Source: Paenibacillus sp. sptzw28 (GTDB lineage: Bacteria; Bacillota; Bacilli; Paenibacillales; Paenibacillaceae). Taken from it: 64,000 nt of DNA. Below the pieces are notes generated by a model. It was given only the letters and a program-made list of their open reading frames with translations. It was not told the DNA's origin and did not search any database. Position numbers and translations under genes: made by a program. Numbering within the stretch: the first letter of the stretch is position 1; each line of letters begins with the position of its first letter. Where the stretch lies: positions 1,631,501 to 1,695,500 of the forward strand of contig NZ_CP080545.1 in assembly GCF_019550795.1 (NCBI RefSeq), written 5' to 3'. This document shows positions 1 to 64,000 of the stretch, piece by piece.

Positions 1-3000
1 TTGTTTTATCATGACGGGGCAGCGCAGTTTACGGATGACTTCGTCCACATTGTCGGCAAAGGGCTTGCGAAGAGTAAGCTGAATGCGGACGGCAACGTCG
101 TCAGACGGTTGCCCTACGGCGAACATTATACCGGCTTGACGGAGGCGGGACTGTCTAGGGAGAACGGTTATGTCGCCAACTATGGAGAGGCGGCCAACTA
201 TCTTGTAACTTATTTCTATAAGACGTTGAACCACGCCGGCGACGAGGAAATGAACGACGAAATCCTGAAAGCGGCATTAAAATCGATCCACGCCCGCGGA
301 TTTGTCCGTATTCCGTCATTGGATGGCAGCGGCAGAAGAGTGATGAGAGCGGAGCAAGCGACGGATGAGCGAAATCAGAATTTGCCAGGCTTCATCGCTT
401 ACGGTGCGGGTGTGGGACGCGGAATGGGGCTTCAGTTTGCATCCCTGGAAATGACGATGGCTAAGAACGAGCAAAGATACAACGGTCCGGAGTGGGGCGA
501 GTACTGGCAGCATGCGAGGGAAGCGGTCGGTTACGTGCAGCAGCAGCTTGCGGATCGCCAGCTGTTGCAAACGAAAGACTTCGGATCCAGAGGAACGATG
601 AGCGGACCGGATTTTCGGTTAGCGGAAACTTACAAATATATCACTTCCGACCGGGCCAATTACAGCCGGTTTGGCGGCAAGGCTTTAGCAGAGGTTGTGC
701 TTCCGCACACGGATTTCGATGCTTACAAGCCTGAAGAAATCGCCGCCCGGGGCGTCAATCCTGACGACTACGAGCAGTTTGCATGGGCGGATATCGACAA
801 TATGTACGTGTCGGTAAGAGACGCCGACTTCAGAATGTTGGGCTCGCTGTTTTACCGCAATCGCGGTATGACAAGCAACGGACGCCTACATATTATTAAA
901 GACAATTACGACCATATCGTACAGATCGCCACCAACAATGTGTTCAGGTATGAAGATTATTACTTGCGGGCGCCTAACATGGAAGTGGATATTTACTCCG
1001 ACAGAGGGACCATTTGGAACGGTGTGCCGCAGGCGCTGGCCGGCGAAGTATCGCCTGTTTCTTATCAGCCGGGCGTCGGGACCGTGAAGCGGGATAATTT
1101 CGAGGTGGATAACCCGTACTCCGGTTACCCGGAATTGCTGACTTCGAGATACGGCAAATATTTTATGATTTTCAACACGACCCGCGATGATTTTGGCAAC
1201 AAGAAGACGTTCGACGTTGAGCTGCCGGCCGATTTCTCGGGCAGCACGGTGATCGACCTTGTCACAGGGACGAATGTTCCGGTCGTTAACGGAAAAGTGA
1301 CCATTGCGCCGAAAACCGCGATGGTGTTGAAGCTGGCGTCGGATATCGAACTCGCACCGAAACCATTCCACGTTGATTTCGTTAATGCGCTTGCAGGCAA
1401 CGGCTACGCGGGCATCTCGTGGAAAACGACATCGGGCGGGGAATCATACACGATTAAACGTTCGGAAACGGAAGACGGCGAATACGAGATTATCGCCAGC
1501 GGAGTCACCGGCAATTATTATAAGGATACAACGGTTCAGAACGGCAACGTTTACTATTATAAAGTCGCAGCAGTAAACGAGAACGGCGAAGGCCCAGATT
1601 CGTACCGCGCTAAGGCCGATTTGCCGGCTCCGGTGTCAGGTGACACGGGTACGTTTTGGCGCGACGACCGGATCGGCGGGACGTCAGGCAGCGCTGCAAT
1701 CGACGGATCGTCCATATCGATCGACGCTGTGGGCGGGACAGGCCTTGGCGAAGGCGATGACAGCAATATTTATAAACGGGATATTAAGGATTCGCTTCAT
1801 TATGTAAGCCGGATCGCTTCCGGCAACAGCTCGATCAGCGCAAAGATCGAGAGCTCATCCGGTGAAGCAAGCGGAATCATGATGCGTGACCGGCTCACGT
1901 CCGAGAACGCCCGCTACATCTATTTTGGCGCGGACGGGAACGGGAACCTTGTCCTGCAAACCCGTACGAGAGTATCGTTCCATCAATGGACGAATGAAGT
2001 CGCAAGTCCGCTGAATGCGAAAATCGAAGGCTACACGGTTGCGGAATATCCTTATGTCAAACTGATGCGCGACCATGATTCACAAACGGTCTACGCTTTC
2101 GTCTCCAAAGACGGAACGGACTGGAAGTATGTGACGAAGATGTCTACCCTGTTGACTTATGCGTATTATATCGGCGTTGTCTCAACCGATTCAGCACAGT
2201 TCAGCGAAGTTACGGTAGTAGAAACGCCGCAAGGCAGCCTTACACCGTTCGTTGCCAAAGTGCAGGATCAAGCGACGCTGTACTGGAACAAACCGAAGCA
2301 GGCTTCCTGGTTCAACTTGTACCGCACCACAGACGCGGCGGCGGGCCAGACCGATCCGGTATTGAAGCCGGGTACGGCGGAGCCGGTGGACGGTTCCCCT
2401 TGGAAGCTCGTTCTTGCGGATTCGAGAGCGACTTCGTACCAGGAGGCGGGCCTGCGGCACGGCAGCGTGCACTACAAGATACTGCCGGTTCACGGAGACG
2501 GATCGCCTCAGCCGTTCTATGCCGCATCAGTTTCCGCGGATCAGATTGAAGTCGTTATGGAGTACGCGGAGAGCTTACCGGCTTCGGATTATACGAAGGC
2601 CAGCTTCTACCTGTTCCATAAGGAGCTGGGCCGCATCAAGGCGGAAATGGCGAAGCCGGACGCCGACGAGGATGCGCTGATCAACGAAATTTACTATGCC
2701 CGCAATTTGCTTGTTCCGCATACAACATCGCTTTATTCGTTCGAAGGGAATGCAGACAATACATTCGGCTCGTCCGACGGTACTGTCGCCGGAACGCCTG
2801 CTTATTCGGCCGGAAAGATCGGTCAGGCCATCGAACTGAACGGCACGGACAGTTACGTTGCGCTGCCTCCGACACATAACCTGGCCGCTTCCGATCAAAT
2901 CACCGTTACAACTTGGGTGAATTGGAATGGAAGCAGCCAGTGGCAGCGAATCTTCGATTTTGGCAGCAGCACGAATCAATATATGAGCCTGACACCCAGA

Positions 3001-5727
3001 TCGGGCAATAACACGCTGCGTTTCGCGATCAAAAACGGCGGAGGAGAACAATTTGTCGAAACGTCGCAGTTCCCCGTAAATCAATGGGTGCATGTGGCGG
3101 TAACGCTTGGAAGCGGTACGGCGAAGCTGTATGTGAACGGAGAGCTGAAGGCCGAGAATAAGAATGTCACGATCAAACCGAGCGACTTCAAGCCAAGTAA
3201 GAACTATATCGGGAAGAGCCAATTTGCCGATCCGCTGTTTAGCGGCAGAATTGATGAGTTCCGCGTTTATAACTCCGTCTTGAGCGCTGACGAGATCATA
3301 GCGATCTATAATAAAACGTCGACATGGTTTGACAATAGCTTGCTCACGCTGCTGCTGGATGAAGCTGCCGCGGCTGTCGCCGATCATTATACAGCCGAAA
3401 GTTATGAGGCGTTGCAATCGTCGGTTGCGAATGCAAAATCGGTTGCGTCGAGCGCCATTGCGACTCAGGCGGATGTGGATGCGGCTTCCGCAGATCTGCT
3501 GGCGGCGCTCAATGGACTGGAATATGTTCCCGGCTTGCCGGTGCTTGATCCCATTGGCAACAAATTCGTCTTGGCCGGCGAGCGGCTTGCGTTCACGGTT
3601 CAAGCATCGAATGCGGATAATATTGTATACGGGGCAACCGGTTTGCCGGAAGGGGCAACGTTTAACGCGGAAACCCGTACGTTCGAATGGACTCCGGCTA
3701 AAGAACAAAGCGGCATCTATTCGGTGACGTTTACCGTCACTTCCGGCGATTTGTCTTCGTCCCGTACGGTCAAGATCACCGTCAAAGGGCAGCCGGTAAT
3801 CGGTCCCGATACGATGGTGGAGGCTACCGCGAAGCAGTTATTCACATATCAAGTGGCCGCATCCGATCCATCAGGCGCTTCGTTCACATACAGCGCAGCG
3901 AATGTGCCGTCAGGCGCGTGGTTTGACTCCGCGAACGGCATCCTCACTTGGACACCGGCTCAAGCGGACTACGGCAGCCATCCGGTAACCTTCACGGTAA
4001 GCAACGGGAGCTTCGAAGCGAGCCGGACGGTGGACATTAACGTCAAGCTGCATGTGCTTCCTGCCGGGGAATACACGAAAGGCAGCTACTACCTGTACAA
4101 GAATGAAGTAGAGCGGATTGAAGCGGAGATGCAAAAGCCGGAAGCCGATAAGGCAAAACTTGCGGCACAACTCGATCAGGCCGAGAAGCTTCTTGTCCAC
4201 ATGTCGCTCTACTCGTTCGAAGGAAATGCGAACAATGCTTTCGGGACGACTCACGGGGTTGTCGCAGGGGTACCTGTTTACGCGGAAGGAAAGACCGGTC
4301 AGGCGATCAATCTGAACGGCACTGACAACTTCGTCACCTTGCCTTCGTCGCACCCGTTGTCCACATCCGACTTCGTCACTTTGTCCACCTGGGTGTACTG
4401 GAAGGGAGGCGGCAATTGGCAGCGAATTTTCGATTTTGGCAACAACACCAGCGACTACCTGTTCCTTACGCCGAGATCGGGCAGCAATACGCTGCGTTTC
4501 GCGATCAAGAACGGCGGCGGCGAACAAATCGTGGAGACGTCGCAGCTGCCCGCCAACCAATGGGTGCATGTGGCGGTGACGCTGGGCACCGGTACGGCGA
4601 AGCTGTATGTAAATGGCCAGTTGAAGGCTGAGAATAATAAGTTCACGATCAAGCCGAGCGATTTCAAACCAAGAGTAAACTACATCGGCAAAAGCCAGTG
4701 GCCTGACCCGCTGTATAACGGCATGATTGACCAATTCCGCATTTATAACTACGTCTTGAACGCTGAAGAAATTCAGGCGGCCATGAACAGTACGGCAACA
4801 CAGTGGACTGACAAAACTTTAATCCCGGTCTTGCTGGAAGAAGCCGGCGCTGCTGACAACGAACTCTACAAAGAGGAGAGTGTACAAGCGCTTCAGGCGG
4901 AAGTAACGAAAGCTCAATCAGTGTATAACAAAGCAGATGCAGCGCAAGAAGAGATCGATGCGGCAGCAGCAAGCCTGCTTGCGGCGCTCGAAGGACTGCA
5001 GTGGAAGGATATCACCGCATCCTTGAATGCTGCCGAGCCGAATGGCAAGAACGGATGGTATACGTCTCCGGTCACGCTGACACTGTCTCCTGCGAAAATC
5101 GCGGAATACAGTCTGGACGGCGGAACCACTTGGTTAGCCTACAGTGAGCCTGTGATCTTGAATAAAGAGGGAACGAATAAGGTTCAGTACCGCCGTTCCG
5201 TCAGTACTGGGGAAACGAACTCGCTCGAGGTCAAAATTGATCTAACGGCTCCTCAAGTAACGGTAACCGGGGATACGTACTACACAATTGATCAACAGAT
5301 CGCGATTACCTGCAACGCAACCGACACAGTGTCGGGAGTCACGTACTCGCCTTGCGCCGTACCGCTGCTTCAGGTTAAAGCATATACGCTGGAGTCCGGA
5401 CAGCATACGGTAACAGCGACAGCGGAAGACGAGGCAGGCCATCAAACAACGGTTACCCATACATTTGCGGTAACGGTGACGTTTGACAGCTTGAAGACCG
5501 TGACGAATGCGTTTCTGCAGCAAACGGGCGACAAAGCATGGGAATCGGTGGCCAAGTCGTACAAGCAAAAGCTCGATCTGGCGAAAGAGAAGGCCGACAG
5601 CGGAAAGATCGAAGCCGCTAAAGGCATCATGGATGGTTTTATCGATCAAGTGAGAGACCATGCCGGAAAGTTCTTTACGCATGAACAAGCGGAAATTCTG
5701 ATCCGGTGGGCGCAAATCGTGGTTTAG
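1..5727 (+). CDS. Giant secreted multi-modular carbohydrate-active protein, 5' truncated (LamG x2, OmpL47, FIMAH)
   Basis: The reading frame is open from the window edge, so the true start and any signal peptide lie upstream; the TTG at base 1 is not a credible start. Module order by residue of the visible frame: about 1-450, a helical domain followed by a beta-sandwich that looks catalytic but that I cannot place in a family; about 455-540, fibronectin III; about 550-740, a beta-sandwich; about 745-850, a second FnIII-like module; about 910-1100, LamG; a helical FIVAR-like linker; about 1180-1350, two putative Ig (He_PIG-like) domains; about 1400-1595, a second LamG; a helical linker; about 1670-1745, OmpL47-like (YSLDGGTTW); about 1825-1905, FIMAH ending in ILIRWAQIVV. 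LamG, FnIII and Ig modules fit carbohydrate binding outside the cell. The last 240 residues closely resemble the end of the protein at 16312-21867. Function on a plant or microbial polysaccharide is inferred from the neighbouring GH51, GH43 and lyase genes. Confidence 0.8.
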   Translation: MFYHDGAAQFTDDFVHIVGKGLAKSKLNADGNVVRRLPYGEHYTGLTEAGLSRENGYVANYGEAANYLVTYFYKTLNHAGDEEMNDEILKAALKSIHARGFVRIPSLDGSGRRVMRAEQATDERNQNLPGFIAYGAGVGRGMGLQFASLEMTMAKNEQRYNGPEWGEYWQHAREAVGYVQQQLADRQLLQTKDFGSRGTMSGPDFRLAETYKYITSDRANYSRFGGKALAEVVLPHTDFDAYKPEEIAARGVNPDDYEQFAWADIDNMYVSVRDADFRMLGSLFYRNRGMTSNGRLHIIKDNYDHIVQIATNNVFRYEDYYLRAPNMEVDIYSDRGTIWNGVPQALAGEVSPVSYQPGVGTVKRDNFEVDNPYSGYPELLTSRYGKYFMIFNTTRDDFGNKKTFDVELPADFSGSTVIDLVTGTNVPVVNGKVTIAPKTAMVLKLASDIELAPKPFHVDFVNALAGNGYAGISWKTTSGGESYTIKRSETEDGEYEIIASGVTGNYYKDTTVQNGNVYYYKVAAVNENGEGPDSYRAKADLPAPVSGDTGTFWRDDRIGGTSGSAAIDGSSISIDAVGGTGLGEGDDSNIYKRDIKDSLHYVSRIASGNSSISAKIESSSGEASGIMMRDRLTSENARYIYFGADGNGNLVLQTRTRVSFHQWTNEVASPLNAKIEGYTVAEYPYVKLMRDHDSQTVYAFVSKDGTDWKYVTKMSTLLTYAYYIGVVSTDSAQFSEVTVVETPQGSLTPFVAKVQDQATLYWNKPKQASWFNLYRTTDAAAGQTDPVLKPGTAEPVDGSPWKLVLADSRATSYQEAGLRHGSVHYKILPVHGDGSPQPFYAASVSADQIEVVMEYAESLPASDYTKASFYLFHKELGRIKAEMAKPDADEDALINEIYYARNLLVPHTTSLYSFEGNADNTFGSSDGTVAGTPAYSAGKIGQAIELNGTDSYVALPPTHNLAASDQITVTTWVNWNGSSQWQRIFDFGSSTNQYMSLTPRSGNNTLRFAIKNGGGEQFVETSQFPVNQWVHVAVTLGSGTAKLYVNGELKAENKNVTIKPSDFKPSKNYIGKSQFADPLFSGRIDEFRVYNSVLSADEIIAIYNKTSTWFDNSLLTLLLDEAAAAVADHYTAESYEALQSSVANAKSVASSAIATQADVDAASADLLAALNGLEYVPGLPVLDPIGNKFVLAGERLAFTVQASNADNIVYGATGLPEGATFNAETRTFEWTPAKEQSGIYSVTFTVTSGDLSSSRTVKITVKGQPVIGPDTMVEATAKQLFTYQVAASDPSGASFTYSAANVPSGAWFDSANGILTWTPAQADYGSHPVTFTVSNGSFEASRTVDINVKLHVLPAGEYTKGSYYLYKNEVERIEAEMQKPEADKAKLAAQLDQAEKLLVHMSLYSFEGNANNAFGTTHGVVAGVPVYAEGKTGQAINLNGTDNFVTLPSSHPLSTSDFVTLSTWVYWKGGGNWQRIFDFGNNTSDYLFLTPRSGSNTLRFAIKNGGGEQIVETSQLPANQWVHVAVTLGTGTAKLYVNGQLKAENNKFTIKPSDFKPRVNYIGKSQWPDPLYNGMIDQFRIYNYVLNAEEIQAAMNSTATQWTDKTLIPVLLEEAGAADNELYKEESVQALQAEVTKAQSVYNKADAAQEEIDAAAASLLAALEGLQWKDITASLNAAEPNGKNGWYTSPVTLTLSPAKIAEYSLDGGTTWLAYSEPVILNKEGTNKVQYRRSVSTGETNSLEVKIDLTAPQVTVTGDTYYTIDQQIAITCNATDTVSGVTYSPCAVPLLQVKAYTLESGQHTVTATAEDEAGHQTTVTHTFAVTVTFDSLKTVTNAFLQQTGDKAWESVAKSYKQKLDLAKEKADSGKIEAAKGIMDGFIDQVRDHAGKFFTHEQAEILIRWAQIVV
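2725..3312 (+). repeat. LamG module, first copy within the first gene
   Basis: This LamG-encoding segment repeats at 4201-4788 in the same gene, and again at about 9910-10500 and 20358-20940. The best conserved part, starting here at 3166 (4642, 10351 and 20791 in the others), encodes TIKPSDFKP...YIGKSQ with few base changes. Recent duplication or gene conversion between modules is likely. Confidence 0.75.
4201..4788 (+). repeat. LamG module, second copy within the first gene
   Basis: Second LamG-encoding segment of the same gene. The part encoding TLRFAIKNGGGEQIVETSQL is nearly base-identical to the corresponding part of the gene at 16312-21867. Confidence 0.75.
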
Positions 5728-5744
5728 CTAAAATTCAATAGATA

Positions 5745-5785
5745 AAGTGAGGCCGACGAAGTTAAAGACTAGTCGGCTTTCACTT
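5745..5785 (+). terminator. Hairpin after the first gene
   Basis: AAGTGA and GCCGAC (5745-5757) pair with GTCGGC and TCACTT (5772-5785) across a small internal bulge, 18 bases after the stop codon. No uridine run follows, so it may be a weak terminator or an mRNA 3' stabiliser. Confidence 0.4.
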
Positions 5786-5931
5786 ACATAAAGCCCATGC
5801 TCACCACACAAAATTGTATCGGCCGTTCTCAATTCGCGGATCCGTATTTCAATTGATGAGTGGATGACTTCCGTATTTACACGAGAGCTCTTAATGAAAG
5901 CGAGATCGATACCTTGCTCAATAAAATTTGA
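5776..5931 (+). pseudogene. Relic of the C-terminus of a LamG-domain gene
   Basis: One frame reads as the end of a LamG domain: IKPMLTTQNCIGRSQFADPY, then FN, two consecutive in-frame stops (TGA TGA, 5854-5859), then VDDFRIYTRALNESEIDTLL and a final TGA. The matching stretch at the end of the gene at 22077-25628 reads TTQNRIGRSQ...PYLNGLVDDFRIYTR, so the two stops sit exactly where Gly-Leu is expected. The upstream part is missing: a TAG at 5770 closes the frame. I see no start codon or ribosome binding site. It is best explained as the decayed 3' end of a former neighbour or a module left by recombination. Confidence 0.75.
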
Positions 5932-5960
5932 CATCCGGTACTTAAATAAAAAAACTTAAT

Positions 5961-5995
5961 CGAAGGCAGCCGACCAGAACGAACGGCTGCCTTCG
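5961..5995. terminator. Perfect 12-bp hairpin, A-rich on the left
   Basis: 5961-5972 pairs perfectly with 5984-5995 around an 11-base loop. The right side lacks a T run, but the left side is A-rich (5948-5954), so read leftwards it is a canonical terminator. Read rightwards it would be a simple hairpin after the LamG relic. Confidence 0.55.
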
Positions 5996-6256
5996 GTCAT
6001 CCAATGGCATTTGTTGAGTTTACGCTGGACAATTATGAGTCTTTTTTCATCCGGAAGCAAAGGACGTTTCCGCGGAACGAGCTTTTACCATCAGAAGACG
6101 GCAAAAGCCGTTAACGCTTGTTATTTATTCAATTTGTCATTTTTTAAATACGCCGTTTTCTCGTTATTAAACGATGTCCCGTTAATTAAGCTTTTCAGAT
6201 TTCGCATGGACAGCCATATTAGGGATGAACGATTCGAACTAAACCTAACATTTGGC
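5996..6256. other. Non-coding upstream region of the first GH51 gene
   Basis: AT-rich stretch without a convincing reading frame. It must hold the promoter of the GH51-GH43 operon, but no -35/-10 pair with good spacing stands out. A GGAGG (6257-6261) follows, 12 bases before the ATG. Confidence 0.4.
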
Positions 6257-6273
6257 GGAGGCGACGAGAGTAG

Positions 6274-8709
6274 ATGAGCTTGCAAGGGACTTTGACCATA
6301 AATACGAAAGACCGTGGGGCGGCGATGGGCGACCTGTTCGGCATCTTTTTCGAAGATTTGAATCATGCGGCCGACGGCGGGCTGTATGCCGAACTCGTAC
6401 GAAACCGTTCGTTCGAATTTGGTCCCATCGATCACCCGGATTACCATTCACTGACGGCATGGGAGAAGGTGGAGCGGGGAGGCGGCGAGTGCGAGGTTCG
6501 AGTCGAAAGCGGATTACCCCTGAATAAGCAAAATAACAATTATGCGGTAATTGACATTCGGATGGCAGGTGACGGCGTTGGACTCATGAACCACGGATTT
6601 AATACCGGCATCCCGGTCAGAGAAGGAGAAACCTATGTCTTCTCCATGTATGCGCGCAGGAATAGCAGCTTCGACGTGCCAATCACCGTCACGTTGGAGG
6701 GAGTCGAAGGAAGCGTTTATTCGGAAGCGGCTATCGTTGTCGCATCGGACCAATGGACGAAATACGTAGCGAGGCTGACGGCTTCCGCTACCGATTACAG
6801 CGGACGGCTGGTTCTCACCACGAAAGGATCCGGGTTGCTCTGCCTCGACATGGTTTCTTTGTTCCCGGCACGAACGTTCCGCAATCGGCCCAACGGCCTC
6901 CGTGAGGACATTGCCACATTGCTTGCCGATCTTAGACCTAAGTTCATGCGGTTTCCGGGCGGTTGTCTCATCCATGACGGGTCGCTGAATGCAGATGACC
7001 GTGACTCGATGTACCGGTGGAAGAACACGCTCGGCGATGTCGCCGAGCGGCCTGCACGGCGAAACAATTGGCGGTACAATCAAACGTTGGGCCTTGGGTA
7101 TTACGAATATTTTCTGTTCTGCGAGGACATTGGCGCCAAACCGATTCCTGTCGTACCGGCGGGCTCCGATCCGCATCACAAGAGAAACGTGCCCTTGGAC
7201 GAGCTGCAGCCATGGATTGACGACGCGCTCGATCTGATCGAGTTTGCGAATGGGGATGCCTCGTCCCCATGGGGGGCCATTCGCGCCAAGCTGGGACATC
7301 CGGAGCCATTCGGCCTGGAGTTTATCGGCATCGGTAACGAAGAGGTCGGCGAACCGTTCTTCGAGCGGTACGCGTATTTTCATCGAGCGATCAAGGCCAA
7401 ATATCCGGCGATCAAAATCATTAATAACAGCGGTCCGTTCGCATCCGGAGAAGAGTACGAGCGCGGCTGGAGATCGGCCCGCGAGAACGGCTCCGACTTC
7501 GTGGACGAACATTATTACCAGTCCCCGGAATGGCTGCTCGCCAATCATCGCCGTTACGATTCGTTCAAGACCTACGATCCCAAAGTATTCCTTGGCGAGT
7601 ATGCTTCCTGCGGCAATACTTATTACAACGCGCTTGCGGAAGCAGCTTATATGACCGGGCTTGAACGCAATGCCCACGCAGTCGGCCTTGCCTGCTATGC
7701 GCCTTTGCTCTGTAACGTCGATTACGTGAACTGGAAGCCGGATTTGATCTGGTTCAACAATCATGACGTGTTCGGAACGGCCAACTACTATGTCCAGAAG
7801 CTCTTTATGCATCATCAGGGCGATCATGCGCTTCGGGTTCAAGCAGAAGGGTTCGAACAGCCTGTTCAGAGCGAAAGCAAACCGATTGCAGGAATGCTAG
7901 CCGTCGGAACCGAAGGCGGAACGGTCGAATATTCGCAGATTAAGCTCATCAACCATGTAACCGGGGACCTACAAGAATTTGCAGACGGGCAGTTCCTCCT
8001 TTCCGATACGGAGGAAGACCGGGCCAATGGACATGCACGGCGAATGGCAGAGCTGGAATCGATAGATAGCGAGCATTATACGCTATCGATGACGGCAAGA
8101 AGGAAAGCCTGGGGCAGAGGCTTCATGATTCACTTCGGGAAGGTCGACGATCGCAATGAGCTCCTGTGGAGAATCGGAGGATGGCATAATAATGATTCAA
8201 TAATCAGCTCTCAAATAAACGGGACAAGCTGCGTCCTTACCCATTGCCTGTTCGATGTAGAAGACGATGTGGACTATCATCTGTTGATAGAGGTTTGCGG
8301 CAGAAAAATACGGGCTTATATCGACGGGGCTCTTGTAGCCAATACGGAGGATCTGATTCCTGTCATCGAGCCGCTCTACTATTCCTCGAGCATCGAAGAG
8401 GCGACCGGCGACGTCATCCTGAAAGTGGTCAATGTGCAGGATGCGCAGGTCCGTACCGGGATTGTGCTGGAGGGACTTGGCGAGAAGGAAGAGGTAATGA
8501 TCGATATTTCGGAATTGTCCGGATATTCGCTTGAAGAAGAGAACAGCTTCGAACAACCGGAACGGATTGTGCCGGCGAACCAGACGCTTCATCTGCAAGG
8601 CAATGCGTTCGAATACGAGATTCCGAGGCATTCACTTACTGTCATGCGGGTGAAGAGATCTCTTAACGATACAGACGTAAAAGTAACCGAAAAGGGAGAA
8701 AGTCGATGA
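6274..8709 (+). CDS. GH51 alpha-L-arabinofuranosidase, first copy
   Basis: Hydrolyses terminal alpha-L-arabinofuranosyl residues from arabinan, arabinoxylan or related oligosaccharides. No signal peptide is present, so the enzyme is probably cytoplasmic. The N-terminus (GDLFGIFFEDLNHAADGGLY) is the typical GH51 opening. It is followed by an inserted carbohydrate-binding-like beta-sandwich (about 80-200), the TIM barrel and a C-terminal beta domain. The acid/base is Glu356 in GIGNEEVGEPF and the nucleophile is Glu442 in FLGEYAS. 811 residues fits the longer GH51 type with the inserted module. Its stop overlaps the next start by ATGA, so the two form an operon. A close paralogue lies at 27265-29643 on the other strand. 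Substrate preference cannot be read from sequence alone. Confidence 0.93.
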   Translation: MSLQGTLTINTKDRGAAMGDLFGIFFEDLNHAADGGLYAELVRNRSFEFGPIDHPDYHSLTAWEKVERGGGECEVRVESGLPLNKQNNNYAVIDIRMAGDGVGLMNHGFNTGIPVREGETYVFSMYARRNSSFDVPITVTLEGVEGSVYSEAAIVVASDQWTKYVARLTASATDYSGRLVLTTKGSGLLCLDMVSLFPARTFRNRPNGLREDIATLLADLRPKFMRFPGGCLIHDGSLNADDRDSMYRWKNTLGDVAERPARRNNWRYNQTLGLGYYEYFLFCEDIGAKPIPVVPAGSDPHHKRNVPLDELQPWIDDALDLIEFANGDASSPWGAIRAKLGHPEPFGLEFIGIGNEEVGEPFFERYAYFHRAIKAKYPAIKIINNSGPFASGEEYERGWRSARENGSDFVDEHYYQSPEWLLANHRRYDSFKTYDPKVFLGEYASCGNTYYNALAEAAYMTGLERNAHAVGLACYAPLLCNVDYVNWKPDLIWFNNHDVFGTANYYVQKLFMHHQGDHALRVQAEGFEQPVQSESKPIAGMLAVGTEGGTVEYSQIKLINHVTGDLQEFADGQFLLSDTEEDRANGHARRMAELESIDSEHYTLSMTARRKAWGRGFMIHFGKVDDRNELLWRIGGWHNNDSIISSQINGTSCVLTHCLFDVEDDVDYHLLIEVCGRKIRAYIDGALVANTEDLIPVIEPLYYSSSIEEATGDVILKVVNVQDAQVRTGIVLEGLGEKEEVMIDISELSGYSLEEENSFEQPERIVPANQTLHLQGNAFEYEIPRHSLTVMRVKRSLNDTDVKVTEKGESR

Positions 8710-9635
8710 GTGCATATTTATTCGTACATTTCAAAGAGAAAAAAACGCCGGACGGCGAACAGGTCTACTTTGGCTTGAGTAAGGACGGTTTCAATTGGGA
8801 ACAGGTGAATGGCGGCGAGCCTGTGTTATGGAGCGATAAAGGCGACAAGGGTGTACGGGATCACACGATAGTCCGTACCAAGTCCGGTAAATTTTATATT
8901 TTGTCTACGGACCTTAGCCTGGCGAGCTGCTTCGATACCAAGTATGAAGGTACCTGGGCAAATATTGCGCGGAACGGAAGCAAGTGTCTGGCACTCTGGG
9001 AGTCGGACGATCTCGTGAATTGGTCGGAGCAGCGAATGATCGAGCTTGGCGATGAAGATTACGGCATGCTATGGGCACCGGACGTACTGTATGATCGGAA
9101 CCGGGACGACTATGTCATTCATTGGTCATCGTCCCATGCTTCGAACAACTACGGACATAAGGCGATATTTTATACGCGAACCAAGGACTTTATACACTTC
9201 GATAAACCGCAGCTCTTATGCAGGAAAGACGGAAGCGGCATCATAGACTCGGCTATATATGAAGAGAATGGTATGTACTATCGCTTTGTGAAGCATGAGA
9301 ACCCCATTCACATCATTCTTGAGCAGGGGGAGTCGATAAGTGGCGAATACGTGGAGAACCAAGCTTTCAAAGAAGAGATGGTCAAACTCGGGTATGGTCA
9401 GTATGAGGGGCCCACTGCATTCAAGCTCCAGGATGGGCGATGGGTTCTGATGCTGGACTATTACGGTGTTCAAGGAGAAGGTCAGGGCTATGTCCCGTTT
9501 ATCGCAGACGACTTGAAGAGCGGACGCTTTATCCGTTCTGATGAGCGGTTCAGCTTTCCCTACCGCTTTAAGCATGGTACCGTGCTTGCTATTACGGCGG
9601 AGGAGTACGACCGCATTCACCGCCATTTTTCCTAG
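8706..9635 (+). CDS. GH43-type five-bladed beta-propeller glycosidase
   Basis: A 309-residue, single-domain protein without signal peptide. It carries the three acids expected of GH43: Asp52 in VRDHTIVR (base), Asp126 in WAPDV (pKa modulator) and Glu234 in YEGPTAF (acid). Repeated strand patterns such as LWESDDLVNWSE and FYTRTKDFIHF fit propeller blades. GH43 members are arabinofuranosidases, arabinanases or xylosidases. Translational coupling to the GH51 gene suggests joint removal of arabinose side chains from imported oligosaccharides. The ATG lies inside the stop of the upstream gene; AAGGGAGAAAG just before it serves as ribosome binding site. Exact specificity is not predictable here. 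Confidence 0.85.
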   Translation: MSAYLFVHFKEKKTPDGEQVYFGLSKDGFNWEQVNGGEPVLWSDKGDKGVRDHTIVRTKSGKFYILSTDLSLASCFDTKYEGTWANIARNGSKCLALWESDDLVNWSEQRMIELGDEDYGMLWAPDVLYDRNRDDYVIHWSSSHASNNYGHKAIFYTRTKDFIHFDKPQLLCRKDGSGIIDSAIYEENGMYYRFVKHENPIHIILEQGESISGEYVENQAFKEEMVKLGYGQYEGPTAFKLQDGRWVLMLDYYGVQGEGQGYVPFIADDLKSGRFIRSDERFSFPYRFKHGTVLAITAEEYDRIHRHFS

Positions 9636-9648
9636 TGATAGCATAAAT

Positions 9649-9675
9649 GCCGGCAGAACCATCGGTTCTGCTGGC
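9649..9675 (+). terminator. Intercistronic hairpin after the GH43 gene
   Basis: Bases 9649-9660 pair with 9664-9675 with one G-T pair and a 3-base loop. No T run follows, so read-through into the next gene is likely; it may protect the GH51-GH43 message from decay. Confidence 0.4.
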
Positions 9676-9696
9676 GACTTTGCAATCCTTCGGGGC

Positions 9697-9707
9697 AAGG
9701 AGGTGAG
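9697..9707 (+). promoter_or_regulatory. Extended SD-like element (possible STAB-SD) in the leader of 9787-16071
   Basis: AAGGAGGTGAG is an almost perfect complement of the 16S rRNA 3' end, yet lies 80 bases before the real start, which has its own AGGAGG (9776-9781). A 20-codon frame from the TTG at 9716 ends in a TAG inside the gene's own SD, so translational coupling is an alternative reading. Confidence 0.4.
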
Positions 9708-9786
9708 TATAATATTGCAAGCGATTTCAAAGAAAAGATTGGGTTCATTCTTACATGACCAAAAAAATGAACTCTAGGAGGAAACA

Positions 9787-12700
9787 ATGAGAACCCCAAA
9801 TGATAAAATGCACAAATTCGTTGCGCTGGTGGTCGCCTTGATATTGTTCATCACACCGGTATTGCCTGCGCAAGCGGCGGACAGCACCGTTACCGCAACT
9901 TCCGGTACGAACGGATTGACCTTGTACCCGTTCGATGGAAATGCCAATAGTACAGACGGGTTATACAATGGTACGGTGTCCGGCACCTCCGTCTACGGAG
10001 ACGGCAGAGTCGGGCAAGCCATTGCCCTGAACGGCACCGATTCCTATGTAACTCTTCCATCCAATCACGCACTTTCTAATTATACGGAAATTACATTATC
10101 AACCTGGGTGAATTGGAAGGGAGGCAAGGATTGGCAGCGGATCTTCGACTTCGGCACCGGCACGACCCAATACATGTTCTTAACGCCGAAAACCGGCAAT
10201 TTCATGCGGTTTGCGATCAAGAACGGCAGCAGCGAGCAGATCGTGCAGACGGCGGCGCTTCCGGCTGGCCAGTGGGTTCATGTGGCGTTGACGCTCGGGA
10301 GCGGGAAAGCGACCCTGTACGTGAACGGCGAAGCGAAATCCACCGCTAACGTGACGATCAAGCCGAGCGATTTTAAACCGAGCAAGAACTACATCGGCAA
10401 AAGCCAGTTCGCGGCCGATGCGTTGTTCGGCGGCTCGATCGACGAATTCCGCATCTATAATCGCGCCTTAAGCGCAGACGAGATTAATACGGTATACAAG
10501 GATTCCAATCTGGCAGCCACGATCGCGCAAGCTCAAAAAATCATCGACAGCGGACAGCAATATTGGTCCGACGAAACTTGGGCGAAGCTTCTGGACGTCT
10601 ACGAACGTGCGAAAGCATTGCAGGGAGATCCTGCTGCGACTCAAGCGGCAATTGATGCAATGGCGGAAGAACTGCTTGCCGCCATTCAAGGTCTTGCTGA
10701 GCCCCTGCCAAATTTCGTCAATAACACAGGTACACAGCTTGTCCATCCCGCCGTTAGCGTCGCACCTCAGGACTTGCTGCGCGTACGGCAGCATATCTTG
10801 AATAAAGATCAGCCTTGGTACGGCTATTATACGAACTTTGCATCCAGCGATTTCGCTTCCAAATCGTATGCGATCCGAAATGATAATAACCCGTCTGCCG
10901 ACTTTGATCATCTTGAACCGAGGTACAGCTACGACAGCTATAGCACCAGCCTCTTTAACAATCAGATGACGCAGGATGCCACCGCAGCGCACTATCAGGC
11001 GATCATGTATTTTATGACAGGTGATCCCGCCTATCGGGAAAAAGGTATGCGAATCGTCCTGCTGTGGGGGAGTCTGGATCCGTCCAAAGCGAAGTATGTG
11101 ACGGATGCGCATATTCATCAAGGACGGCCCGTGTACTATATGAATGCGGCCGCGGAATTGCTGCGTTATACGAGTACTGGTCATGAAGAGCTGAAATGGA
11201 AGGATGAGTATTCCCAGAAATATAGCGATAACTTTCAGAAACCGGCGCTTCGTCTCTGGTTGGAACGAAACACCAACTGGATGAATCAGCACCAAACTTC
11301 GGTTATGGGAACATTGTCCTCCTATGTTTTCATGGACAGCAAGGCGGATTATGAGCGTGTGTTAGAGTGGGCGACAGTAAACGCCAGCACTCCATCTCAA
11401 CACGCATACCATAACGGTGCGATAGCCAACGCCATGTTCGAATACTCCACGGACAGCAATGGGACTGTGCTGGACGAGCCTGTCGTGGCTGTCAAGGAAA
11501 TGGTGAGGGATCAACCGCATTCGTTCGACAACGTGGTGAACTTGTCCATTATAGCTCAAATCATAGCGGCACAAGGCACGTCACTCGATCCGGTGGGCGG
11601 GACAGCTACGACAGCCGACAATGGAAAGGACGTCTATTCCTTCTTGGACGACCGGCTTCTTAAGGGTGTCAATACCTATTATAAATACAACCTGGGATAC
11701 GCTATACCATTCAATGACGGCTTGAATAATCCGGTTAGCCCGGACAGACGAGGACGCATTGGTGCCCGCGAGGACTATTACTACATTTATAAGTATGGCA
11801 AGGGCTATGCGGATAACGATCCCGACTTTAAGTATGTAGCCGAAGCGATGAATAAGTATTGGGATATTTATGGTTTGAGAACCAGCGATTTATGGCTTTA
11901 TATTCCTGATGGCGCTTTAGGCACACCCGTACCTGCTGTTATTGCCCAAGAGAATGGGAGCACGGTTCCGTACCAGTTTGAAAAACATTTTACCGCGTTA
12001 GACAGCGGCATTGCGAGGACAAACGATTCGGTCCGCATCGAGGCCGATGAATCCGGCTCACTATTCGCTGTCCCTAGTATGGGTATCTGGCGCAATGGCA
12101 ACTTGGCGCTCCGAATCAAGAGCAATGCGATGACGACGCTGAAGTTCCAACGCGATATTGGCAAAGAGCCGTTTGCCGCGGTTCACCTGCCCGATACGGG
12201 AGGGGAATGGAAGTATGTGATCGTCAACCTGGCAAGTGTGCCTGGCACCGATTTCCAAGCAGACTCCATGATTTATTTCAATGTATTCGGCAAGACGGGG
12301 GAATACGTCGAGTTTGATCACCTATTGCTCAACAGTACAACGGTGAAAGCGCCTTACTTCAAGGGAGGCGTGAATGAGCTGCATCTTGAATCTTATATTT
12401 CTGCGCAGCTGCAATATGATTTGTCCAATTCAGCAAGCAATGCAGGCCAAAGCATAACGTATAGCGTAGTTGAAGATAGCGCCGGATTCGTGAGTAATGC
12501 CAATATTACCGTCGATAACAATGGCGTACTGTCGGCGAACATTCCGTCATCCTTCCCAAGCGGTAATTATTCCTTCTATGTGACGGCATCGAATGGTACG
12601 GCGATGAATGTACTGACGGTCACCGTCACCGTCACAGGCAGCTATAGCGAAGCGATCGAGAATGTAATCCGAACCTATGATCCTGCTCAAAAGTATGAAA

Positions 12701-15700
12701 CGGCAAGCTATACCGTATTCCGGACGAAGCATGAAGCTGCGCTGGCTCTTGTTGAATCCGGCGACGCAGCTGCCATGAATCAGGCATTGCTTGATCTGAA
12801 GGAAGCTGTGAGCGGGTTGCGCCTCTTAAATCCGTTGATAGCGGACGGAGCCCTTGATTTAACGGGGATCGCAGTGGGAGCGCCGGACAGCAGCGGCATC
12901 AATATGGGTTCGTTAGTAGATCTCCACGCTTCAGGCATTCCGATTAGATGGATTTGGGATCAGAAGCAGTTTACGATGGATTTCGGTGAAGGCTTCAAAG
13001 TAAAGCCTAACGAATTCCGGCTATTGCCCGACTCCGGATTCCCGGCACGATCAGAGGGAGCCATCATCCTGGCATCCAATGACTATACGAACTGGGTACG
13101 AATCTCTGACGATATATCGGAATATACCACGGATTGGTTCACCTATACGGTTAAAGAGGAGTACAAGAATACCGGATTCCGTTATTTCCGTATGAAGGAT
13201 GTGACCTCCGGGGTATTAAACAAGGACGATTATACGGAGGACCAACCGTTCACTATCGCTGACCTCCACATTTTTGGCGAACGGTTTGAGACGGGTAATG
13301 TGGTGAAGGATATAAGCTTGAAACTGCAATCTGCTTCGCCTGTCCAGGACATTATCGATATTCCGCCTAGAGCCGTCATAGGGGATAAGGTGATACTCAC
13401 ATTCAAAGCGGATCAACCGATCAGCAATGTGCGCGCCACCATTCAGGGCGAGGCGGTTGGCGTTACGGATAACGGGGACGGTTCCTATAACGCTGAGTAT
13501 GTTGTTCATGCCGGATCGAAGTCAGGCTACGCTGCGATTTCCATTGACTACAACTTTGCGGACGGCACGCCGGCCTATACCGTGTACAGCTATCCGGATA
13601 CATTCATTACCAATTCAAATAACGTACAAGTGTCCCAGAAAGTGTTGATTTCCGATACGTCCAATGAGATCAATGCGGCAGCCGAATCGCAAATAAGCGG
13701 CTCAGACAATACATTGGACGCGGCCGAAATCACTTATTTGTTCGATGGCAAAATATCCACCGGTCCCGATGTAAGAGCCGGCGGCAGCGGATATGGATAC
13801 TACAATTTTGATTTCGGCGCGAGCAACAGCAACAAGTTGATGCAGCTTGACCGAATCGAGATTTTGAACCGCAGCGGCTTTCCTGGCAGGGCTGGAGCGG
13901 TGAGCGTAAGCGCTTCTGCGGATGGCGTAAATTGGCGAACCATATCCGAAGTATCAAAGGGTTACAACTATGATACCTGGCAGCCGGTTAAAGTGTTGGA
14001 TCAATACAAGGATGCCGCCTTCCGATATTTCCGTATTTACGGAGGAAACTGGTTTGGGAATATCTCGGAACTGCGTATGTTCGGGAAAGTCGGCGAGGAT
14101 CTGAAGGGATACGACCCTACGTATACAATCACGACAACGTCGAGTGATCCCGCGGCAGGAACGACCTTGGTTTATGTCAATCCGAACGGCCTTCCGCCTG
14201 CCCCGGAGCCGACAGGGGATGAGGGAACCTCTCTGACGGTGCATGGCGATCAAACGGCCGTGACCGTTGTGGCGAAGCCTGCTGAAGGCTATGAATTCGT
14301 CAAATGGGTAGAGCCGACGACAACCTATGGCATGATGGCAGATTATTTATGGACGGCATACCCCGTGTTCAACCTGACAACCTATTCAGGCGGTTATCTG
14401 GGGGGAGTCAAGACCTACAATGTCGTGAGAGACTGGAATCTGAAGGCTGTCTTCAGAAAACTAAAATCATCTGATGCCGCGCTGTCCAGCTTGGCACTGA
14501 GCGAAGTATCGCTGAACCCGGTATTTCAGCAAGACGTAACAAGCTACTCAGCCAGTGTGCCTGTTGGCACATCAACCGTCAATATCACGGCGGTTGCGAG
14601 CAACGATGCGGCCGCAGTACAGATTAACGGTACTGTAGTGGAAAGCGGCAGCTCGCACAGCGTTGAACTTGCCGGTGAAAGCACCGTAGTCCGGATTTTA
14701 GTAACGGCAGAAGATGGAACAGAGAAGCAGTACGACGTCACGATCAATCAGGAAGCAGCGGCAGCGATTGATCCGGCCCAGCCGAACGGCAAGAACGGCT
14801 GGTACACGGCACCCGTTACGGTAACGCTATCGGCCTACGGAAGTGTGCAGTACAGCCTGGACGGCGGAAGCAGCTGGAACGTCTATGACACGCCTGTTGC
14901 TCTTGGTCAGGAAGGGCCGAACCAAATGCTGTATCGACCGGTAACGGTGACCGGTTCGGTCTATCCGAAATCGGTGAATGTCAAGATCGATCTGACTGCA
15001 CCGCAAATCACGATTGCCGGGGAAGCTTCGTATACCATTGATCAGACGGTCGGCATCACGTGCAGCGCGGTTGATACCGTATCCGGCGTGACCTACTCGC
15101 GGTGCGATGAACCGCTTGTGAATGTCAAGGCGTATACGCTTGAGCCGGGCGTCCATAAGGTGACGGCGGAAGCGGAAGATGCCGCGGGACATCGCGGATC
15201 GGCCGAATATTCGTATAGTATAGTTGCGACATTCGACAGCCTGTCTGCACTGACCGGTACGTTCGCGGCTGAGACCGGCGCTGAAGGTGCCAATCAAGTT
15301 GCGGCATCGCTGCAGCAGCAGCTGGAAACGGCTGAAGCGAGAGCGGCAGAAAGAAAAGGCGCGGAAGCCCGCAAACTGCTGCAAGCGTATATAACGGAAG
15401 TGAACAAGCAAAGCGGTAACGTGTTCACGGCCGGGCAGGCGGCAGTGCTGGTCCGCTGGGCGCAGTGGCTGCACGATGTGACGCCGCTGGCATCGGGAGC
15501 ACCGGGTAAACCGGTCCTGTCGGACAACAACGGATATGACACGGGATTGAAGGACGGCAGCTATACCGTCACCATGAACCTGTGGTGGGGGAACAACGGC
15601 ACCGAGTTCAAGCTGTACGAGAACGGCAAGCTGATCTCCACGCAGAAGCTGACGGACAACTCGCCGGAGGCCCAAACCGTGAAAATCGATATCACGGGTA

Positions 15701-16071
15701 AAGCGAACGGTACGTATACATACACCTGCGAACTGACGAACGTCTTCGGCACGACGGCATGCGATCCGCTTGTCGTCACCGTCACTGACGCCGCTCCGGG
15801 CAAGCCGGTCTTGTCCCATAATAACTGGGACAAAGACGGGAATTACGACGTCACGATGAACATGTGGTGGGGAACGAACGGTTCCGAATACCGCCTGTAC
15901 GAGAACGGCGTACTGATCGACACGCAGACGCTGAGCGAAGCGACGCCGAATGCCCAGAAGGCGGTCACGAATGTTACCGGCAAGGTGCCGGGGGTGTACG
16001 AGTACCGCGCCGTATTGGTCAATGCGGCGGGCGAGACTAGCAGCGAGACGGTCTCCGTTACTGTCAAGTGA
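9787..16071 (+). CDS. Giant secreted alginate-lyase-superfamily protein (LamG, lyase, discoidin-like x2, cadherin-like, OmpL47, FIMAH, ChiA-N-like x2)
   Basis: 2094 residues. The signal peptide ends near AQA (about residue 30). Modules: 40-235 LamG; 245-310 helical FIVAR-like; 318-715 alginate-lyase-superfamily (alpha/alpha) module with NWMNQHQTS (Asn500, His502) and EMVRDQPHS (Glu571, Arg574, His578); 725-860 carbohydrate-binding-like; 870-965 Ig-like; about 1020-1165 and 1290-1435 discoidin-like; 1450-1555 InlB-B-repeat-like; 1560-1655 cadherin-like beta sandwich; 1660-1745 OmpL47-like; 1815-1890 FIMAH; 1906-2003 and 2004-2094 two ChitinaseA-N-like Ig repeats ([17 protein letters not shown]). 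It probably cleaves an anionic, uronate-containing polysaccharide outside the cell by beta-elimination. The family (PL5, PL38 or other) is not settled. AGGAGG five bases before the ATG fixes the start. Confidence 0.82.
15502..16068 (+). repeat. Tandem ChiA-N-like Ig modules at the end of the giant lyase-like protein
   Basis: Two consecutive modules of about 98 and 91 residues share PGKPVLS, MNxWWGxNGxExxLYENG and a closing VTVT. Such modules occur at the ends of chitinases and mannanases. They sit after FIMAH only in this protein, which suggests later addition. Confidence 0.7.
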
Positions 16072-16139
16072 GAAAAATTGACATCCTAGAAGATGGCATT
16101 TCCGCTGCCGTTCAAGGCTACTAATGTCTTGAGGGCTTC

Positions 16140-16187
16140 AAGGGATGCTCCGATCGCGATTTTTGCATCTGGGCATCCCTTGTTTTA
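16140..16187 (+). terminator. Rho-independent terminator after 9787-16071
   Basis: AAGGGATGC (16140-16148) pairs with GCATCCCTT (16173-16181), followed by a short T-rich tail. Confidence 0.65.
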
Positions 16188-16228
16188 TAAAAGAAAACGA
16201 ACGCCTTCACGGCTATGATTTTGATGTC

Positions 16229-16239
16229 AGGGGGGTGAG
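16229..16239 (+). promoter_or_regulatory. Extended SD-like element (possible STAB-SD) in the leader of 16312-21867
   Basis: AGGGGGGTGAG lies about 75 bases before the real start, which has its own AAAGGAGG at 16294-16301. Same position and type as the element before 9787. A short frame from the ATG at 16258 ends in a TAA that directly abuts the gene's ATG. Confidence 0.4.
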
Positions 16240-16311
16240 TTTACATCGAGTTAATGAATGAATGATTTCGGTTTCAAAAGGCTCTCAAATTTGAAAGGAG
16301 GAAGTCTTTAA

Positions 16312-19300
16312 ATGAAAGGGTTTCTGCCAAAATGTAAGCGTTTATTTTCTATCGTATTTTCTCTGCTAATATTAAGCGGTGCCATACCGGATAGCAGTGT
16401 AACCGTACATGCTGCCGAAGCCTCAGCCATTGCACCCAATGCCACCTATGTTTCCACTGTGCCGACACCGCAAAATAGCGCAGTCATCAATCCGAACTAT
16501 GACCGCAGCTATGACAACTACGTGGTCAAAGGTCCGACAGGACTTGTCCACCCGGGTGTTCTGCACTCGCGGGCGGATCTGAATACCATGAGGGATATGG
16601 TTTGGCTCGGGAAAGAGCCTTGGGCGTCTGCATTCGATAAATTCAGAAAGACTCCCGAATCTTCGAAGAATGTAGTGATCTATGGGAACGGAGGAACGCA
16701 GAAGGAATTCGTTTATTCCCAAGTCTCTGACAGCAACGGGGACAAGCAATTGCGCCAGGATGCCACGACAGCCTATCAACAAGCGCTCATGTGGTACATC
16801 ACGGGGGATCAGGTTTACCTGAACAATGCCAAGAAGGTATTGGACGCGTGGGGCAATGGTCTCAAGCAATTTTTCAATACGACGGAGCCGGCCAATTGGG
16901 ATACTGTCGCACAGGTATGGGGGGCATCCAGCGTTCTCAGCTCCGGTGTAGCAGGTCAGAAGATGGCTGCCGCCGCAGAAATTCTTCTCTATACGCCAAG
17001 CTCAGGGTGGTGCCGGGACGCCCAAGGCAATATCGATTATGAAGCAAAGAAGGTCTACGATAATTTCTTCAGACTCATCTGGCAGGAAACGAACAAGTGG
17101 TACGGATTTTTCAATCAAGCGGCCGTAGGGAACATGGGGTATATGTCCATTTCCATCTTCCTGGACGATATCAACGGTTATAACGAAGCGGTGGAGCGGT
17201 TTGCCTACAATAAAAAAGCCGTAGACGACGCTAATACAACCGGAGCAAACAGCATCAATTTCTCGGTTGCCGCGATGGTATTGGATAATGGACAGATCGT
17301 CGAGATGGGACGTGACCAGCCTCATTCGGGCGTTGACGTTGCGGCGCTCGGCGCAGCGGCCCGAACCATCAATGTTCAGGGGACGAAGCTTGACCCTGTA
17401 ACCGGGGTTCCGGTTGCCGAGGGCGGGGTAGACCCCTATGAGTTCCAGAATCAAAAGCTGCTAAAGGCCTTATCTTATTATACGAAATACAATGCAGGGA
17501 ACGATGTGGACTATATTCCCAATGTCAACGGCTTGGGACAAAGGACCGGATGGTCCACCGTCAGTCCGGCGGGACGGGGAAGCGGAACGGATATCGCTTC
17601 CATCTACAATCATTATAAATATGAGAAAGGATATTCCGGCGGTATTTACGACGAATTGTACAAATATCCCGAGCTTATGATGAGCGTCGACAATCCTCAA
17701 GGCCAGTCCATCGATATGCCGGGTTTTGGCCAGCTGCTCTTTACCCCTGTGAACGGTGCCTTGGCCACGGAGCCGAAGGGCCCGCCGCAGCCTTTGCAGG
17801 AAAAGGGAAATTTATATGGTCTGTATAACCGGTACCCGTCTGTACCTTTTTCGTCCAACAACGCAGTTTGGTTTAAGAACGGCTTTGTAAAACCCGGAAT
17901 CGCCAGTTATCTGGACGAAAACGGTTTTGTCCAATACAAAGCCGAAGGGACGATGAACGGCAACTGGATCGGCTACGAAAACTTCGATTTCGGCTTGGTT
18001 CCAGCAGATACGCTCGCGTACAACTATTCCATGAACTCGTCGGCCGGGTCGACCATCAGCATGTACGTTACCGAGCCTGACGTAAAGCTTACCGACGAGA
18101 CGATGGCCCAAACAACGCCGATGGCCGTCTTCCAAATCCCCAATACAGGCTGGTGGACAATACAGAACACCCATGTTCAAAAATTCGATAACATCGGCGA
18201 TAAACTAAAAGGCAAGAAAAATCTGTATTTCAAAATTACGGGTTCCAACAACGTTTATAATTTAGCCGCCGAATCGTTCTGGTTTCAATTTTCGGGCGGA
18301 TTCGCCAAAACCGATAACAAGGCGATTGAAGCCCCTTATACGAGCAGTACAGGTTATATGAAAAACGAGGCGGCGAAAAACGTTACCTTGACAGACGTTG
18401 GTTATATCGGATATCGCAATATGAATTTTGACAGCGGAACCATGCAGATGCAGTTGAATCACATAGCCGCAGGAAGCGGCATGCTTGAAATGAGGCTTGG
18501 AGGCCCGCAGGGCCAGCTCGTCAAGACGTATCCGATTGAGGATACGACAGGCAGCACGGTGACCGCCGCGTTCGACCATCAGAATGATGAAATTATATAT
18601 GGCAATAACGGAGGCAACAACGATCTTTATTTTGTCTACAGAGGGACCGGCTCTCTGACCTTTAACAGCTTTAAATACGTAACGCCATCCTCTTCCGGAA
18701 CAGTTCAGTCGACAAAGACGCAGGGTGGAAGCTATTTTTCCGATCTGTACGGCAACGCCCAGAAAATCGGGGATAATGTCGTATTAAAAGGAGACGGCTC
18801 CGCAGTCGCATATCCTAATGCCAACATGGGGTCCAAAGGTGATGACCGGCGCTTCATGTCTTTGCGGGTGAAGAGCAACGAGCCAGTTGTCATGAAAGCC
18901 ATCGATCTTCGCAATGGAGATGCAGCCACGAATACCGTAGCTGAATTTGCTGTTCCGAATACGAACGGCGAGTTCGTAACGATCGCATACGATTTGGCGA
19001 AATCGGGTTATGCTGCGCGAGAAGGCGGGATTTTTCTCAGGCTGCAAGCAACCGGCGGAACTGCCGATGGCAGTGTGGAAGTCGATTACTTCAGTTTTGA
19101 CAATGCGGATATCCCGTTTGTCGATCTGCTGCAAGATGTATCCATCGTATCCGATCATCCGGGCAATCCTTCCATCGCAACGGCGGGAGATACCGTGACG
19201 TTATCGTTTACTGCCAGCGAACCGATCGATAGTGTTGCCGTTTATTTCGGCAATACGAAGATGAATGCCGTTTCCGCAGATGCCCGTCATTTTACCGTGA

Positions 19301-21867
19301 CGCAAAAGCTTGGGGAAATCTATACGTCTGGTAAAATCCAGTTCCGCATCGACTACAATCAAGATGCGAATTTCGGGAAATCGGTCAGAAGTACCATTGA
19401 TGGCACCTCGGTGACGATCGTGAATGAAGAAGGGCTCATCAACGATGCATTCAAGAAGCTTTCTTTGATTGATTCTACACCGGGTCGAAGCACGGATTCG
19501 ACAATTCAGATAGCGGCCTATCTGTTTGACGGGAATGCAGCCAGCTACTCCGATTTTCGCTCCGATAGCGGAGGCTGGGGCTCTTGGGTTGCATTTGACC
19601 TCGGCGATCAGGATAAAGTGCAATTAACCCAAGTCAAATTGCTTGCAAGACAAGACATTCCCGCCCGTGCGGCAGGTATTGTCATCCAGGGAACCAATCA
19701 CATCGGTTACGAGCCGTGGGAGACGTTGACCGCCCCGGCTGTAAATACGGTGAATTGGCAAACGTTAACGGTCCAGAATCCGAAAGCCTACCGTTATATC
19801 CGGATTTACAACGGGGCCCAATGGTTCGGCAATCTTGCCGAAGTCAAGTTCTATGGTACCATGATCCATACGGGTAGCCCGGTCCTTCTGGACACGGTAT
19901 CGCTGAAGTCGGATAACCCGGAGGATTCTTCCTTAGCCGTGACGGGGAATACGGTCACCCTGGATTTTGCTGCCGGTAAGGCTCTTGAGAATGTCAGGGT
20001 TTATTTCGGCGACAAATTGGTGGAGTCCACTTCCGATGACAATCTTCATTGGAAAGCCCGGTATACGATTGGAACTACTTATCAAACGGGCAAAATTCCA
20101 TTTGTGATCCTGTACGATAATGGGCCTGTCGTGACCGGTACCACGGACGGTGCGTCGGTAACGGTCATTGACCCGCTTCAGGTTGCACTCGATAAAGCGG
20201 CAAATCTTGAGGCAGGAAATTATTCTAGACTGAGCTATTATCTGTTCAACCAAGAAGTTGAACGCATCAAAGCGGAAATGACTCCGGGTTATTCTGAAAT
20301 GGAACTTGCCAAGGAGCTTTACGATGCGAAGAGCTTGCTTGCCGGCAATCCGTTGTCCCTCTATTCGTTTGAAGGAAACGCCGATAATGCATTCGGATCT
20401 GCCAACGGGACGGTTTCCGGCACCTCTTCGTACAAAGACGGGATAGTCGGGAAAGCGATCGAATTGAACGGCACCAATAGTTATGTCACGCTGCCCTCTA
20501 CGCATCCTCTGTCCGGTTACGATCAGATCACCTTGTCAACCTGGGTGTACTGGAAGGGCGGCAACGCTTGGCAGCGCATCTTCGACTTCGGCAACGGCAC
20601 GAACCAGTACATGTTCCTGACGCCGAGATCTGGCAGCAACACGCTGCGTTTCGCGATCAAGAACGGCGGCGGCGAGCAAATCGTGCAAACCTCGCAGCTT
20701 GCAGCGAATACGTGGGTTCATGTGGCGGTAACACTCGGGAACGGTACGGAGAAGCTGTATGTGAACGGTGTGGAACAGGCATCCACTAATGTCACGATCA
20801 AGCCGAGCGACTTCAAACCGAAACAAAATTATCTCGGGAAAAGCCAGTACGCCGATCCGCTGTTTGGCGGCATGCTGGACGAATTCCGTATTTATGATCA
20901 TGTATTAAGCGCTGATGAGATCCTTCAGCTAGCAAACAATACGGCGCCACAGGGGGACAATTCCTTACTGGCGTACCTGCTGGATAAAGCTGCAGCGCTT
21001 GACGCCAAGCTTTACACCGAATCGAGCTGGCAAGCAGTTGCGGCAGCCGCCCGGAACGCACAAGCATTGGCGTCGAATGCCAATCAAGCTGCCATCGACG
21101 CTTCGGCCGAACAGCTGCAGAGTGCGCTTGATGCGCTGCAGTGGATGGACGTATCCGCATCCTTGGATCCTGCGGCACCAAGCGGCAAGAACGGTTGGTA
21201 TACGTCCCCGGTCATGGTGACGCTGTCTCCCGCGTCAATCGCGGAATACAGCCTGGACGGAGGAGTCACCTGGGCAGTATACGGCGCGCCTGTCACCCTG
21301 GACCATGAGGGAACGAATCAGGTTCAGTACCGCCGTTCGATCGATCCGGGAGAAGCCAAAAAGCTGGAGATCAAGATTGACCGTACCGCACCGGTCGTTC
21401 AGATAACGGGCGCGGCGTCGTACACGATTGATCAGGATGTCGCTATTACGTGCAGCGCGACCGATGTTATTTCGAGCGTATATGGTGCGCCGTGCGGGAC
21501 GCCGCTTGTTCAAGCGAAGGCGTACACGCTGCCTGCGGGCCAGAATACGGTATCGGTTACGGCAGAGGATATGGCGGGCAATCAAACGACGGTTACCCAT
21601 ACGTTTACGGTAACGGTCACGTTTGACAGCTTGAAGAATGTGACGAACGGCTTCCTGAAGACAACAGGGAGCAAAGCTTGGGAAAAGGTAGCCGGCTCGT
21701 ACAATCACAAGCTCGATCAGGCGAAAGATGCAGCTGAAAGCGGCAAAATCGACGCGGCGAGGAGCATGATGGCTGACTATATCAAGCAAGTGACGGATCA
21801 AACCGGCAAATACTTTACGAAGGAACAAGCGGACATCCTGATCCGATGGGCTCAAATCGTGATTTAA
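16312..21867 (+). CDS. Giant secreted alginate-lyase-superfamily protein (lyase, CBM6-like, discoidin-like, LamG, OmpL47, FIMAH)
   Basis: 1851 residues with a signal peptide cleaved near VHA (about residue 34). Unlike its neighbour at 9787, the lyase module comes first: about 75-465, opening with GLVHPGVLHSRADLNTMRD and containing WYGFFNQAAVGNMGYMS and EMGRDQPHS (Glu331, Arg334, His338). Then come carbohydrate-binding-like domains (one CBM6-like, about 680-790, DVGYIGYRNMNF), an Ig-like domain, a discoidin-like domain (about 1056-1183), an Ig-like domain, a helical linker, LamG (about 1350-1543), a helical linker, OmpL47-like (about 1610-1690) and FIMAH (about 1770-1850). Probable extracellular polysaccharide lyase for an anionic polymer. 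The C-terminal third is nearly the same as in the first gene. AAAGGAGG ten bases before the ATG supports the start. Confidence 0.82.
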   Translation: MKGFLPKCKRLFSIVFSLLILSGAIPDSSVTVHAAEASAIAPNATYVSTVPTPQNSAVINPNYDRSYDNYVVKGPTGLVHPGVLHSRADLNTMRDMVWLGKEPWASAFDKFRKTPESSKNVVIYGNGGTQKEFVYSQVSDSNGDKQLRQDATTAYQQALMWYITGDQVYLNNAKKVLDAWGNGLKQFFNTTEPANWDTVAQVWGASSVLSSGVAGQKMAAAAEILLYTPSSGWCRDAQGNIDYEAKKVYDNFFRLIWQETNKWYGFFNQAAVGNMGYMSISIFLDDINGYNEAVERFAYNKKAVDDANTTGANSINFSVAAMVLDNGQIVEMGRDQPHSGVDVAALGAAARTINVQGTKLDPVTGVPVAEGGVDPYEFQNQKLLKALSYYTKYNAGNDVDYIPNVNGLGQRTGWSTVSPAGRGSGTDIASIYNHYKYEKGYSGGIYDELYKYPELMMSVDNPQGQSIDMPGFGQLLFTPVNGALATEPKGPPQPLQEKGNLYGLYNRYPSVPFSSNNAVWFKNGFVKPGIASYLDENGFVQYKAEGTMNGNWIGYENFDFGLVPADTLAYNYSMNSSAGSTISMYVTEPDVKLTDETMAQTTPMAVFQIPNTGWWTIQNTHVQKFDNIGDKLKGKKNLYFKITGSNNVYNLAAESFWFQFSGGFAKTDNKAIEAPYTSSTGYMKNEAAKNVTLTDVGYIGYRNMNFDSGTMQMQLNHIAAGSGMLEMRLGGPQGQLVKTYPIEDTTGSTVTAAFDHQNDEIIYGNNGGNNDLYFVYRGTGSLTFNSFKYVTPSSSGTVQSTKTQGGSYFSDLYGNAQKIGDNVVLKGDGSAVAYPNANMGSKGDDRRFMSLRVKSNEPVVMKAIDLRNGDAATNTVAEFAVPNTNGEFVTIAYDLAKSGYAAREGGIFLRLQATGGTADGSVEVDYFSFDNADIPFVDLLQDVSIVSDHPGNPSIATAGDTVTLSFTASEPIDSVAVYFGNTKMNAVSADARHFTVTQKLGEIYTSGKIQFRIDYNQDANFGKSVRSTIDGTSVTIVNEEGLINDAFKKLSLIDSTPGRSTDSTIQIAAYLFDGNAASYSDFRSDSGGWGSWVAFDLGDQDKVQLTQVKLLARQDIPARAAGIVIQGTNHIGYEPWETLTAPAVNTVNWQTLTVQNPKAYRYIRIYNGAQWFGNLAEVKFYGTMIHTGSPVLLDTVSLKSDNPEDSSLAVTGNTVTLDFAAGKALENVRVYFGDKLVESTSDDNLHWKARYTIGTTYQTGKIPFVILYDNGPVVTGTTDGASVTVIDPLQVALDKAANLEAGNYSRLSYYLFNQEVERIKAEMTPGYSEMELAKELYDAKSLLAGNPLSLYSFEGNADNAFGSANGTVSGTSSYKDGIVGKAIELNGTNSYVTLPSTHPLSGYDQITLSTWVYWKGGNAWQRIFDFGNGTNQYMFLTPRSGSNTLRFAIKNGGGEQIVQTSQLAANTWVHVAVTLGNGTEKLYVNGVEQASTNVTIKPSDFKPKQNYLGKSQYADPLFGGMLDEFRIYDHVLSADEILQLANNTAPQGDNSLLAYLLDKAAALDAKLYTESSWQAVAAAARNAQALASNANQAAIDASAEQLQSALDALQWMDVSASLDPAAPSGKNGWYTSPVMVTLSPASIAEYSLDGGVTWAVYGAPVTLDHEGTNQVQYRRSIDPGEAKKLEIKIDRTAPVVQITGAASYTIDQDVAITCSATDVISSVYGAPCGTPLVQAKAYTLPAGQNTVSVTAEDMAGNQTTVTHTFTVTVTFDSLKNVTNGFLKTTGSKAWEKVAGSYNHKLDQAKDAAESGKIDAARSMMADYIKQVTDQTGKYFTKEQADILIRWAQIVI

Positions 21868-21878
21868 CGTAAGTAGAG

Positions 21879-21912
21879 GAGAGGAAGGCAGCAGTGCCTT
21901 CCTCTCTATTAA
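21879..21912 (+). terminator. Terminator after 16312-21867
   Basis: A perfect 12-bp stem (21879-21890 with 21895-21906) with loop GCAG, starting 11 bases after the stop codon. The following TATTAAACC is only weakly T-rich. Confidence 0.65.
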
Positions 21913-21946
21913 ACCTATTTTCGTTTCGCTACGCATCGATCATCTT

Positions 21947-21958
21947 AAGGGAGGTGAT
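21947..21958 (+). promoter_or_regulatory. Extended SD-like element (possible STAB-SD) in the leader of 22077-25628
   Basis: AAGGGAGGTGAT lies about 120 bases before the chosen start and leads to no useful frame: the ATG at 21957 is too close and gives 12 codons. A second one, AAAGGGAGG (21996-22004), follows. This is the third lyase-like gene in the island with this arrangement. Confidence 0.4.
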
Positions 21959-22076
21959 GGACCGGCAAGCTGAAATCAGGATAAAGTCGAAATGAAAAGG
22001 GAGGATGATATTGGGCAAACGCCGACATGCTGCGGCAGGAGAAACGATGAGCATCAATAAAAAGGAGGAAAATGGA

Positions 22077-25000
22077 ATGAATGTAGTCAAGGAAAGAAAG
22101 CGCTGCCAACGGTTTTTTTTCGGAATCCTTTGTTTTATGTTGACAACGACAACCTTTTTCGGTCTGGGGAGCAGCGATACGGCGTATGCGGCGATTTCAC
22201 CGCTGATTACTTCTTACCAGCCGCAGGTCGTCAACACCGATGTGGATGTTTCCTACACGGATTCTTCCGGGAACACGATATCGGGAACCATCCATCATCC
22301 GGGTATTGCCATGAGACAGTCGGATTTGGACAATATGCGCGATCACGTAAGAGCGGGAGACGAGCCTTGGAATACGGCATTCAGTGCCTTTTCCAGCGAC
22401 TCCCAGGCCAGCAAAACGCCAAGAATCTACTATGAGGCAGGCAATGACATATTCATAAATATTCGTGGTCCTTGGGCGGAAACCGTAAATGGCGTGTATT
22501 ATTCTAATCCCAGCGATTATGTAGGGACGCGTGCCAATACCGATTCTGAAACAGCTTTCATACAGGCGATTATGTGGTATATTACGGGCGATGAAACCTA
22601 TCGTTCCAATGCCATGACGATCATAAGAAATTATTCGGCCATACAGTCTTGTGCTACCCATACGAGCTTCCGTTTCGCTACGATGACTTATTTGCTCGCG
22701 GCGGCGGCAGAAATTTTGCGCTATTCCGATACTCCAACGTCCAGTCTGGATTGGACAGAAGCGGATACGACGAATCTTACCAATGCGATGAACATTGTTA
22801 CGGTTACTTATAATCCTCATACCTTTTTTATGAACCAGCATCAGTTTACCGTAATGGGAACGATGGGAAGAGCGATCTTTACAAATAACCTGCAGCTTTA
22901 TGCGGAGGCCGTAGAAGCAGCGACAGTGAATTCCGCAGGACAAGCGGGCGGAAGAAACGGTTCGATCAAGTACGAGATGCGTTATATGACGGCCAATGAA
23001 GTAACCGGAGCCGCCTTGTCTCCTTCGGATTATCATGTGCAGTTAATGGAAATGGGCCGCGATGTGGGGCATTCCTACGGCAATGTTGGCGGACTTTCAA
23101 CACTGGCGCGAACCATCTATGCCCAAGGCACGAAGGTTGACCCTGTAAGCGGAGCGATGTCCACGGCCGCCAATGCGGTAAATCCGTTTAATTTCTTGGA
23201 CGACCGGCTGCTCGCAGGGGTCACTTACCTGCTGAAGTACCATCTGGGTTATGATGTATTGTGGACACCTGCCTACTCGGACGGAACCACATCCGGATCC
23301 GCGCATTATGATGCGATCAACGCGGACGGCCGGGGCAGAATCGATTCTTACTTTAATGTGTTATACAATTATTATAAATATATCGAAGGGCGGGATATGA
23401 CCCAGGAGAAATACAAGTACCTGGCCTATGCCTATGAAACGAGGATGCCGGAAGTAGCAGCAAAGGATTACCCGCTTGCCACTTTGCTGTACACGCCCGA
23501 TGCGGCAAAGACTGTCGGCCTTAGCAACCAAATCACGTTAGGCGGAATTACAGGGTTGACTGCAACGGCGTCAGGCTCGACGACGATCGATTTAAGCTGG
23601 ACGGCCGTATCGGGAGCACTGGGTTACAACATTTACAGATCCACAGCGGCAGACGGCACTTTTACCAAGATTAACAGCGAGCCGCTTACATCGGTCTCTT
23701 ACAGCGATACGGGGCTAACGCCCAATACGATTTACTATTATCAGGTAGGAGTAGCCGGAGGATCGACGTCGTCCGTCGTATCCGCAACAACGGGAGGAAC
23801 GGGCGTTCCTGCCTTGGATGCAAGCAGTTATGACCTGAATGTCAGTCATACGCATCAGACGGTATTAAGGGTTATTAATGCTGATAGAAGCACACAAGAC
23901 CTCACGAGCCAAGCGAGTTATGCTTCATCCAGCACAGCCGTCGCGACTGTAAATTCAGCGGGATTGGTTACCGGGATTAGCGCCGGTACAGCTACGATTA
24001 CTGCCACCTATAACGGGCAAACTTACAACGCAGCGGTAAAAGTGGTCCCGGATACCAGCCAGAAAACATGGTACAAGTTTGACGAAACAAGCGGGACAAC
24101 CGCCGCGGACTCATCAGGATACGGCAACAACGGGACCGTAAACGGCGGAAGCAATGCGACCTGGGCAACAGGCAAATACGGCAATGCAATCAGCTTTGGA
24201 GGAACGAATACGACTGCGGCCTATGTGGCGCTGCCAGGCAATCTTGTGGACAACATGAACAGCATGACATTCGCCGCCTGGGTTTATTGCAGCAATACTG
24301 CCGATGCCGTAAGCTTGTTTACGGCCGGGCCGGCGGCTGCTGCAACCCCTACGAAATATATGATGATGCTTCTGAATGGAAGCCGGTTTACGATTACCGC
24401 AAGCGGAAATATTGCGGAACAGAATATTTCACCGAGCGGCAATTTAACGGCCAATACATGGAAGCACATTGCCGTAACGCTGTCCGGCAGCACCGGGATT
24501 CTCTATATAGATGGCGTACAGGCTGCAACCAATACAGGGATGACGGTCAAACCTTCGGATTTGGCGCCGACGACCAGTGGAAACTTTATCGGAAAATCGG
24601 CATGGACAGGTGATAAATATTTAAAAGGGCAAATTGACGATTTCCGAATCTATAATCGCGCCTTAAGCGCGTCGGAAACTACGAATGTCATGAACGGACA
24701 AACGCTCGCCACCGTGACGACGGCGCCGACAGCCGTAACGGCAGCGGCGGCGGACGGCAGTTCGGTCAACCTGAGCTGGCCGGCAGTAACGGGAGCAACG
24801 GGCTATCATGTCTACGTTTCGGATTCTTTAGCGGTTAATGCCGTCTATACAAAGTCAAATAGCGATGCGATTTCAGGGACAAGCTACACCAGCCAGGGAT
24901 TAAAGGCGAATAAAACGTACTACTTTAAGGTGACCGCCGTAAATGCCACAGGCGAATCCGCCATGTCGGCCATTGCTTCAGCAGCGACCGGCGGCATAGC

Positions 25001-25628
25001 GGATACCAGCCTGATAACCTGGTATAAATTTAACCAAACAAGCGGGACTGCAGCTGCAGACTCATCCGGATATGCGAATAACGGGATATTAAATGGCGGC
25101 GCAGCTTGGACAACAGGCCAATTGGGCAATGCAGTGGATCTCGACGGAACCGATGACTATGCTTCTCTTCCTGCCGGAATCGTCTCAGGCGCTGACACGA
25201 TAACCGTTGCAGCTTGGGTTAATTTGGATACCGTTAGCAACTGGGCGCGTATTTTTGATTTCGGTTCCGGAACATCGACTTACATGTTTCTGACGCCGAG
25301 CAATGGAGCCGGCAAAATCCGTTTTGCAATCAAAAACAACGGATCTAGCGAGCAAATCATTGACGGGACGTCCGCGCTGGCGGCAGGCGGCTGGCATCAT
25401 GTCGCCGTCACATTAAATGGCGCTACCGGTATCCTCTATGTTGACGGTGCTGAAGCAGGGCGCAACAGCGCTATGACCCTTAAACCGTCCGATATGGGTG
25501 CCACCACACAAAACAGGATCGGCCGCTCCCAGTATAACGATCCATATCTCAATGGGCTTGTGGATGATTTCCGAATCTATACCCGACATCTTACTGCCGG
25601 AGAAATCGCTGCCCTTGCCGTTTCTTGA
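22077..25628 (+). CDS. Secreted alginate-lyase-superfamily protein (lyase, FnIII, Big2, LamG, FnIII, LamG)
   Basis: I chose the ATG at 22077 because AAAGGAGG (22061-22068) lies 8 bases before it; starts at 22005 or 22047 would add 24 or 10 residues. The 1183-residue product has a signal peptide ending near AYA. Modules: lyase-like about 40-460 (HPGIAMRQSDLDNMRDHV, FFMNQHQFTVMGTMG, EMGRDVGHS with Glu325, Arg328, His332); FnIII; Big2-like (SSTAVATVNSAGLVTGISAG); LamG; FnIII; LamG ending at the C-terminus. Unlike the other large proteins it has no OmpL47 or FIMAH. The EMGRD core is kept, but the RDQPH of its paralogues is RDVGH here. Likely an extracellular lyase of different specificity; family assignment within the superfamily is open. 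Confidence 0.82.
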   Translation: MNVVKERKRCQRFFFGILCFMLTTTTFFGLGSSDTAYAAISPLITSYQPQVVNTDVDVSYTDSSGNTISGTIHHPGIAMRQSDLDNMRDHVRAGDEPWNTAFSAFSSDSQASKTPRIYYEAGNDIFINIRGPWAETVNGVYYSNPSDYVGTRANTDSETAFIQAIMWYITGDETYRSNAMTIIRNYSAIQSCATHTSFRFATMTYLLAAAAEILRYSDTPTSSLDWTEADTTNLTNAMNIVTVTYNPHTFFMNQHQFTVMGTMGRAIFTNNLQLYAEAVEAATVNSAGQAGGRNGSIKYEMRYMTANEVTGAALSPSDYHVQLMEMGRDVGHSYGNVGGLSTLARTIYAQGTKVDPVSGAMSTAANAVNPFNFLDDRLLAGVTYLLKYHLGYDVLWTPAYSDGTTSGSAHYDAINADGRGRIDSYFNVLYNYYKYIEGRDMTQEKYKYLAYAYETRMPEVAAKDYPLATLLYTPDAAKTVGLSNQITLGGITGLTATASGSTTIDLSWTAVSGALGYNIYRSTAADGTFTKINSEPLTSVSYSDTGLTPNTIYYYQVGVAGGSTSSVVSATTGGTGVPALDASSYDLNVSHTHQTVLRVINADRSTQDLTSQASYASSSTAVATVNSAGLVTGISAGTATITATYNGQTYNAAVKVVPDTSQKTWYKFDETSGTTAADSSGYGNNGTVNGGSNATWATGKYGNAISFGGTNTTAAYVALPGNLVDNMNSMTFAAWVYCSNTADAVSLFTAGPAAAATPTKYMMMLLNGSRFTITASGNIAEQNISPSGNLTANTWKHIAVTLSGSTGILYIDGVQAATNTGMTVKPSDLAPTTSGNFIGKSAWTGDKYLKGQIDDFRIYNRALSASETTNVMNGQTLATVTTAPTAVTAAAADGSSVNLSWPAVTGATGYHVYVSDSLAVNAVYTKSNSDAISGTSYTSQGLKANKTYYFKVTAVNATGESAMSAIASAATGGIADTSLITWYKFNQTSGTAAADSSGYANNGILNGGAAWTTGQLGNAVDLDGTDDYASLPAGIVSGADTITVAAWVNLDTVSNWARIFDFGSGTSTYMFLTPSNGAGKIRFAIKNNGSSEQIIDGTSALAAGGWHHVAVTLNGATGILYVDGAEAGRNSAMTLKPSDMGATTQNRIGRSQYNDPYLNGLVDDFRIYTRHLTAGEIAALAVS

Positions 25629-25682
25629 TAGGCATATTTCCCATAGCCTGAGTCGGGTCTAATCTTATTCAGATTCTAAACC

Positions 25683-25724
25683 CACAAAAACCCGCAATCA
25701 ATTTCATGGTTACGGGTTTTTGTG
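25683..25724. terminator. Bidirectional terminator after 22077-25628
   Basis: CACAAAAACCCG (25683-25694) pairs with CGGGTTTTTGTG (25713-25724). The A and T runs sit inside the stem, as is usual for a terminator. Confidence 0.75.
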
Positions 25725-25870
25725 TGAATTCATTGGTATCAGTGACAAGAACAGTTTTTTATAATTCTGAGCTGCAAATGTGTGTTTGCTCCATATGATT
25801 TGGCCCTTATCGGAGTAGAGGTAAGAGAATATTGTGTAAAAGAGAGCATCTATACAAGGGAGGTATATAA

Positions 25871-27160
25871 ATGGCTAATGAATGGCAGGTTCCTGGGGAT
25901 TTTCCGACGATCAACTCGGCATTGGCTAGTCCGTTGGTTATGGACTACGATACAATTCGTGTCGCTCCCGGTCTGTATACTAACGCAACCGAAGGCGGTC
26001 CGATCATTGTCACTAAAATCGTTCAGCTGCTTGGCGCCCAGGCGAATGTCGACGCCCGGACGCGGCCTGGAACAAACGAATCCATCATCGAGATTGTCGA
26101 CCCGAACGGAAGCGTGCTGATTAACCAGAATAATGTGGTCTTTAACGGGTTTACGGTCAGGAACAACACGACTGGTTTCGGTATTGTTACATCTTCATTA
26201 TTTTCCGGATACTGGATTTTCAATAACATCGTGGAGAACAATGAAGGGGGATTGTATTTCAATTCGGACTCGACGTCCCCGGACATTACATTCTCCCAAG
26301 CGATCCAAAACTTTTTCCGTGCAAACAACCAACCGGGCGGCGCAGGCGGAAACGGAATTTACTCGGATATTGGCGCCGTCAATATCTTGATCGACAGTAA
26401 CCAATTAACCGGTCACCAGCCTGCGGCATCGATTAATTTTGCCTCAGTTGCCAATACGCAGGAAAATATTGTAATTTCAAATAATCTAATGGTGACTGAC
26501 AACTCGATTGCGCTCATAAATACCACCAATGTAAAAATCCGGGATAACAGGATGATCGATACCCAGGGGTCATCGATATTTATCGCCGGCGGGAACAACC
26601 TCATTGAAATTGAAGGGAATCATCTGCAGAACAGCGTTAGCAATGGAATTTACGTAAACACGATCTTTCTGGCCGTTTCCAACACCAATATTCGCGCCAA
26701 AAACAACACGATTCAGGGGAACGACAGCGCCGGGCTTAGGGTCGACGCAGGCGCTTATGACGATACGCCGCCGAACCGGAGGCTGGATGCCACGAACAAC
26801 TTCTGGGGAAGTAAGACCGGACCGACCAATCCGGCCAATCCCGGCGGAACCGGGGATGCCGTAATCGATGATAACGTACCATCCGTGGTGGAATTTATTC
26901 CGTTTCTTACAACCAATCTTATCGGACCGACCTGCGAAGAATTGCTGGCCATGTGTCAAGCCGAGCTGAACAATACGCTTATTCAATTTATACAGTGCCA
27001 GCAGCTCCTAGAGACTACGCAGGCGCAGCTATTGGATTCCCAGCGAGTTATAGTGGAGAACCAAATCAATGCCTATGTTCAGCTGATTAATGCCGCCAAT
27101 CTGATTAATACCGCACAAGCGCAAGTACTCGAATGCCAAGCCGCACTCGCGAGCGTGTGA
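25871..27160 (+). CDS. Right-handed beta-helix protein with C-terminal cysteine-bearing coiled coil
   Basis: 429 residues, started by AAGGGAGGT 6 bases before the ATG. Residues about 10-340 show the short repeated turns of a parallel beta-helix (NosD/pectate-lyase-like), with many Asn ladders such as IVISNNLMV, VKIRDNRMI and IRAKNNTIQGNDSAGL. Residues about 350-429 are a predicted coiled coil rich in Gln, Leu and Ala with Cys355, Cys362, Cys376 and Cys422. There is no signal peptide or membrane segment, and no obvious lyase active site. Its placement after the lyase genes suggests carbohydrate binding. The lack of export signal plus cysteine-linked coiled coil is also compatible with a spore-surface protein made in the mother cell. 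I cannot choose between these. Confidence 0.75.
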   Translation: MANEWQVPGDFPTINSALASPLVMDYDTIRVAPGLYTNATEGGPIIVTKIVQLLGAQANVDARTRPGTNESIIEIVDPNGSVLINQNNVVFNGFTVRNNTTGFGIVTSSLFSGYWIFNNIVENNEGGLYFNSDSTSPDITFSQAIQNFFRANNQPGGAGGNGIYSDIGAVNILIDSNQLTGHQPAASINFASVANTQENIVISNNLMVTDNSIALINTTNVKIRDNRMIDTQGSSIFIAGGNNLIEIEGNHLQNSVSNGIYVNTIFLAVSNTNIRAKNNTIQGNDSAGLRVDAGAYDDTPPNRRLDATNNFWGSKTGPTNPANPGGTGDAVIDDNVPSVVEFIPFLTTNLIGPTCEELLAMCQAELNNTLIQFIQCQQLLETTQAQLLDSQRVIVENQINAYVQLINAANLINTAQAQVLECQAALASV

Positions 27161-27161
27161 G

Positions 27162-27207
27162 AAAACAACGCCCGCCTTCCGAATAAAAGGAAGGCGGGCG
27201 TTGTTTT
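27162..27207. terminator. Strong bidirectional terminator between convergent genes
   Basis: A perfect 19-bp stem (27162-27180 with 27189-27207) whose ends are A and T runs. It serves both the beta-helix gene (rightward) and the second GH51 gene (leftward). Confidence 0.9.
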
Positions 27208-27264
27208 GCGTAATTACATGTAAGTGTATCCAACCTTAAATCTTGATCGGTGCTATTGTTCGTA

Positions 27265-29643
27265 TCATTTCACTCTGAATACAGTAACCGAATGCTTCGG
27301 AAATTCGTGGGAAAAGCTGCAGCCTTCCGCGCTGAAGTTCTTATGTTTCGGCAGTACCCGCTCAGGCGCCTCAAAACTGTTTTCTTCATCTAGCGCGTGA
27401 CCGGACAACTCGAACACGTCAACGGTTAAAGACGTTTTTTGCAAATCCTCCAAAACAACCCGGGCATTAACACTATTCTCCTGCACATTGACAACCTTGA
27501 CGATGACATCACCTGTGGAATGTTCAAAGCTTGCCGAATAATACAAGGGCTCGATTACCGGTAGCTTGTCTTCCGTGTCATTGATCAACACATTATCGAT
27601 GTAAGTGCGGATCCGTCTTCCCGACACTTCCAATCTAAATTCATATTCGATGCCGGGCTCCAACGTAAATATGCTTTGGGTCAGGCAGGACGTTCTTGCA
27701 TTTACGCGGGAACATACCGCCGAATCCTGATTCTGCCAGCCCCCTACATCCCAGAACAACTGATTGTTGTCGTCGCTTTTTCCGAAATAAAGGTTGAAGC
27801 CTTTCGGTCCGCTCATTTTAGCAGCTTTGAGCCTCAGCGTATAGTTCTCCCAATCCGTTTCTCCCAGATCCACCGATTTCTTTGCGGTTCCGTGTTCGCG
27901 ATCTTCCCTCGTATCAGATAGCTCGGCAGAGCCGAAGTCCTTCGTTTCACCAGTATCGTTGTTTACCAGTTTCATATCCCAGAATCGGACGGAGCAAAGG
28001 TCGGTATCAAGCGCAAAAGCTCCGTTAATCGGCTTCGCGTTCTCAGATTCCTGTTTTTTCTCCAATCCGCTTGCTTCAATTTTTAACAGTTGATCTCCTT
28101 GATGGTGCATAAAGAGCTTCTGCACATAATAGTTTGCGCTGCCGTATACTTCATGGTTGTTGAACCAGATCATGTCCGGTTTCCAATTGATATAATCGAC
28201 ATTGCAGAGCATCGGCGCGTAGCAGGCCAGTCCCACCGCATGCGCGTTTTTCTCCAGGCCGGTCATAAAAGCGGCTTCGACAAGCGCGTTATAGTACGTA
28301 TTACCCCATGAAGCATACTCGCCTAAAAATACTTTCGGTTCATCTGCTTTGAAATTGTCATAACGGTCATAATGCGCCAGAAACCATTCCGGTGTCTGAT
28401 AGTAGTGCTCGTCCACAAGATCCGAGCCATTCTCTTTGGCGGATTTCCATCCGCGGTCATACTCGCCGCCGGCCGCAAACGGCCCGCTGGAGTTAATGAT
28501 TTTGATATCCGGATATTTCTCTTTAATCGCTTTATGGAAATACGCGTAACGTTCAAAGAACGGCTCTCCGACCTCTTCGTTTCCGATGCCGATATACTCG
28601 AGGCCAAACGGCTCCGGATGGCCAAGCTCCGCCCGCAGCGCTCCCCATTCGGTCGAAGAGTCGCCGCATGCAAACTCAATCAAATCAAGCGCGTCATCAA
28701 TCCAGGGCTGCAGCTCACCAAGCGGGACGATTCGTTTATGATGAGGGTCATATCCGCCCGGAAGGATAGGGATCGGCTTGGCGCTGATATCCTCGCAGAA
28801 CAGAAAGTATTCATAATAACCAAGACCGAGTGTCTGATTGTAGCTCCAGTTATTCCGTCTGGGCGGTCTTTGCTCCAAATCGCCCAACGTGTTTTTCCAG
28901 CGGTACATCGAGTTTCTGTCGTCGGGATTGAGTGAACCGTCATGCACCAGGCATCCTCCTGGAAAACGCATAAACTTCGGCTTCAGATCCGCGATCAGCG
29001 CCGCAATGTCTTCACGCATACCGTTCGGCCGGCCCAGAAATGTCTTTTCCGGAAAAAGCGACACCATATCGAGATAAAGCTTTCCTTTTCCTTTCGTCAC
29101 TATGACAAGACGGCTGCTGAAGTCGGTGGCATTCGATGTCAGTGTCATTTCGTATTTGGTCCATTCGGACGATTGTACCGCGATCGTTCCCTCAGCATGA
29201 ACGGTTCCGTCAATCCCTTCAATCGTTACGACCACGGGTACGTCAAAGCCGGCATCGCGCCTTGCATATATCGAAAACAGATAGTTTTCACCCTGCCTGA
29301 CGGGAATACCGCTGTTAAAGCCCAGGTTCATAATCCCGACGCCATCGCCCTCCGTTATAATATCGATGGCTGCATAATGCACGTTGCGCGCATTTAAAGG
29401 ACGGCTCTCTTCTACGGTGATTTCCGCTTTCCCGCCGCCTCGTTCGACTTTTTCCCAGGCTGTCAAGGCATGGTACTCCGCTCGGTCGATCGGGTCGAAT
29501 TCAAAAGAGCGGTTTTGAACAAGCTCCGCATACAGCCCTCCGTCCGCCGCATGATTCAAATCCTCGAAAAAAATGCCGAACAAGTCGCCTAATTCCGCTC
29601 CGCGCTCTTGTGCAGCTATAGTTAACGTCGCTTGTGCTTTCAT
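27265..29643 (-). CDS. GH51 alpha-L-arabinofuranosidase, second copy
   Basis: 792 residues, highly similar along the whole length to the GH51 at 6274-8709, including the same numbering of the catalytic residues: Glu356 (GIGNEEVGEPF) and Glu442 (FLGEYASWGN). No signal peptide, hence probably cytoplasmic, releasing arabinose from imported oligosaccharides. AAAGGAGAC lies nine bases before the ATG. It is transcribed divergently from the AraC gene at 29761 through an overlapping promoter pair, so control by that regulator is likely. The C-terminal beta domain differs more from the first copy than the barrel does, which may reflect a different side-chain preference. Confidence 0.93.
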   Translation of the reverse strand: MKAQATLTIAAQERGAELGDLFGIFFEDLNHAADGGLYAELVQNRSFEFDPIDRAEYHALTAWEKVERGGGKAEITVEESRPLNARNVHYAAIDIITEGDGVGIMNLGFNSGIPVRQGENYLFSIYARRDAGFDVPVVVTIEGIDGTVHAEGTIAVQSSEWTKYEMTLTSNATDFSSRLVIVTKGKGKLYLDMVSLFPEKTFLGRPNGMREDIAALIADLKPKFMRFPGGCLVHDGSLNPDDRNSMYRWKNTLGDLEQRPPRRNNWSYNQTLGLGYYEYFLFCEDISAKPIPILPGGYDPHHKRIVPLGELQPWIDDALDLIEFACGDSSTEWGALRAELGHPEPFGLEYIGIGNEEVGEPFFERYAYFHKAIKEKYPDIKIINSSGPFAAGGEYDRGWKSAKENGSDLVDEHYYQTPEWFLAHYDRYDNFKADEPKVFLGEYASWGNTYYNALVEAAFMTGLEKNAHAVGLACYAPMLCNVDYINWKPDMIWFNNHEVYGSANYYVQKLFMHHQGDQLLKIEASGLEKKQESENAKPINGAFALDTDLCSVRFWDMKLVNNDTGETKDFGSAELSDTREDREHGTAKKSVDLGETDWENYTLRLKAAKMSGPKGFNLYFGKSDDNNQLFWDVGGWQNQDSAVCSRVNARTSCLTQSIFTLEPGIEYEFRLEVSGRRIRTYIDNVLINDTEDKLPVIEPLYYSASFEHSTGDVIVKVVNVQENSVNARVVLEDLQKTSLTVDVFELSGHALDEENSFEAPERVLPKHKNFSAEGCSFSHEFPKHSVTVFRVK

Positions 29644-29679
29644 TGCTTTTTGTCTCCTTTACTTCTTTCTTATTTTTAA

Positions 29680-29708
29680 ATTTTAAGTGCTTGTACATTC
29701 AAAAACAA
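29680..29708 (-). promoter_or_regulatory. SigA-type promoter of the second GH51 gene
   Basis: On the minus strand TTGTTT (29703-29708), a 17-base spacer, then TAAAAT (29680-29685), about 35 bases before the ATG. It overlaps the rightward araC promoter. Confidence 0.65.
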
Positions 29709-29719
29709 TAATTTATAAT
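29691..29719 (+). promoter_or_regulatory. SigA-type promoter of the AraC regulator gene
   Basis: TTGTAC (29691-29696), a 17-base spacer, then TATAAT (29714-29719). The -35 hexamer lies inside the spacer of the leftward promoter, so polymerase should occupy only one at a time. Confidence 0.7.
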
Positions 29720-29760
29720 GGCTAAAAACTTACCTATCGTGCTTTTTGGGGAGAAAATAA

Positions 29761-30540
29761 ATGATACATTTGATTAGCTGCGGATATAATTTTGTCCATC
29801 GGGACGGGATCACGATCGATCGTCCGTCAGGGGCGGGGAATTATGCCTTTGTCTTTTTCAGAAGCAATTCGGAGGTTATAGTGGACGGGAGGCTGCTCAC
29901 TGCGGAAAAAAATTCCTACATTATATTCAGCCCGGCAACCTCCCATCTTTACCGGGAACTTGATAACCCGTTCGTCAACGATTGGTTCCATTGTGAAGGC
30001 ATTGAAATGATGGAATTTCTACAGGAATTGAATCTTCCGCTCGACACGCTCATCAAGGCTATTGATCCGCTTTTGATTACCAGATACATTCGGGATATGC
30101 ACAGCATTAACAGGCTGGGAGGCCCGCTGCGCGAGAAGATTATTGATTCCGATATTAGATCGCTGTTCATGAAGCTGAGCAATCTTCTCGAAAGAGCAGT
30201 CCTCCCTGATAAAACGAGCCGCTACTTCCGTCAGTTCTCCGAGCTCCGCAATGAACTGTACAGCTCGCCCCAAATACATTTGCCGGTAGAACAGATTGCT
30301 TCACGCGTCAATTTGAGCAAGTCTTATTTCCAGCATATCTATAAAGAACTATTCGGCTGCTCTGTGGTTTCCGACATTATCCAAAGCAGACTGGAGTACG
30401 CCAAGTATCTTCTGGGAAACAGCTCGTTATCGATAGCTGCCATTGCGAAGATGTGCGGATATGAGAACGACACCCATTTTATGCGGCAGTTTAAAAGGTT
30501 CACGGGTATTACGCCGAGCCAATTCAGGTCGCAGCGGTAA
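29761..30540 (+). CDS. AraC-family transcriptional regulator
   Basis: 259 residues. The N-terminal half (about 1-150) is a cupin-like ligand-binding domain (SGAGNYAFVFFRSNSEVIVDG). The C-terminal half (about 160-259) has two helix-turn-helix units: VEQIASRVNLSKSYFQHIYKE, and SIAAIAKMCGYENDTHFMRQF followed by the family signature FKRFTGITPSQFR. Such proteins usually activate sugar-use genes when bound to a mono- or disaccharide. The divergent GH51 gene and the interlocked promoters make arabinose or an arabino-oligosaccharide response plausible, but the ligand is inferred only from context. Confidence 0.92.
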   Translation: MIHLISCGYNFVHRDGITIDRPSGAGNYAFVFFRSNSEVIVDGRLLTAEKNSYIIFSPATSHLYRELDNPFVNDWFHCEGIEMMEFLQELNLPLDTLIKAIDPLLITRYIRDMHSINRLGGPLREKIIDSDIRSLFMKLSNLLERAVLPDKTSRYFRQFSELRNELYSSPQIHLPVEQIASRVNLSKSYFQHIYKELFGCSVVSDIIQSRLEYAKYLLGNSSLSIAAIAKMCGYENDTHFMRQFKRFTGITPSQFRSQR

Positions 30541-30627
30541 ATTTGACGGTGGAGCTTCTTCATTGGCATGCTCCTTCCGGCTTTATCTTTCGCCTCTTTT
30601 TATCAATTGGATTAAGGAGTGATCATA

Positions 30628-31170
30628 ATGCTCACAGAACGTCCTGCTGTCATTCTGGTTACAGGAATAATGGCAAGTGGAAAATCTACGGTTGCACAGT
30701 TACTTTCCGAACGGTTCGAGAAATCCGTGCATTTACGGGGGGATATCTTCCGGAGAATGATCGTTAATAACCGCAAAGAAGTACAGCCAAATGCGGGAAA
30801 AGACGAGATGGATCAATTGCGGCTCAGGTATCGACTGGCCGCACAGTGTGCGGATGCCTATTATCAAGCCGGGTTTACCGTTGTAGTTCAGGATGTTGTA
30901 ATTGGTCCAATGCTAAACGATTTTATTTCTTCCATTCAAAGTCGCCCCTTCTATGTTGTGGTGCTATGTCCGGACTCGTCAGTCGTCGCAAAGAGGGAAG
31001 CAGCCCGTTTAAAAAAAGGATATGGTGCTTGGACCGTAGAGGGGTTGGACAATGTGCTGCGAAATGAAACACCCCGAATCGGGATGTGGGTTGACTCATC
31101 GGAATTGACACCTGATGAAACCGTAATCGAAATTTTGACGAGATTGCAGGATGAGGCGCTTCTAAGGTAA
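30628..31170 (+). CDS. Small P-loop kinase (AAA_33/zeta-like)
   Basis: 180 residues. The ATG at 30628 is chosen because AAGGAG (30614-30619) lies 8 bases before it; a GTG at 30619 would add three residues. Walker A is GIMASGKST (residues 13-21), followed by a LRGDIFRRMI segment where chloramphenicol-phosphotransferase-like and zeta-like kinases hold a substrate-contacting acid. An arginine-containing lid region (AKREAARLKKGYG) follows. It would phosphorylate a small molecule or an antibiotic, but the substrate cannot be inferred. It stands alone; I see no antitoxin partner beside it. Confidence 0.75.
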   Translation: MLTERPAVILVTGIMASGKSTVAQLLSERFEKSVHLRGDIFRRMIVNNRKEVQPNAGKDEMDQLRLRYRLAAQCADAYYQAGFTVVVQDVVIGPMLNDFISSIQSRPFYVVVLCPDSSVVAKREAARLKKGYGAWTVEGLDNVLRNETPRIGMWVDSSELTPDETVIEILTRLQDEALLR

Positions 31171-31324
31171 AAAATTAAACTTTATATCCGGCCCTTCCGC
31201 GGATGATGGTTAGAATTCGAATGGCTAAACGGACATTGGAAAAACTAATCTCTTTTTAAGTTTTTTTTAAGCATCCGGTGCTATCTTGAATTCAGGATAT
31301 CCAGCGGAGAGGTGGGCGATCGGT

Positions 31325-32584
31325 ATGAACCAATTGAGACGCAAAAAATTATATATTTATTTCTGCATAACCGCGGCAGCCTGCCTGTTTGGGACCGCCT
31401 TATTCGGGATACGGCCTGCACTCAGCGCTCTCCGGAGTTCAAGCTTCCGGGGCGGCGTTCATTCGCCGGCAGGTTCAAAAGCAGGCTCCGCCCCGACTCA
31501 AAAGGCGGCAGGCCCGGGAGATTTCAATCTTCCTCCGGGTACGACACTTTACACGAATAAGGTCGCCGTACTTATGTTCCACGATATTGAAACCAGATCC
31601 ATCAATAATGACATTATTACGCCTCGGCAGTTTGAGAGCGATCTCGATTACCTCAACAGACAGGGCATGCATTTCATTACGCTGCAGCAGTTCCGAAGCT
31701 ACATGAAAGGTGGGAGCGTACCGGCGAATGCGGCGCTTATTACGTTTGACGACGGTTATGAAAGCTTCTATAAATATGTCTATCCGATTCTGAAAAAGCA
31801 TGGGATGGGCGGCGTCTGCTTCGTGATCACCGGCGATTTCAGTAAAGGCGCTCTCGTCTATACGCCCCATATGACTCCTATTCAAATCTCTGCGATGACC
31901 GCCGATGATCCATCCATCGAGGTTCAAGCGCATACCGACTCGCTGCATTATAAAACCGACAAGAGACATGATGCGCTTACGGGCTATTTGACCGTAAACG
32001 GAGTGAAAGAAACGGGCGCGCAGTATGTGCAGCGGATTCTTAACGATACGAGAACCTGCATAAACAAGCTGCAGCCGCTTAACGGCAGGCCAATAGATAC
32101 CTTTGCCTATCCGTACGGTCTTCACACGCCGATCGTCATCAAGGTGCTGAAACAATCGGGTATCCGATACGCATTCACGACACGGGAGGGCTTGGCGATG
32201 CGAGGGGCCAATCCGATGCTCCTTTCCCGTATTGAGGCCGGCTCCCCTGCAGTTGGACCGGTGGCGCTGTATCGATCGATCGTACGCGCCGCTTACACCG
32301 GCGGGGAACTGCTTCCTCCGCGCACGGGGCCGCATCATCCGGTGAGTGGCATTACCGGAACCCCCGTGCTGGTTCAACCACGGCACTCTCATTCTACCAA
32401 GTCACAGGCGGCACAGAGCGTAGAAGACCGTTCGGCCGGCATCGCATCGCCACCGCCGGCCGGCCGCAGCCTCCGGTCCGCTTCGCCAACGGTGCGCTCA
32501 CTCCACGACGGTTTTGTGGGCCGTACGCACAAATCGGCCGCCGGAACCGGCCAAGAAGAACAAGGCCACTTAAAGTCCGCGTAA
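31325..32584 (+). CDS. Membrane-anchored polysaccharide deacetylase (CE4, NodB domain)
   Basis: The ATG at 31325 follows GAGAGGTGGG; a TTG at 31286 without SD would add 13 residues. Of 419 residues, about 8-30 form a signal anchor. The NodB domain spans about 75-325. Motif 1 is TFDDGY (Asp142, Asp143) and motif 2 is H203-TDSL-H208, giving the metal Asp-His-His triad. Motif 3 is FAYPYG. It removes N- or O-acetyl groups from peptidoglycan, chitin-like or esterified polysaccharide on the outer face of the membrane. The last 90 residues are a low-complexity Ser/Pro/Arg/His-rich tail, unusual for the family and possibly a wall-binding extension or the result of an old frameshift. Confidence 0.88.
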   Translation: MNQLRRKKLYIYFCITAAACLFGTALFGIRPALSALRSSSFRGGVHSPAGSKAGSAPTQKAAGPGDFNLPPGTTLYTNKVAVLMFHDIETRSINNDIITPRQFESDLDYLNRQGMHFITLQQFRSYMKGGSVPANAALITFDDGYESFYKYVYPILKKHGMGGVCFVITGDFSKGALVYTPHMTPIQISAMTADDPSIEVQAHTDSLHYKTDKRHDALTGYLTVNGVKETGAQYVQRILNDTRTCINKLQPLNGRPIDTFAYPYGLHTPIVIKVLKQSGIRYAFTTREGLAMRGANPMLLSRIEAGSPAVGPVALYRSIVRAAYTGGELLPPRTGPHHPVSGITGTPVLVQPRHSHSTKSQAAQSVEDRSAGIASPPPAGRSLRSASPTVRSLHDGFVGRTHKSAAGTGQEEQGHLKSA

Positions 32585-32684
32585 ACAGCTGCGTCAACAC
32601 GGTTTGGCCAATGGCCTATGGTTATTGTTGCCTCCGCCGCTGCTATCCCGGGCAGCCGTTCGGTCGAACAGCCCGGTCTGAATA

Positions 32685-32725
32685 GGGGAAGCGCCTGCAG
32701 AAACCTGCCCGGCGCTTCCTCTTTT
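32685..32725 (+). terminator. Terminator after the deacetylase gene
   Basis: GGGGAAGCGCC (32685-32695) pairs with GGCGCTTCCTC (32711-32721) with one G-T pair, followed by TTTT. Confidence 0.7.
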
Positions 32726-32794
32726 CCGCTTTACTCAGACGCCTTGACGAGGATATTAGCCATCTATTTCCCTTCAGAATGTGCCAGTATAATG

Positions 32795-32837
32795 CCAAGC
32801 AGCCCGGTTCGCCGCCGGTATTGCTTGGACTTTTTTT
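32795..32837 (+). terminator. Second terminator downstream of the deacetylase gene
   Basis: CCAAGCA (32795-32801) pairs with TGCTTGG (32822-32828), with an inner CCGG/CCGG pair, followed by AC and seven T. It insulates the ABC operon from upstream transcription. Confidence 0.75.
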
Positions 32838-33099
32838 GTGTCGGGATAGCAAAAAAGATAGGCAGCACAAGGGATTTGCGGATTTAGAAAACGGTTTATC
32901 TCAGGAAAACGGTTGCTTCGGAGCTTTCAAATCGGTTGGCTGAACAGTTTGCCGATTGGAAACTGGTTTATTGCCAGGAGTTTGTAGTGCGTGCCATACT
33001 GTGAACATCCGAACCGGACATGAGCGCCCGGGATGAAGCAGACCCAGCCTAATGATTCGGAATGTCGGTAATAAATTTAGGCGAAGAGGGGTTGTAACA

Positions 33100-34734
33100 A
33101 TGGCTGACAGCAACAAAACAAGACGCTTTAAAAAGTCTGCAACGCTTACCCTTGCACTCGTACTTATCTGTACACTCGTATTATCCGCTTGTTCATCGAA
33201 TAGCAATTCGGGAAGCGGAACAGATACGGGTTCGACGGGAGACGGCAATTCATCCAAAGAAGCACCTGTTACATTGAAGGTCGAAGTGTTCGACCGCGGC
33301 GCTTCCGGCGTCAACGTAACGAACAATTGGGAGACACAATTTGTTAATGAGAGCTTCGGGAAGCCGAACAACATTAACGTCCAGTATGTTCCGGTTCCTC
33401 GCTCCGAAGAAGTTCAGAAGCTGAACGTACTGATGGCAAGCGGCGGTGACGTTCCGGACATCGTGTTCACCTACGACACGCCTACGTTTAACCGGTACGC
33501 CGAGCAAGGCGGCTTGACCGACCTTGCACAGCTGCTCGACCAACATGGTCCAGACCTGAAAAAGTTCCTTGGCGACGACACGCTCGCCTACGGCCAATTC
33601 GACGGCAAGCAGTACGCAATTCCGGCGAAGCGGGCTAACCTGGGCAAATACGCCTCCGCAATCCGCAAGGATTGGCTGGATAAGCTGGGCCTGCCGGTGC
33701 CGAAAACGACCGACGAGCTCTACAACACATTGGTAGCGTTTAAGGAAAAGGATCCGGGCAAAACAGGCGGCAAAGTGATTCCGCTTGGCATGACCATCGC
33801 GCCTGCTCAAATCGATCCGCTGGTATGGTCATTCATTCAACCGACAACCGACGAGCAGAAATATACGCTGACCCAGAGGCTTGGCTCCAATGATTTCCCG
33901 ATTCTGCTGCCGGGCTTCAAGGACGCACTTCAGTTTATGAACAAGCTTTATAATGCAGGGCTGATGAGCAAGGATTTCAGCCTGGACAAAGATAAGAAGC
34001 AAATGGGCCAGGACATCTCAAACGGACTTGTCGGCTTCTTTAGCGAGGATGATATTAATCCTTACTATCCTGACGGTATGCTGACGACTTTGGATAAAAA
34101 TGTTCCGGGCGCCAACATGATTCCCGTGGATGCCTATTCGAACTCGGAAGGCAAGCATCCAAAGCCGCGCTACGCGCCAAACGGCATGTATATCATGATT
34201 CCGAAATCGAGTGAGCGCGCTGCCGAAGCCATTAAATATTTGAACTGGATGGCTTCGGGCGACAACCTGATGAAGATGCAGAACGGCATCGAAGGAGAGA
34301 ACTACACGCTCAATAAGGACGGCATCCCGGTAGCGAAACCGGATGCTTCGGACGCCGTGAAAAAACGGTTGGCCACCGCGGGCGACATGGCCATCGTTTC
34401 GAACGGCATGCAGTTTGGCAGCGACGAGAAAAATAGAGAAGCGAATTCGCTGAAAATGGATCCGAAATATCAGGAAAAAGCGCTCGAAGCGCTGAATATC
34501 TCCAATAGTGACACATTCCCGCCGGTGCTTACCAGCAAGCCGATCGAAGCGGAAACGAAATACGGTACGACGCTGGAGGACAAATATTACACGCTTATCG
34601 TCAAGACGACGATGGTGAAGCCTAACCAATTCGAAAGCACTTACGAAGCGATGATAAAAGACTACATGCAGAGCGGCGGTCAGGCGATCCTGGACGAGCG
34701 GACTGCTGACTGGAAAGCACAGCAATCGAAATAA
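33100..34734 (+). CDS. Sugar ABC transporter lipoprotein (LplA/YtcQ-like family 1 solute-binding protein)
   Basis: The start is set at ATG 33100, eight bases after GAAGAGGGG; an upstream ATG at 33052 has no SD. The 544-residue product has a lipoprotein signal with lipobox LSAC (Cys31), then a Ser/Gly/Asn-rich linker and a periplasmic-binding fold (WETQFVNESFGKPNNINVQY...GGDVPDIVFTYDTPTF). The length of about 540 residues fits the LplA/YtcQ group that handles complex oligosaccharides. It captures the sugar outside the membrane for the two permeases that follow. A GC-rich hairpin separates it from them. Substrate unknown; arabinose- or uronate-containing oligosaccharides would fit the island. 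Confidence 0.9.
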   Translation: MADSNKTRRFKKSATLTLALVLICTLVLSACSSNSNSGSGTDTGSTGDGNSSKEAPVTLKVEVFDRGASGVNVTNNWETQFVNESFGKPNNINVQYVPVPRSEEVQKLNVLMASGGDVPDIVFTYDTPTFNRYAEQGGLTDLAQLLDQHGPDLKKFLGDDTLAYGQFDGKQYAIPAKRANLGKYASAIRKDWLDKLGLPVPKTTDELYNTLVAFKEKDPGKTGGKVIPLGMTIAPAQIDPLVWSFIQPTTDEQKYTLTQRLGSNDFPILLPGFKDALQFMNKLYNAGLMSKDFSLDKDKKQMGQDISNGLVGFFSEDDINPYYPDGMLTTLDKNVPGANMIPVDAYSNSEGKHPKPRYAPNGMYIMIPKSSERAAEAIKYLNWMASGDNLMKMQNGIEGENYTLNKDGIPVAKPDASDAVKKRLATAGDMAIVSNGMQFGSDEKNREANSLKMDPKYQEKALEALNISNSDTFPPVLTSKPIEAETKYGTTLEDKYYTLIVKTTMVKPNQFESTYEAMIKDYMQSGGQAILDERTADWKAQQSK

Positions 34735-34748
34735 GGGCAAGGTGTTTT

Positions 34749-34773
34749 CGGGGCGGGGCATTCCCCCGCCCCG
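34749..34773 (+). terminator. GC-rich intercistronic hairpin
   Basis: A 10-bp all-G/C stem (34749-34758 with 34764-34773) with a 5-base loop and no T run. Between a binding protein and its permeases such hairpins usually stabilise the upstream message so that more binding protein is made. Confidence 0.6.
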
Positions 34774-34807
34774 GCACTTGTCCGGCCGTTAAAGGAGGCA
34801 AATCGTC

Positions 34808-35710
34808 GTGAGCATGGCCACGTATTTACGCAGGTTTTGGCAATTGTATGCACTGCTTGTTCTGCCGCTGGCGTACTTCATCGTGTTCAAATACGGTCCG
34901 TTGTACGGAATCCAGATCGCATTCAAGGATTTCAACTTCTTTCAGGGCATCAGCGGCAGCAAATGGATCGGGTTCGATGCGTTCAAAGAAGTGTTCGGGA
35001 TGCGAGATTTTTATATTACGCTTCGCAACACGCTGATGCTGAATTTTTTCGATCTGCTCGTTTCTTTCCCGGCGCCGCTCTTTCTGGCTATTATGCTGTT
35101 CGAGCTGAACGTCGTCTGGTTCAAGAAGCTATCGCAGACGATCCTTTATCTCCCGCATTTTATTTCCTGGGTCATCATCGGCGGCATCGCCCTTCAAGTG
35201 TTCGGCACGCAGTCCGGCATGATCAACAATCTCCTGGCATCGCTTGGCGTCGATTCGATCCCGTTTATGACCGACAAAAATTACTGGCTTGTCACATACC
35301 TTCTCGTCGGCGTCTGGCAAAGCGCAGGCTGGGGCACGATCATTTATTTGGCAGCGCTGACCGGCATCAACAAGGAATTGTTTGAAGCCGCCGAGGTGGA
35401 CGGGGCAGGGCGCATGAAACGAATTTGGCATATTACGCTTCCGGGACTTAAAACGACGACTGTCACTTTGCTTATCATTCAGCTCGGCAATATGATTACC
35501 ATCAGCTTCGACAGGCCGTTTATTATGGGGAATGCGGCGGTTAGCGACTATTCCGACGTGCTCAGCACGTTCGTTTACCGCGTCGGTCTGCAGTCCGGCC
35601 AGTATACGCTTGCTGCTGTTGTCGGCTTGTTCCAGGCGGTTGTAGCGCTTGTGTTTATTCTCGGCGCCAACTATGCATCCAAAAAAATGACGGATGAAAG
35701 CATCCTATAA
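34808..35710 (+). CDS. ABC transporter permease (LplB-like, MalF type)
   Basis: 300 residues with about six membrane helices (FWQLYALLVLPLAYFIVFKYG at the start). The EAA loop contacting the ATPase reads EAAEVDGAGRMKRIWHITLPG. I kept the GTG at 34808 because AAAGGAGG ends 9 bases before it; an ATG at 34814 is possible but farther away. First of two permeases of a CUT1-type importer. No ATP-binding subunit lies in the operon. Confidence 0.92.
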   Translation: MSMATYLRRFWQLYALLVLPLAYFIVFKYGPLYGIQIAFKDFNFFQGISGSKWIGFDAFKEVFGMRDFYITLRNTLMLNFFDLLVSFPAPLFLAIMLFELNVVWFKKLSQTILYLPHFISWVIIGGIALQVFGTQSGMINNLLASLGVDSIPFMTDKNYWLVTYLLVGVWQSAGWGTIIYLAALTGINKELFEAAEVDGAGRMKRIWHITLPGLKTTTVTLLIIQLGNMITISFDRPFIMGNAAVSDYSDVLSTFVYRVGLQSGQYTLAAVVGLFQAVVALVFILGANYASKKMTDESIL

Positions 35711-35738
35711 TTTAGAAAGCGTGAAAGGAGCGTACGGC

Positions 35739-36611
35739 ATGAATGTTCATACCGCCAACCGGCTGTTCAATACGGTTAACGTCATTCTTCTGGTAATCAG
35801 TGTGCTGCTGTGTCTGGCTCCGTTTCTTAATATAATTGCAGTATCGTTAAGCTCGAGCGCGCCGATCATGTCCGGCAAGGTATACCTGTTTCCGGTTGAT
35901 TTCACCCTCGACGCTTACTATCAGGTGTATAGCGATCCTAGTATGATTCACTCGCTCGGATTCACGGTGCTGCTCACCGTCGTGTTTACCGTTTCATGCA
36001 TACTCATGACGATCGCCGCCGCTTATCCGCTGTCGAAACGGAATTTGAAGGGCCGCAAAATATTCATGTTTATCATCGTGCTTACGATGTTTTTCAGCGG
36101 CGGCATCATCCCGGAATATATCCTGGTCCGCAGCCTGCATTTGCTTAACACGATGGGAGCGCTTATTCTGCCCGGACTGATAAGTCCGTTCTATCTGATC
36201 ATCCTGATCTCGTTCTTTAACAATATTCCGTCCAGTCTTGAGGAGTCGGCGGAAATCGACGGATGCAGCCATTTCCGCACGCTTGTGAGCATCGTTATCC
36301 CGCTGTCGATGCCGGTTATAGCCACGCTAAGCCTGTTCTACGCGGTAGGACGTTGGAACGGGTTTCAGGACACGCTCATGTATATCACGAGTCCGGAATT
36401 GTACCCGCTGCAGCTCAAGCTGTACCAGCTTATTCAAAACAACATGATCACCGATCTAACGCAAATGGAAGGCTCGCAGCAGCAAACGATGATGCCGGAA
36501 AGCCTTAAGGCGGCCAGCGTAGTGTTTGCGACCGTACCGATTCTGATCGTCTATCCGTGGCTTCAGCGGTACTTTGTCAACAGCGTTATGCTCGGAGCGG
36601 TGAAAGGGTGA
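35739..36611 (+). CDS. ABC transporter permease (LplC/YtcP-like, MalG type)
   Basis: The ATG at 35739 is preceded by AAAGGAG. An in-frame ATG at 35694 lies inside the previous gene and lacks an SD. 290 residues, six membrane helices, EAA loop ESAEIDGCSHFRTLVSIVIPL and the typical end FVNSVMLGAVKG. It forms the channel with the permease at 34808. Since neither an ATPase nor a YesM/YesN-type sensor pair is nearby, a shared MsmX-like ATPase elsewhere in the genome is expected to drive transport. Confidence 0.92.
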   Translation: MNVHTANRLFNTVNVILLVISVLLCLAPFLNIIAVSLSSSAPIMSGKVYLFPVDFTLDAYYQVYSDPSMIHSLGFTVLLTVVFTVSCILMTIAAAYPLSKRNLKGRKIFMFIIVLTMFFSGGIIPEYILVRSLHLLNTMGALILPGLISPFYLIILISFFNNIPSSLEESAEIDGCSHFRTLVSIVIPLSMPVIATLSLFYAVGRWNGFQDTLMYITSPELYPLQLKLYQLIQNNMITDLTQMEGSQQQTMMPESLKAASVVFATVPILIVYPWLQRYFVNSVMLGAVKG

Positions 36612-36713
36612 ATGATGCGCTAATGGGGAAATCTCAAGGATCCGGCAGCTGCATTACTCGCTCCTGCCGACTCTTCTGAACACCGTAGCTTCGAGGGAAC
36701 GAGAAATAATCTA

Positions 36714-36750
36714 AAATACCGTCAGGGCTCTTCCCAGACGGTATTTCTTT
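36714..36750 (+). terminator. Terminator of the ABC transporter operon
   Basis: AAATACCGTC (36714-36723) pairs with GACGGTATTT (36737-36746), followed by CTTT, about 100 bases after the last permease. Confidence 0.75.
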
Positions 36751-36796
36751 AAATATGAGCTCTCGGTAAACCTTCCTTATCCTTCTCGAGAGGCTG

Positions 36797-36946
36797 TCAC
36801 GAGAGCGGTCCTTGAGATTTTTCCGGATGCTCTTCGCTCTTCTGCGAATCATCTATTACAAATCCCGCCCGCTCGTGAGCCGTTTTATCCTCATACTCCG
36901 TTTTCGGATCCCCGTCGGTTTCTGCAACGATTTTATCTCTGGGCAT
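36797..36946 (-). CDS. Small hydrophilic protein of unknown function (49 residues)
   Basis: The ATG at 36946 is preceded on the minus strand by an excellent AAAGGGAGGGT about 7 bases upstream. The product begins MPRDKIVAETDG and is very rich in Glu, Asp, Lys and Ser with no hydrophobic segment, like many small spore or stress peptides. I recognise no family. It lies in the gap between the ABC operon and the propeller gene, downstream of another tiny leftward frame, and the two may be co-transcribed. Confidence 0.55.
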   Translation of the reverse strand: MPRDKIVAETDGDPKTEYEDKTAHERAGFVIDDSQKSEEHPEKSQGPLS

Positions 36947-36995
36947 GCTCAGACCCTCCCTTTGTTTTAAATTAGCTTCTCCGCAGCGGGTTAAT

Positions 36996-37130
36996 TTATC
37001 CATACCGTGACAGCGAAAAAAGGACTTTCATGATATCGACAAGGACGGCGCTGCTATTGTTTATCATTGCCCTGCCGGGTATCGTACCGCGCGGCTTAAG
37101 GCTGTAGGCTTTCGGACCGGGAGTAGGCAC
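36996..37130 (-). CDS. Possible 44-residue protein of unknown function
   Basis: A GTG at 37130 lies 7 bases after GGGGAGGG on the minus strand and opens a frame beginning MPTPGPKAYSLKPRGTIPGR, with a hydrophobic stretch near the end (SSAVLVDIMKVLFSL). Only the start signal and position (50 bases before the next leftward frame) support it. Confidence 0.35.
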   Translation of the reverse strand: MPTPGPKAYSLKPRGTIPGRAMINNSSAVLVDIMKVLFSLSRYG

Positions 37131-37191
37131 ATTGTATCCCTCCCCGAATAAACTGAAATGAAGCTTCGGGTTCACACAGGGGGATTTGCCT

Positions 37192-38565
37192 ATGCAAAAT
37201 GACAAAATGCGGCTGCCAATCGGCACCGGATGGATTGCTTATACGTCTGATCGCAGCGGGGTTTTCGATATTTGGCTATATCGTCCTAAGGATGCCCGTA
37301 ATTTGGCGCTTACTCAAGGGCTGGGAGAGGCATTTTCTACTCCGTATTGGTCGCCTGACAACCGTAAAATAACCTTTATCGGAAAGCAAAACATCGTCTA
37401 TGTAATAGATACAAGAACGAGGTTCGCTGCCCGCATCGACCAGGTCGAGCCATATACACTTCTGGACTGGTCCCCCGACAGCAGGTACTTAAGCTATGTC
37501 AATAATGGCAGGATCGTTATTTACGATACGGAATCACACACCAGCTTTAACATCATCCAGCCGGGCGCAAGCGACGCCCAGTGGTTTCCTTCGGGCAGGG
37601 AGCTCCTGTTCGCCGCGCCTGATTCCGCCGGAATCAGCCAGCTTTACATGATTGACGTTGGTGGACTGAACAAACGGCAGCTGACGCAAAACACGGAGGG
37701 ACCGCTTAACAACGTCAGGCTTTCCCCTGATGGCCGATTTGCGCTCTACACTTCACCTGGGGTGAGCATTTCCATTATCTCGACCGTCGATCTGGCCACA
37801 GGGCAGACGTATACCTTGGAAGGCGGACCGCAAGCCAAAAACTACTTTCCCGAATGGTCCCCGGACTCGTCCTCAATAGCCTACAGCGCCACCGATCTTA
37901 TTGAAAACAGATACGTATCCCTGGTTCAAACCGACCGCCGCACCGGTGGAAATAAACAAACATGGGCGGTCTCGGATTGCTTCGCCACTCCGGTAACCTG
38001 GTCACCGGACGGTAATCAAATCGCGTATTTATCCGGATGCACGGATGAAGAACCGGCAAACCAAATCCGGGTAGTGGATTTGCGAAATCCGGTATCCTAT
38101 AAAATTATCGAAGGAGGCCGCATCACCGCCATTCAGTGGTCGCCGTCGTCGTTTGTCAATCCCCGTTTCAACGTGTATATCAATTCCGTTTATCGTGTCT
38201 CTTTTCCGTATCCGGCACACTGGAACAGAGTAACGGAGGAGCGGTACGAAGGCATGGACGGCTTTTTCCAAATATCCGCCATTTCATCTGGGGACCCAAT
38301 CGAGGAAATATGCCGTTCGGAAGCGTTTCACCCCTTAAGACCTTACGGTTCCAATCCGCGGATTGTCCCTGCATCGATCCAATTGCAGAATGCCTGCATC
38401 ATATTCCCGTCAGACGATCAACCGGCGGAAATGAGGAACCAGTCGGCGCTTATCGTAAAGTATCCCCGTCCTGTTTCCATTCAAGGAACCTTATATAACT
38501 ATTTCATCCTGTGGTCTGACCGGGATCACATCGGACTGTTTGTGCGAGGGCTGCGGTTTGTGTAG
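37192..38565 (+). CDS. TolB/WD40-like beta-propeller protein, cytoplasmic
   Basis: The ATG at 37192 follows CAGGGGGA by 7 bases; the alternative TTG at 37186 is too close to it. 457 residues. At least five repeats of the pattern WSPDxxxIxYxS (YWSPDNRKITFIG, DWSPDSRYLSYVN, RLSPDGRFALYTS, EWSPDSSSIAYSA, TWSPDGNQIAYLS) form a propeller over residues about 15-325. The last 130 residues form a separate mixed domain (VSFPYPAHWNRVTEERYEG). No signal peptide or lipobox is present, so unlike TolB it should be cytoplasmic. Function unknown; a binding or scaffold role is most likely. Confidence 0.75.
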   Translation: MQNDKMRLPIGTGWIAYTSDRSGVFDIWLYRPKDARNLALTQGLGEAFSTPYWSPDNRKITFIGKQNIVYVIDTRTRFAARIDQVEPYTLLDWSPDSRYLSYVNNGRIVIYDTESHTSFNIIQPGASDAQWFPSGRELLFAAPDSAGISQLYMIDVGGLNKRQLTQNTEGPLNNVRLSPDGRFALYTSPGVSISIISTVDLATGQTYTLEGGPQAKNYFPEWSPDSSSIAYSATDLIENRYVSLVQTDRRTGGNKQTWAVSDCFATPVTWSPDGNQIAYLSGCTDEEPANQIRVVDLRNPVSYKIIEGGRITAIQWSPSSFVNPRFNVYINSVYRVSFPYPAHWNRVTEERYEGMDGFFQISAISSGDPIEEICRSEAFHPLRPYGSNPRIVPASIQLQNACIIFPSDDQPAEMRNQSALIVKYPRPVSIQGTLYNYFILWSDRDHIGLFVRGLRFV

Positions 38566-38581
38566 GAAATAATTGAAAAAG

Positions 38582-38628
38582 AGAGCCTCATGGATTCGTT
38601 TGTCCATGAGGCTCTTTGTCTTTTGTTT
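38582..38628. terminator. Terminator between convergent propeller and aldolase genes
   Basis: A perfect 13-bp stem (38582-38594 with 38603-38615) followed by a T-rich tail on the right and preceded by A-rich sequence on the left, so it can act in both directions. Confidence 0.85.
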
Positions 38629-38721
38629 CATTTGGAAGACGAATGAGGGCTAGAAAAAGAAAAACGGAGCAGGGAGAATGATTCCATTGATCCGTCTGCA
38701 AGTTAAAAGAGGCTGCCAATT

Positions 38722-39555
38722 CTACTCGGAGAACAGGCGGATAAACTTCTCCATCGACTCTTCCATAATGCCCTGCATATGCGACATGACGTCTGACAAG
38801 TGCGGTGTTTTTGCATTCTCGTGAAGAGATTTCAAATAGGAAACAGCGGCCATGGATATTTCCGTATTAACATTGATTTTGCAAATACCGTTACGAATTG
38901 TCTCTCTGATGACTTCATCCGGAGTCCCGGAGCCCCCGTGCAGGACAAGCGGTACATGGACAGCCTCCCGGATTTGCTTCAGCAGCCCAATATTAATGTT
39001 TGGCTCGCCGGTGTACATGCCGTGAACCGTCCCGATGGCCGCAGCAAGGAAATCAACTCCGGTCGCTTCGACGAATTGCTTGGCCGACTGCGGATCGGTC
39101 AGCGTGCCGTCCCCTTCTTCCTCGTCCGAGAATGCTCCGCGGGCGAGCGAACCGATCTCGGCTTCCACAGCAACGTCAACCATGTGGGCGATCGACACGA
39201 TTTCCCGGGTAATCGAGATATTTTCCTCCAGCGGAAATTTGGAACCGTCGTACATAACGGATGTAAAACCGCTGCGAATCGCGCGGATGACTGATTGTTT
39301 CTCATAAGCGTGGTCCAGATGAAGGGCGACAGGTACGCCGGATTTCGCCGCGATCGCTTTAACCATCGCCGCGAAGCCTTCTACATCGACCGTGCCGAAG
39401 TAACGTTCCCCAAGGGCTATAATTACGGGCTGTCCCGCCTTCTCGGCAGCGGACACCGCCGCTTGGACCGTTTCAAGGCTGTACACGTTGAAAGCGGCAA
39501 CGGCTTGTTTGCTCACTTGAGCTCTACTTAACATTGCTTTCGTATTTGATAGCAT
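38722..39555 (-). CDS. Class II ketose-bisphosphate aldolase (FbaA/GatY/KbaY family)
   Basis: 277 residues. Zinc and catalytic motifs are HLDH (residues 79-82), GTVHGMYTGEP and VLHGGSGTPDE, with a NVNTEIS segment near the end that binds the phosphate. It splits a phosphorylated ketose or related sugar into dihydroxyacetone phosphate and an aldehyde. It faces rpiR across a 295-base gap with several palindromes, one directly at its likely transcription start, so it is probably part of the same regulon as the dehydrogenase, permease and kinase on the other side. AAGGAGATGA precedes the ATG. True substrate unknown; tagatose or fructose bisphosphate activity is only the family default. Confidence 0.9.
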   Translation of the reverse strand: MLSNTKAMLSRAQVSKQAVAAFNVYSLETVQAAVSAAEKAGQPVIIALGERYFGTVDVEGFAAMVKAIAAKSGVPVALHLDHAYEKQSVIRAIRSGFTSVMYDGSKFPLEENISITREIVSIAHMVDVAVEAEIGSLARGAFSDEEEGDGTLTDPQSAKQFVEATGVDFLAAAIGTVHGMYTGEPNINIGLLKQIREAVHVPLVLHGGSGTPDEVIRETIRNGICKINVNTEISMAAVSYLKSLHENAKTPHLSDVMSHMQGIMEESMEKFIRLFSE

Positions 39556-39572
39556 AAGTCATCTCCTTAATT

Positions 39573-39587
39573 TGTAGAAAAACTACA
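39573..39587. promoter_or_regulatory. Putative RpiR operator 1 at the aldolase start site
   Basis: TGTAGAAAAACTACA is a perfect inverted repeat, extended to 17 bases by flanking T and A. A leftward -10 like TATAAT lies at 39594-39599, so a bound repressor would cover the aldolase transcription start. Confidence 0.6.
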
Positions 39588-39612
39588 ACCCAGATTATAA
39601 GATACCGAAATC

Positions 39613-39653
39613 ATACTACATTTATTATATAAATACAATGTAGTATTATTACT
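39613..39653. promoter_or_regulatory. Putative RpiR operator 2 region
   Basis: ATACTACATT (39613-39622) and AATGTAGTAT (39637-39646) form a perfect 10-bp inverted repeat. The right arm is also the start of TGTAGTATTATTACT (39639-39653), one base off the HexR-type consensus TGTARTWWWAYTACA. Confidence 0.55.
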
Positions 39654-39737
39654 TTTTAATAAGGGAATATCCTAGCATTTCATCAGAAAATCGGTTGAAT
39701 TTATCCTTCTGATATGGATTAGAAATCATTTGATGCA

Positions 39738-39752
39738 TGTAGTATAATTAAG
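39738..39752. promoter_or_regulatory. Putative RpiR operator 3 over a -10 element
   Basis: TGTAGTATAATTAAG matches 13 of 15 positions of the same motif and contains TATAAT (39743-39748), a likely -10 for rpiR, although no good -35 is visible. Confidence 0.45.
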
Positions 39753-39767
39753 CGAAGATTATTGAAA

Positions 39768-39781
39768 CTACATTTTTGTAG
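39768..39781. promoter_or_regulatory. Inverted TGTAG half-sites
   Basis: CTACA-TTTT-TGTAG, the same half-sites in the opposite order, just after the putative -10 of rpiR. Confidence 0.4.
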
Positions 39782-39810
39782 AAAAAAATACATTGATTTT
39801 ATATTTAAAA

Positions 39811-39825
39811 AGTAGTAAAATTACA
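39811..39825. promoter_or_regulatory. Putative RpiR operator 4 just before rpiR
   Basis: AGTAGTAAAATTACA matches 14 of 15 positions of TGTARTWWWAYTACA, 26 bases before the rpiR start codon. It fits autorepression. Confidence 0.5.
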
Positions 39826-39850
39826 TTTAACCGAAAGCGGGGAAGCGATA

Positions 39851-40696
39851 ATGGCTACTTTTCAAAACCGGGTTAACGCAATTGAAAAGGAGATGACCAA
39901 TTCTGAGAAGAAAATCCTGTTCGTACTTACGAGTGAGGAAAAGCCTTTTTTACTCTCAATGAATGAGTTGTCCAAATTAAGCAAGGTCAGCGAACCGAGT
40001 GTTGTCAGGTTTTACCGAAGACTGGGCTACACGAGCTACCAAGAGCTTAAGGTCGCTCTCGCACAAGAAAATACAAGCGATAACGAAGCAAGAAATATAT
40101 TCGAAGCCATTAACCTTACGGATACGACCGAGCAAGTATTTGAGAAGGTGCTCGAGCAGACCGTCGTCGCTTTGAATACGACTAAGCATTTGATCAATTA
40201 CTCAGCTGTAGAGCGTGCGGGAAAGCTGCTTGTTGATGCGAAGAGGCTGTATTTCTTCGGGCAAGGGGTATCGGGCATAATCGCAGGCGATGCCGCGCAT
40301 AAGTTTCTAAGACTGGGCGAGACCGTCATTCATATTACGGATCCTCATATTGAAGCGATAGCGGCTTCTCATATGAACGGAGAAGATGTCATTGTCGCTC
40401 TATCCCACTCCGGAGAAAGCCAGGCGCTGCTGAACGCGCTGGAAATCGCAAAGCAAAAGGGCGCCCGTATCATCGTGATTACCGGTTTCAGCAAATCATC
40501 AGTCGCCCAGTTAGCGGATGAGCTGCTGGTCACGAGCGCAACGGAAACGGACTTTCGGTCCGATGCGATGGTTAGCCGGATTGTGCAGCTGACTATTATC
40601 GATTGCTTGTACGTCAAAACCGTTCTTGCGAAAGGGAAGTCAGCCATTGAAGCGGTAAACGCCTCAAGACTTGCGGTGGCGAAACTGAAAACGTAG
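39851..40696 (+). CDS. RpiR/MurR-family regulator with SIS domain
   Basis: 281 residues. The N-terminal helix-turn-helix (about 1-77) contains LSKLSKVSEPSVVRFYRRLGY, the family signature. The SIS phosphosugar-binding domain (about 125-255) contains FFGQGVSGIIAGDAAHKFLRLG and ALSHSGESQALLNALEIAK. Such proteins sense a phosphosugar and usually repress catabolic genes. It heads a rightward run: dehydrogenase (18 bases downstream), permease, kinase; the aldolase is divergent. The operator-like palindromes on both sides of its promoter suggest control of the aldolase and of itself. Confidence 0.93.
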   Translation: MATFQNRVNAIEKEMTNSEKKILFVLTSEEKPFLLSMNELSKLSKVSEPSVVRFYRRLGYTSYQELKVALAQENTSDNEARNIFEAINLTDTTEQVFEKVLEQTVVALNTTKHLINYSAVERAGKLLVDAKRLYFFGQGVSGIIAGDAAHKFLRLGETVIHITDPHIEAIAASHMNGEDVIVALSHSGESQALLNALEIAKQKGARIIVITGFSKSSVAQLADELLVTSATETDFRSDAMVSRIVQLTIIDCLYVKTVLAKGKSAIEAVNASRLAVAKLKT

Positions 40697-40714
40697 CTGA
40701 AAAGAGGAATGAAA

Positions 40715-41797
40715 ATGAAAATTTTAACGTTTGGCGATGCAATGATTAACGGCAAGCAATTTACCGAAGCGGCCCGTATGCTGGGCAACCACGAGATCGT
40801 AACCACGGACTGGGAACCGGACTGGGGCAGATTGCAGAACAGACGGCTTGTTATCGAGCAGCAGGGTCCCGCCGTCGAAGAAGTACCGCCGATGTTCAAG
40901 GAAAACAAGGATGCCGATATGGTCCTTGGCTTGTTTGGCCCGTTCTCGCCTGACGGGATGGACTCATTCGATAATTTGAAATTGATCGGTGTTGCCCGCG
41001 CTGGCACGGAGAATGTAGACGTGAAGGCGGCTACGGACCGAGGGATCGTCGTTGTGCATGTCATGGGCCGGAATGCGCAAGCGGTGTCGGATTTCTCAGT
41101 TGGCCTGATGCTCTCGGAATCGCGGAATATCGCGAGGGCCCATATGTCGATCAAGAACGGCGAATGGCGCAAAGTGTTCAGCAACGCGGATTATATTCCG
41201 GAGCTGAAAGGGAAAAACATAGGACTTGTCGGGTTCGGCTACATCGGAAGGCTGGTTGCGAAGAAGCTGAGCGGCTTCGACGTGCAGATTAAAGTCTATG
41301 ACCCGTTCGTGAAGCCTGAATCGATCGATATGCCGGGTGTCCAATTGGTTGATAAGGAAACACTGCTCGCCGAATCCGATTTCATTTCCCTGCATGCGCG
41401 ATTGACCGCGGAAAATCACCATTTCATCAGTCATGCGGAGCTGGCGCAAATGAAGCCGACGGCGTATTTGATCAACTGTGCGAGATCCGGCCTCGTGGAT
41501 ACGGATGCCTTGGTTCAGGCACTTGCCGAGAAGAAGATCGCCGGTGCGGGACTTGACGTATTCGATATCGAGCCGATTCCGCACGATCATCCGCTGCTCG
41601 CTCTGGACAATGTTACGCTGACGACCCATATTGCGGGAACAACCTCTGACGCTCTGACGCAGTCGCCTTATCTTCTTGCCGAGGAAGTGAAGAAGATTCT
41701 GGACGGCGGAAAAGCAAACTGGGTGAAAAATCCGGAGGTGCTGAACCATCCGAAAGTAAAGGAATGGCTAAGCTCGTTGTCGGAAGTCTCGCAATAA
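40715..41797 (+). CDS. 2-hydroxyacid dehydrogenase (YoaD/SerA-like)
   Basis: I chose the ATG at 40715, 7 bases after AAGAGG; an ATG at 40709 nearly touches the SD. 360 residues, D-isomer-specific 2-hydroxyacid dehydrogenase fold. The NAD-binding motif is GLVGFGYIGRLVAKKL. The catalytic set is the Arg of INCARSGLVD, the Glu of DVFDIEP and the His of TTHIAG. It is shorter than full SerA and lacks the ACT domain, which argues against a biosynthetic serine role. With the kinase and GntP neighbours it resembles the B. subtilis yoaD-yoaC pairing. It likely oxidises a sugar acid or reduces a 2-keto acid. Confidence 0.9.
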   Translation: MKILTFGDAMINGKQFTEAARMLGNHEIVTTDWEPDWGRLQNRRLVIEQQGPAVEEVPPMFKENKDADMVLGLFGPFSPDGMDSFDNLKLIGVARAGTENVDVKAATDRGIVVVHVMGRNAQAVSDFSVGLMLSESRNIARAHMSIKNGEWRKVFSNADYIPELKGKNIGLVGFGYIGRLVAKKLSGFDVQIKVYDPFVKPESIDMPGVQLVDKETLLAESDFISLHARLTAENHHFISHAELAQMKPTAYLINCARSGLVDTDALVQALAEKKIAGAGLDVFDIEPIPHDHPLLALDNVTLTTHIAGTTSDALTQSPYLLAEEVKKILDGGKANWVKNPEVLNHPKVKEWLSSLSEVSQ

Positions 41798-41809
41798 TAT
41801 CAATTAACT

Positions 41810-41838
41810 TCCGTCCTGCCTGCAAGAAGCAGGACGGA
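41810..41838 (+). terminator. Intercistronic hairpin before gntP
   Basis: TCCGTCCTGC (41810-41819) pairs with GCAGGACGGA (41829-41838) without a T run. Probably partial termination or message stabilisation inside the operon. Confidence 0.45.
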
Positions 41839-41960
41839 GGCGATATCAATGAGGCCTGAAATGCGCCTGCTCTATAATACATTTTGAAAGCCCTTTCATT
41901 TCAATTCTTAATCCCAATGCTTCGAAGATTTCGCAAAATTTCGCGGGGGGTCTTAACAAC

Positions 41961-43319
41961 GTGGATACTTTATTTGGCTTAAGTCATAATGCAAGCTTGC
42001 TGCTTTACGCAGCGATTTCAATCGCAGGATTGATTTTTCTGATCGCCAAATTCAAGCTTAATCCGTTTATCGCTTTAATTATTGCAGGCTTGTTCATGGG
42101 TCTCGTCTCGGGCATGAAGCTGGGGGACATCGCGAAGGCGTATCAGACCGGCGTCGGCAATGTGCTTGGATTTATCGCAATCGTGCTGGGCCTCGGAACG
42201 ATGCTCGGGAAATTGATGGCCGAGTCAGGCGGAGCCGAGCGGCTGGCGGGCACGATGGTGCGCGTGTTCGGGGAGAAGAGAGTCCACTGGGTCATGATGG
42301 TCGTCGCGTTCATTTGCGGTATTCCCGTCTTTTTGCAGGTCGGAGTGGTGCTTCTTATACCGCTTGTATTTACGCTCGCCAAGAAAACGGGAACATCTCT
42401 CATTAAAATCGGTATAGCGATGGTTGCGGGCTTATCCGTCGTTCACAGCCTGGTGCCTCCGCATCCAGCCGCGCTTGCGGCCGTCGGAATTTTGCATGCG
42501 GATATCGGGAAGACCATATTATTGTCCCTCATTGTAGGTCTGCCGTCGGCGGCTATAGCAGGCCCGCTGTTCTCAAGCTGGATTGCAAAAAGGGTCCATG
42601 TCGAGCCGTCCAAAGAATTAATGGAACAGTTCAGCGTGAGCGAGACTAAAAATCTGCCAGGCTTCGGCATCACATTGTTCACCATTCTGCTGCCGATTAT
42701 TCTCATGCTGATCACAACGGTAGTCGATTTCACGATACCTGAAGGCAATGTGTTCCGGATGTGGATTGATTTTATCGGCACACCGATCACATCCCTGCTG
42801 ATCGCCCTGCTTGTTGCTATGTACACATTCGGTTTCTCACGCGGATTAACGGCTAACCGACTTGCCAAAATAACGAATGATTGTCTTGCGCCGACAGCTT
42901 CCATCATCCTCATTATCGGTGCAGGCGGCGGCTTCAACGCTGTACTCACCGCAAGCGGCGTAGGCGATGCGATTGCGGCTTATGCGACAAGCGCCCATAT
43001 CTCCTTGTTGTTCCTGGGCTGGATCATAGCGGGACTCATCCGGGCTTCTGTAGGCTCTGCCACGGTAGCGATGACGACGGCCGCCGGAATCGTCGCTCCA
43101 ATCGCGGCTACGGTACCCGGCACCAATCTTGAGCTGCTTGTTCTGGCCACCGGCTCCGGCTCCATTATGCTCTCGCACGTCAACGATTCCGGGTTCTGGT
43201 TGATCAAAGAATACTTCAATATGTCGGTAGCGGAAACATTAAAAACGTGGACGGCAATGGAAACCATTCTGTCGTTCGTATCCTTCGGATTTATTCTGAT
43301 TCTTAGCTTGTTCATATAA
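41961..43319 (+). CDS. GntP-family gluconate/sugar-acid permease
   Basis: 452 residues, about 12-14 hydrophobic helices along the whole length. GntP signatures include FVLGLG-like GFIAIVLGLGTMLGKLMAESGGAERLA, GIPVFLQVGVVLLIPL, HSLVPPHPAALAA and the late VNDSGFWLIKEYF. It takes up a sugar acid such as gluconate, glycerate or a four-carbon aldonate with protons. The GTG start follows GGGGGG by 10 bases. The position between dehydrogenase and kinase makes it the entry step of the pathway. Confidence 0.93.
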   Translation: MDTLFGLSHNASLLLYAAISIAGLIFLIAKFKLNPFIALIIAGLFMGLVSGMKLGDIAKAYQTGVGNVLGFIAIVLGLGTMLGKLMAESGGAERLAGTMVRVFGEKRVHWVMMVVAFICGIPVFLQVGVVLLIPLVFTLAKKTGTSLIKIGIAMVAGLSVVHSLVPPHPAALAAVGILHADIGKTILLSLIVGLPSAAIAGPLFSSWIAKRVHVEPSKELMEQFSVSETKNLPGFGITLFTILLPIILMLITTVVDFTIPEGNVFRMWIDFIGTPITSLLIALLVAMYTFGFSRGLTANRLAKITNDCLAPTASIILIIGAGGGFNAVLTASGVGDAIAAYATSAHISLLFLGWIIAGLIRASVGSATVAMTTAAGIVAPIAATVPGTNLELLVLATGSGSIMLSHVNDSGFWLIKEYFNMSVAETLKTWTAMETILSFVSFGFILILSLFI

Positions 43320-43396
43320 AATCACGGTGGTCCGCGCTCAGCGGGAGTGTTCACCGGATTGTTAGAGATATAAATAGGAGTGGAGGGGAAACCTGA

Positions 43397-44980
43397 ATGC
43401 GATATGAGGCTGATTCGCGCCCTCTCATTATGGTTTTGGATATTGGAACGACCGGCGGACGTGTCATTCTGTTCGATTCCGCCGGTAACATTCACGGAAC
43501 GGCGTACCGGGAATATACAAGTGTCTTTCACGCGGCAAATGTGATTGATCATGATCCCGCCACATGGCTTGATGCGATTAGAGAAGGGCTCGCGGAGCTG
43601 AACCGAGATAAGCCGGAGGAGATCGCCCGCGTAAGCGGCGTCTCCGTAACCACCCAGAGAGCGACGATCGTTCCGGTGGATGAGAGCGGCAATCCGCTTG
43701 CGATGGCGATTCTGTGGCAGGATAAGCGCAGTGTGCGCGAAGCGAAGGAGATAGGTGAGCGAATCGGGGCGGCCGATATTTACTCGCGGACCGGCCTCAA
43801 GATCGACCCGTACTTTTCTCTGCCGAAAATCATGTGGTTCCGGGATAACAAGCCGGAGATCTACGCGCGCACTTTCCGTTTTCTGACAGCTCACGATTAT
43901 GTCGTCCATGCATTGACCGGTCAGTTCAAGACGGATTGGACGCAAGCTTCGCGGACGATGCTGTTCAATATTAATACGTTTGAGTGGGACGGGGAAATAG
44001 CGGTCCGGATGAATGTCGACCTGGCTAAAATGCCGCCGGCTTATCCTACGGGAACGGTAGCCGGCAGCGTAACGAAAGAGGCTGCAGTCCGCTTCGGGCT
44101 GAGGGAGGATATCCCGGTCGTCATGGCAGGGGGAGATCAGCAGTGCGCCGCTGTCGGGCTCGGTGCGATTCGTCCGGGGATCGTCAAGGTGACGACAGGT
44201 ACAGGTTCGTTCGTCGTCGCCCCGATACAGGAGCCGGTTAAGAGCTCGGAACATAAGGTCGTTTGCAGCGCGTCGGCTGTTCCCGGCGATTATGTGATCG
44301 AAGCAGGCATATTCACGACAGGGTCAACATATCGCTGGCTGCGGGATTTTCTGGCATCCGACGGATCGTATGACCTGCTGAACGAGCTCGCAGGCATGTC
44401 CAGCCCGGGTGCGGGAGGCATTCTCCATATTCCTCATTATGCAGGCAGCGCGGCCCCTTATTGGAATCCGAATGCTTCCGGCGTGCTGTTCAATATGACG
44501 CTTGGATCCAAGAAGAGCGACATTGTCCGAGCATATTTGGAAGGTATCTGCTTCGAAGTGAACAAAAACCTGAAAATCATCGACGCCCTTCTGGCGGGTG
44601 AGCAGGAACCTGGTCATGTGAGAATAACGGCTGTACATGTCAGCGGCGGACTGGTTCGATCCGATTTGTTTAATCAAATTCAGGCAGATATTTACGGGCT
44701 GGTCATTATTCCTAACAAGAATGAGCAGGCAACGGCGCTCGGAGCGGCGATGATCGGCTTTACATCTCTGAAGGTCTTCAAAGATTTGCTCGAAGCGCAC
44801 GATGCAATGGGTCAGCTCGATATGCAGCGCATGAGAACGTCGGACAGAACGATGCGTGAGATCTACAAGGATATGAGCGAGCTCCACGATGCCATTCATC
44901 AAGCGCTGTCCAAGGAAGGTATATATGACCGCGCCCGAAGCATCGTCAATCAGTTGAGTTTGCGGGATGCAACATCATGA
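43397..44980 (+). CDS. FGGY-family carbohydrate kinase (YoaC/xylulokinase-like)
   Basis: 527 residues. The N-terminal phosphate-binding loop is VLDIGTTGGRVILFD. The catalytic-site region includes GGDQQCAAVGLGAIRPG and the second ATP motif KVTTGTGSFV, with a GGLVRSDLFNQIQADI segment matching the FGGY signature 2. It phosphorylates a polyol, ketose or sugar acid after import by the neighbouring GntP permease. A purine-rich stretch GGAGTGGAGGGG precedes the ATG. A terminator follows within 10 bases, ending the operon. Gluconate, xylulose or an unusual acid are all possible substrates. Confidence 0.92.
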   Translation: MRYEADSRPLIMVLDIGTTGGRVILFDSAGNIHGTAYREYTSVFHAANVIDHDPATWLDAIREGLAELNRDKPEEIARVSGVSVTTQRATIVPVDESGNPLAMAILWQDKRSVREAKEIGERIGAADIYSRTGLKIDPYFSLPKIMWFRDNKPEIYARTFRFLTAHDYVVHALTGQFKTDWTQASRTMLFNINTFEWDGEIAVRMNVDLAKMPPAYPTGTVAGSVTKEAAVRFGLREDIPVVMAGGDQQCAAVGLGAIRPGIVKVTTGTGSFVVAPIQEPVKSSEHKVVCSASAVPGDYVIEAGIFTTGSTYRWLRDFLASDGSYDLLNELAGMSSPGAGGILHIPHYAGSAAPYWNPNASGVLFNMTLGSKKSDIVRAYLEGICFEVNKNLKIIDALLAGEQEPGHVRITAVHVSGGLVRSDLFNQIQADIYGLVIIPNKNEQATALGAAMIGFTSLKVFKDLLEAHDAMGQLDMQRMRTSDRTMREIYKDMSELHDAIHQALSKEGIYDRARSIVNQLSLRDATS

Positions 44981-44986
44981 ATTAAT

Positions 44987-45016
44987 GAAAAATGCTCAAG
45001 CAATTGGGCATTTTTT
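44987..45016 (+). terminator. Terminator of the sugar-acid operon
   Basis: AAAATGCTC pairs with GGGCATTTT (one T-G pair) and ends in a run of six T (45011-45016). Confidence 0.8.
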
Positions 45017-45047
45017 CGCTTTATTGCTGGAAAAGAGGCGAAACATC

Positions 45048-45076
45048 TTGAAATCCTCGCCTTTTACATCCAAAAT
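45048..45076 (+). promoter_or_regulatory. Promoter of threonine synthase
   Basis: TTGAAA (45048-45053), a 17-base spacer, then CAAAAT (45071-45076), directly after the terminator of the previous operon. Confidence 0.45.
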
Positions 45077-45114
45077 AGGAGTTACACCGAACAACAGTAA
45101 GAGGAGAATGCAGG

Positions 45115-46506
45115 ATGAACTTTATCAGTACCCGTGGCAAAGTACGGGAATGCGGTTTTATCGATACGTTTTTAATGGGGCTCGGCGATGACGGCGGTCT
45201 GATGATTCCAGAGACGATACCTGCGGTATCAAGGGAAACATTAGCGGAATGGGAGGGGCTGTCGTATCAGGATCTCATGCTGGCCATTTTCTCGCTTTAT
45301 ACGAATGGTGAAATTCCGGGGCAAGATTTGAAGGAACTCGTCTACGAGAGCTATGCCGGATTCCGCAGTCCGGAAGTTGCGCCCCTTACGGCGTTGAACG
45401 ATTCGCTGTATGTGCTGGAGCTCTATCACGGACCGACGTTTGCATTCAAGGATGTAGCCCTGCAGTTTATGGGCAACCTGTACGCGTATGTCGCCCGCAA
45501 GCAGAATAAAGTGATCAATATATTAGGCGCCACATCCGGCGATACGGGCGCCGCGGCGATCAGCGGAGTAAGGTCCAAGGAAGGCATTCAAATTTGCATT
45601 TTGCATCCTCACGGCAAGGTGAGCCGCGTCCAGGAGCTGCAGATGACGACGGTACAGGATGACAATGTACTGAATTTATCGGTGAAGGGCAATTTCGACG
45701 ATTGCCAGCAGATCATTAAGGAGCTGTTCGCCGATCTCGAATTTAAAACGAAATACCATCTGCGCGCCATCAATTCGATTAACTTTGTGCGGATTCTGGC
45801 CCAAACGGTTTATTATTTCTATGCTTATTTCCGGTTACCGGAGGAAGCAAGGGCCAAAGGCGTCAGCTTTAGTATTCCAACCGGTAATTTCGGCAACATA
45901 TTCTCCGGCTATTTAGCCAAGAAAATGGGACTTCCGATTGATAAGCTGATTCTGGCCACTAACGAAAACAACATTCTTCAGCGCTTCGTCCATGAAGGCG
46001 TTTATATGCCGGACAAGTTTTACAGCACGCACAGCCCTTCGATGGATATTCAAATCGCCAGCAATTTCGAGCGGTATTTGTATTACCTTTGTGGCGGGAA
46101 TGCGAATGAAACCGGGCAGCGGATGGAACGCTTCAAGTCCGAGGGCAAGCTTGTCTTTGGCGAAGCGGAGCTGCAGCAGATACAGAAGGATTTTGCCGCG
46201 CACAGCGTAAACGGAGAGGAATGCCTGCAAACGATTCAAGCTTATGAAGGCCGCTACGGGTATTTGCTCGATCCGCACTCGGCGTGCGGAATCGCCGCTT
46301 CCGAGAAGTTCAGTCAAGGCGAAATCTGTATCTCGCTGGCGACAGCCCATCCGGCAAAGTTCGATGAAGCAATCAGCTTGTGCGGAATCAAACAAACATT
46401 CCCGCAGGCTATAGAGCAGCTCTTCGATAAACCGCAGCATCAAGTGATCGTCGAACACAGCAAGCAGGACGTAGTAGAGCAGCTCGAACAATTTTACCGT
46501 GCGTAA
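45115..46506 (+). CDS. thrC: Threonine synthase
   Basis: 463 residues, the long (E. coli/fungal) type beginning MNFISTRGKVRECGFIDTFLMGLGDDGGL. The PLP lysine is Lys112 in GPTFAFKDVALQF, and the phosphate-binding loop is GATSGDTGAAAISG. It converts O-phosphohomoserine to threonine. It has its own promoter and terminator, and neither hom nor thrB is beside it, unlike the usual Bacillota operon. Most likely an ordinary or second threonine synthase; a role linked to the sugar-acid operon is conceivable but unsupported. Confidence 0.92.
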   Translation: MNFISTRGKVRECGFIDTFLMGLGDDGGLMIPETIPAVSRETLAEWEGLSYQDLMLAIFSLYTNGEIPGQDLKELVYESYAGFRSPEVAPLTALNDSLYVLELYHGPTFAFKDVALQFMGNLYAYVARKQNKVINILGATSGDTGAAAISGVRSKEGIQICILHPHGKVSRVQELQMTTVQDDNVLNLSVKGNFDDCQQIIKELFADLEFKTKYHLRAINSINFVRILAQTVYYFYAYFRLPEEARAKGVSFSIPTGNFGNIFSGYLAKKMGLPIDKLILATNENNILQRFVHEGVYMPDKFYSTHSPSMDIQIASNFERYLYYLCGGNANETGQRMERFKSEGKLVFGEAELQQIQKDFAAHSVNGEECLQTIQAYEGRYGYLLDPHSACGIAASEKFSQGEICISLATAHPAKFDEAISLCGIKQTFPQAIEQLFDKPQHQVIVEHSKQDVVEQLEQFYRA

Positions 46507-46547
46507 AGAGTGACAGGCAAGCAAATATATATTAGTCAGTTGTTTAG

Positions 46548-46587
46548 GCGATGTCTTCCACCCAGGGGTGGGAGACTCGCTTTTTTT
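46548..46587 (+). terminator. Terminator of thrC
   Basis: A GTCTTCCACCC arm pairs with GGGTGGGAGAC, extended by GCGA/TCGC around a bulge, and ends in seven T. Confidence 0.9.
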
Positions 46588-46719
46588 ATATTTTTTGTCT
46601 GAAACATTGTCGATTTACGGAATCTTTTGTCATTTACAATAATATATCACTTTTATTTGTACATTATTGGTAGAATAGGTTCACTAGTTTCATAGTCTTT
46701 TATTACGAGGAGGATATTA

Positions 46720-49671
46720 ATGGGGATTTGGGCAAAATGGAAAAAGAAATTGTTTAAATCTACATTCGCTTTAACCGCTGCACTAATGCTGCAAGTAATG
46801 GCTGCAGGCAGCTGGCAAACGGTCGTGGCGGAGGGGCCGGCTGACCCGGCGCCGTTCATAGAAGCCAAAGTCGTGAATCAGAATGCCGGCAAAAAAGTGC
46901 TTTTCGATAATACGCATGAACAAACGGCCGGTGCTGCGGATTGGGTCATTGACGGAGGGTTCTCCGATTTTGCCAATGCGCTTGCGGATAACGGCTATTA
47001 CGTGAAAGAGCTTCGCAAAACAACGCCTATCACATTGAGTGATCTAAGCGGTTACGATGTCTTCGTCGTTGCGGAAGCGAACGTTCCTTATAAAACAAGC
47101 GAGCAGGCGGCCATGGTGCAATATGTACAAGGCGGCGGAAGTATTTTCTTCATCGGTGACCATTATAATGCCGATCGCAATAAAAATCGTTGGGACGGCT
47201 CCGAAGTATTCAACGGCTATCGCCGCGGCGCCTGGACGAATCCGGCACAAGGCATGAGCGCCGAAGAGAGCGCTTCCTCTGCAATGGTGGATGTCGCTAA
47301 CTCCGACTGGCTGGCCACGCAATTCGGTGTTCGTTTCCGATATAACGCGCTCGGCGACATTACGGCGAATCAAATTGTGGCCCCGGATCAAGCCTTCGGC
47401 ATTACGAACGGCGTGTCCGGCGTTGCCATGCATGCGGGCTCTACACTGGCGATCATGGATCCGACGAAGGCCAAAGGGATCGTCTACCTGCCGCAAACGA
47501 ATGAGGCTTGGCCGAATGCGGTTGACCAGGGTGTATATAATGGCGGCGGCGCAGCTGAAGGTCCATATGTTGCAGTTTCCAAAGCTGGAGCGGGGAAAGC
47601 CGCATTTATCGGCGATTCCTCGCCGGTTGAGGATGCGACTCCGAAATATTTACGTGAAGATACGGGTGCGAAGAAGACGACATATGATGGCTTCAAAGAA
47701 GTTGACGACGGCAAGCTGCTTGTAAATATGGTTAATTGGTTGGCCACCAAAGAGAGCTACACCAGCCTTTCTCAAGTGAGCGGCTTGCAGCTTGATGAGC
47801 CGACAGCTTTGCTTCCGTTCGAAGATCCGGCGGCTTCCACGGAACCGCAGCCCGAACCATGGGCGCCGCCGAATGCCGGCTACAAATGGTACGACCGCAG
47901 CACGTTCAAACCGGGTTCCTATGGCGGTCCGGCCGCAACGGCCAGTGCCGTTTACAGTTTCGTGCATCAAGCCGTTTTGCCAAACGCACAGGATTTTCAA
48001 ATTCGTGTAGTCATTGATAATCTTCCTGCCAATACGACAGTTTCGGGCTTTCAAACAGGCATCTATTTGGTAAGCGGCGGCGCGCAAATTGCCAAGGTTC
48101 AGAATGCCGACGGCTCATGGCCGGCTGCTGACGGCTACAGTACGGCATTCAGCTTGACCTCCGATAGCAAGGGTCATGCCTTCAAGGATTTGAATGTCCG
48201 CATCAAACCAGGGACGACAGCGCCAGCGAACCTTCGTCTGCGCCAAAACGGCACGAACCTGAAAACCGAATCGGTAACTCTCGGGAACGTTCCGGCCGAG
48301 CCGCTGCCGGAGGAGCAGAACCCGATACCTGCTAAAATCACCATCGCAGAAGCTCGCAGCAAAGCAGCAGGCACACTGGTCACGTTAGAGGGTGTTGTAA
48401 CGACGGAACCAGGCGCTTTTGGAAGTCAAGCCTTCTACTTGCAGGATGCGACGGGCGGTATTTACGTCTTTCAAAGCTTAAGCGGATTCCATCAAGGTGA
48501 TATTGTGAAAATCACGGCCCCTACAGCGGTATTTAACACGGAGCTCGAATTGACGGATCCGGTTGAAATTGCGAAAACAGGAACTTCTGCGCTTCCGGCG
48601 GCAGCTCCTGCGAATGCCGTTACCAATGATAATCAAGGTCAGCTGGTAGAGCTAAGCGGCGTAACGATTAGCAGTATCGTCAGTGCTTCACCTGCAGGCT
48701 CTTTCGAATTCGATGCGGTGAATGGCTCTGTAAGCAATCATATTCGCGTGGATGCACGCACCGGTTTAACGCAAAGTACATTCCCGTATCATGCGGGTCA
48801 AACGGTAAACATCCAAGGGATTGCCTCTATTTTCAAAGGCGTATTTCAGCTGAAACCAAGAGGTCTGAGCGATTTTACGTTACCGGCAGATACAACACCG
48901 CCTGTGACGACAGCTGTTGTAACACCATCCGAACCGGATGGACTCAGCGGATGGTACGTGAATCCGGTTTCGTTAAACCTAAGCGCCACCGACAATCAAT
49001 CGGGCGCAGCTGGTACGGAGTATAGTTTAGACGGCGGAAGCAGCTGGACGCCATACAACGCTCAGGTTACTCTGGATCTTGAAGGGCAGTTCCAGATTCT
49101 GTACCGTTCCATTGACCGGGCGGGCAATGTAGAAGATACGAAATCGCAATCGATCCAAACGGATCTGACACCGCCGCATGTACAGTTTCAAGGGGAAGAT
49201 TCTTACACAATTGATCAGGACATCATCATTTCCTGTACAGCAAGCGATAGTGTTTCAGGTATAGCCGGCTCGCCGTGTGCCACACCTCTTTTACAGGCCA
49301 AAGCGTATAACTTGGCGCCTGGAATTCATACTGTGACGGCGACAGCCGAAGATGCTGCGGGACATCGCCAGGCGGCTGAGTTCTCGTTTACCGTATCTGC
49401 AACATTTAACAGTCTGGGATCGCTGACAGATATGTTCCTGGGTGAGACGGGGGCAAGCGGTGCGAATGGCATTGCCGATGCACTTAAGAAGAAATTGGAA
49501 AATGCCAGTGCGAACGCTCTTAAAGGGGAAGGCGCTGCGGCTCGCGACCTCCTGGAAGCTTATATGAATCAAGTGACAGCACAAAGCGGTAAAGCATTGA
49601 CGGACGAGCAGGCCGCCGTGCTGAAGCGCTGGGCCAAGTGGCTTCACGATACGACTCCGCTGGCAACCTGA
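46720..49671 (+). CDS. Secreted protein with amidotransferase-like, YhcR-type OB-fold, OmpL47 and FIMAH modules
   Basis: 983 residues with a signal peptide ending near VVA (about residue 37). Residues about 55-350 form a class I glutamine-amidotransferase/GldG-like domain (KVLFDNTHEQTAGAADWVIDG, YVQGGGSIFFIGDHYNADRN). About 390-530 is a beta-sandwich. About 540-725 has OB-fold repeats like those of the YhcR nuclease (RSKAAGTLVTLEGVVTTEPG, FYLQDATGGIYVF). About 740-850 is OmpL47-like and about 895-980 FIMAH, ending RWAKWLHDTTPLAT as in the protein at 9787. No nuclease domain is present. GAGGAGG precedes the ATG. Probably exported and cell-surface associated; activity unknown. Confidence 0.75.
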   Translation: MGIWAKWKKKLFKSTFALTAALMLQVMAAGSWQTVVAEGPADPAPFIEAKVVNQNAGKKVLFDNTHEQTAGAADWVIDGGFSDFANALADNGYYVKELRKTTPITLSDLSGYDVFVVAEANVPYKTSEQAAMVQYVQGGGSIFFIGDHYNADRNKNRWDGSEVFNGYRRGAWTNPAQGMSAEESASSAMVDVANSDWLATQFGVRFRYNALGDITANQIVAPDQAFGITNGVSGVAMHAGSTLAIMDPTKAKGIVYLPQTNEAWPNAVDQGVYNGGGAAEGPYVAVSKAGAGKAAFIGDSSPVEDATPKYLREDTGAKKTTYDGFKEVDDGKLLVNMVNWLATKESYTSLSQVSGLQLDEPTALLPFEDPAASTEPQPEPWAPPNAGYKWYDRSTFKPGSYGGPAATASAVYSFVHQAVLPNAQDFQIRVVIDNLPANTTVSGFQTGIYLVSGGAQIAKVQNADGSWPAADGYSTAFSLTSDSKGHAFKDLNVRIKPGTTAPANLRLRQNGTNLKTESVTLGNVPAEPLPEEQNPIPAKITIAEARSKAAGTLVTLEGVVTTEPGAFGSQAFYLQDATGGIYVFQSLSGFHQGDIVKITAPTAVFNTELELTDPVEIAKTGTSALPAAAPANAVTNDNQGQLVELSGVTISSIVSASPAGSFEFDAVNGSVSNHIRVDARTGLTQSTFPYHAGQTVNIQGIASIFKGVFQLKPRGLSDFTLPADTTPPVTTAVVTPSEPDGLSGWYVNPVSLNLSATDNQSGAAGTEYSLDGGSSWTPYNAQVTLDLEGQFQILYRSIDRAGNVEDTKSQSIQTDLTPPHVQFQGEDSYTIDQDIIISCTASDSVSGIAGSPCATPLLQAKAYNLAPGIHTVTATAEDAAGHRQAAEFSFTVSATFNSLGSLTDMFLGETGASGANGIADALKKKLENASANALKGEGAAARDLLEAYMNQVTAQSGKALTDEQAAVLKRWAKWLHDTTPLAT

Positions 49672-49728
49672 ATTCCAGAGCAGTTAAGTTTTCTGATGAA
49701 TGGGAAACTGAGGGATATGCAAAATAAT

Positions 49729-49770
49729 AAAGCTGCGGTGTCATATCAATGACTGCCGCAGCTTTTTTTT
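49729..49770 (+). terminator. Terminator of 46720-49671
   Basis: AAAGCTGCGG (49729-49738) pairs with CCGCAGCTTT (49756-49765), with an inner TCAT/ATGA pair, and ends in eight T. Confidence 0.9.
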
Positions 49771-49832
49771 GTGAGCCAATCTTCCGGTATCGATGCCTTA
49801 ATAAGCCCATTCTTTATCTCTGAGCAGCAAAG

Positions 49833-49861
49833 TGAATATTAACTCCACTTTTAACGAATTC
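49833..49861 (+). promoter_or_regulatory. Possible sigma-G-type promoter of the germination operon
   Basis: TGAATA (49833-49838) equals the SigG -35 consensus. The segment 16 bases on (CGAATTC) matches the -10 CATACTA poorly. Offered because germinant receptor operons are forespore-expressed. Confidence 0.25.
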
Positions 49862-49884
49862 TGTAAGAGAGGAGGTGCGTACAC

Positions 49885-51483
49885 TTGGGAATGATTAAAT
49901 ATTTATTCAACAGAATAAGGCAAAATTCACAAACAGAGACTCAGGATTCACGGCAGCAGGAGACCCTTGCCAAGCTCTGCCTGAAGAACAACCTCCGAGA
50001 GAATATTGAAGAAATCAAGAAGGTAGTCGGGAACAGCCCGGATATTGTCATAAGAGAATGGCGATCCGGCGGACATGAGTCCGTCGAAGCCGCAATTGTG
50101 TATGCTTCAGGTCTCGCAGATTCCAAATTCGTCAATGAGTTTATTATGGAACCGCTGATGTCGCTTAGCCGGAACAGCAGCACCCTCACGGCAAGTTCGT
50201 CTGAAGGAAACTTGATTGATACTATCAGGCAATCGCTTCCTGTCGGCGGGATTGGCGATACCGATGATCTCGACAAGCTGCTGTCGGCTGTTTTGTCCGG
50301 AGATACCATCATATTATGCCAAGGGTGTGCTCGAGGACTGCTCATTGCTTCGAAAGGGGGGGAGGATCGAGGAGTTCAAGAGTCCTCTACGCAGCAGGTT
50401 ATCAGAGGACCGAAAGAAGGCTTCACCGAAAATATGGCGACCAATATTTCGTTGGTGCGCCGAAAAATTAAGGACCATAATCTCTGGTTTGAACACTTCG
50501 AGGTTGGCCGGGTTACCAAAACAGGCGTATCGGTCATGTATATCAACGGTATCGTTAAGGACGAAACGGTTCAAGAGGTCCGTGCGCGAATTAAAGGCAT
50601 TGATATAGATGGAATTTTGGAAAGCGGGTATATTGAGGAATTTATTCAGGATAAGTCTCTTACCCTGTTCCCCACTATTTATAACACTGAAAGGCCGGAC
50701 GTGATTGCAGCAGGTCTGCTTGAAGGGCGAATCGCGATTTTCGTGGATGGAACGCCGTTTGTTCTCCTGGTTCCGGCTTTATTCGTACAGTTCTTCCAGG
50801 CAGCTGAAGATTATTATCAGCGATACGATATTTCCAGCTTCCTGCGTCTCCTCCGGTACTTGGCTTTGGCGATCGCATTGCTGGGTCCCTCTTTATACAT
50901 TGCAGTTACCACTTTTCACCATGAAATGCTGCCTCCTCAACTGCTGATAAGTTTATCCGCTCAGAGGGAAGGTGTCCCGTTTCCCGCTTTCATTGAAGCT
51001 TTATTGATGGAAGTGACATTCGAGCTTTTGCGGGAGGCTGGAGTGCGTCTACCCAAAGCGGTTGGCCAGGCGATCTCAATCGTGGGAGCGCTCGTTATCG
51101 GTCAAGCAGCCGTTCAGGCGGGAATCGTATCGGCAGCCATGGTCATTGTCGTCTCAATCACGGCTATTGCCAGCTTTGTTATTCCCGCTTATAACATGAG
51201 CATCGCTATCCGGATACTGCGGTTCGGGATGATGGGGCTGGCCGCTTCCTTCGGCTTGTACGGCATTATCGCGGGAATGATCGGGATCGTCCAGCACCTC
51301 TGTCATCTGCGTTCATTCGGGGTGCCGTATATGTCCTCATTCGCACCTGCTACTACGATGGACAATAAGGATACGGCGCTGCGCGTTTCATGGCGCAGCA
51401 TGAATACTCGCCCTTCGTTCTTAAGCCGGAATAGAAATAGGGAGAAGAGCAGGCCGGCCCGGGAACCGGAACCCGAAAGCTGA
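49885..51483 (+). CDS. Spore germination receptor A subunit (GerAA/GerKA family)
   Basis: 532 residues. A cytoplasmic N-terminal domain (about 1-290) with the family pattern DIVIREWRSGG...AAIVYASGLAD is followed by about five membrane segments (from FLRLLRYLALAIALLGPSLYIAV on) and a hydrophilic tail. It forms the germinant receptor in the inner spore membrane with the B and C subunits. The TTG start is 8 bases after GGAGGT; the ATG at 49891 is a less well spaced alternative. First gene of a four-gene operon. Confidence 0.93.
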   Translation: MGMIKYLFNRIRQNSQTETQDSRQQETLAKLCLKNNLRENIEEIKKVVGNSPDIVIREWRSGGHESVEAAIVYASGLADSKFVNEFIMEPLMSLSRNSSTLTASSSEGNLIDTIRQSLPVGGIGDTDDLDKLLSAVLSGDTIILCQGCARGLLIASKGGEDRGVQESSTQQVIRGPKEGFTENMATNISLVRRKIKDHNLWFEHFEVGRVTKTGVSVMYINGIVKDETVQEVRARIKGIDIDGILESGYIEEFIQDKSLTLFPTIYNTERPDVIAAGLLEGRIAIFVDGTPFVLLVPALFVQFFQAAEDYYQRYDISSFLRLLRYLALAIALLGPSLYIAVTTFHHEMLPPQLLISLSAQREGVPFPAFIEALLMEVTFELLREAGVRLPKAVGQAISIVGALVIGQAAVQAGIVSAAMVIVVSITAIASFVIPAYNMSIAIRILRFGMMGLAASFGLYGIIAGMIGIVQHLCHLRSFGVPYMSSFAPATTMDNKDTALRVSWRSMNTRPSFLSRNRNREKSRPAREPEPES

Positions 51484-51561
51484 TGCTGCCTCGGGTTGTA
51501 CGAAAAGTCAGCTTATACTTACGAAGCAACTTTTCCTCGAAAAGTTTTAGGAGGAGCCAAT

Positions 51562-52764
51562 ATGAAAAGAGGGTACAAGACGATCGTTTCCGTCCTGTGT
51601 ATATCGCTTCTGTCGGGATGCTGGAACCGCCGTGAATTGAATGAGCTGGCCGTTTCCGTCGCCATTGGCGTTGATAAAGCAGGAGATCAGATTTTGATCT
51701 CCAATCAGGTTCTCAATACCGGAGCTATTGCAGGGCAAAAGGCGGGCGCTGCCACTGCCCCGGTCACAGTGTTTCAGGAGAAGGGAGACGCTTTTCAGGA
51801 GACAGCCAGAAAAATGACATTGAAAAGTACTAGAAAAATATATGTCGGACAAATGCAGATGCTTATTTTCGGAGAGGAATTCGCAAGAGATGGCCTGGGG
51901 AAAGTGCTGGATCATATCTCAAGAGACCATGAATACAGGAAGGATATTTCTGTAGTGATCGCCCGCGGAGTAAAGGCGGAAGAAATTATCAAGGTGCTCA
52001 CTCCTTTGGAGAAAATACCGGCGACCAAGATGAAAGTTACCCTCGAAAGCTCGGCGAGAGCATGGGGTTCGACCGCTCAGGTTACATTCGAACAACTGCT
52101 TTCCGATGTTATAAGCAGAGGGAAAGAGCCCGTTGTAACTGCTATCACACTCACTGGTAATCCTGAAAAGGGTAATGAGAATTCGAATGTACAGAAAATT
52201 GAGCCTTCCGCCCAACTCGTATACAACGGATTGGGTGTTTTCAAAAAAGACAAGCTGCTCGGCTGGTTAAACGAGGAGAATAGCATAGGTTACAACTTCA
52301 CTCAGGGAAATATAAAAAGTACAAGCATTCGTATACCTTGTCTGAAGAAGAAAAAAGAATACGTGACAGTCGAGCTGCTTCATACCATTAATAAAACGAA
52401 AGTGTCTATGGAGAATGGCATTCCGGTAATCAAACTCCAGATCAAGTCAGATGGAGCTGTGACTGAAGCCCAATGCGCAGCCGACCTGACCAAACCGCAG
52501 GTCATCTCTGAGCTGGAGAACCTGACCAACCGTCGAATCAAATCCATGATCTCCTCTTCGGTCCAAACGGTGCAAAGCCGGTATAAGTCGGATATTTTCG
52601 GGTTCGGAGACGATATTGCGCGAAAGTACCCTAAATATTGGGGGGAAGTAAAAAAAAATTGGGATGAACCTTTCTCAAAGCTGCAGGTAAACATTGATGT
52701 AAATATAAATATCCGCCGAATCTTTAAAACCACGAGATCGGTAGAAGAGAGAATGGGGGACTAA
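51562..52764 (+). CDS. Spore germination receptor C subunit, lipoprotein (Ger(x)C)
   Basis: The ATG at 51562 follows AGGAGGAG; the longer frame from 51496 lacks an SD. 400 residues with the hallmark lipobox LLSGCWNRRELNEL (Cys20), which is diacylglyceryl-modified and anchors the protein to the outer face of the inner spore membrane. The rest has the family pattern AVSVAIGVDKAGDQ and VYVGQMQMLIFGEEFA. It partners the A and B subunits for germinant sensing. Confidence 0.93.
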   Translation: MKRGYKTIVSVLCISLLSGCWNRRELNELAVSVAIGVDKAGDQILISNQVLNTGAIAGQKAGAATAPVTVFQEKGDAFQETARKMTLKSTRKIYVGQMQMLIFGEEFARDGLGKVLDHISRDHEYRKDISVVIARGVKAEEIIKVLTPLEKIPATKMKVTLESSARAWGSTAQVTFEQLLSDVISRGKEPVVTAITLTGNPEKGNENSNVQKIEPSAQLVYNGLGVFKKDKLLGWLNEENSIGYNFTQGNIKSTSIRIPCLKKKKEYVTVELLHTINKTKVSMENGIPVIKLQIKSDGAVTEAQCAADLTKPQVISELENLTNRRIKSMISSSVQTVQSRYKSDIFGFGDDIARKYPKYWGEVKKNWDEPFSKLQVNIDVNINIRRIFKTTRSVEERMGD

Positions 52765-52768
52765 ACGG

Positions 52769-52975
52769 ATGGTGGGAAATATCGCAGCGCTGTTATTGGT
52801 TTGTATAATCATGGCGATGATCGAATTGCCGTCTTTAGTGAAGAGAAAACAGCGGAAGGAAGCGTGGGCTTTTTCCTTACTGCTCCTGGCCGGCCTGGCT
52901 CTTAACCTTGCCGAAATAACCGGTATTGAAGTTCCGACTCCGCTTACTTGGGCCAGAGCTATTTACAAACCGTAG
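52769..52975 (+). CDS. Small two-helix membrane protein of the germination operon (D-type)
   Basis: 68 residues with two hydrophobic segments (IAALLLVCIIMAMIEL and AFSLLLLAGLALNLAEI) separated by a basic loop (VKRKQRKEA). It starts four bases after the gerC stop, with GGGGGA as SD. Several germinant receptor operons carry a D gene for a protein of about 70 residues with two membrane segments that modulates receptor activity. Size, topology and position fit that group; the sequence alone is too short for a firm assignment. Confidence 0.7.
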   Translation: MVGNIAALLLVCIIMAMIELPSLVKRKQRKEAWAFSLLLLAGLALNLAEITGIEVPTPLTWARAIYKP

Positions 52976-53005
52976 CAAGACATGTGAAAGTGAGGCGTGA
53001 ACCCA

Positions 53006-54109
53006 GTGTCTGACAATGATAAGATTGAAGCGAGTCACTTTATGAAACTGGTGTGCCTCTTCATCATCGGCACTTCAAGCATTGTGATTCCGACCATTAT
53101 GGCATCGCAGGCCAAACAGGATGCATGGATCTCCTCCATTGTCGGGATGGCTGCCGGAGTCCTGCTGGTATTGCTGTATAGCGCACTGGGACGTCTATAC
53201 CCGGGCAAAGACCTGGTGGAGATCAGTAAGGAAGCCTTCGGGAAATGGCTAGGTTCGCTCGTTTCCTTGCTGTGGTTTTTGTATGCCTTCATTCTGAGTT
53301 CTCTGGCTCTACGCAGCCTCGGTGAATTTCTGAAATCGACGATGATACCGGAAACACCGGTCGAAGCGATATTTATCGTCTATTTGTGTATTGTAGTAAT
53401 TGGGGTTCGTTATGGAATTTCCAACATCGCACGCACCGTGGATGTTTTCTTCCCATGGGTTATAGGGCTGGTTATCTTATTTGCTGTCATGCTGGTCCCG
53501 GATATTGAAATCAGTCGACTTGAGCCGGTGTATGGGGAAGGGATACAATCCATCCTTAAAGGCGCATATCCGCATATTGCGTTCCCGTATTTGGAACTTA
53601 TTTTGCTGCTTATAGTTTATCCGAAAGTAAAGCATTCCAAAGCTGCCGGGCGAGCTTTCCTTCGGGGAACTTTACTCGGAGGATCGGTTATCACGCTGGT
53701 TACCGGGCTTAGTATTCTGGTTTTGGGTGCCGAAAGTACAGCGAGCGATATATTTTCCAGCTTTGAATTAGCCAAAGAAATCGAAATAGGGGGTTTTATC
53801 CAAAGGGTGGAAGTCATCATAGCTGCGATATGGTTTATTACCATTTTTTTTAAACTGGTCCTTGTCTTCTACATAACGGTTCTATCTCTCTCGCAGACGT
53901 TGAATCTATCCGAATATCGAACAATTTCGCTGCCCCTGGGATTGCTCTTTTATGCTTCAGGGGTCTTGATAGCTCCCAATATCAGCAACCTGATGACGTT
54001 TCATATTAACATTAGGCCGGCTTATTCCGCGATAATCGGATTTGTTCTCCCTGCAACGGTTCTCGGGGTCGGAATCATCAGGAAGAGGTTTCGGACCGCC
54101 CGTAGCTAA
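53006..54109 (+). CDS. Spore germination receptor B subunit (GerAB/GerKB family permease)
   Basis: 367 residues from the GTG at 53006, 10 bases after GTGAGG; a GTG at 52997 is almost fused to the SD. About ten membrane helices of the amino acid/polyamine/organocation permease fold, beginning MKLVCLFIIGTSSIVIPTIMASQAKQD, the family opening. It is the subunit thought to bind the germinant. Its last 32 bases overlap the convergent histidine kinase gene. Which germinant it detects cannot be read from sequence. Confidence 0.93.
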   Translation: MSDNDKIEASHFMKLVCLFIIGTSSIVIPTIMASQAKQDAWISSIVGMAAGVLLVLLYSALGRLYPGKDLVEISKEAFGKWLGSLVSLLWFLYAFILSSLALRSLGEFLKSTMIPETPVEAIFIVYLCIVVIGVRYGISNIARTVDVFFPWVIGLVILFAVMLVPDIEISRLEPVYGEGIQSILKGAYPHIAFPYLELILLLIVYPKVKHSKAAGRAFLRGTLLGGSVITLVTGLSILVLGAESTASDIFSSFELAKEIEIGGFIQRVEVIIAAIWFITIFFKLVLVFYITVLSLSQTLNLSEYRTISLPLGLLFYASGVLIAPNISNLMTFHINIRPAYSAIIGFVLPATVLGVGIIRKRFRTARS

Positions 54110-55607
54110 GGATAGGGAGCGTACATCGAAAAGCAGTGCCTTCCCCGGGCGTGCTCTCTACATCAATCGACCCGTCATGGGCTTCAATTATTGATTTGGA
54201 AATGGACAGACCAAGGCCCGCGCCTCCGTATTTGCGCGTTCTTGAAGAGTCGCTGCGATAAAAGCGTTCAAACACCTTCGGCAGATGTTCTTTACCGATA
54301 CCCGGTCCGTTATCCCGAACTGTCAGCTCGGCTTTCCCCTTTGCAATTTCCAGGGAAACGGTTATAACTCCCCTTTCCGGATCCGTATGCTGAACGGCAT
54401 TATGGAACAGGTTGAGCAGCACCTGCTTGATCTTATCAAGGTCAAACTTTCCCCTTACGTTCTCGGCTAAATGAAAGCGGACCGACCGGTTCCCCGCCAA
54501 TACCTGCAGCTGAGGCTCCATCTCGCGAATCAAATGATCCAATCCGCCTTCGGTCAGTCTAAGCTGAGGCGCCTGATCGAGCTTCGAGAGAAGCAGCAGA
54601 TCCTCCACCAGCTTGTTAATGCGCCTGGATTCGCTGTGCATGCTGTTCAATGCGCCGTAAAGCTGCTCCGAGTTGGTGGCGGCACCGCGGAGCAATACCT
54701 CAAGGAAACCGTGAATCGAAGTAAGCGGAGTCCTTAGTTCATGGGAAGCATCAGCGATGAATCGCCTCATTCGCTCATTCGCCATTCTCTCGGCTTCGAA
54801 AGAGGTATCAAGCCGTTCAAGCATACCGTTAAAGCTGACGGACAGGCGGTCGATTTCCTCCTGCCCCTGATGGTCGGGCAGACGCTCGGTTAAATTGCCG
54901 GAGTCTGTCTGTTCGACGGCTCTTACGATGCGGGAGAGAGGTATCAGCGTTCGCCTCAGAACCGGCATATACAGCGCCATCCCGCCGCCAAGCGCCAGCA
55001 CGGATAAACAAGCAAAAATAACAAGCTGCTGCATCATAACCTGTTTAAGAGGACTTGTCGCAGCGCCCATCTGGGATAGACCTTCCGGATTATTCGGCGG
55101 ACCAACCAGGCTGTACACGACCAGCTGCTCCATTCCCGTCGGGTCTTGAACCAGCTTGTAATTCACATGAACATGTTTCAGGAGCTCATTCTTGATCTCC
55201 GTATATTCCGGTTCTGTCAACCGGGGCGACGGGGTTCCCGATTGTCCTCCCGATATATCAGTAAAGCTGCCGTCGAACCCGATAATTGCTAATGATGTAT
55301 CGGACAAGAACAGAGTCGGTTTTTCCGGTTCTCCAGGTGCGCCGTCATCTTTAGGCCCCGGGCGAGATTTGAAGCTGTGTCGTTCAGGATGCGGGTCGCC
55401 GAACAATTGCTTCGGCATCGACATCAACTGTGATTCAAGTGAATTCGCCTGATTCCGGTAAAGAAAATCTCTCATCAACCAGCTCTGCATAAGCCCGATA
55501 AGAATAAAAAGGGCGGCCAGAATAAAAAGGGAACGTGTGAGAAGCTGGTAGCGGAGGGAGCGGGGCATAAACCAGCGTTTTACAGACTTTTTCCATTTCC
55601 GCATCAT
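54078..55607 (-). CDS. Sensor histidine kinase (HAMP, HisKA, HATPase)
   Basis: 509 residues. TM1 is about 25-47, an extracytoplasmic loop about 48-188, TM2 about 190-213, HAMP about 214-267. The phosphoacceptor is His289 in DASHELRTPLTS. ATP-binding boxes are HNAVQHTD (N), DNGPGIG (G1), FERFYRSD (F) and GGAGLGLSISK (G2). Its start overlaps the response regulator stop by ATGA. The 3' end runs 32 bases into gerB on the other strand. Because the pair is divergent from a glycosylation operon, it probably senses cell envelope stress or a wall signal; the loop shows no recognisable ligand domain. Confidence 0.95.
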   Translation of the reverse strand: MMRKWKKSVKRWFMPRSLRYQLLTRSLFILAALFILIGLMQSWLMRDFLYRNQANSLESQLMSMPKQLFGDPHPERHSFKSRPGPKDDGAPGEPEKPTLFLSDTSLAIIGFDGSFTDISGGQSGTPSPRLTEPEYTEIKNELLKHVHVNYKLVQDPTGMEQLVVYSLVGPPNNPEGLSQMGAATSPLKQVMMQQLVIFACLSVLALGGGMALYMPVLRRTLIPLSRIVRAVEQTDSGNLTERLPDHQGQEEIDRLSVSFNGMLERLDTSFEAERMANERMRRFIADASHELRTPLTSIHGFLEVLLRGAATNSEQLYGALNSMHSESRRINKLVEDLLLLSKLDQAPQLRLTEGGLDHLIREMEPQLQVLAGNRSVRFHLAENVRGKFDLDKIKQVLLNLFHNAVQHTDPERGVITVSLEIAKGKAELTVRDNGPGIGKEHLPKVFERFYRSDSSRTRKYGGAGLGLSISKSIIEAHDGSIDVESTPGEGTAFRCTLPILSYGRSETSS

Positions 55608-56293
55608 GGCAGGTCCACTCTGTAACCGGCGCCTCTTAAGGTTCGGATCAGACGATGCTCTTTATCGTTCAATTTCTCCCTTAACGAACGAATGTACACC
55701 TCCACGATATTTTCTTCGCCCCCGAAGTTATACCCCCACACTTTATCAAGAATCAATGCCTTGCTCAGCACAGTGCCGTGGTTAATCACCATGAATTTGA
55801 GCAGCCCGTGCTCCGTCGGAGACAGCTCCAAAACCTTTTCTTGATAAACGATTTCGTTCCTGCGGTCATCGATGCCGAAGGGGCCGTATACGACTCTGCC
55901 GAGCAGATCGGGAAATTGGTTGCGCAGCCGGGCCTGAATCCGGGCAAGCAGTTCTTCGAAGCTGAAAGGCTTGACGACGTAATCGTCCGCTCCAAGCAGC
56001 AGGCCTTTCACTTTGTCGTCGACTTCATCCTTGGCGGTCAGCATGATTACCGCAATGTTGTCTCCCGTCTCTTTCAACATCCGGCAGACCTGATACCCAT
56101 CCATGCCAGGCATCATGACGTCCAGTATGGCTACATGAGGACGGAAATCCTGAGCTGAATTATAAGCGCTCATGCCGTCGGACGCGGTCTGTACCAGAAA
56201 GCCTTCGCTTGCTAAACCAAGCTCCAGAAACTGCAGAATATTCGGCTCATCATCCGCAAGCAGTATCTTAATTTCTTTAGATGGCTTTAACAT
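55604..56293 (-). CDS. OmpR/PhoB-family response regulator
   Basis: 229 residues. Receiver domain about 8-122 with phosphoacceptor Asp58 (AILDVMMPGMDGY) and the conserved Lys of MLTAKDE. Winged-helix DNA-binding domain about 132-228 (LSPTEHGLLKFMVINHGTVLSK, VEVYIRSLREKLND, IRTLRGAGYRVD). It is the partner of the overlapping histidine kinase. GGAGGAG precedes the ATG. Members of this group bind as dimers to tandem direct repeats, and four 11-bp repeats lie upstream of its own promoter. Confidence 0.95.
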   Translation of the reverse strand: MLKPSKEIKILLADDEPNILQFLELGLASEGFLVQTASDGMSAYNSAQDFRPHVAILDVMMPGMDGYQVCRMLKETGDNIAVIMLTAKDEVDDKVKGLLLGADDYVVKPFSFEELLARIQARLRNQFPDLLGRVVYGPFGIDDRRNEIVYQEKVLELSPTEHGLLKFMVINHGTVLSKALILDKVWGYNFGGEENIVEVYIRSLREKLNDKEHRLIRTLRGAGYRVDLP

Positions 56294-56315
56294 AACAATC
56301 TCCTCCTACAATTGC

Positions 56316-56345
56316 ATTATAGGCAGCTTGAGTGCCGCGAAGCAA
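56316..56345 (-). promoter_or_regulatory. Promoter of the two-component operon
   Basis: On the minus strand TTGCTT (56340-56345), an 18-base spacer, then TATAAT (56316-56321). The leader would be only about 15 bases long. Confidence 0.6.
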
Positions 56346-56360
56346 TGACTATGGTCCGCT

Positions 56361-56404
56361 TTCAGCAAACATTCAGCACCTATTCATAACAACTTCAGGA
56401 ACTG
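56361..56404. promoter_or_regulatory. Four phased 11-bp TTCA repeats, likely response regulator box
   Basis: TTCAGCAAACA (56361), TTCAGCACCTA (56372), TTCATAACAAC (56383) and TTCAGGAACTG (56394) follow each other with an exact 11-base period. This is the layout of PhoP/OmpR-type boxes. The array sits 16 bases upstream of the leftward -35 and 80 bases before the glycosyltransferase start, so it could serve both operons. Confidence 0.65.
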
Positions 56405-56484
56405 GGGCCAAAATGTGTACATAGGCAGTCGATGAACGAGCAATCGGGAGTTTAATCGATCTGAAAAAAGAGCAGGAGTGGTGA

Positions 56485-58677
56485 ATGATGAGAAAAGCAA
56501 CAACAAGGCTGCGCGGTGACATTTACTTGGCCCTCATATTACTATTATCGGTTGTTTTGAACGGGTACAACATTTGGACGGATAAATATGCGAACACGTA
56601 CTACACGACCGCCGTCGCAAGCATGCTGCAAAGCTTCCACAATTTCTTCTACGGGTCACTCGATCCAGCCGGCTCAGTGACGGTCGATAAGCCGCCTCTG
56701 ACATTCTGGATTCAGACCGCAAGCGCATATATATTCGGCCTGCACGGTTGGAGCGTAATCCTGCCGCAGGCTTTGGCAGGCGTGGGTTCGGTAGTGCTGG
56801 TTTACCTGCTCCTCAAACCGACATTCGGCTTGGCATCAGCCCGTATCGGCGCTTTAGTGATGGCCTGTATGCCGGTGGCGGTTGCAGTCAGCCGAACCAA
56901 CAATATTGACAGCATGCTGGTTTTCACTCTGCTGCTCGGCGCATGGCTGTTATTCAGGGGAGTCAGAAAAACAAACGTTTGGAGTGTGCTCGGAGGTTTC
57001 GCCATGATCGGTGCCGGGTTCAACATGAAGATGCTCCAGGCTTATATGGTTTTACCTGCATTTTATCTCTTTTATATAATCGCGGCGAGGACGAGCTGGA
57101 AGAAGAAAATTGCCGTTCTTGCTGGAGCTACGGCAGTTATGCTGGTGATTTCGCTGTCCTGGGCGGTAATCGTTGATTCGATCCCGGCCAGTAAGCGCCC
57201 GTATATCGGGAGCAGCCAGACAAACTCGGTATTGGAGCTTGCCTTCGGCTATAACGGGATTGCCCGCCTGACCGGCCAGCAGGGTGGCGGTGGCGGCGGT
57301 GCTCCCGGTACACCCTCTGTTGACGCTGTGACAAATCAGGCGGATGGCGCCTCTAATCCGGGTGTTGGATCTCAAGCGCAGAGCTCCGGTGGAGCACAGA
57401 CTGGGGGCAGTGCCACGGGGACGAACTTTGGGGGCGGAATGGGCCAACCTCCCGGCTTTAACGGCAGCGGCGGCTTTCCCGAAAGGAATGGTATGGGCGG
57501 AATGTTCGGTACGGGCAATCCGGGACCGCTGCGGCTGTTCCAGAGCGAGCTGTCCGGACAAGCAAGCTGGCTGGTTCCGTTAGCGCTGTTTGGCTGCATC
57601 GGATTGTTTGCCGGCCTGCGGAGAAGAAGCATAACGCAAAAGCATAAGGAAACCTTGTTCTGGCTCGCCTGGCTGGTTCCCGTGATGGCATTCTTCAGCG
57701 TAGCAGGATTCTTTCATCAATATTATCTAATTATGCTCGCCCCTCCGCTCGCGGCGCTTGTCGGTGCGGGTTGGATTGAAATGTGGGATTCGTACCGGAA
57801 CCGCTCCGGATTTATATCCTGGCTGCTGCCGGCGGCGGTCTTGGCTACAACTGTATTCGAATGGTATATCCTGCAGCCTTATGGCGCCAAGATTGGAAAC
57901 GGGTGGCCCATTGTTATTGCAACCGCGGGCATGTTGTTGACGCTTCTGTTGATTGGTCTTAAACGCAAGGAACGTACATTTGGTTATGCCGCACAGCTAA
58001 CCAGCCTGCTGCTGCTGTTGGTCGGTCCCCTTTACTGGGCCGCAACGCCGATTACGTACGGTCAGAACAGCATGCTTCCGCAAGCCGGACCAGGCTCGAA
58101 TAACGGCATGGGTAGCGGTCCAAATGCCGTAGCGGCAATGGCAGCAGCTCCAACCGATGGTACAAATACAGTTGCGGACGGAGCAAGCTCCGGAGCAAAC
58201 GGCGGCTCGGCCGCAGCAACCGGCGGGGAAATGCCCACGGGTATGCCCGGCGGAATGCCTGGCGGTATGGGTTCAGGAGGCAGCGTAGACAATAAAACGT
58301 TGTCGTATCTCATTGAACATAACACGGGCGAGGCCTATTTGTTCGCCACCTTCGACTACAATACGGCGGCTCCTTATATCATCGATGCAAGAGAATCCGT
58401 CGTTACGCTTGGAGGCTTTTCGGGCTCCGATCCTGTCTATTCGGTCGCAGAGCTGGAAGCCTTGGTGGCCAGCGGCAAATTGAAATACTTCATGATTTCG
58501 GGTGGAGGCATGGGAGGCGGCCGTGGAGGAAGCTCCGAATTGACGCAATGGATCACCGGGCATGGCACTATTGTTCCCGCCTCGGAATGGCAAACAACTA
58601 CCGGCAGCGGCAATGCATCGACAGCTTCGTTTGGCGGACGGGGCGGAAGCATGACTCTTTATGAAGTGAAATTATAA
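56485..58677 (+). CDS. GT-C fold glycosyltransferase (YkcB/ArnT-like, GT39-type)
   Basis: 730 residues. The N-terminal half has many membrane helices and the family motif VDKPPLTFW after an external acidic loop. It moves a sugar from a polyprenyl-phosphate donor to an acceptor on the outer face of the membrane. Two long Gly/Ser/Asn/Met-rich stretches (about 268-350 and 535-600) interrupt the protein; they sit on predicted external loops, the second before the C-terminal soluble domain (VDNKTLSYLIEHNTGEAYLF). AGGAG lies a few bases before the ATG. First gene of a run with a GT2 enzyme, a GtrA flippase and a nucleotide-sugar synthase. Confidence 0.9.
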   Translation: MMRKATTRLRGDIYLALILLLSVVLNGYNIWTDKYANTYYTTAVASMLQSFHNFFYGSLDPAGSVTVDKPPLTFWIQTASAYIFGLHGWSVILPQALAGVGSVVLVYLLLKPTFGLASARIGALVMACMPVAVAVSRTNNIDSMLVFTLLLGAWLLFRGVRKTNVWSVLGGFAMIGAGFNMKMLQAYMVLPAFYLFYIIAARTSWKKKIAVLAGATAVMLVISLSWAVIVDSIPASKRPYIGSSQTNSVLELAFGYNGIARLTGQQGGGGGGAPGTPSVDAVTNQADGASNPGVGSQAQSSGGAQTGGSATGTNFGGGMGQPPGFNGSGGFPERNGMGGMFGTGNPGPLRLFQSELSGQASWLVPLALFGCIGLFAGLRRRSITQKHKETLFWLAWLVPVMAFFSVAGFFHQYYLIMLAPPLAALVGAGWIEMWDSYRNRSGFISWLLPAAVLATTVFEWYILQPYGAKIGNGWPIVIATAGMLLTLLLIGLKRKERTFGYAAQLTSLLLLLVGPLYWAATPITYGQNSMLPQAGPGSNNGMGSGPNAVAAMAAAPTDGTNTVADGASSGANGGSAAATGGEMPTGMPGGMPGGMGSGGSVDNKTLSYLIEHNTGEAYLFATFDYNTAAPYIIDARESVVTLGGFSGSDPVYSVAELEALVASGKLKYFMISGGGMGGGRGGSSELTQWITGHGTIVPASEWQTTTGSGNASTASFGGRGGSMTLYEVKL

Positions 58678-58763
58678 GCGTATGCTTCCGAAGTGAGTTT
58701 TTAGCTTTCAGAGTTGTATTGTCTTGGGAAGTATCGCAAAAAACTCTTAAGGAGGAATTGAAA

Positions 58764-59744
58764 ATGGCACAGAAGGTGCGTTATTCGGTAATCATCCCGA
58801 TGTATAACGAGGAAGCCGTCATTCAGGAAACTTACAGGCGCCTCAAGAAAGTGATGGGCATGACAGGGCAGACTTACGAACTTCTTTTCGTCAATGACGG
58901 CAGTAAGGACAAATGCGCCGAAATGATGAAGGAATTCAGCTACTGGGACGAAACGGTGAAGGTGATTGACTTCTCGCGGAACTTTGGGCACCAGATTGCG
59001 ATAACGGCTGGAATGGATTATGCCTCGGGCGACGCCGTCATTATTATCGACGCCGATCTACAGGACCCGCCCGAGCTGATTTTACAAATGATCGAGAAGT
59101 GGAAGCAAGGCTTTGAAGTGGTATATGCCAAACGGGTGAAGCGCAGCGGCGAATCCTTGTTCAAGAAGTGGTCGGCAAGCCTGTTCTACCGCGTACTCCG
59201 CGCATCGACCGAAATTTCCATACCTGTCGATACCGGAGATTTCCGCCTCATGGACCGGAAGGTATGCGAGGAGATGAAGCGGCTTCCGGAGAACAACCGT
59301 TTTGTCCGGGGACTGGTCAGTTGGGTCGGTTTCCGCCAAACAGCCATTGAATACGAGCGCGACGAACGCCTGGCGGGAGAAACGAAATACCCCCTCCGTA
59401 GAATGGTAAAGCTGTGCTTGGACGGGATCACCTCTTTCTCTTATAAACCGCTGAAGCTTGCCGGTTATCTGGGCATGGTGCTGTCCGGTGCAGGGTTTGT
59501 CTTTCTGGTGTATGTGCTCTATCTGGCCTTCTTTACCAATGAGACGATTAAAGGATGGCCGTCGCTCATCAGCATCACGCTTATTTTCAACGGATTCGTT
59601 CTGCTGATGCTCGGGGTACTCGGCGAATATATCGGACGCATCTACGATGAAACGAAAGGCCGGCCTTTGTACATCGTTCGTGAATGCCACGGTGTGGAGA
59701 AGAAGGAGAGTCCTTCCATGAGCCGCGCAGTCGGATATGAATAA
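58764..59744 (+). CDS. GT2 polyprenyl-phosphate glycosyltransferase (YkcC/CsbB/GtrB-like)
   Basis: The ATG at 58764 follows AAGGAGG by 8 bases; the frame from 58719 lacks an SD. 326 residues. The GT-A domain (YSVIIPMYNEEAVI, FVNDGSKDKC, IIIDADLQDPPE) is followed by two C-terminal membrane helices (about 235-300). It loads a sugar from a nucleotide donor onto undecaprenyl phosphate on the inner face of the membrane. Its end overlaps the flippase start by 8 bases, which supports coupled synthesis. Confidence 0.93.
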   Translation: MAQKVRYSVIIPMYNEEAVIQETYRRLKKVMGMTGQTYELLFVNDGSKDKCAEMMKEFSYWDETVKVIDFSRNFGHQIAITAGMDYASGDAVIIIDADLQDPPELILQMIEKWKQGFEVVYAKRVKRSGESLFKKWSASLFYRVLRASTEISIPVDTGDFRLMDRKVCEEMKRLPENNRFVRGLVSWVGFRQTAIEYERDERLAGETKYPLRRMVKLCLDGITSFSYKPLKLAGYLGMVLSGAGFVFLVYVLYLAFFTNETIKGWPSLISITLIFNGFVLLMLGVLGEYIGRIYDETKGRPLYIVRECHGVEKKESPSMSRAVGYE

Positions 59745-60141
59745 CCGGTTTATCCAGATGCTCAAGTTCGGTCTTGTCGGAGCAGTCAATACAGCAGTCG
59801 ACCTGATCGTGTTCACCCTATTGACAGCACAAGGCCTCCCGTATCTCGCCGCCCAAATAATCTCGTACAGCTGCGGCGTCCTTAACAGTTACCTACTCAA
59901 CCGGTCCTGGACATTCCGGCATGGCTCGAGCAGGAAGGGCAAAGAGATCATTCGTTTCATCATCGTCAATCTGACGGCTCTGGCTGTTTCCTCGGCGCTT
60001 CTGACATGGCTGTATCGACCGGACGGGAGCGCACTGACGCTCCCGGCAAGCAAGCTCATCGTTACTTGTGCAAGTATGGTAATAAATTATGCGGGGAGCC
60101 GTTATTGGGTATTCGGTTCCCTCGCAAATAACAAGGAGTGA
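59737..60141 (+). CDS. GtrA-family flippase
   Basis: 134 residues, four membrane helices, with the family start FIQMLKFGLVGAVNTAVDLIVF and the motif LNRSWTFR after helix 2. It is believed to flip the undecaprenyl-phosphate sugar to the outside for the GT-C enzyme. Overlaps the previous gene by 8 bases; six bases separate it from the next. Confidence 0.92.
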   Translation: MNNRFIQMLKFGLVGAVNTAVDLIVFTLLTAQGLPYLAAQIISYSCGVLNSYLLNRSWTFRHGSSRKGKEIIRFIIVNLTALAVSSALLTWLYRPDGSALTLPASKLIVTCASMVINYAGSRYWVFGSLANNKE

Positions 60142-60147
60142 ACCAAC

Positions 60148-61074
60148 ATGACGATAAAAAAAGCGGTAATTCCGGCTGCAGGACTCGGTACCCGGTTTCT
60201 GCCCGCCACCAAAGCCCAGCCTAAAGAGATGCTGCCGATCGTCGATAAGCCGGCCATCCAATATATTGTTGAAGAAGCCGTTCAATCCGGAATCGAGAGC
60301 ATCATCATTGTAACCGGCCGCAATAAGAAGTCGATAGAGGATCACTTTGACAAATCCGTTGAGCTGGAGCAGCTTCTGCTGGAGAAAGGAAAGAGGAAGC
60401 TGCTTCAGGAAGTACAGGCCATCAGCGGCGTGGCAGGAATTCATTATATCCGCCAGAAGGAGCCGCTCGGGCTTGGCCATGCGATTCTATGCGCCAGACA
60501 GTTTATCGGTGACGAGCCGTTCGCCGTACTCTTGGGAGACGACATCATGGTATCGGACCCGCCCGCGCTCATGCAGATGATGGACGTATACGAGCAGACC
60601 GGCAAGCAAGTGGTCGGAGTTAAGCCTGTTCCGGACTCGGATGTCCATAAATACGGTATTATTGCTTCTGCAGGCAAACGGGACGGAATCCATAAGGTGA
60701 CCGGCCTTGTAGAAAAGCCTTCCTTCCGCGATGCCCCTTCCAACTTGGCGATTATGGGCCGCTATATATTGGAGCCGTCGATTTTCCCCGTACTTGAGAC
60801 GATCCAGAGAGGCGCCGGAGGAGAATACCAGCTGACGGACGCGATGCATGCAATGTGCGGAAGGGAAGGGATGATGGCCCTGGAGCTTAGAGGGAAGCGA
60901 TACGATATTGGGGACAAAATCGGTTACATTAAGGCCATCATTGAAATCGGCTTGCAGCGGGAGGAGCTGTATCCCGTCCTAATGCCGTATTTGAATGACC
61001 TTGTTTGCCGCGCCGGCGAGAAAGCAGGCATCGATTGGCAGGATGGACTGGAAGCCCATATAACCCTGCAATAA
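60148..61074 (+). CDS. UTP-glucose-1-phosphate uridylyltransferase
   Basis: 308 residues. The nucleotide-binding motif is AGLGTRFLPATKAQPKEMLP, followed by VDKPAIQYIVEEA and the sugar-binding GLVEKP and YDIGDKIGYIKA. It makes UDP-glucose. As the last gene of the glycosylation run it likely supplies the donor for the GT2 enzyme, so the transferred sugar is probably glucose or a UDP-glucose derivative. Equivalent to GtaB/GalU; other copies may exist elsewhere in the genome, so no symbol is given. Confidence 0.93.
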   Translation: MTIKKAVIPAAGLGTRFLPATKAQPKEMLPIVDKPAIQYIVEEAVQSGIESIIIVTGRNKKSIEDHFDKSVELEQLLLEKGKRKLLQEVQAISGVAGIHYIRQKEPLGLGHAILCARQFIGDEPFAVLLGDDIMVSDPPALMQMMDVYEQTGKQVVGVKPVPDSDVHKYGIIASAGKRDGIHKVTGLVEKPSFRDAPSNLAIMGRYILEPSIFPVLETIQRGAGGEYQLTDAMHAMCGREGMMALELRGKRYDIGDKIGYIKAIIEIGLQREELYPVLMPYLNDLVCRAGEKAGIDWQDGLEAHITLQ

Positions 61075-61182
61075 TAATGCTAAAATTTTTCGTTGCCACC
61101 ACAGGGACAACATGCTACCTTTATCTGGGGACCGGTGGAATTCTCAATTCATCAGCCCTGAACAGGACGGGAGGGCACAAGG

Positions 61183-61443
61183 ATGAAACAAACCGCCGAT
61201 TGCAAAGGATGTTCGGAAACCGTCAGGATTTCCCCGGAAAGAATAGCACGATTGGTAGAGATCGCTCTGACCGGCAAAGAGCCTGTACCGGAGGAAGAAT
61301 ATGAACGGCGAATGGGTATATGCCTTAGCTGTCCGGCCCTTCAATATGGTACTACCTGCCGTTACTGCGGCTGCCTCGTTGAAATAAAAACCAAACTTCA
61401 AACCTCCCAATGTCCCTTTCCTTTTGAACCCAAGTGGGGATAA
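61183..61443 (+). CDS. Small cysteine-rich protein (DUF6171-like)
   Basis: 86 residues, ATG after GGGAGGG. Cysteine pairs CKGC (7-10), CLSC, CRYCGC and a last QCPFP suggest one or two zinc or iron-sulfur knuckles. This matches my memory of the DUF6171 family of Bacillota, whose function is unknown. No signal peptide, so cytoplasmic. Confidence 0.7.
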   Translation: MKQTADCKGCSETVRISPERIARLVEIALTGKEPVPEEEYERRMGICLSCPALQYGTTCRYCGCLVEIKTKLQTSQCPFPFEPKWG

Positions 61444-61459
61444 AACACGAATGGAACAC

Positions 61460-61488
61460 TTGTGCGCATTGGAAATAAAAGTTACAAT
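61460..61488 (+). promoter_or_regulatory. Promoter of the holin-like toxin
   Basis: TTGTGC (61460-61465), a 17-base spacer, then TACAAT (61483-61488). The message would start about 50 bases before the toxin ATG. Confidence 0.6.
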
Positions 61489-61544
61489 GATAGCACAATT
61501 GAACCTTGGGTGGGTATGGTTTCCCTTCGAAAGGAGGTGAAGCC

Positions 61545-61640
61545 ATGGAAGTAAAGGATGCTATAACGATCATGTTTCTTTTTGGCATGTTTATAATTGC
61601 TCTCTTAATATACATCAGTAATAACAACAAGAGAAAGTAA
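61545..61640 (+). CDS. Putative holin-like type I toxin (31 residues)
   Basis: A perfect AAAGGAGGTGA lies just before the ATG. The peptide starts MEVKDAITIMFLFGMFIIAL, has one membrane helix and a basic end (NNNKRK). This matches the small putative holin-like toxins of Bacillota (Hol_Tox, related to the TxpA/BsrG-type toxins), which depolarise the membrane and are silenced by an overlapping antisense RNA. The gene has its own promoter and terminator. I could not identify the antisense RNA promoter with confidence. Confidence 0.75.
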   Translation: MEVKDAITIMFLFGMFIIALLIYISNNNKRK

Positions 61641-61685
61641 AAACCCACCCCTAGGTTGGCAACGCCGGAGGTGGGCTTTTGTCTT
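61641..61685 (+). terminator. Terminator of the toxin gene
   Basis: CCCACC (61644-61649) pairs with GGTGGG (61670-61675), with an inner GGC/GCC stem, flanked by A and T runs. In this toxin group the 3' hairpin region usually overlaps the antisense RNA. Confidence 0.75.
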
Positions 61686-61703
61686 TTAAGCCAATTGTAC
61701 GAG

Positions 61704-61733
61704 GCCAAGTGTTCGCTGCACTTGGCTCTTTGT
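61704..61733. terminator. Second hairpin after the toxin gene
   Basis: GCCAAGTG (61704-61711) pairs with CACTTGGC (61719-61726), followed by TCTTTGTT. Could be a back-up terminator or part of an antisense RNA unit. Confidence 0.5.
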
Positions 61734-61802
61734 TAAATAAATCATATCATACTAAGAGCAGCACAGCAATTAGCTGCGGTAGAGGAGATATAAGGGGAAC
61801 TA

Positions 61803-62543
61803 ATGGACACATATCAAATCGTTGGAATTGCTATTATTGTTATCATCATGGCAGGGTTTGTGCAAGGCGTGACCAGCTTCGGATTTGCTTTGATCTCCAT
61901 GCCCTTATTAACCCAATTCATTCCATTGCAGCAGGTTGTACCGATCGTTGTTGTACTGAGCTTACTTACAAACATTGCCGTTATGATTAACGCCAGAAAG
62001 TATGTTGATTTGAAGAAGATCTGGATATTGATAATTTCCAGCATTGCAGCCGCTCCGGCAGGGACTTATCTGCTGTTATATGTCGACGCGAATATTCTGA
62101 AAATGTTTACCGGAGTATTGATTGTTCTGTTTGCGCTGGCGCTCATAATAGGGTTCTCAGTTCCGGTTCGAAACGAGAAAGCCGCCTTTATTCCGGTCGG
62201 TCTCACCAGCGGCTTGCTTAACGGCAGCATCTCTATGAGCGGGCCGCCTGTAGCCTTATTTCTTTCCAACCAAGGAGCGGATAAACAAACCTTTCGTGCG
62301 AATATCACCGCTTACGGTATTATTCTGAATATCATTACCGTATGCACCTATATTTTCACCGGACTGCTAAATACGCAGGTCGTTACATACATATCCTGGA
62401 TGATCCCGGCGATGGTGGTTGGGGTTTTGTTAGGGATTTGGGCGGTGAAGCGGATTAACGAAGTCACCTTCAAAAGAATGGCTTTATGGCTGATTATAAT
62501 ATCCGGAATATGGACGATCTTGGCCGGAGCAAATATCGTATAG
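61803..62543 (+). CDS. TauE/SafE-family membrane transporter
   Basis: 246 residues, about seven to eight hydrophobic helices, with the family opening GFVQGVTSFGFALISMPLL and the half-repeat SGLLNGSISMSGPPVALFLSNQG. Family members export or import sulfite, sulfoacetate and other organic anions. AGAGGAG and AGGGGA precede the ATG. Substrate not predictable. 16 bases separate it from the next gene, so the two may form an operon. Confidence 0.88.
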   Translation: MDTYQIVGIAIIVIIMAGFVQGVTSFGFALISMPLLTQFIPLQQVVPIVVVLSLLTNIAVMINARKYVDLKKIWILIISSIAAAPAGTYLLLYVDANILKMFTGVLIVLFALALIIGFSVPVRNEKAAFIPVGLTSGLLNGSISMSGPPVALFLSNQGADKQTFRANITAYGIILNIITVCTYIFTGLLNTQVVTYISWMIPAMVVGVLLGIWAVKRINEVTFKRMALWLIIISGIWTILAGANIV

Positions 62544-62559
62544 AAGGAGACCAGAGACA

Positions 62560-63087
62560 ATGGATCAAGTACGTTTTCCAATCGGACTTTTTACTCATGA
62601 AGGAGACATCACACAGGAACAGCTTCGGCAATGGGTGGCGGAAATCGGGTCGATGCCGGGAAGGCTCCGTGAAGCGGTGGATGGACTGACGGACGAGCAG
62701 CTTGATACACCGTATCGTCAGGGCGGCTGGACCGTGCGGCAAGTGGTTCATCATTTGGCGGACAGCCATTTGAACAGCTATACCCGGTTCAAGCTGGCTC
62801 TTACTGAGGAAGAACCGACAATCAAGCCCTATTATGAGGATCGTTGGGCCGAACTGGCCGATGGCAGGACCGCTCCAATCGAGCTATCGCTTACACTTCT
62901 GGATGCGCTGCACAGCCGGTGGTTGATCCTGCTTCGATCTTTGCAGCGGGAGCAGCTGTCGCATTCCTTCATTCATCCGGAATCAGGCGGCAGTATCCGT
63001 CTTGACTGGAATATCGGTAACTATGCGTGGCACGGTAACCATCATATCGCCCACATTACACGGCTGATTGACCGGATGGGCTGGTAG
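62560..63087 (+). CDS. DinB-like metal-dependent protein (YfiT/BstA-type bacillithiol transferase)
   Basis: 175 residues, four-helix DinB fold. Metal ligands are expected from the His of QVVHHLADSH and the two His of WHGNHHIAHI. The opening FPIGLFTHEGDITQEQL is typical of the YfiT/BstA group, which transfers bacillithiol to electrophiles in Bacillota. AAGGAGA lies before the ATG. Cytoplasmic. Confidence 0.88.
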   Translation: MDQVRFPIGLFTHEGDITQEQLRQWVAEIGSMPGRLREAVDGLTDEQLDTPYRQGGWTVRQVVHHLADSHLNSYTRFKLALTEEEPTIKPYYEDRWAELADGRTAPIELSLTLLDALHSRWLILLRSLQREQLSHSFIHPESGGSIRLDWNIGNYAWHGNHHIAHITRLIDRMGW

Positions 63088-63176
63088 CTTCGTCTAAGAT
63101 TTCTCCATGAATGACAGCGCTTAACTTGCCGAATAGTCCTGAGAGAACTTAATTCTAATGTCGGGAGGGATTGGTA

Positions 63177-64000
63177 TTGAAAAGGCTTCATTTACTTAGC
63201 AACGGCCATTTGGATCCGGTATGGCAGTGGGAGTGGGAGGAAGGGGCGGCGGCCGCGGTGTCGACTTTTCGCGCAGCGGCGGATTTTTGCGAGGAATTTG
63301 AAGGTTATGTGTTTAATCACAACGAGGTGATTTTGTACAAATGGGTCGAGGAATACGAGCCCGCCTTGTTTGAACGAATCCGAAAGCTGGTCCAGCAGGG
63401 AAAGTGGCATATCATGGGAGGCTGGTACCTGCAGCCGGATTGCAATATGCTCTCAGGCGAATCGTTCGTCCGGCAAATTTTGCTCGGGAAAGCTTATTTC
63501 CGGGAAAAGTTCGGGGCTGAGCCTGCGACCGCGATCAATTTTGACTCATTTGGTCATACGCGGGGTCTGGTGCAAATATTGCAGCAGGCGGGATACGATT
63601 CGTACATTTTTATGCGTCCGGATGAATTCGATGCGCTGCCGGGGCAGGATTTTATTTGGTGCGGCTTCAATGGAAGCGAAGTGATGGCGCACAAAATCAA
63701 AGGCGGCTACAATACGCTGCTCGGCAAGGCGCATGAGAAAATCGAACAGTGGCTGGAGTCGAATCCGGATGAGGAGACGGGGCTTATTCTTTGGGGAGTC
63801 GGCAATCACGGAGGCGGCCCATCCCGCATCGATCTTACGCGGATCGGTGAACTGATGGCGAAGTCCGAATCGTTTGAAATTGTTCACTCTACTCCTGAAC
63901 AGTATTTTCAGGAATTGAAGCAGGTCAAGACGCTCCCCCGCTACGAAGGTGATCTGAATCCGCGTTTTGTTGGCTGCTATACCTCGATGATCAGGATCAA
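63177..64000 (+). CDS. GH38 alpha-mannosidase, 3' truncated by the window
   Basis: A TTG at 63177 is preceded by GGGAGGG 7 bases upstream. The visible 274 residues open MKRLHLLSNGHLDPVWQWEW, with the zinc pair His11 and Asp13. The nucleophile is Asp123 in NFDSFGH. The rest, including ILWGVGNHGGGPSR, fits the alpha/beta barrel start of GH38. The enzyme removes alpha-mannosyl residues, probably inside the cell since no signal peptide is present. The frame runs past base 64000. Confidence 0.9.
   Translation, partial: MKRLHLLSNGHLDPVWQWEWEEGAAAAVSTFRAAADFCEEFEGYVFNHNEVILYKWVEEYEPALFERIRKLVQQGKWHIMGGWYLQPDCNMLSGESFVRQILLGKAYFREKFGAEPATAINFDSFGHTRGLVQILQQAGYDSYIFMRPDEFDALPGQDFIWCGFNGSEVMAHKIKGGYNTLLGKAHEKIEQWLESNPDEETGLILWGVGNHGGGPSRIDLTRIGELMAKSESFEIVHSTPEQYFQELKQVKTLPRYEGDLNPRFVGCYTSMIRI

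Follow-up and report, generated by a model that had tools for sequence, protein, structure and literature searches.

The described systems closest to the locus reported here are the polysaccharide lyases of families PL38, PL17, PL5 and PL35 and, as a possible functional analogy, the gum arabic lyases of families PL27 and PL42, that is, uronate lyases that act on an arabinose-bearing gum. The PL27 and PL42 enzymes are not known to share the fold of the modules described here. The PL38 enzymes (BoPL38, PDB 8bdq; CUL-I; TpPL38A; Aly38A) are alpha/alpha toroids; characterized PL38 enzymes are reported to use glucuronan and alginate as substrates, and two large proteins of Paenibacillus algicola (1611 and 1013 aa) to belong to a distinct PL38 branch (PMC9227215, PMC9029943). 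The active-site triplet is reported to be highly conserved among several toroid lyase families (PMC12088678).

The locus reported here encodes lyase-superfamily modules in three giant proteins, W1, W2 and W3. The modules resemble PL38 in their alpha/alpha toroid fold, as modelled for W3, and in an Asn that aligns with N242 of BoPL38, but differ from PL38 in that sequence similarity is marginal, the NNHG of BoPL38 is replaced by NQ or NW, an invariant His occupies the Tyr slot, and the modules are set in giants with many binding modules. The PL17 and PL5 alginate lyases (Alg17c, A1-III) show 11-13% identity in their structural matches to the W3 model and differ from the modules in catalytic positions, and PL17 has an extra beta-sheet domain that is absent from the modelled piece of W3. 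A fourth giant, U, is far from family distance to the PL35 glycosaminoglycan lyases (8khv, 8khw) and, unlike PL35, has an additional N-terminal CBM35-like domain. We think it on balance probable that the island is a polysaccharide-utilization locus for an acidic, arabinofuranose-carrying polymer.

Gene order and architecture of the island

The window, that is, the whole 64,000-nucleotide stretch that was analyzed, comprises positions 1631501-1695500 of the single-contig 6.10 Mb genome of Paenibacillus sp. sptzw28. The features of the island, in window coordinates, are as follows.

1-5727, + strand: C-terminal 1908 aa of giant U; unclassified ~870-aa domain, then LamG, Ig-like and other accessory domains
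6274-8709, + strand: GH51 of alpha-L-arabinofuranosidase type; ASD1 domain, C-terminal domain and N-terminal CBM4_9; by eye without signal peptide
8706-9635, + strand: GH43-like protein; of the NCBIfam models, alpha-arabinofuranosidase BAD_1527 comes closest, with a score under its cut-off
9787-16071, + strand: giant W1, 2094 aa (ORF and domain search)
10030-10488, + strand: LamG domain of W1; matches PDB 5hon, and 4qvs better
10738-12021, + strand: lyase-superfamily module of W1, EMVRDQPH core
16312-21867, + strand: giant W2, 1851 aa (ORF and domain search)
16543-17751, + strand: lyase-superfamily module of W2, EMGRDQPH core
20467-20922, + strand: LamG domain of W2
22005-25628, + strand: giant W3, 1207 aa, or 1183 aa from a later ATG (ORF and domain search)
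22296-23504, + strand: lyase-superfamily module of W3, EMGRDVGH core; AlphaFold2 model
27265-29643, - strand: second GH51, 65% identical to the first; by eye without signal peptide
29761-30540, + strand: AraC-type regulator adjoining the island; membership uncertain

The GH43-like gene overlaps the preceding GH51 gene by 4 bases, and intergenic gaps of 151, 240 and 137 bases separate, respectively, the GH43-like gene from W1, W1 from W2, and W2 from W3. Ahead of U lie genes for a histidine kinase, an AraC-type response regulator, a solute-binding protein and two permeases, and two GH43 genes are located further upstream, beyond these importer and regulator genes. Terminator and promoter scans of the island gave no signal above chance in favor of one transcript, and Rfam and tRNA scans of the window gave no matches. 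A gene for a 429-aa beta-helix protein (25871-27160) was left out of the island, because by eye its product lacks a signal peptide and none of the 80 U loci described below contains a match to it.

Each of W1, W2 and W3 has a signal-peptide-like start, as judged by eye, and carries one lyase-superfamily module (aa ~318-745 in W1, 78-480 in W2 and 98-500 in W3), which follows the LamG domain in W1 and is N-terminal in W2 and W3. The other domains detected by Pfam search are LamG, F5/8C, cadherin-like and ChitinaseA_N in W1, CBM6 and LamG in W2, and fn3, Big_2 and two LamG in W3; FIMAH in W1 and W2 scores only under its cut-off. Paralogues of W2 and W3, nearly full length and 86% and 69% identical, are present in a second cluster near 2.06-2.10 Mb. 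Recent tandem duplication of W1-W3 was rejected in view of the pairwise identity of the modules (30-31% over ~400 residues each) and of their separate positions in the tree described below.

The original prediction for this locus had described three consecutive secreted giants, each with one lyase-superfamily module with an EMGRD-like core, in differing positions and with differing binding modules, adjoining two GH51 genes and one GH43 gene. The ORFs, the three cores, and the differing module placements and domain sets agree with this description, and both GH51 genes have ASD1 and C-terminal domains that score above cut-off. The predicted sizes of 2094 and 1851 residues are correct, and the third, 1183 residues, applies only if W3 starts at the in-frame ATG at codon 25 rather than at the start of the ORF. 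The GH43 gene is present, but assignment to GH43 above cut-off is not obtained: the protein scores 31.7 bits against PF04616 (cut-off 32.2) and 159.2 bits, E 1.7e-46, against NF052546 (cut-off 500). Since both models score under their cut-offs, we name this protein GH43-like only. The prediction had missed the fourth giant, U.

The lyase-superfamily modules

The AlphaFold2 model of the W3 module (pLDDT 91) has the (alpha/alpha) toroid fold that serves as the criterion for the alginate-lyase superfamily, and structure comparison places the model about equally far from PL17, PL5, PL35 and PL38. Against the Pfam family Alginate_lyase (PF05426), the W2 module scores 22.2 bits, exactly at the cut-off of 22.2, no match at E<=1 is listed for W1 or W3, and relatives of two further types, type E (45.0 bits) and type F (30.5 bits), pass the cut-off. 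In a tree of 57 modules, which carried a tool warning of long branches, the W1 group has support of 100/100 and the W3 group 98/89, and W2 falls in the other half, alongside types E and F; W2 and its 35-37% identical relatives do not form one group, being joined in 24% of bootstrap trees. Relatives 75-94% identical occur elsewhere for each module, those of W2 being one partial protein (94%) and the paralogue in the same genome. Altogether, ten such modules and a 42-residue fragment are present in the genome (merged by hand from several searches).

In all 47 aligned modules, five residues do not vary: Asn193, Glu265, Arg268, Asp269 and His272 (numbered as in the W3 module). This invariance, together with the relatives at 75-94% identity, indicates that the modules are not a product of chance. 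The catalytic Asn of PL5, PL17 and PL38 is kept in all 47. Mutants named in PDB titles are at His192 and Tyr246 for PL5, at His202 and Tyr258 for PL17, and at Asn242, His297 and Tyr298 for PL38, and we take the His of PL5 and PL17 to be the residue that follows the catalytic Asn. In the modules, His directly after Asn is found in 0 of 47 (Gln in 33, Trp in 14); BoPL38 and 3nfv both have NNHG at this point. The position nine residues after the Glu, which by numbering is Y298 in BoPL38, is Tyr in only 13 of 47 modules; that is, the usual Tyr slot is not kept. By sequence alignment rather than residue-level superposition, as for all of these slot assignments, the invariant His falls on the Tyr of the E-x-x-R...Y of 3nfv, with two residues fewer between. 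Set against the triplet called highly conserved among toroid lyases, the absence of His after Asn and the changed Tyr slot indicate that the branch departs from the usual catalytic set. We conclude that the modules, as aligned, form a branch of their own within a known fold, its catalytic set being apparently changed, and that W1-W3, taking the W3 model to apply to all three, have the alginate-lyase-superfamily fold and may constitute a new family-level branch, as the original prediction had allowed.

The premise of the original prediction that the superfamily cleaves uronate polymers holds for families such as PL5, PL17 and PL38, and is not established for this branch. Because two usual catalytic positions differ, we infer lyase action rather than assign it; the modules would probably act by beta-elimination. 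One hint of lyase chemistry comes from another part of the genome, where a type F relative (L012:7349-9763) is located ~6 kb from a gene for a GH88/105 unsaturated-uronide hydrolase (L012:15830-16948), with genes for a binding protein and two permeases and one opposite-strand gene between. The window island itself yields no GH88/105 match; of the nine that the genome has, this same gene is the closest, at ~125 kb, and a single query found GH88/105 in no other fetched locus.

Giant U and its genomic neighborhood

Giant U (2410 aa) begins 1506 bases upstream of the window. Residues 1-668 match no Pfam family at E<=0.1, residues 1-952 match no NCBIfam model at E<=0.01, and in two paralogues (L008:3009-10100 and L009:9018-16004) the listed Pfam matches, taken as best stretch, all lie beyond the ~870-aa domain. 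The U domain has no close solved structure by Foldseek (best E 3.9e-3). It is thus set apart by Pfam, NCBIfam and structure searches, a comparison that covers those CAZy families that have a structure. The domain is ~49-60% identical to proteins of Streptomyces, Nonomuraea and Dysgonomonas, and its nearest relatives in the named collection are from Paenibacillus. We conclude that U is more novel than the lyase modules.

The 80 named U loci analyzed are the best 80 of 97; several share one genome and some stop at contig ends, so that the loci are not independent of one another and do not all extend 10 kb to either side. A module-only profile, applied in six frames, places a lyase module no more than 10 kb from the U domain in 38 of the 80 (14 of 40 actinobacterial loci and 24 of 40 others), counting a module in pieces (L072), a fusion of U and module in one protein in P. 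algorifonticola (L070) and two loci with a sole module cut by the locus end (L104, L133); the same profile detects no module within 10 kb in the other 42. Within the genome under study, three of the four U genes have a module no more than 10 kb away, an outcome that random placement, as a simple null that ignores general gene clustering, reaches in 0.000155 of trials. Five U-adjacent lyases were typed by BLAST. The lyase of L069 is W3-type (84%), and those of L122 (82%), L084 (56%), L135 (51%) and L119 (51%) are closest to type E, which accounts for all three typed actinobacterial lyases and is present in the genome under study outside the window. As far as typed, the cross-phylum pairing with U therefore rests on type E, and the pairing of W1-W3 with U is seen in Paenibacillus.

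Tallies of neighbors, which were obtained by tblastn from between one and five queries for each family and miss distant members, give GH43 relatives in up to 17 of the 80 loci, GH28 in 15, GH95 in 5, GH51 in 3 and GH97 in 2, and a 2-hydroxyacid dehydrogenase in 23 of the 40 actinobacterial loci. A Dysgonomonas locus (L114) contains GH43, GH97, U, GH28 and a SusD gene, and no lyase module by the module-only profile. In a survey of 296 genomes, 66 have a lyase match; a U match lying outside the fn3 part, as read by hand, is present in 8, each of which also belongs to the 66. We regard this co-occurrence evidence as weak: scoring was limited to 2 candidates per genome for U and 5 for the lyase, the lyase profile included accessory domains, and the U profile picked up fn3 domains as well, so that its tally of 231 of 296 is not a count of U. 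Literature searches, mostly outside subscription journals, brought up no account of such modules in combination with GH51 or U.

Substrate and alternative explanations

The original prediction held that the island attacks a polymer having both uronic acid and arabinofuranose. GH51 as a core partner is weakened by its presence at only 3 of the 80 U loci, and among the matches listed at E<=1e-8 there is no GH51 relative in the five other island regions compared. The loci where it does occur are the telling ones. In Streptomyces geranii (L135), genes for a binding protein and a permease are followed in succession by GH51, U and lyase, the GH51 being a distant one (37-38%). In Paenibacillus sp. 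Soil522 (L069), importer genes, U and a W3-type giant come after a GH43-like relative (67%) and a GH51, truncated at the end of the locus, that shares 80% identity with the second window GH51. The L122 locus of Paenibacillus sp. LHD-117 carries in one stretch GH43-like, GH28, GH51, U and a type E lyase bearing AbfB, and also a further gene bearing an arabinofuranosidase C-terminal domain. The arabinofuranose-binding AbfB is found, by hand count, on 49 of the 120 module relatives listed (299 found), the great majority being type E; P0023, with a module that shares 73% identity with that of W3, bears it too. The LamG domains match 5hon, which bears the name extracellular arabinanase (E 4.5e-10 for W1, 4.2e-12 for W2 and 2.2e-7 for W3), but 4qvs, which bears the name S-layer domain-containing protein, is the better match. 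The typed actinobacterial lyases and the lyase of L122 all belong to type E; what is seen in Streptomyces therefore concerns a related type and not the modules of the window itself, and this caveat roughly balances the stronger evidence for arabinose. The claim of a combined substrate is supported by the GH51 genes near U and by the AbfB fusions and weakened by the rarity of GH51. We conclude that the evidence favors the arabinose link without proving it.

The substrates of GH28 are galacturonate polymers, and its frequency near U favors a pectin-like target. Taken with the lyase modules at 38 and GH43 at up to 17 of the 80 loci, the 15 loci with GH28 make a pectin-like galacturonate polymer no less likely than gum arabic or arabinogalactan. 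The predicted gum- or arabinogalactan-like target fits as well, and gum arabic is possible. GH35, GH42, GH95 and GH97, each found in single related islands, would also suit arabinogalactan or pectin side chains.

In the pathway that we propose, the four giants, U, W1, W2 and W3, would be secreted and would bind the polymer through their LamG, CBM6 and F5/8C modules, and their toroid modules would cut it at uronic acid residues. An ABC importer, formed by the binding protein and the two permeases whose genes immediately precede U, would take up the resulting oligosaccharides, from which GH51 and GH43-like enzymes, predicted to be cytoplasmic, would then strip arabinofuranose.

Were the giants instead PL38-like enzymes for glucuronan or alginate, with GH51 and GH43 serving a separate neighboring sugar route, the known PL38 substrates, the rarity of GH51 at related loci and the appearance of BoPL38 among the PDB sequences closest to the module profiles would be accounted for; moreover, given the distinct Paenibacillus branch of PL38 with the large P. 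algicola proteins reported in PMC9227215, the modules may belong to PL38. However, the BoPL38 match is marginal (E 0.031, and elsewhere 0.0036-0.0077 over a short stretch of 51-56 profile positions), the catalytic positions differ from those of PL38, and the AbfB fusions and GH43 and GH28 neighbors indicate plant-type polymers. We consider this explanation unlikely; plain alginate use was demoted to it on account of the marginal match and the different catalytic positions.

Two further explanations concern the neighborhood and the chemistry. GH51 and GH43 are common in Paenibacillus, the genome having 9 PF06964 matches (8 over 148-165 positions and 1 over 42), 2 of them in the window, and the scarcity of GH51 at U loci would also be expected if two independent loci merely touch here. 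The joint presence of the 80% identical GH51 and the 67% identical GH43-like relative with U and a W3-type lyase in L069, and the distant GH51 directly before U in Streptomyces, speak against such a chance neighborhood, which we hold to be improbable. It is quite improbable, in our judgment, that the modules share the fold without lyase action, as hydrolases, epimerases or non-catalytic binding modules: the invariant Asn, Glu, Arg, Asp and His speak for catalysis, the invariant His aligns with the Tyr of 3nfv, and the type F relative lies near a GH88/105 gene.

A utilization locus for an acidic, arabinofuranose-carrying polymer thus remains the reading we prefer. In a more specific and tentative form, which we put forward as a possibility short of probable, U and the NQ/NW...RDxxH modules would be two new, functionally coupled polysaccharide-lyase families that jointly degrade a uronate polymer bearing arabinofuranose. 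The two would form a pair in Bacillota as well as Actinomycetota, U being present in a Bacteroidota sugar-utilization locus too, and in the modules His would stand in for the usual catalytic Tyr. If this is right, the modules would represent a new lyase branch with a changed catalytic set, U would be a widely shared enzyme domain without a Pfam or NCBIfam name, and an acidic, arabinose-bearing polymer would be a common target of Paenibacillus and actinobacteria.

Additional genes in the window

Besides W1, W2 and W3, the consecutive giants with one alginate-lyase-superfamily module each, the window encodes:

25871-27160, 429-aa beta-helix protein, immediately downstream of W3
39851-44980, genes of gluconate type for an RpiR-type regulator, a 2-hydroxyacid dehydrogenase, a GntP permease and an FGGY kinase
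46720-49671, 983-aa protein (51% identity to W1 across 252 residues)

The 983-aa protein contains Ig-like and FIMAH-like stretches, both below cut-offs. For the 429-aa protein, no obvious signal peptide was found, and a search for relatives in the 80 loci (best 80 of 97) of U, the giant whose ~870-aa domain has no match in Pfam or NCBIfam, returned none.

A second island and other module arrangements

The same genome contains a paralogous second island (G000:C1, about 2049000-2105000; loci L051, L008, L009 and L052), where paralogues of W2 (86% identical) and W3 (69% identical) are encoded along with a pair of U giants, one more lyase giant, and GH28, GH43-like and GH95 genes. In other loci, single proteins combine U with a lyase module (L070:9797-17785, P. 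algorifonticola) or carry two lyase modules (L106:16248-22220), and in Paenibacillus alkalitolerans (L072:15934-18247) the lyase module is in pieces, spread over separate open frames.

Dehydrogenase genes near U

Among the 80 U loci, a 2-hydroxyacid dehydrogenase gene lies close to U in 23 of the 40 that are actinobacterial (for example, L135:1670-2749, Streptomyces geranii). The keto-acid products of lyase reactions could be substrates of this enzyme.
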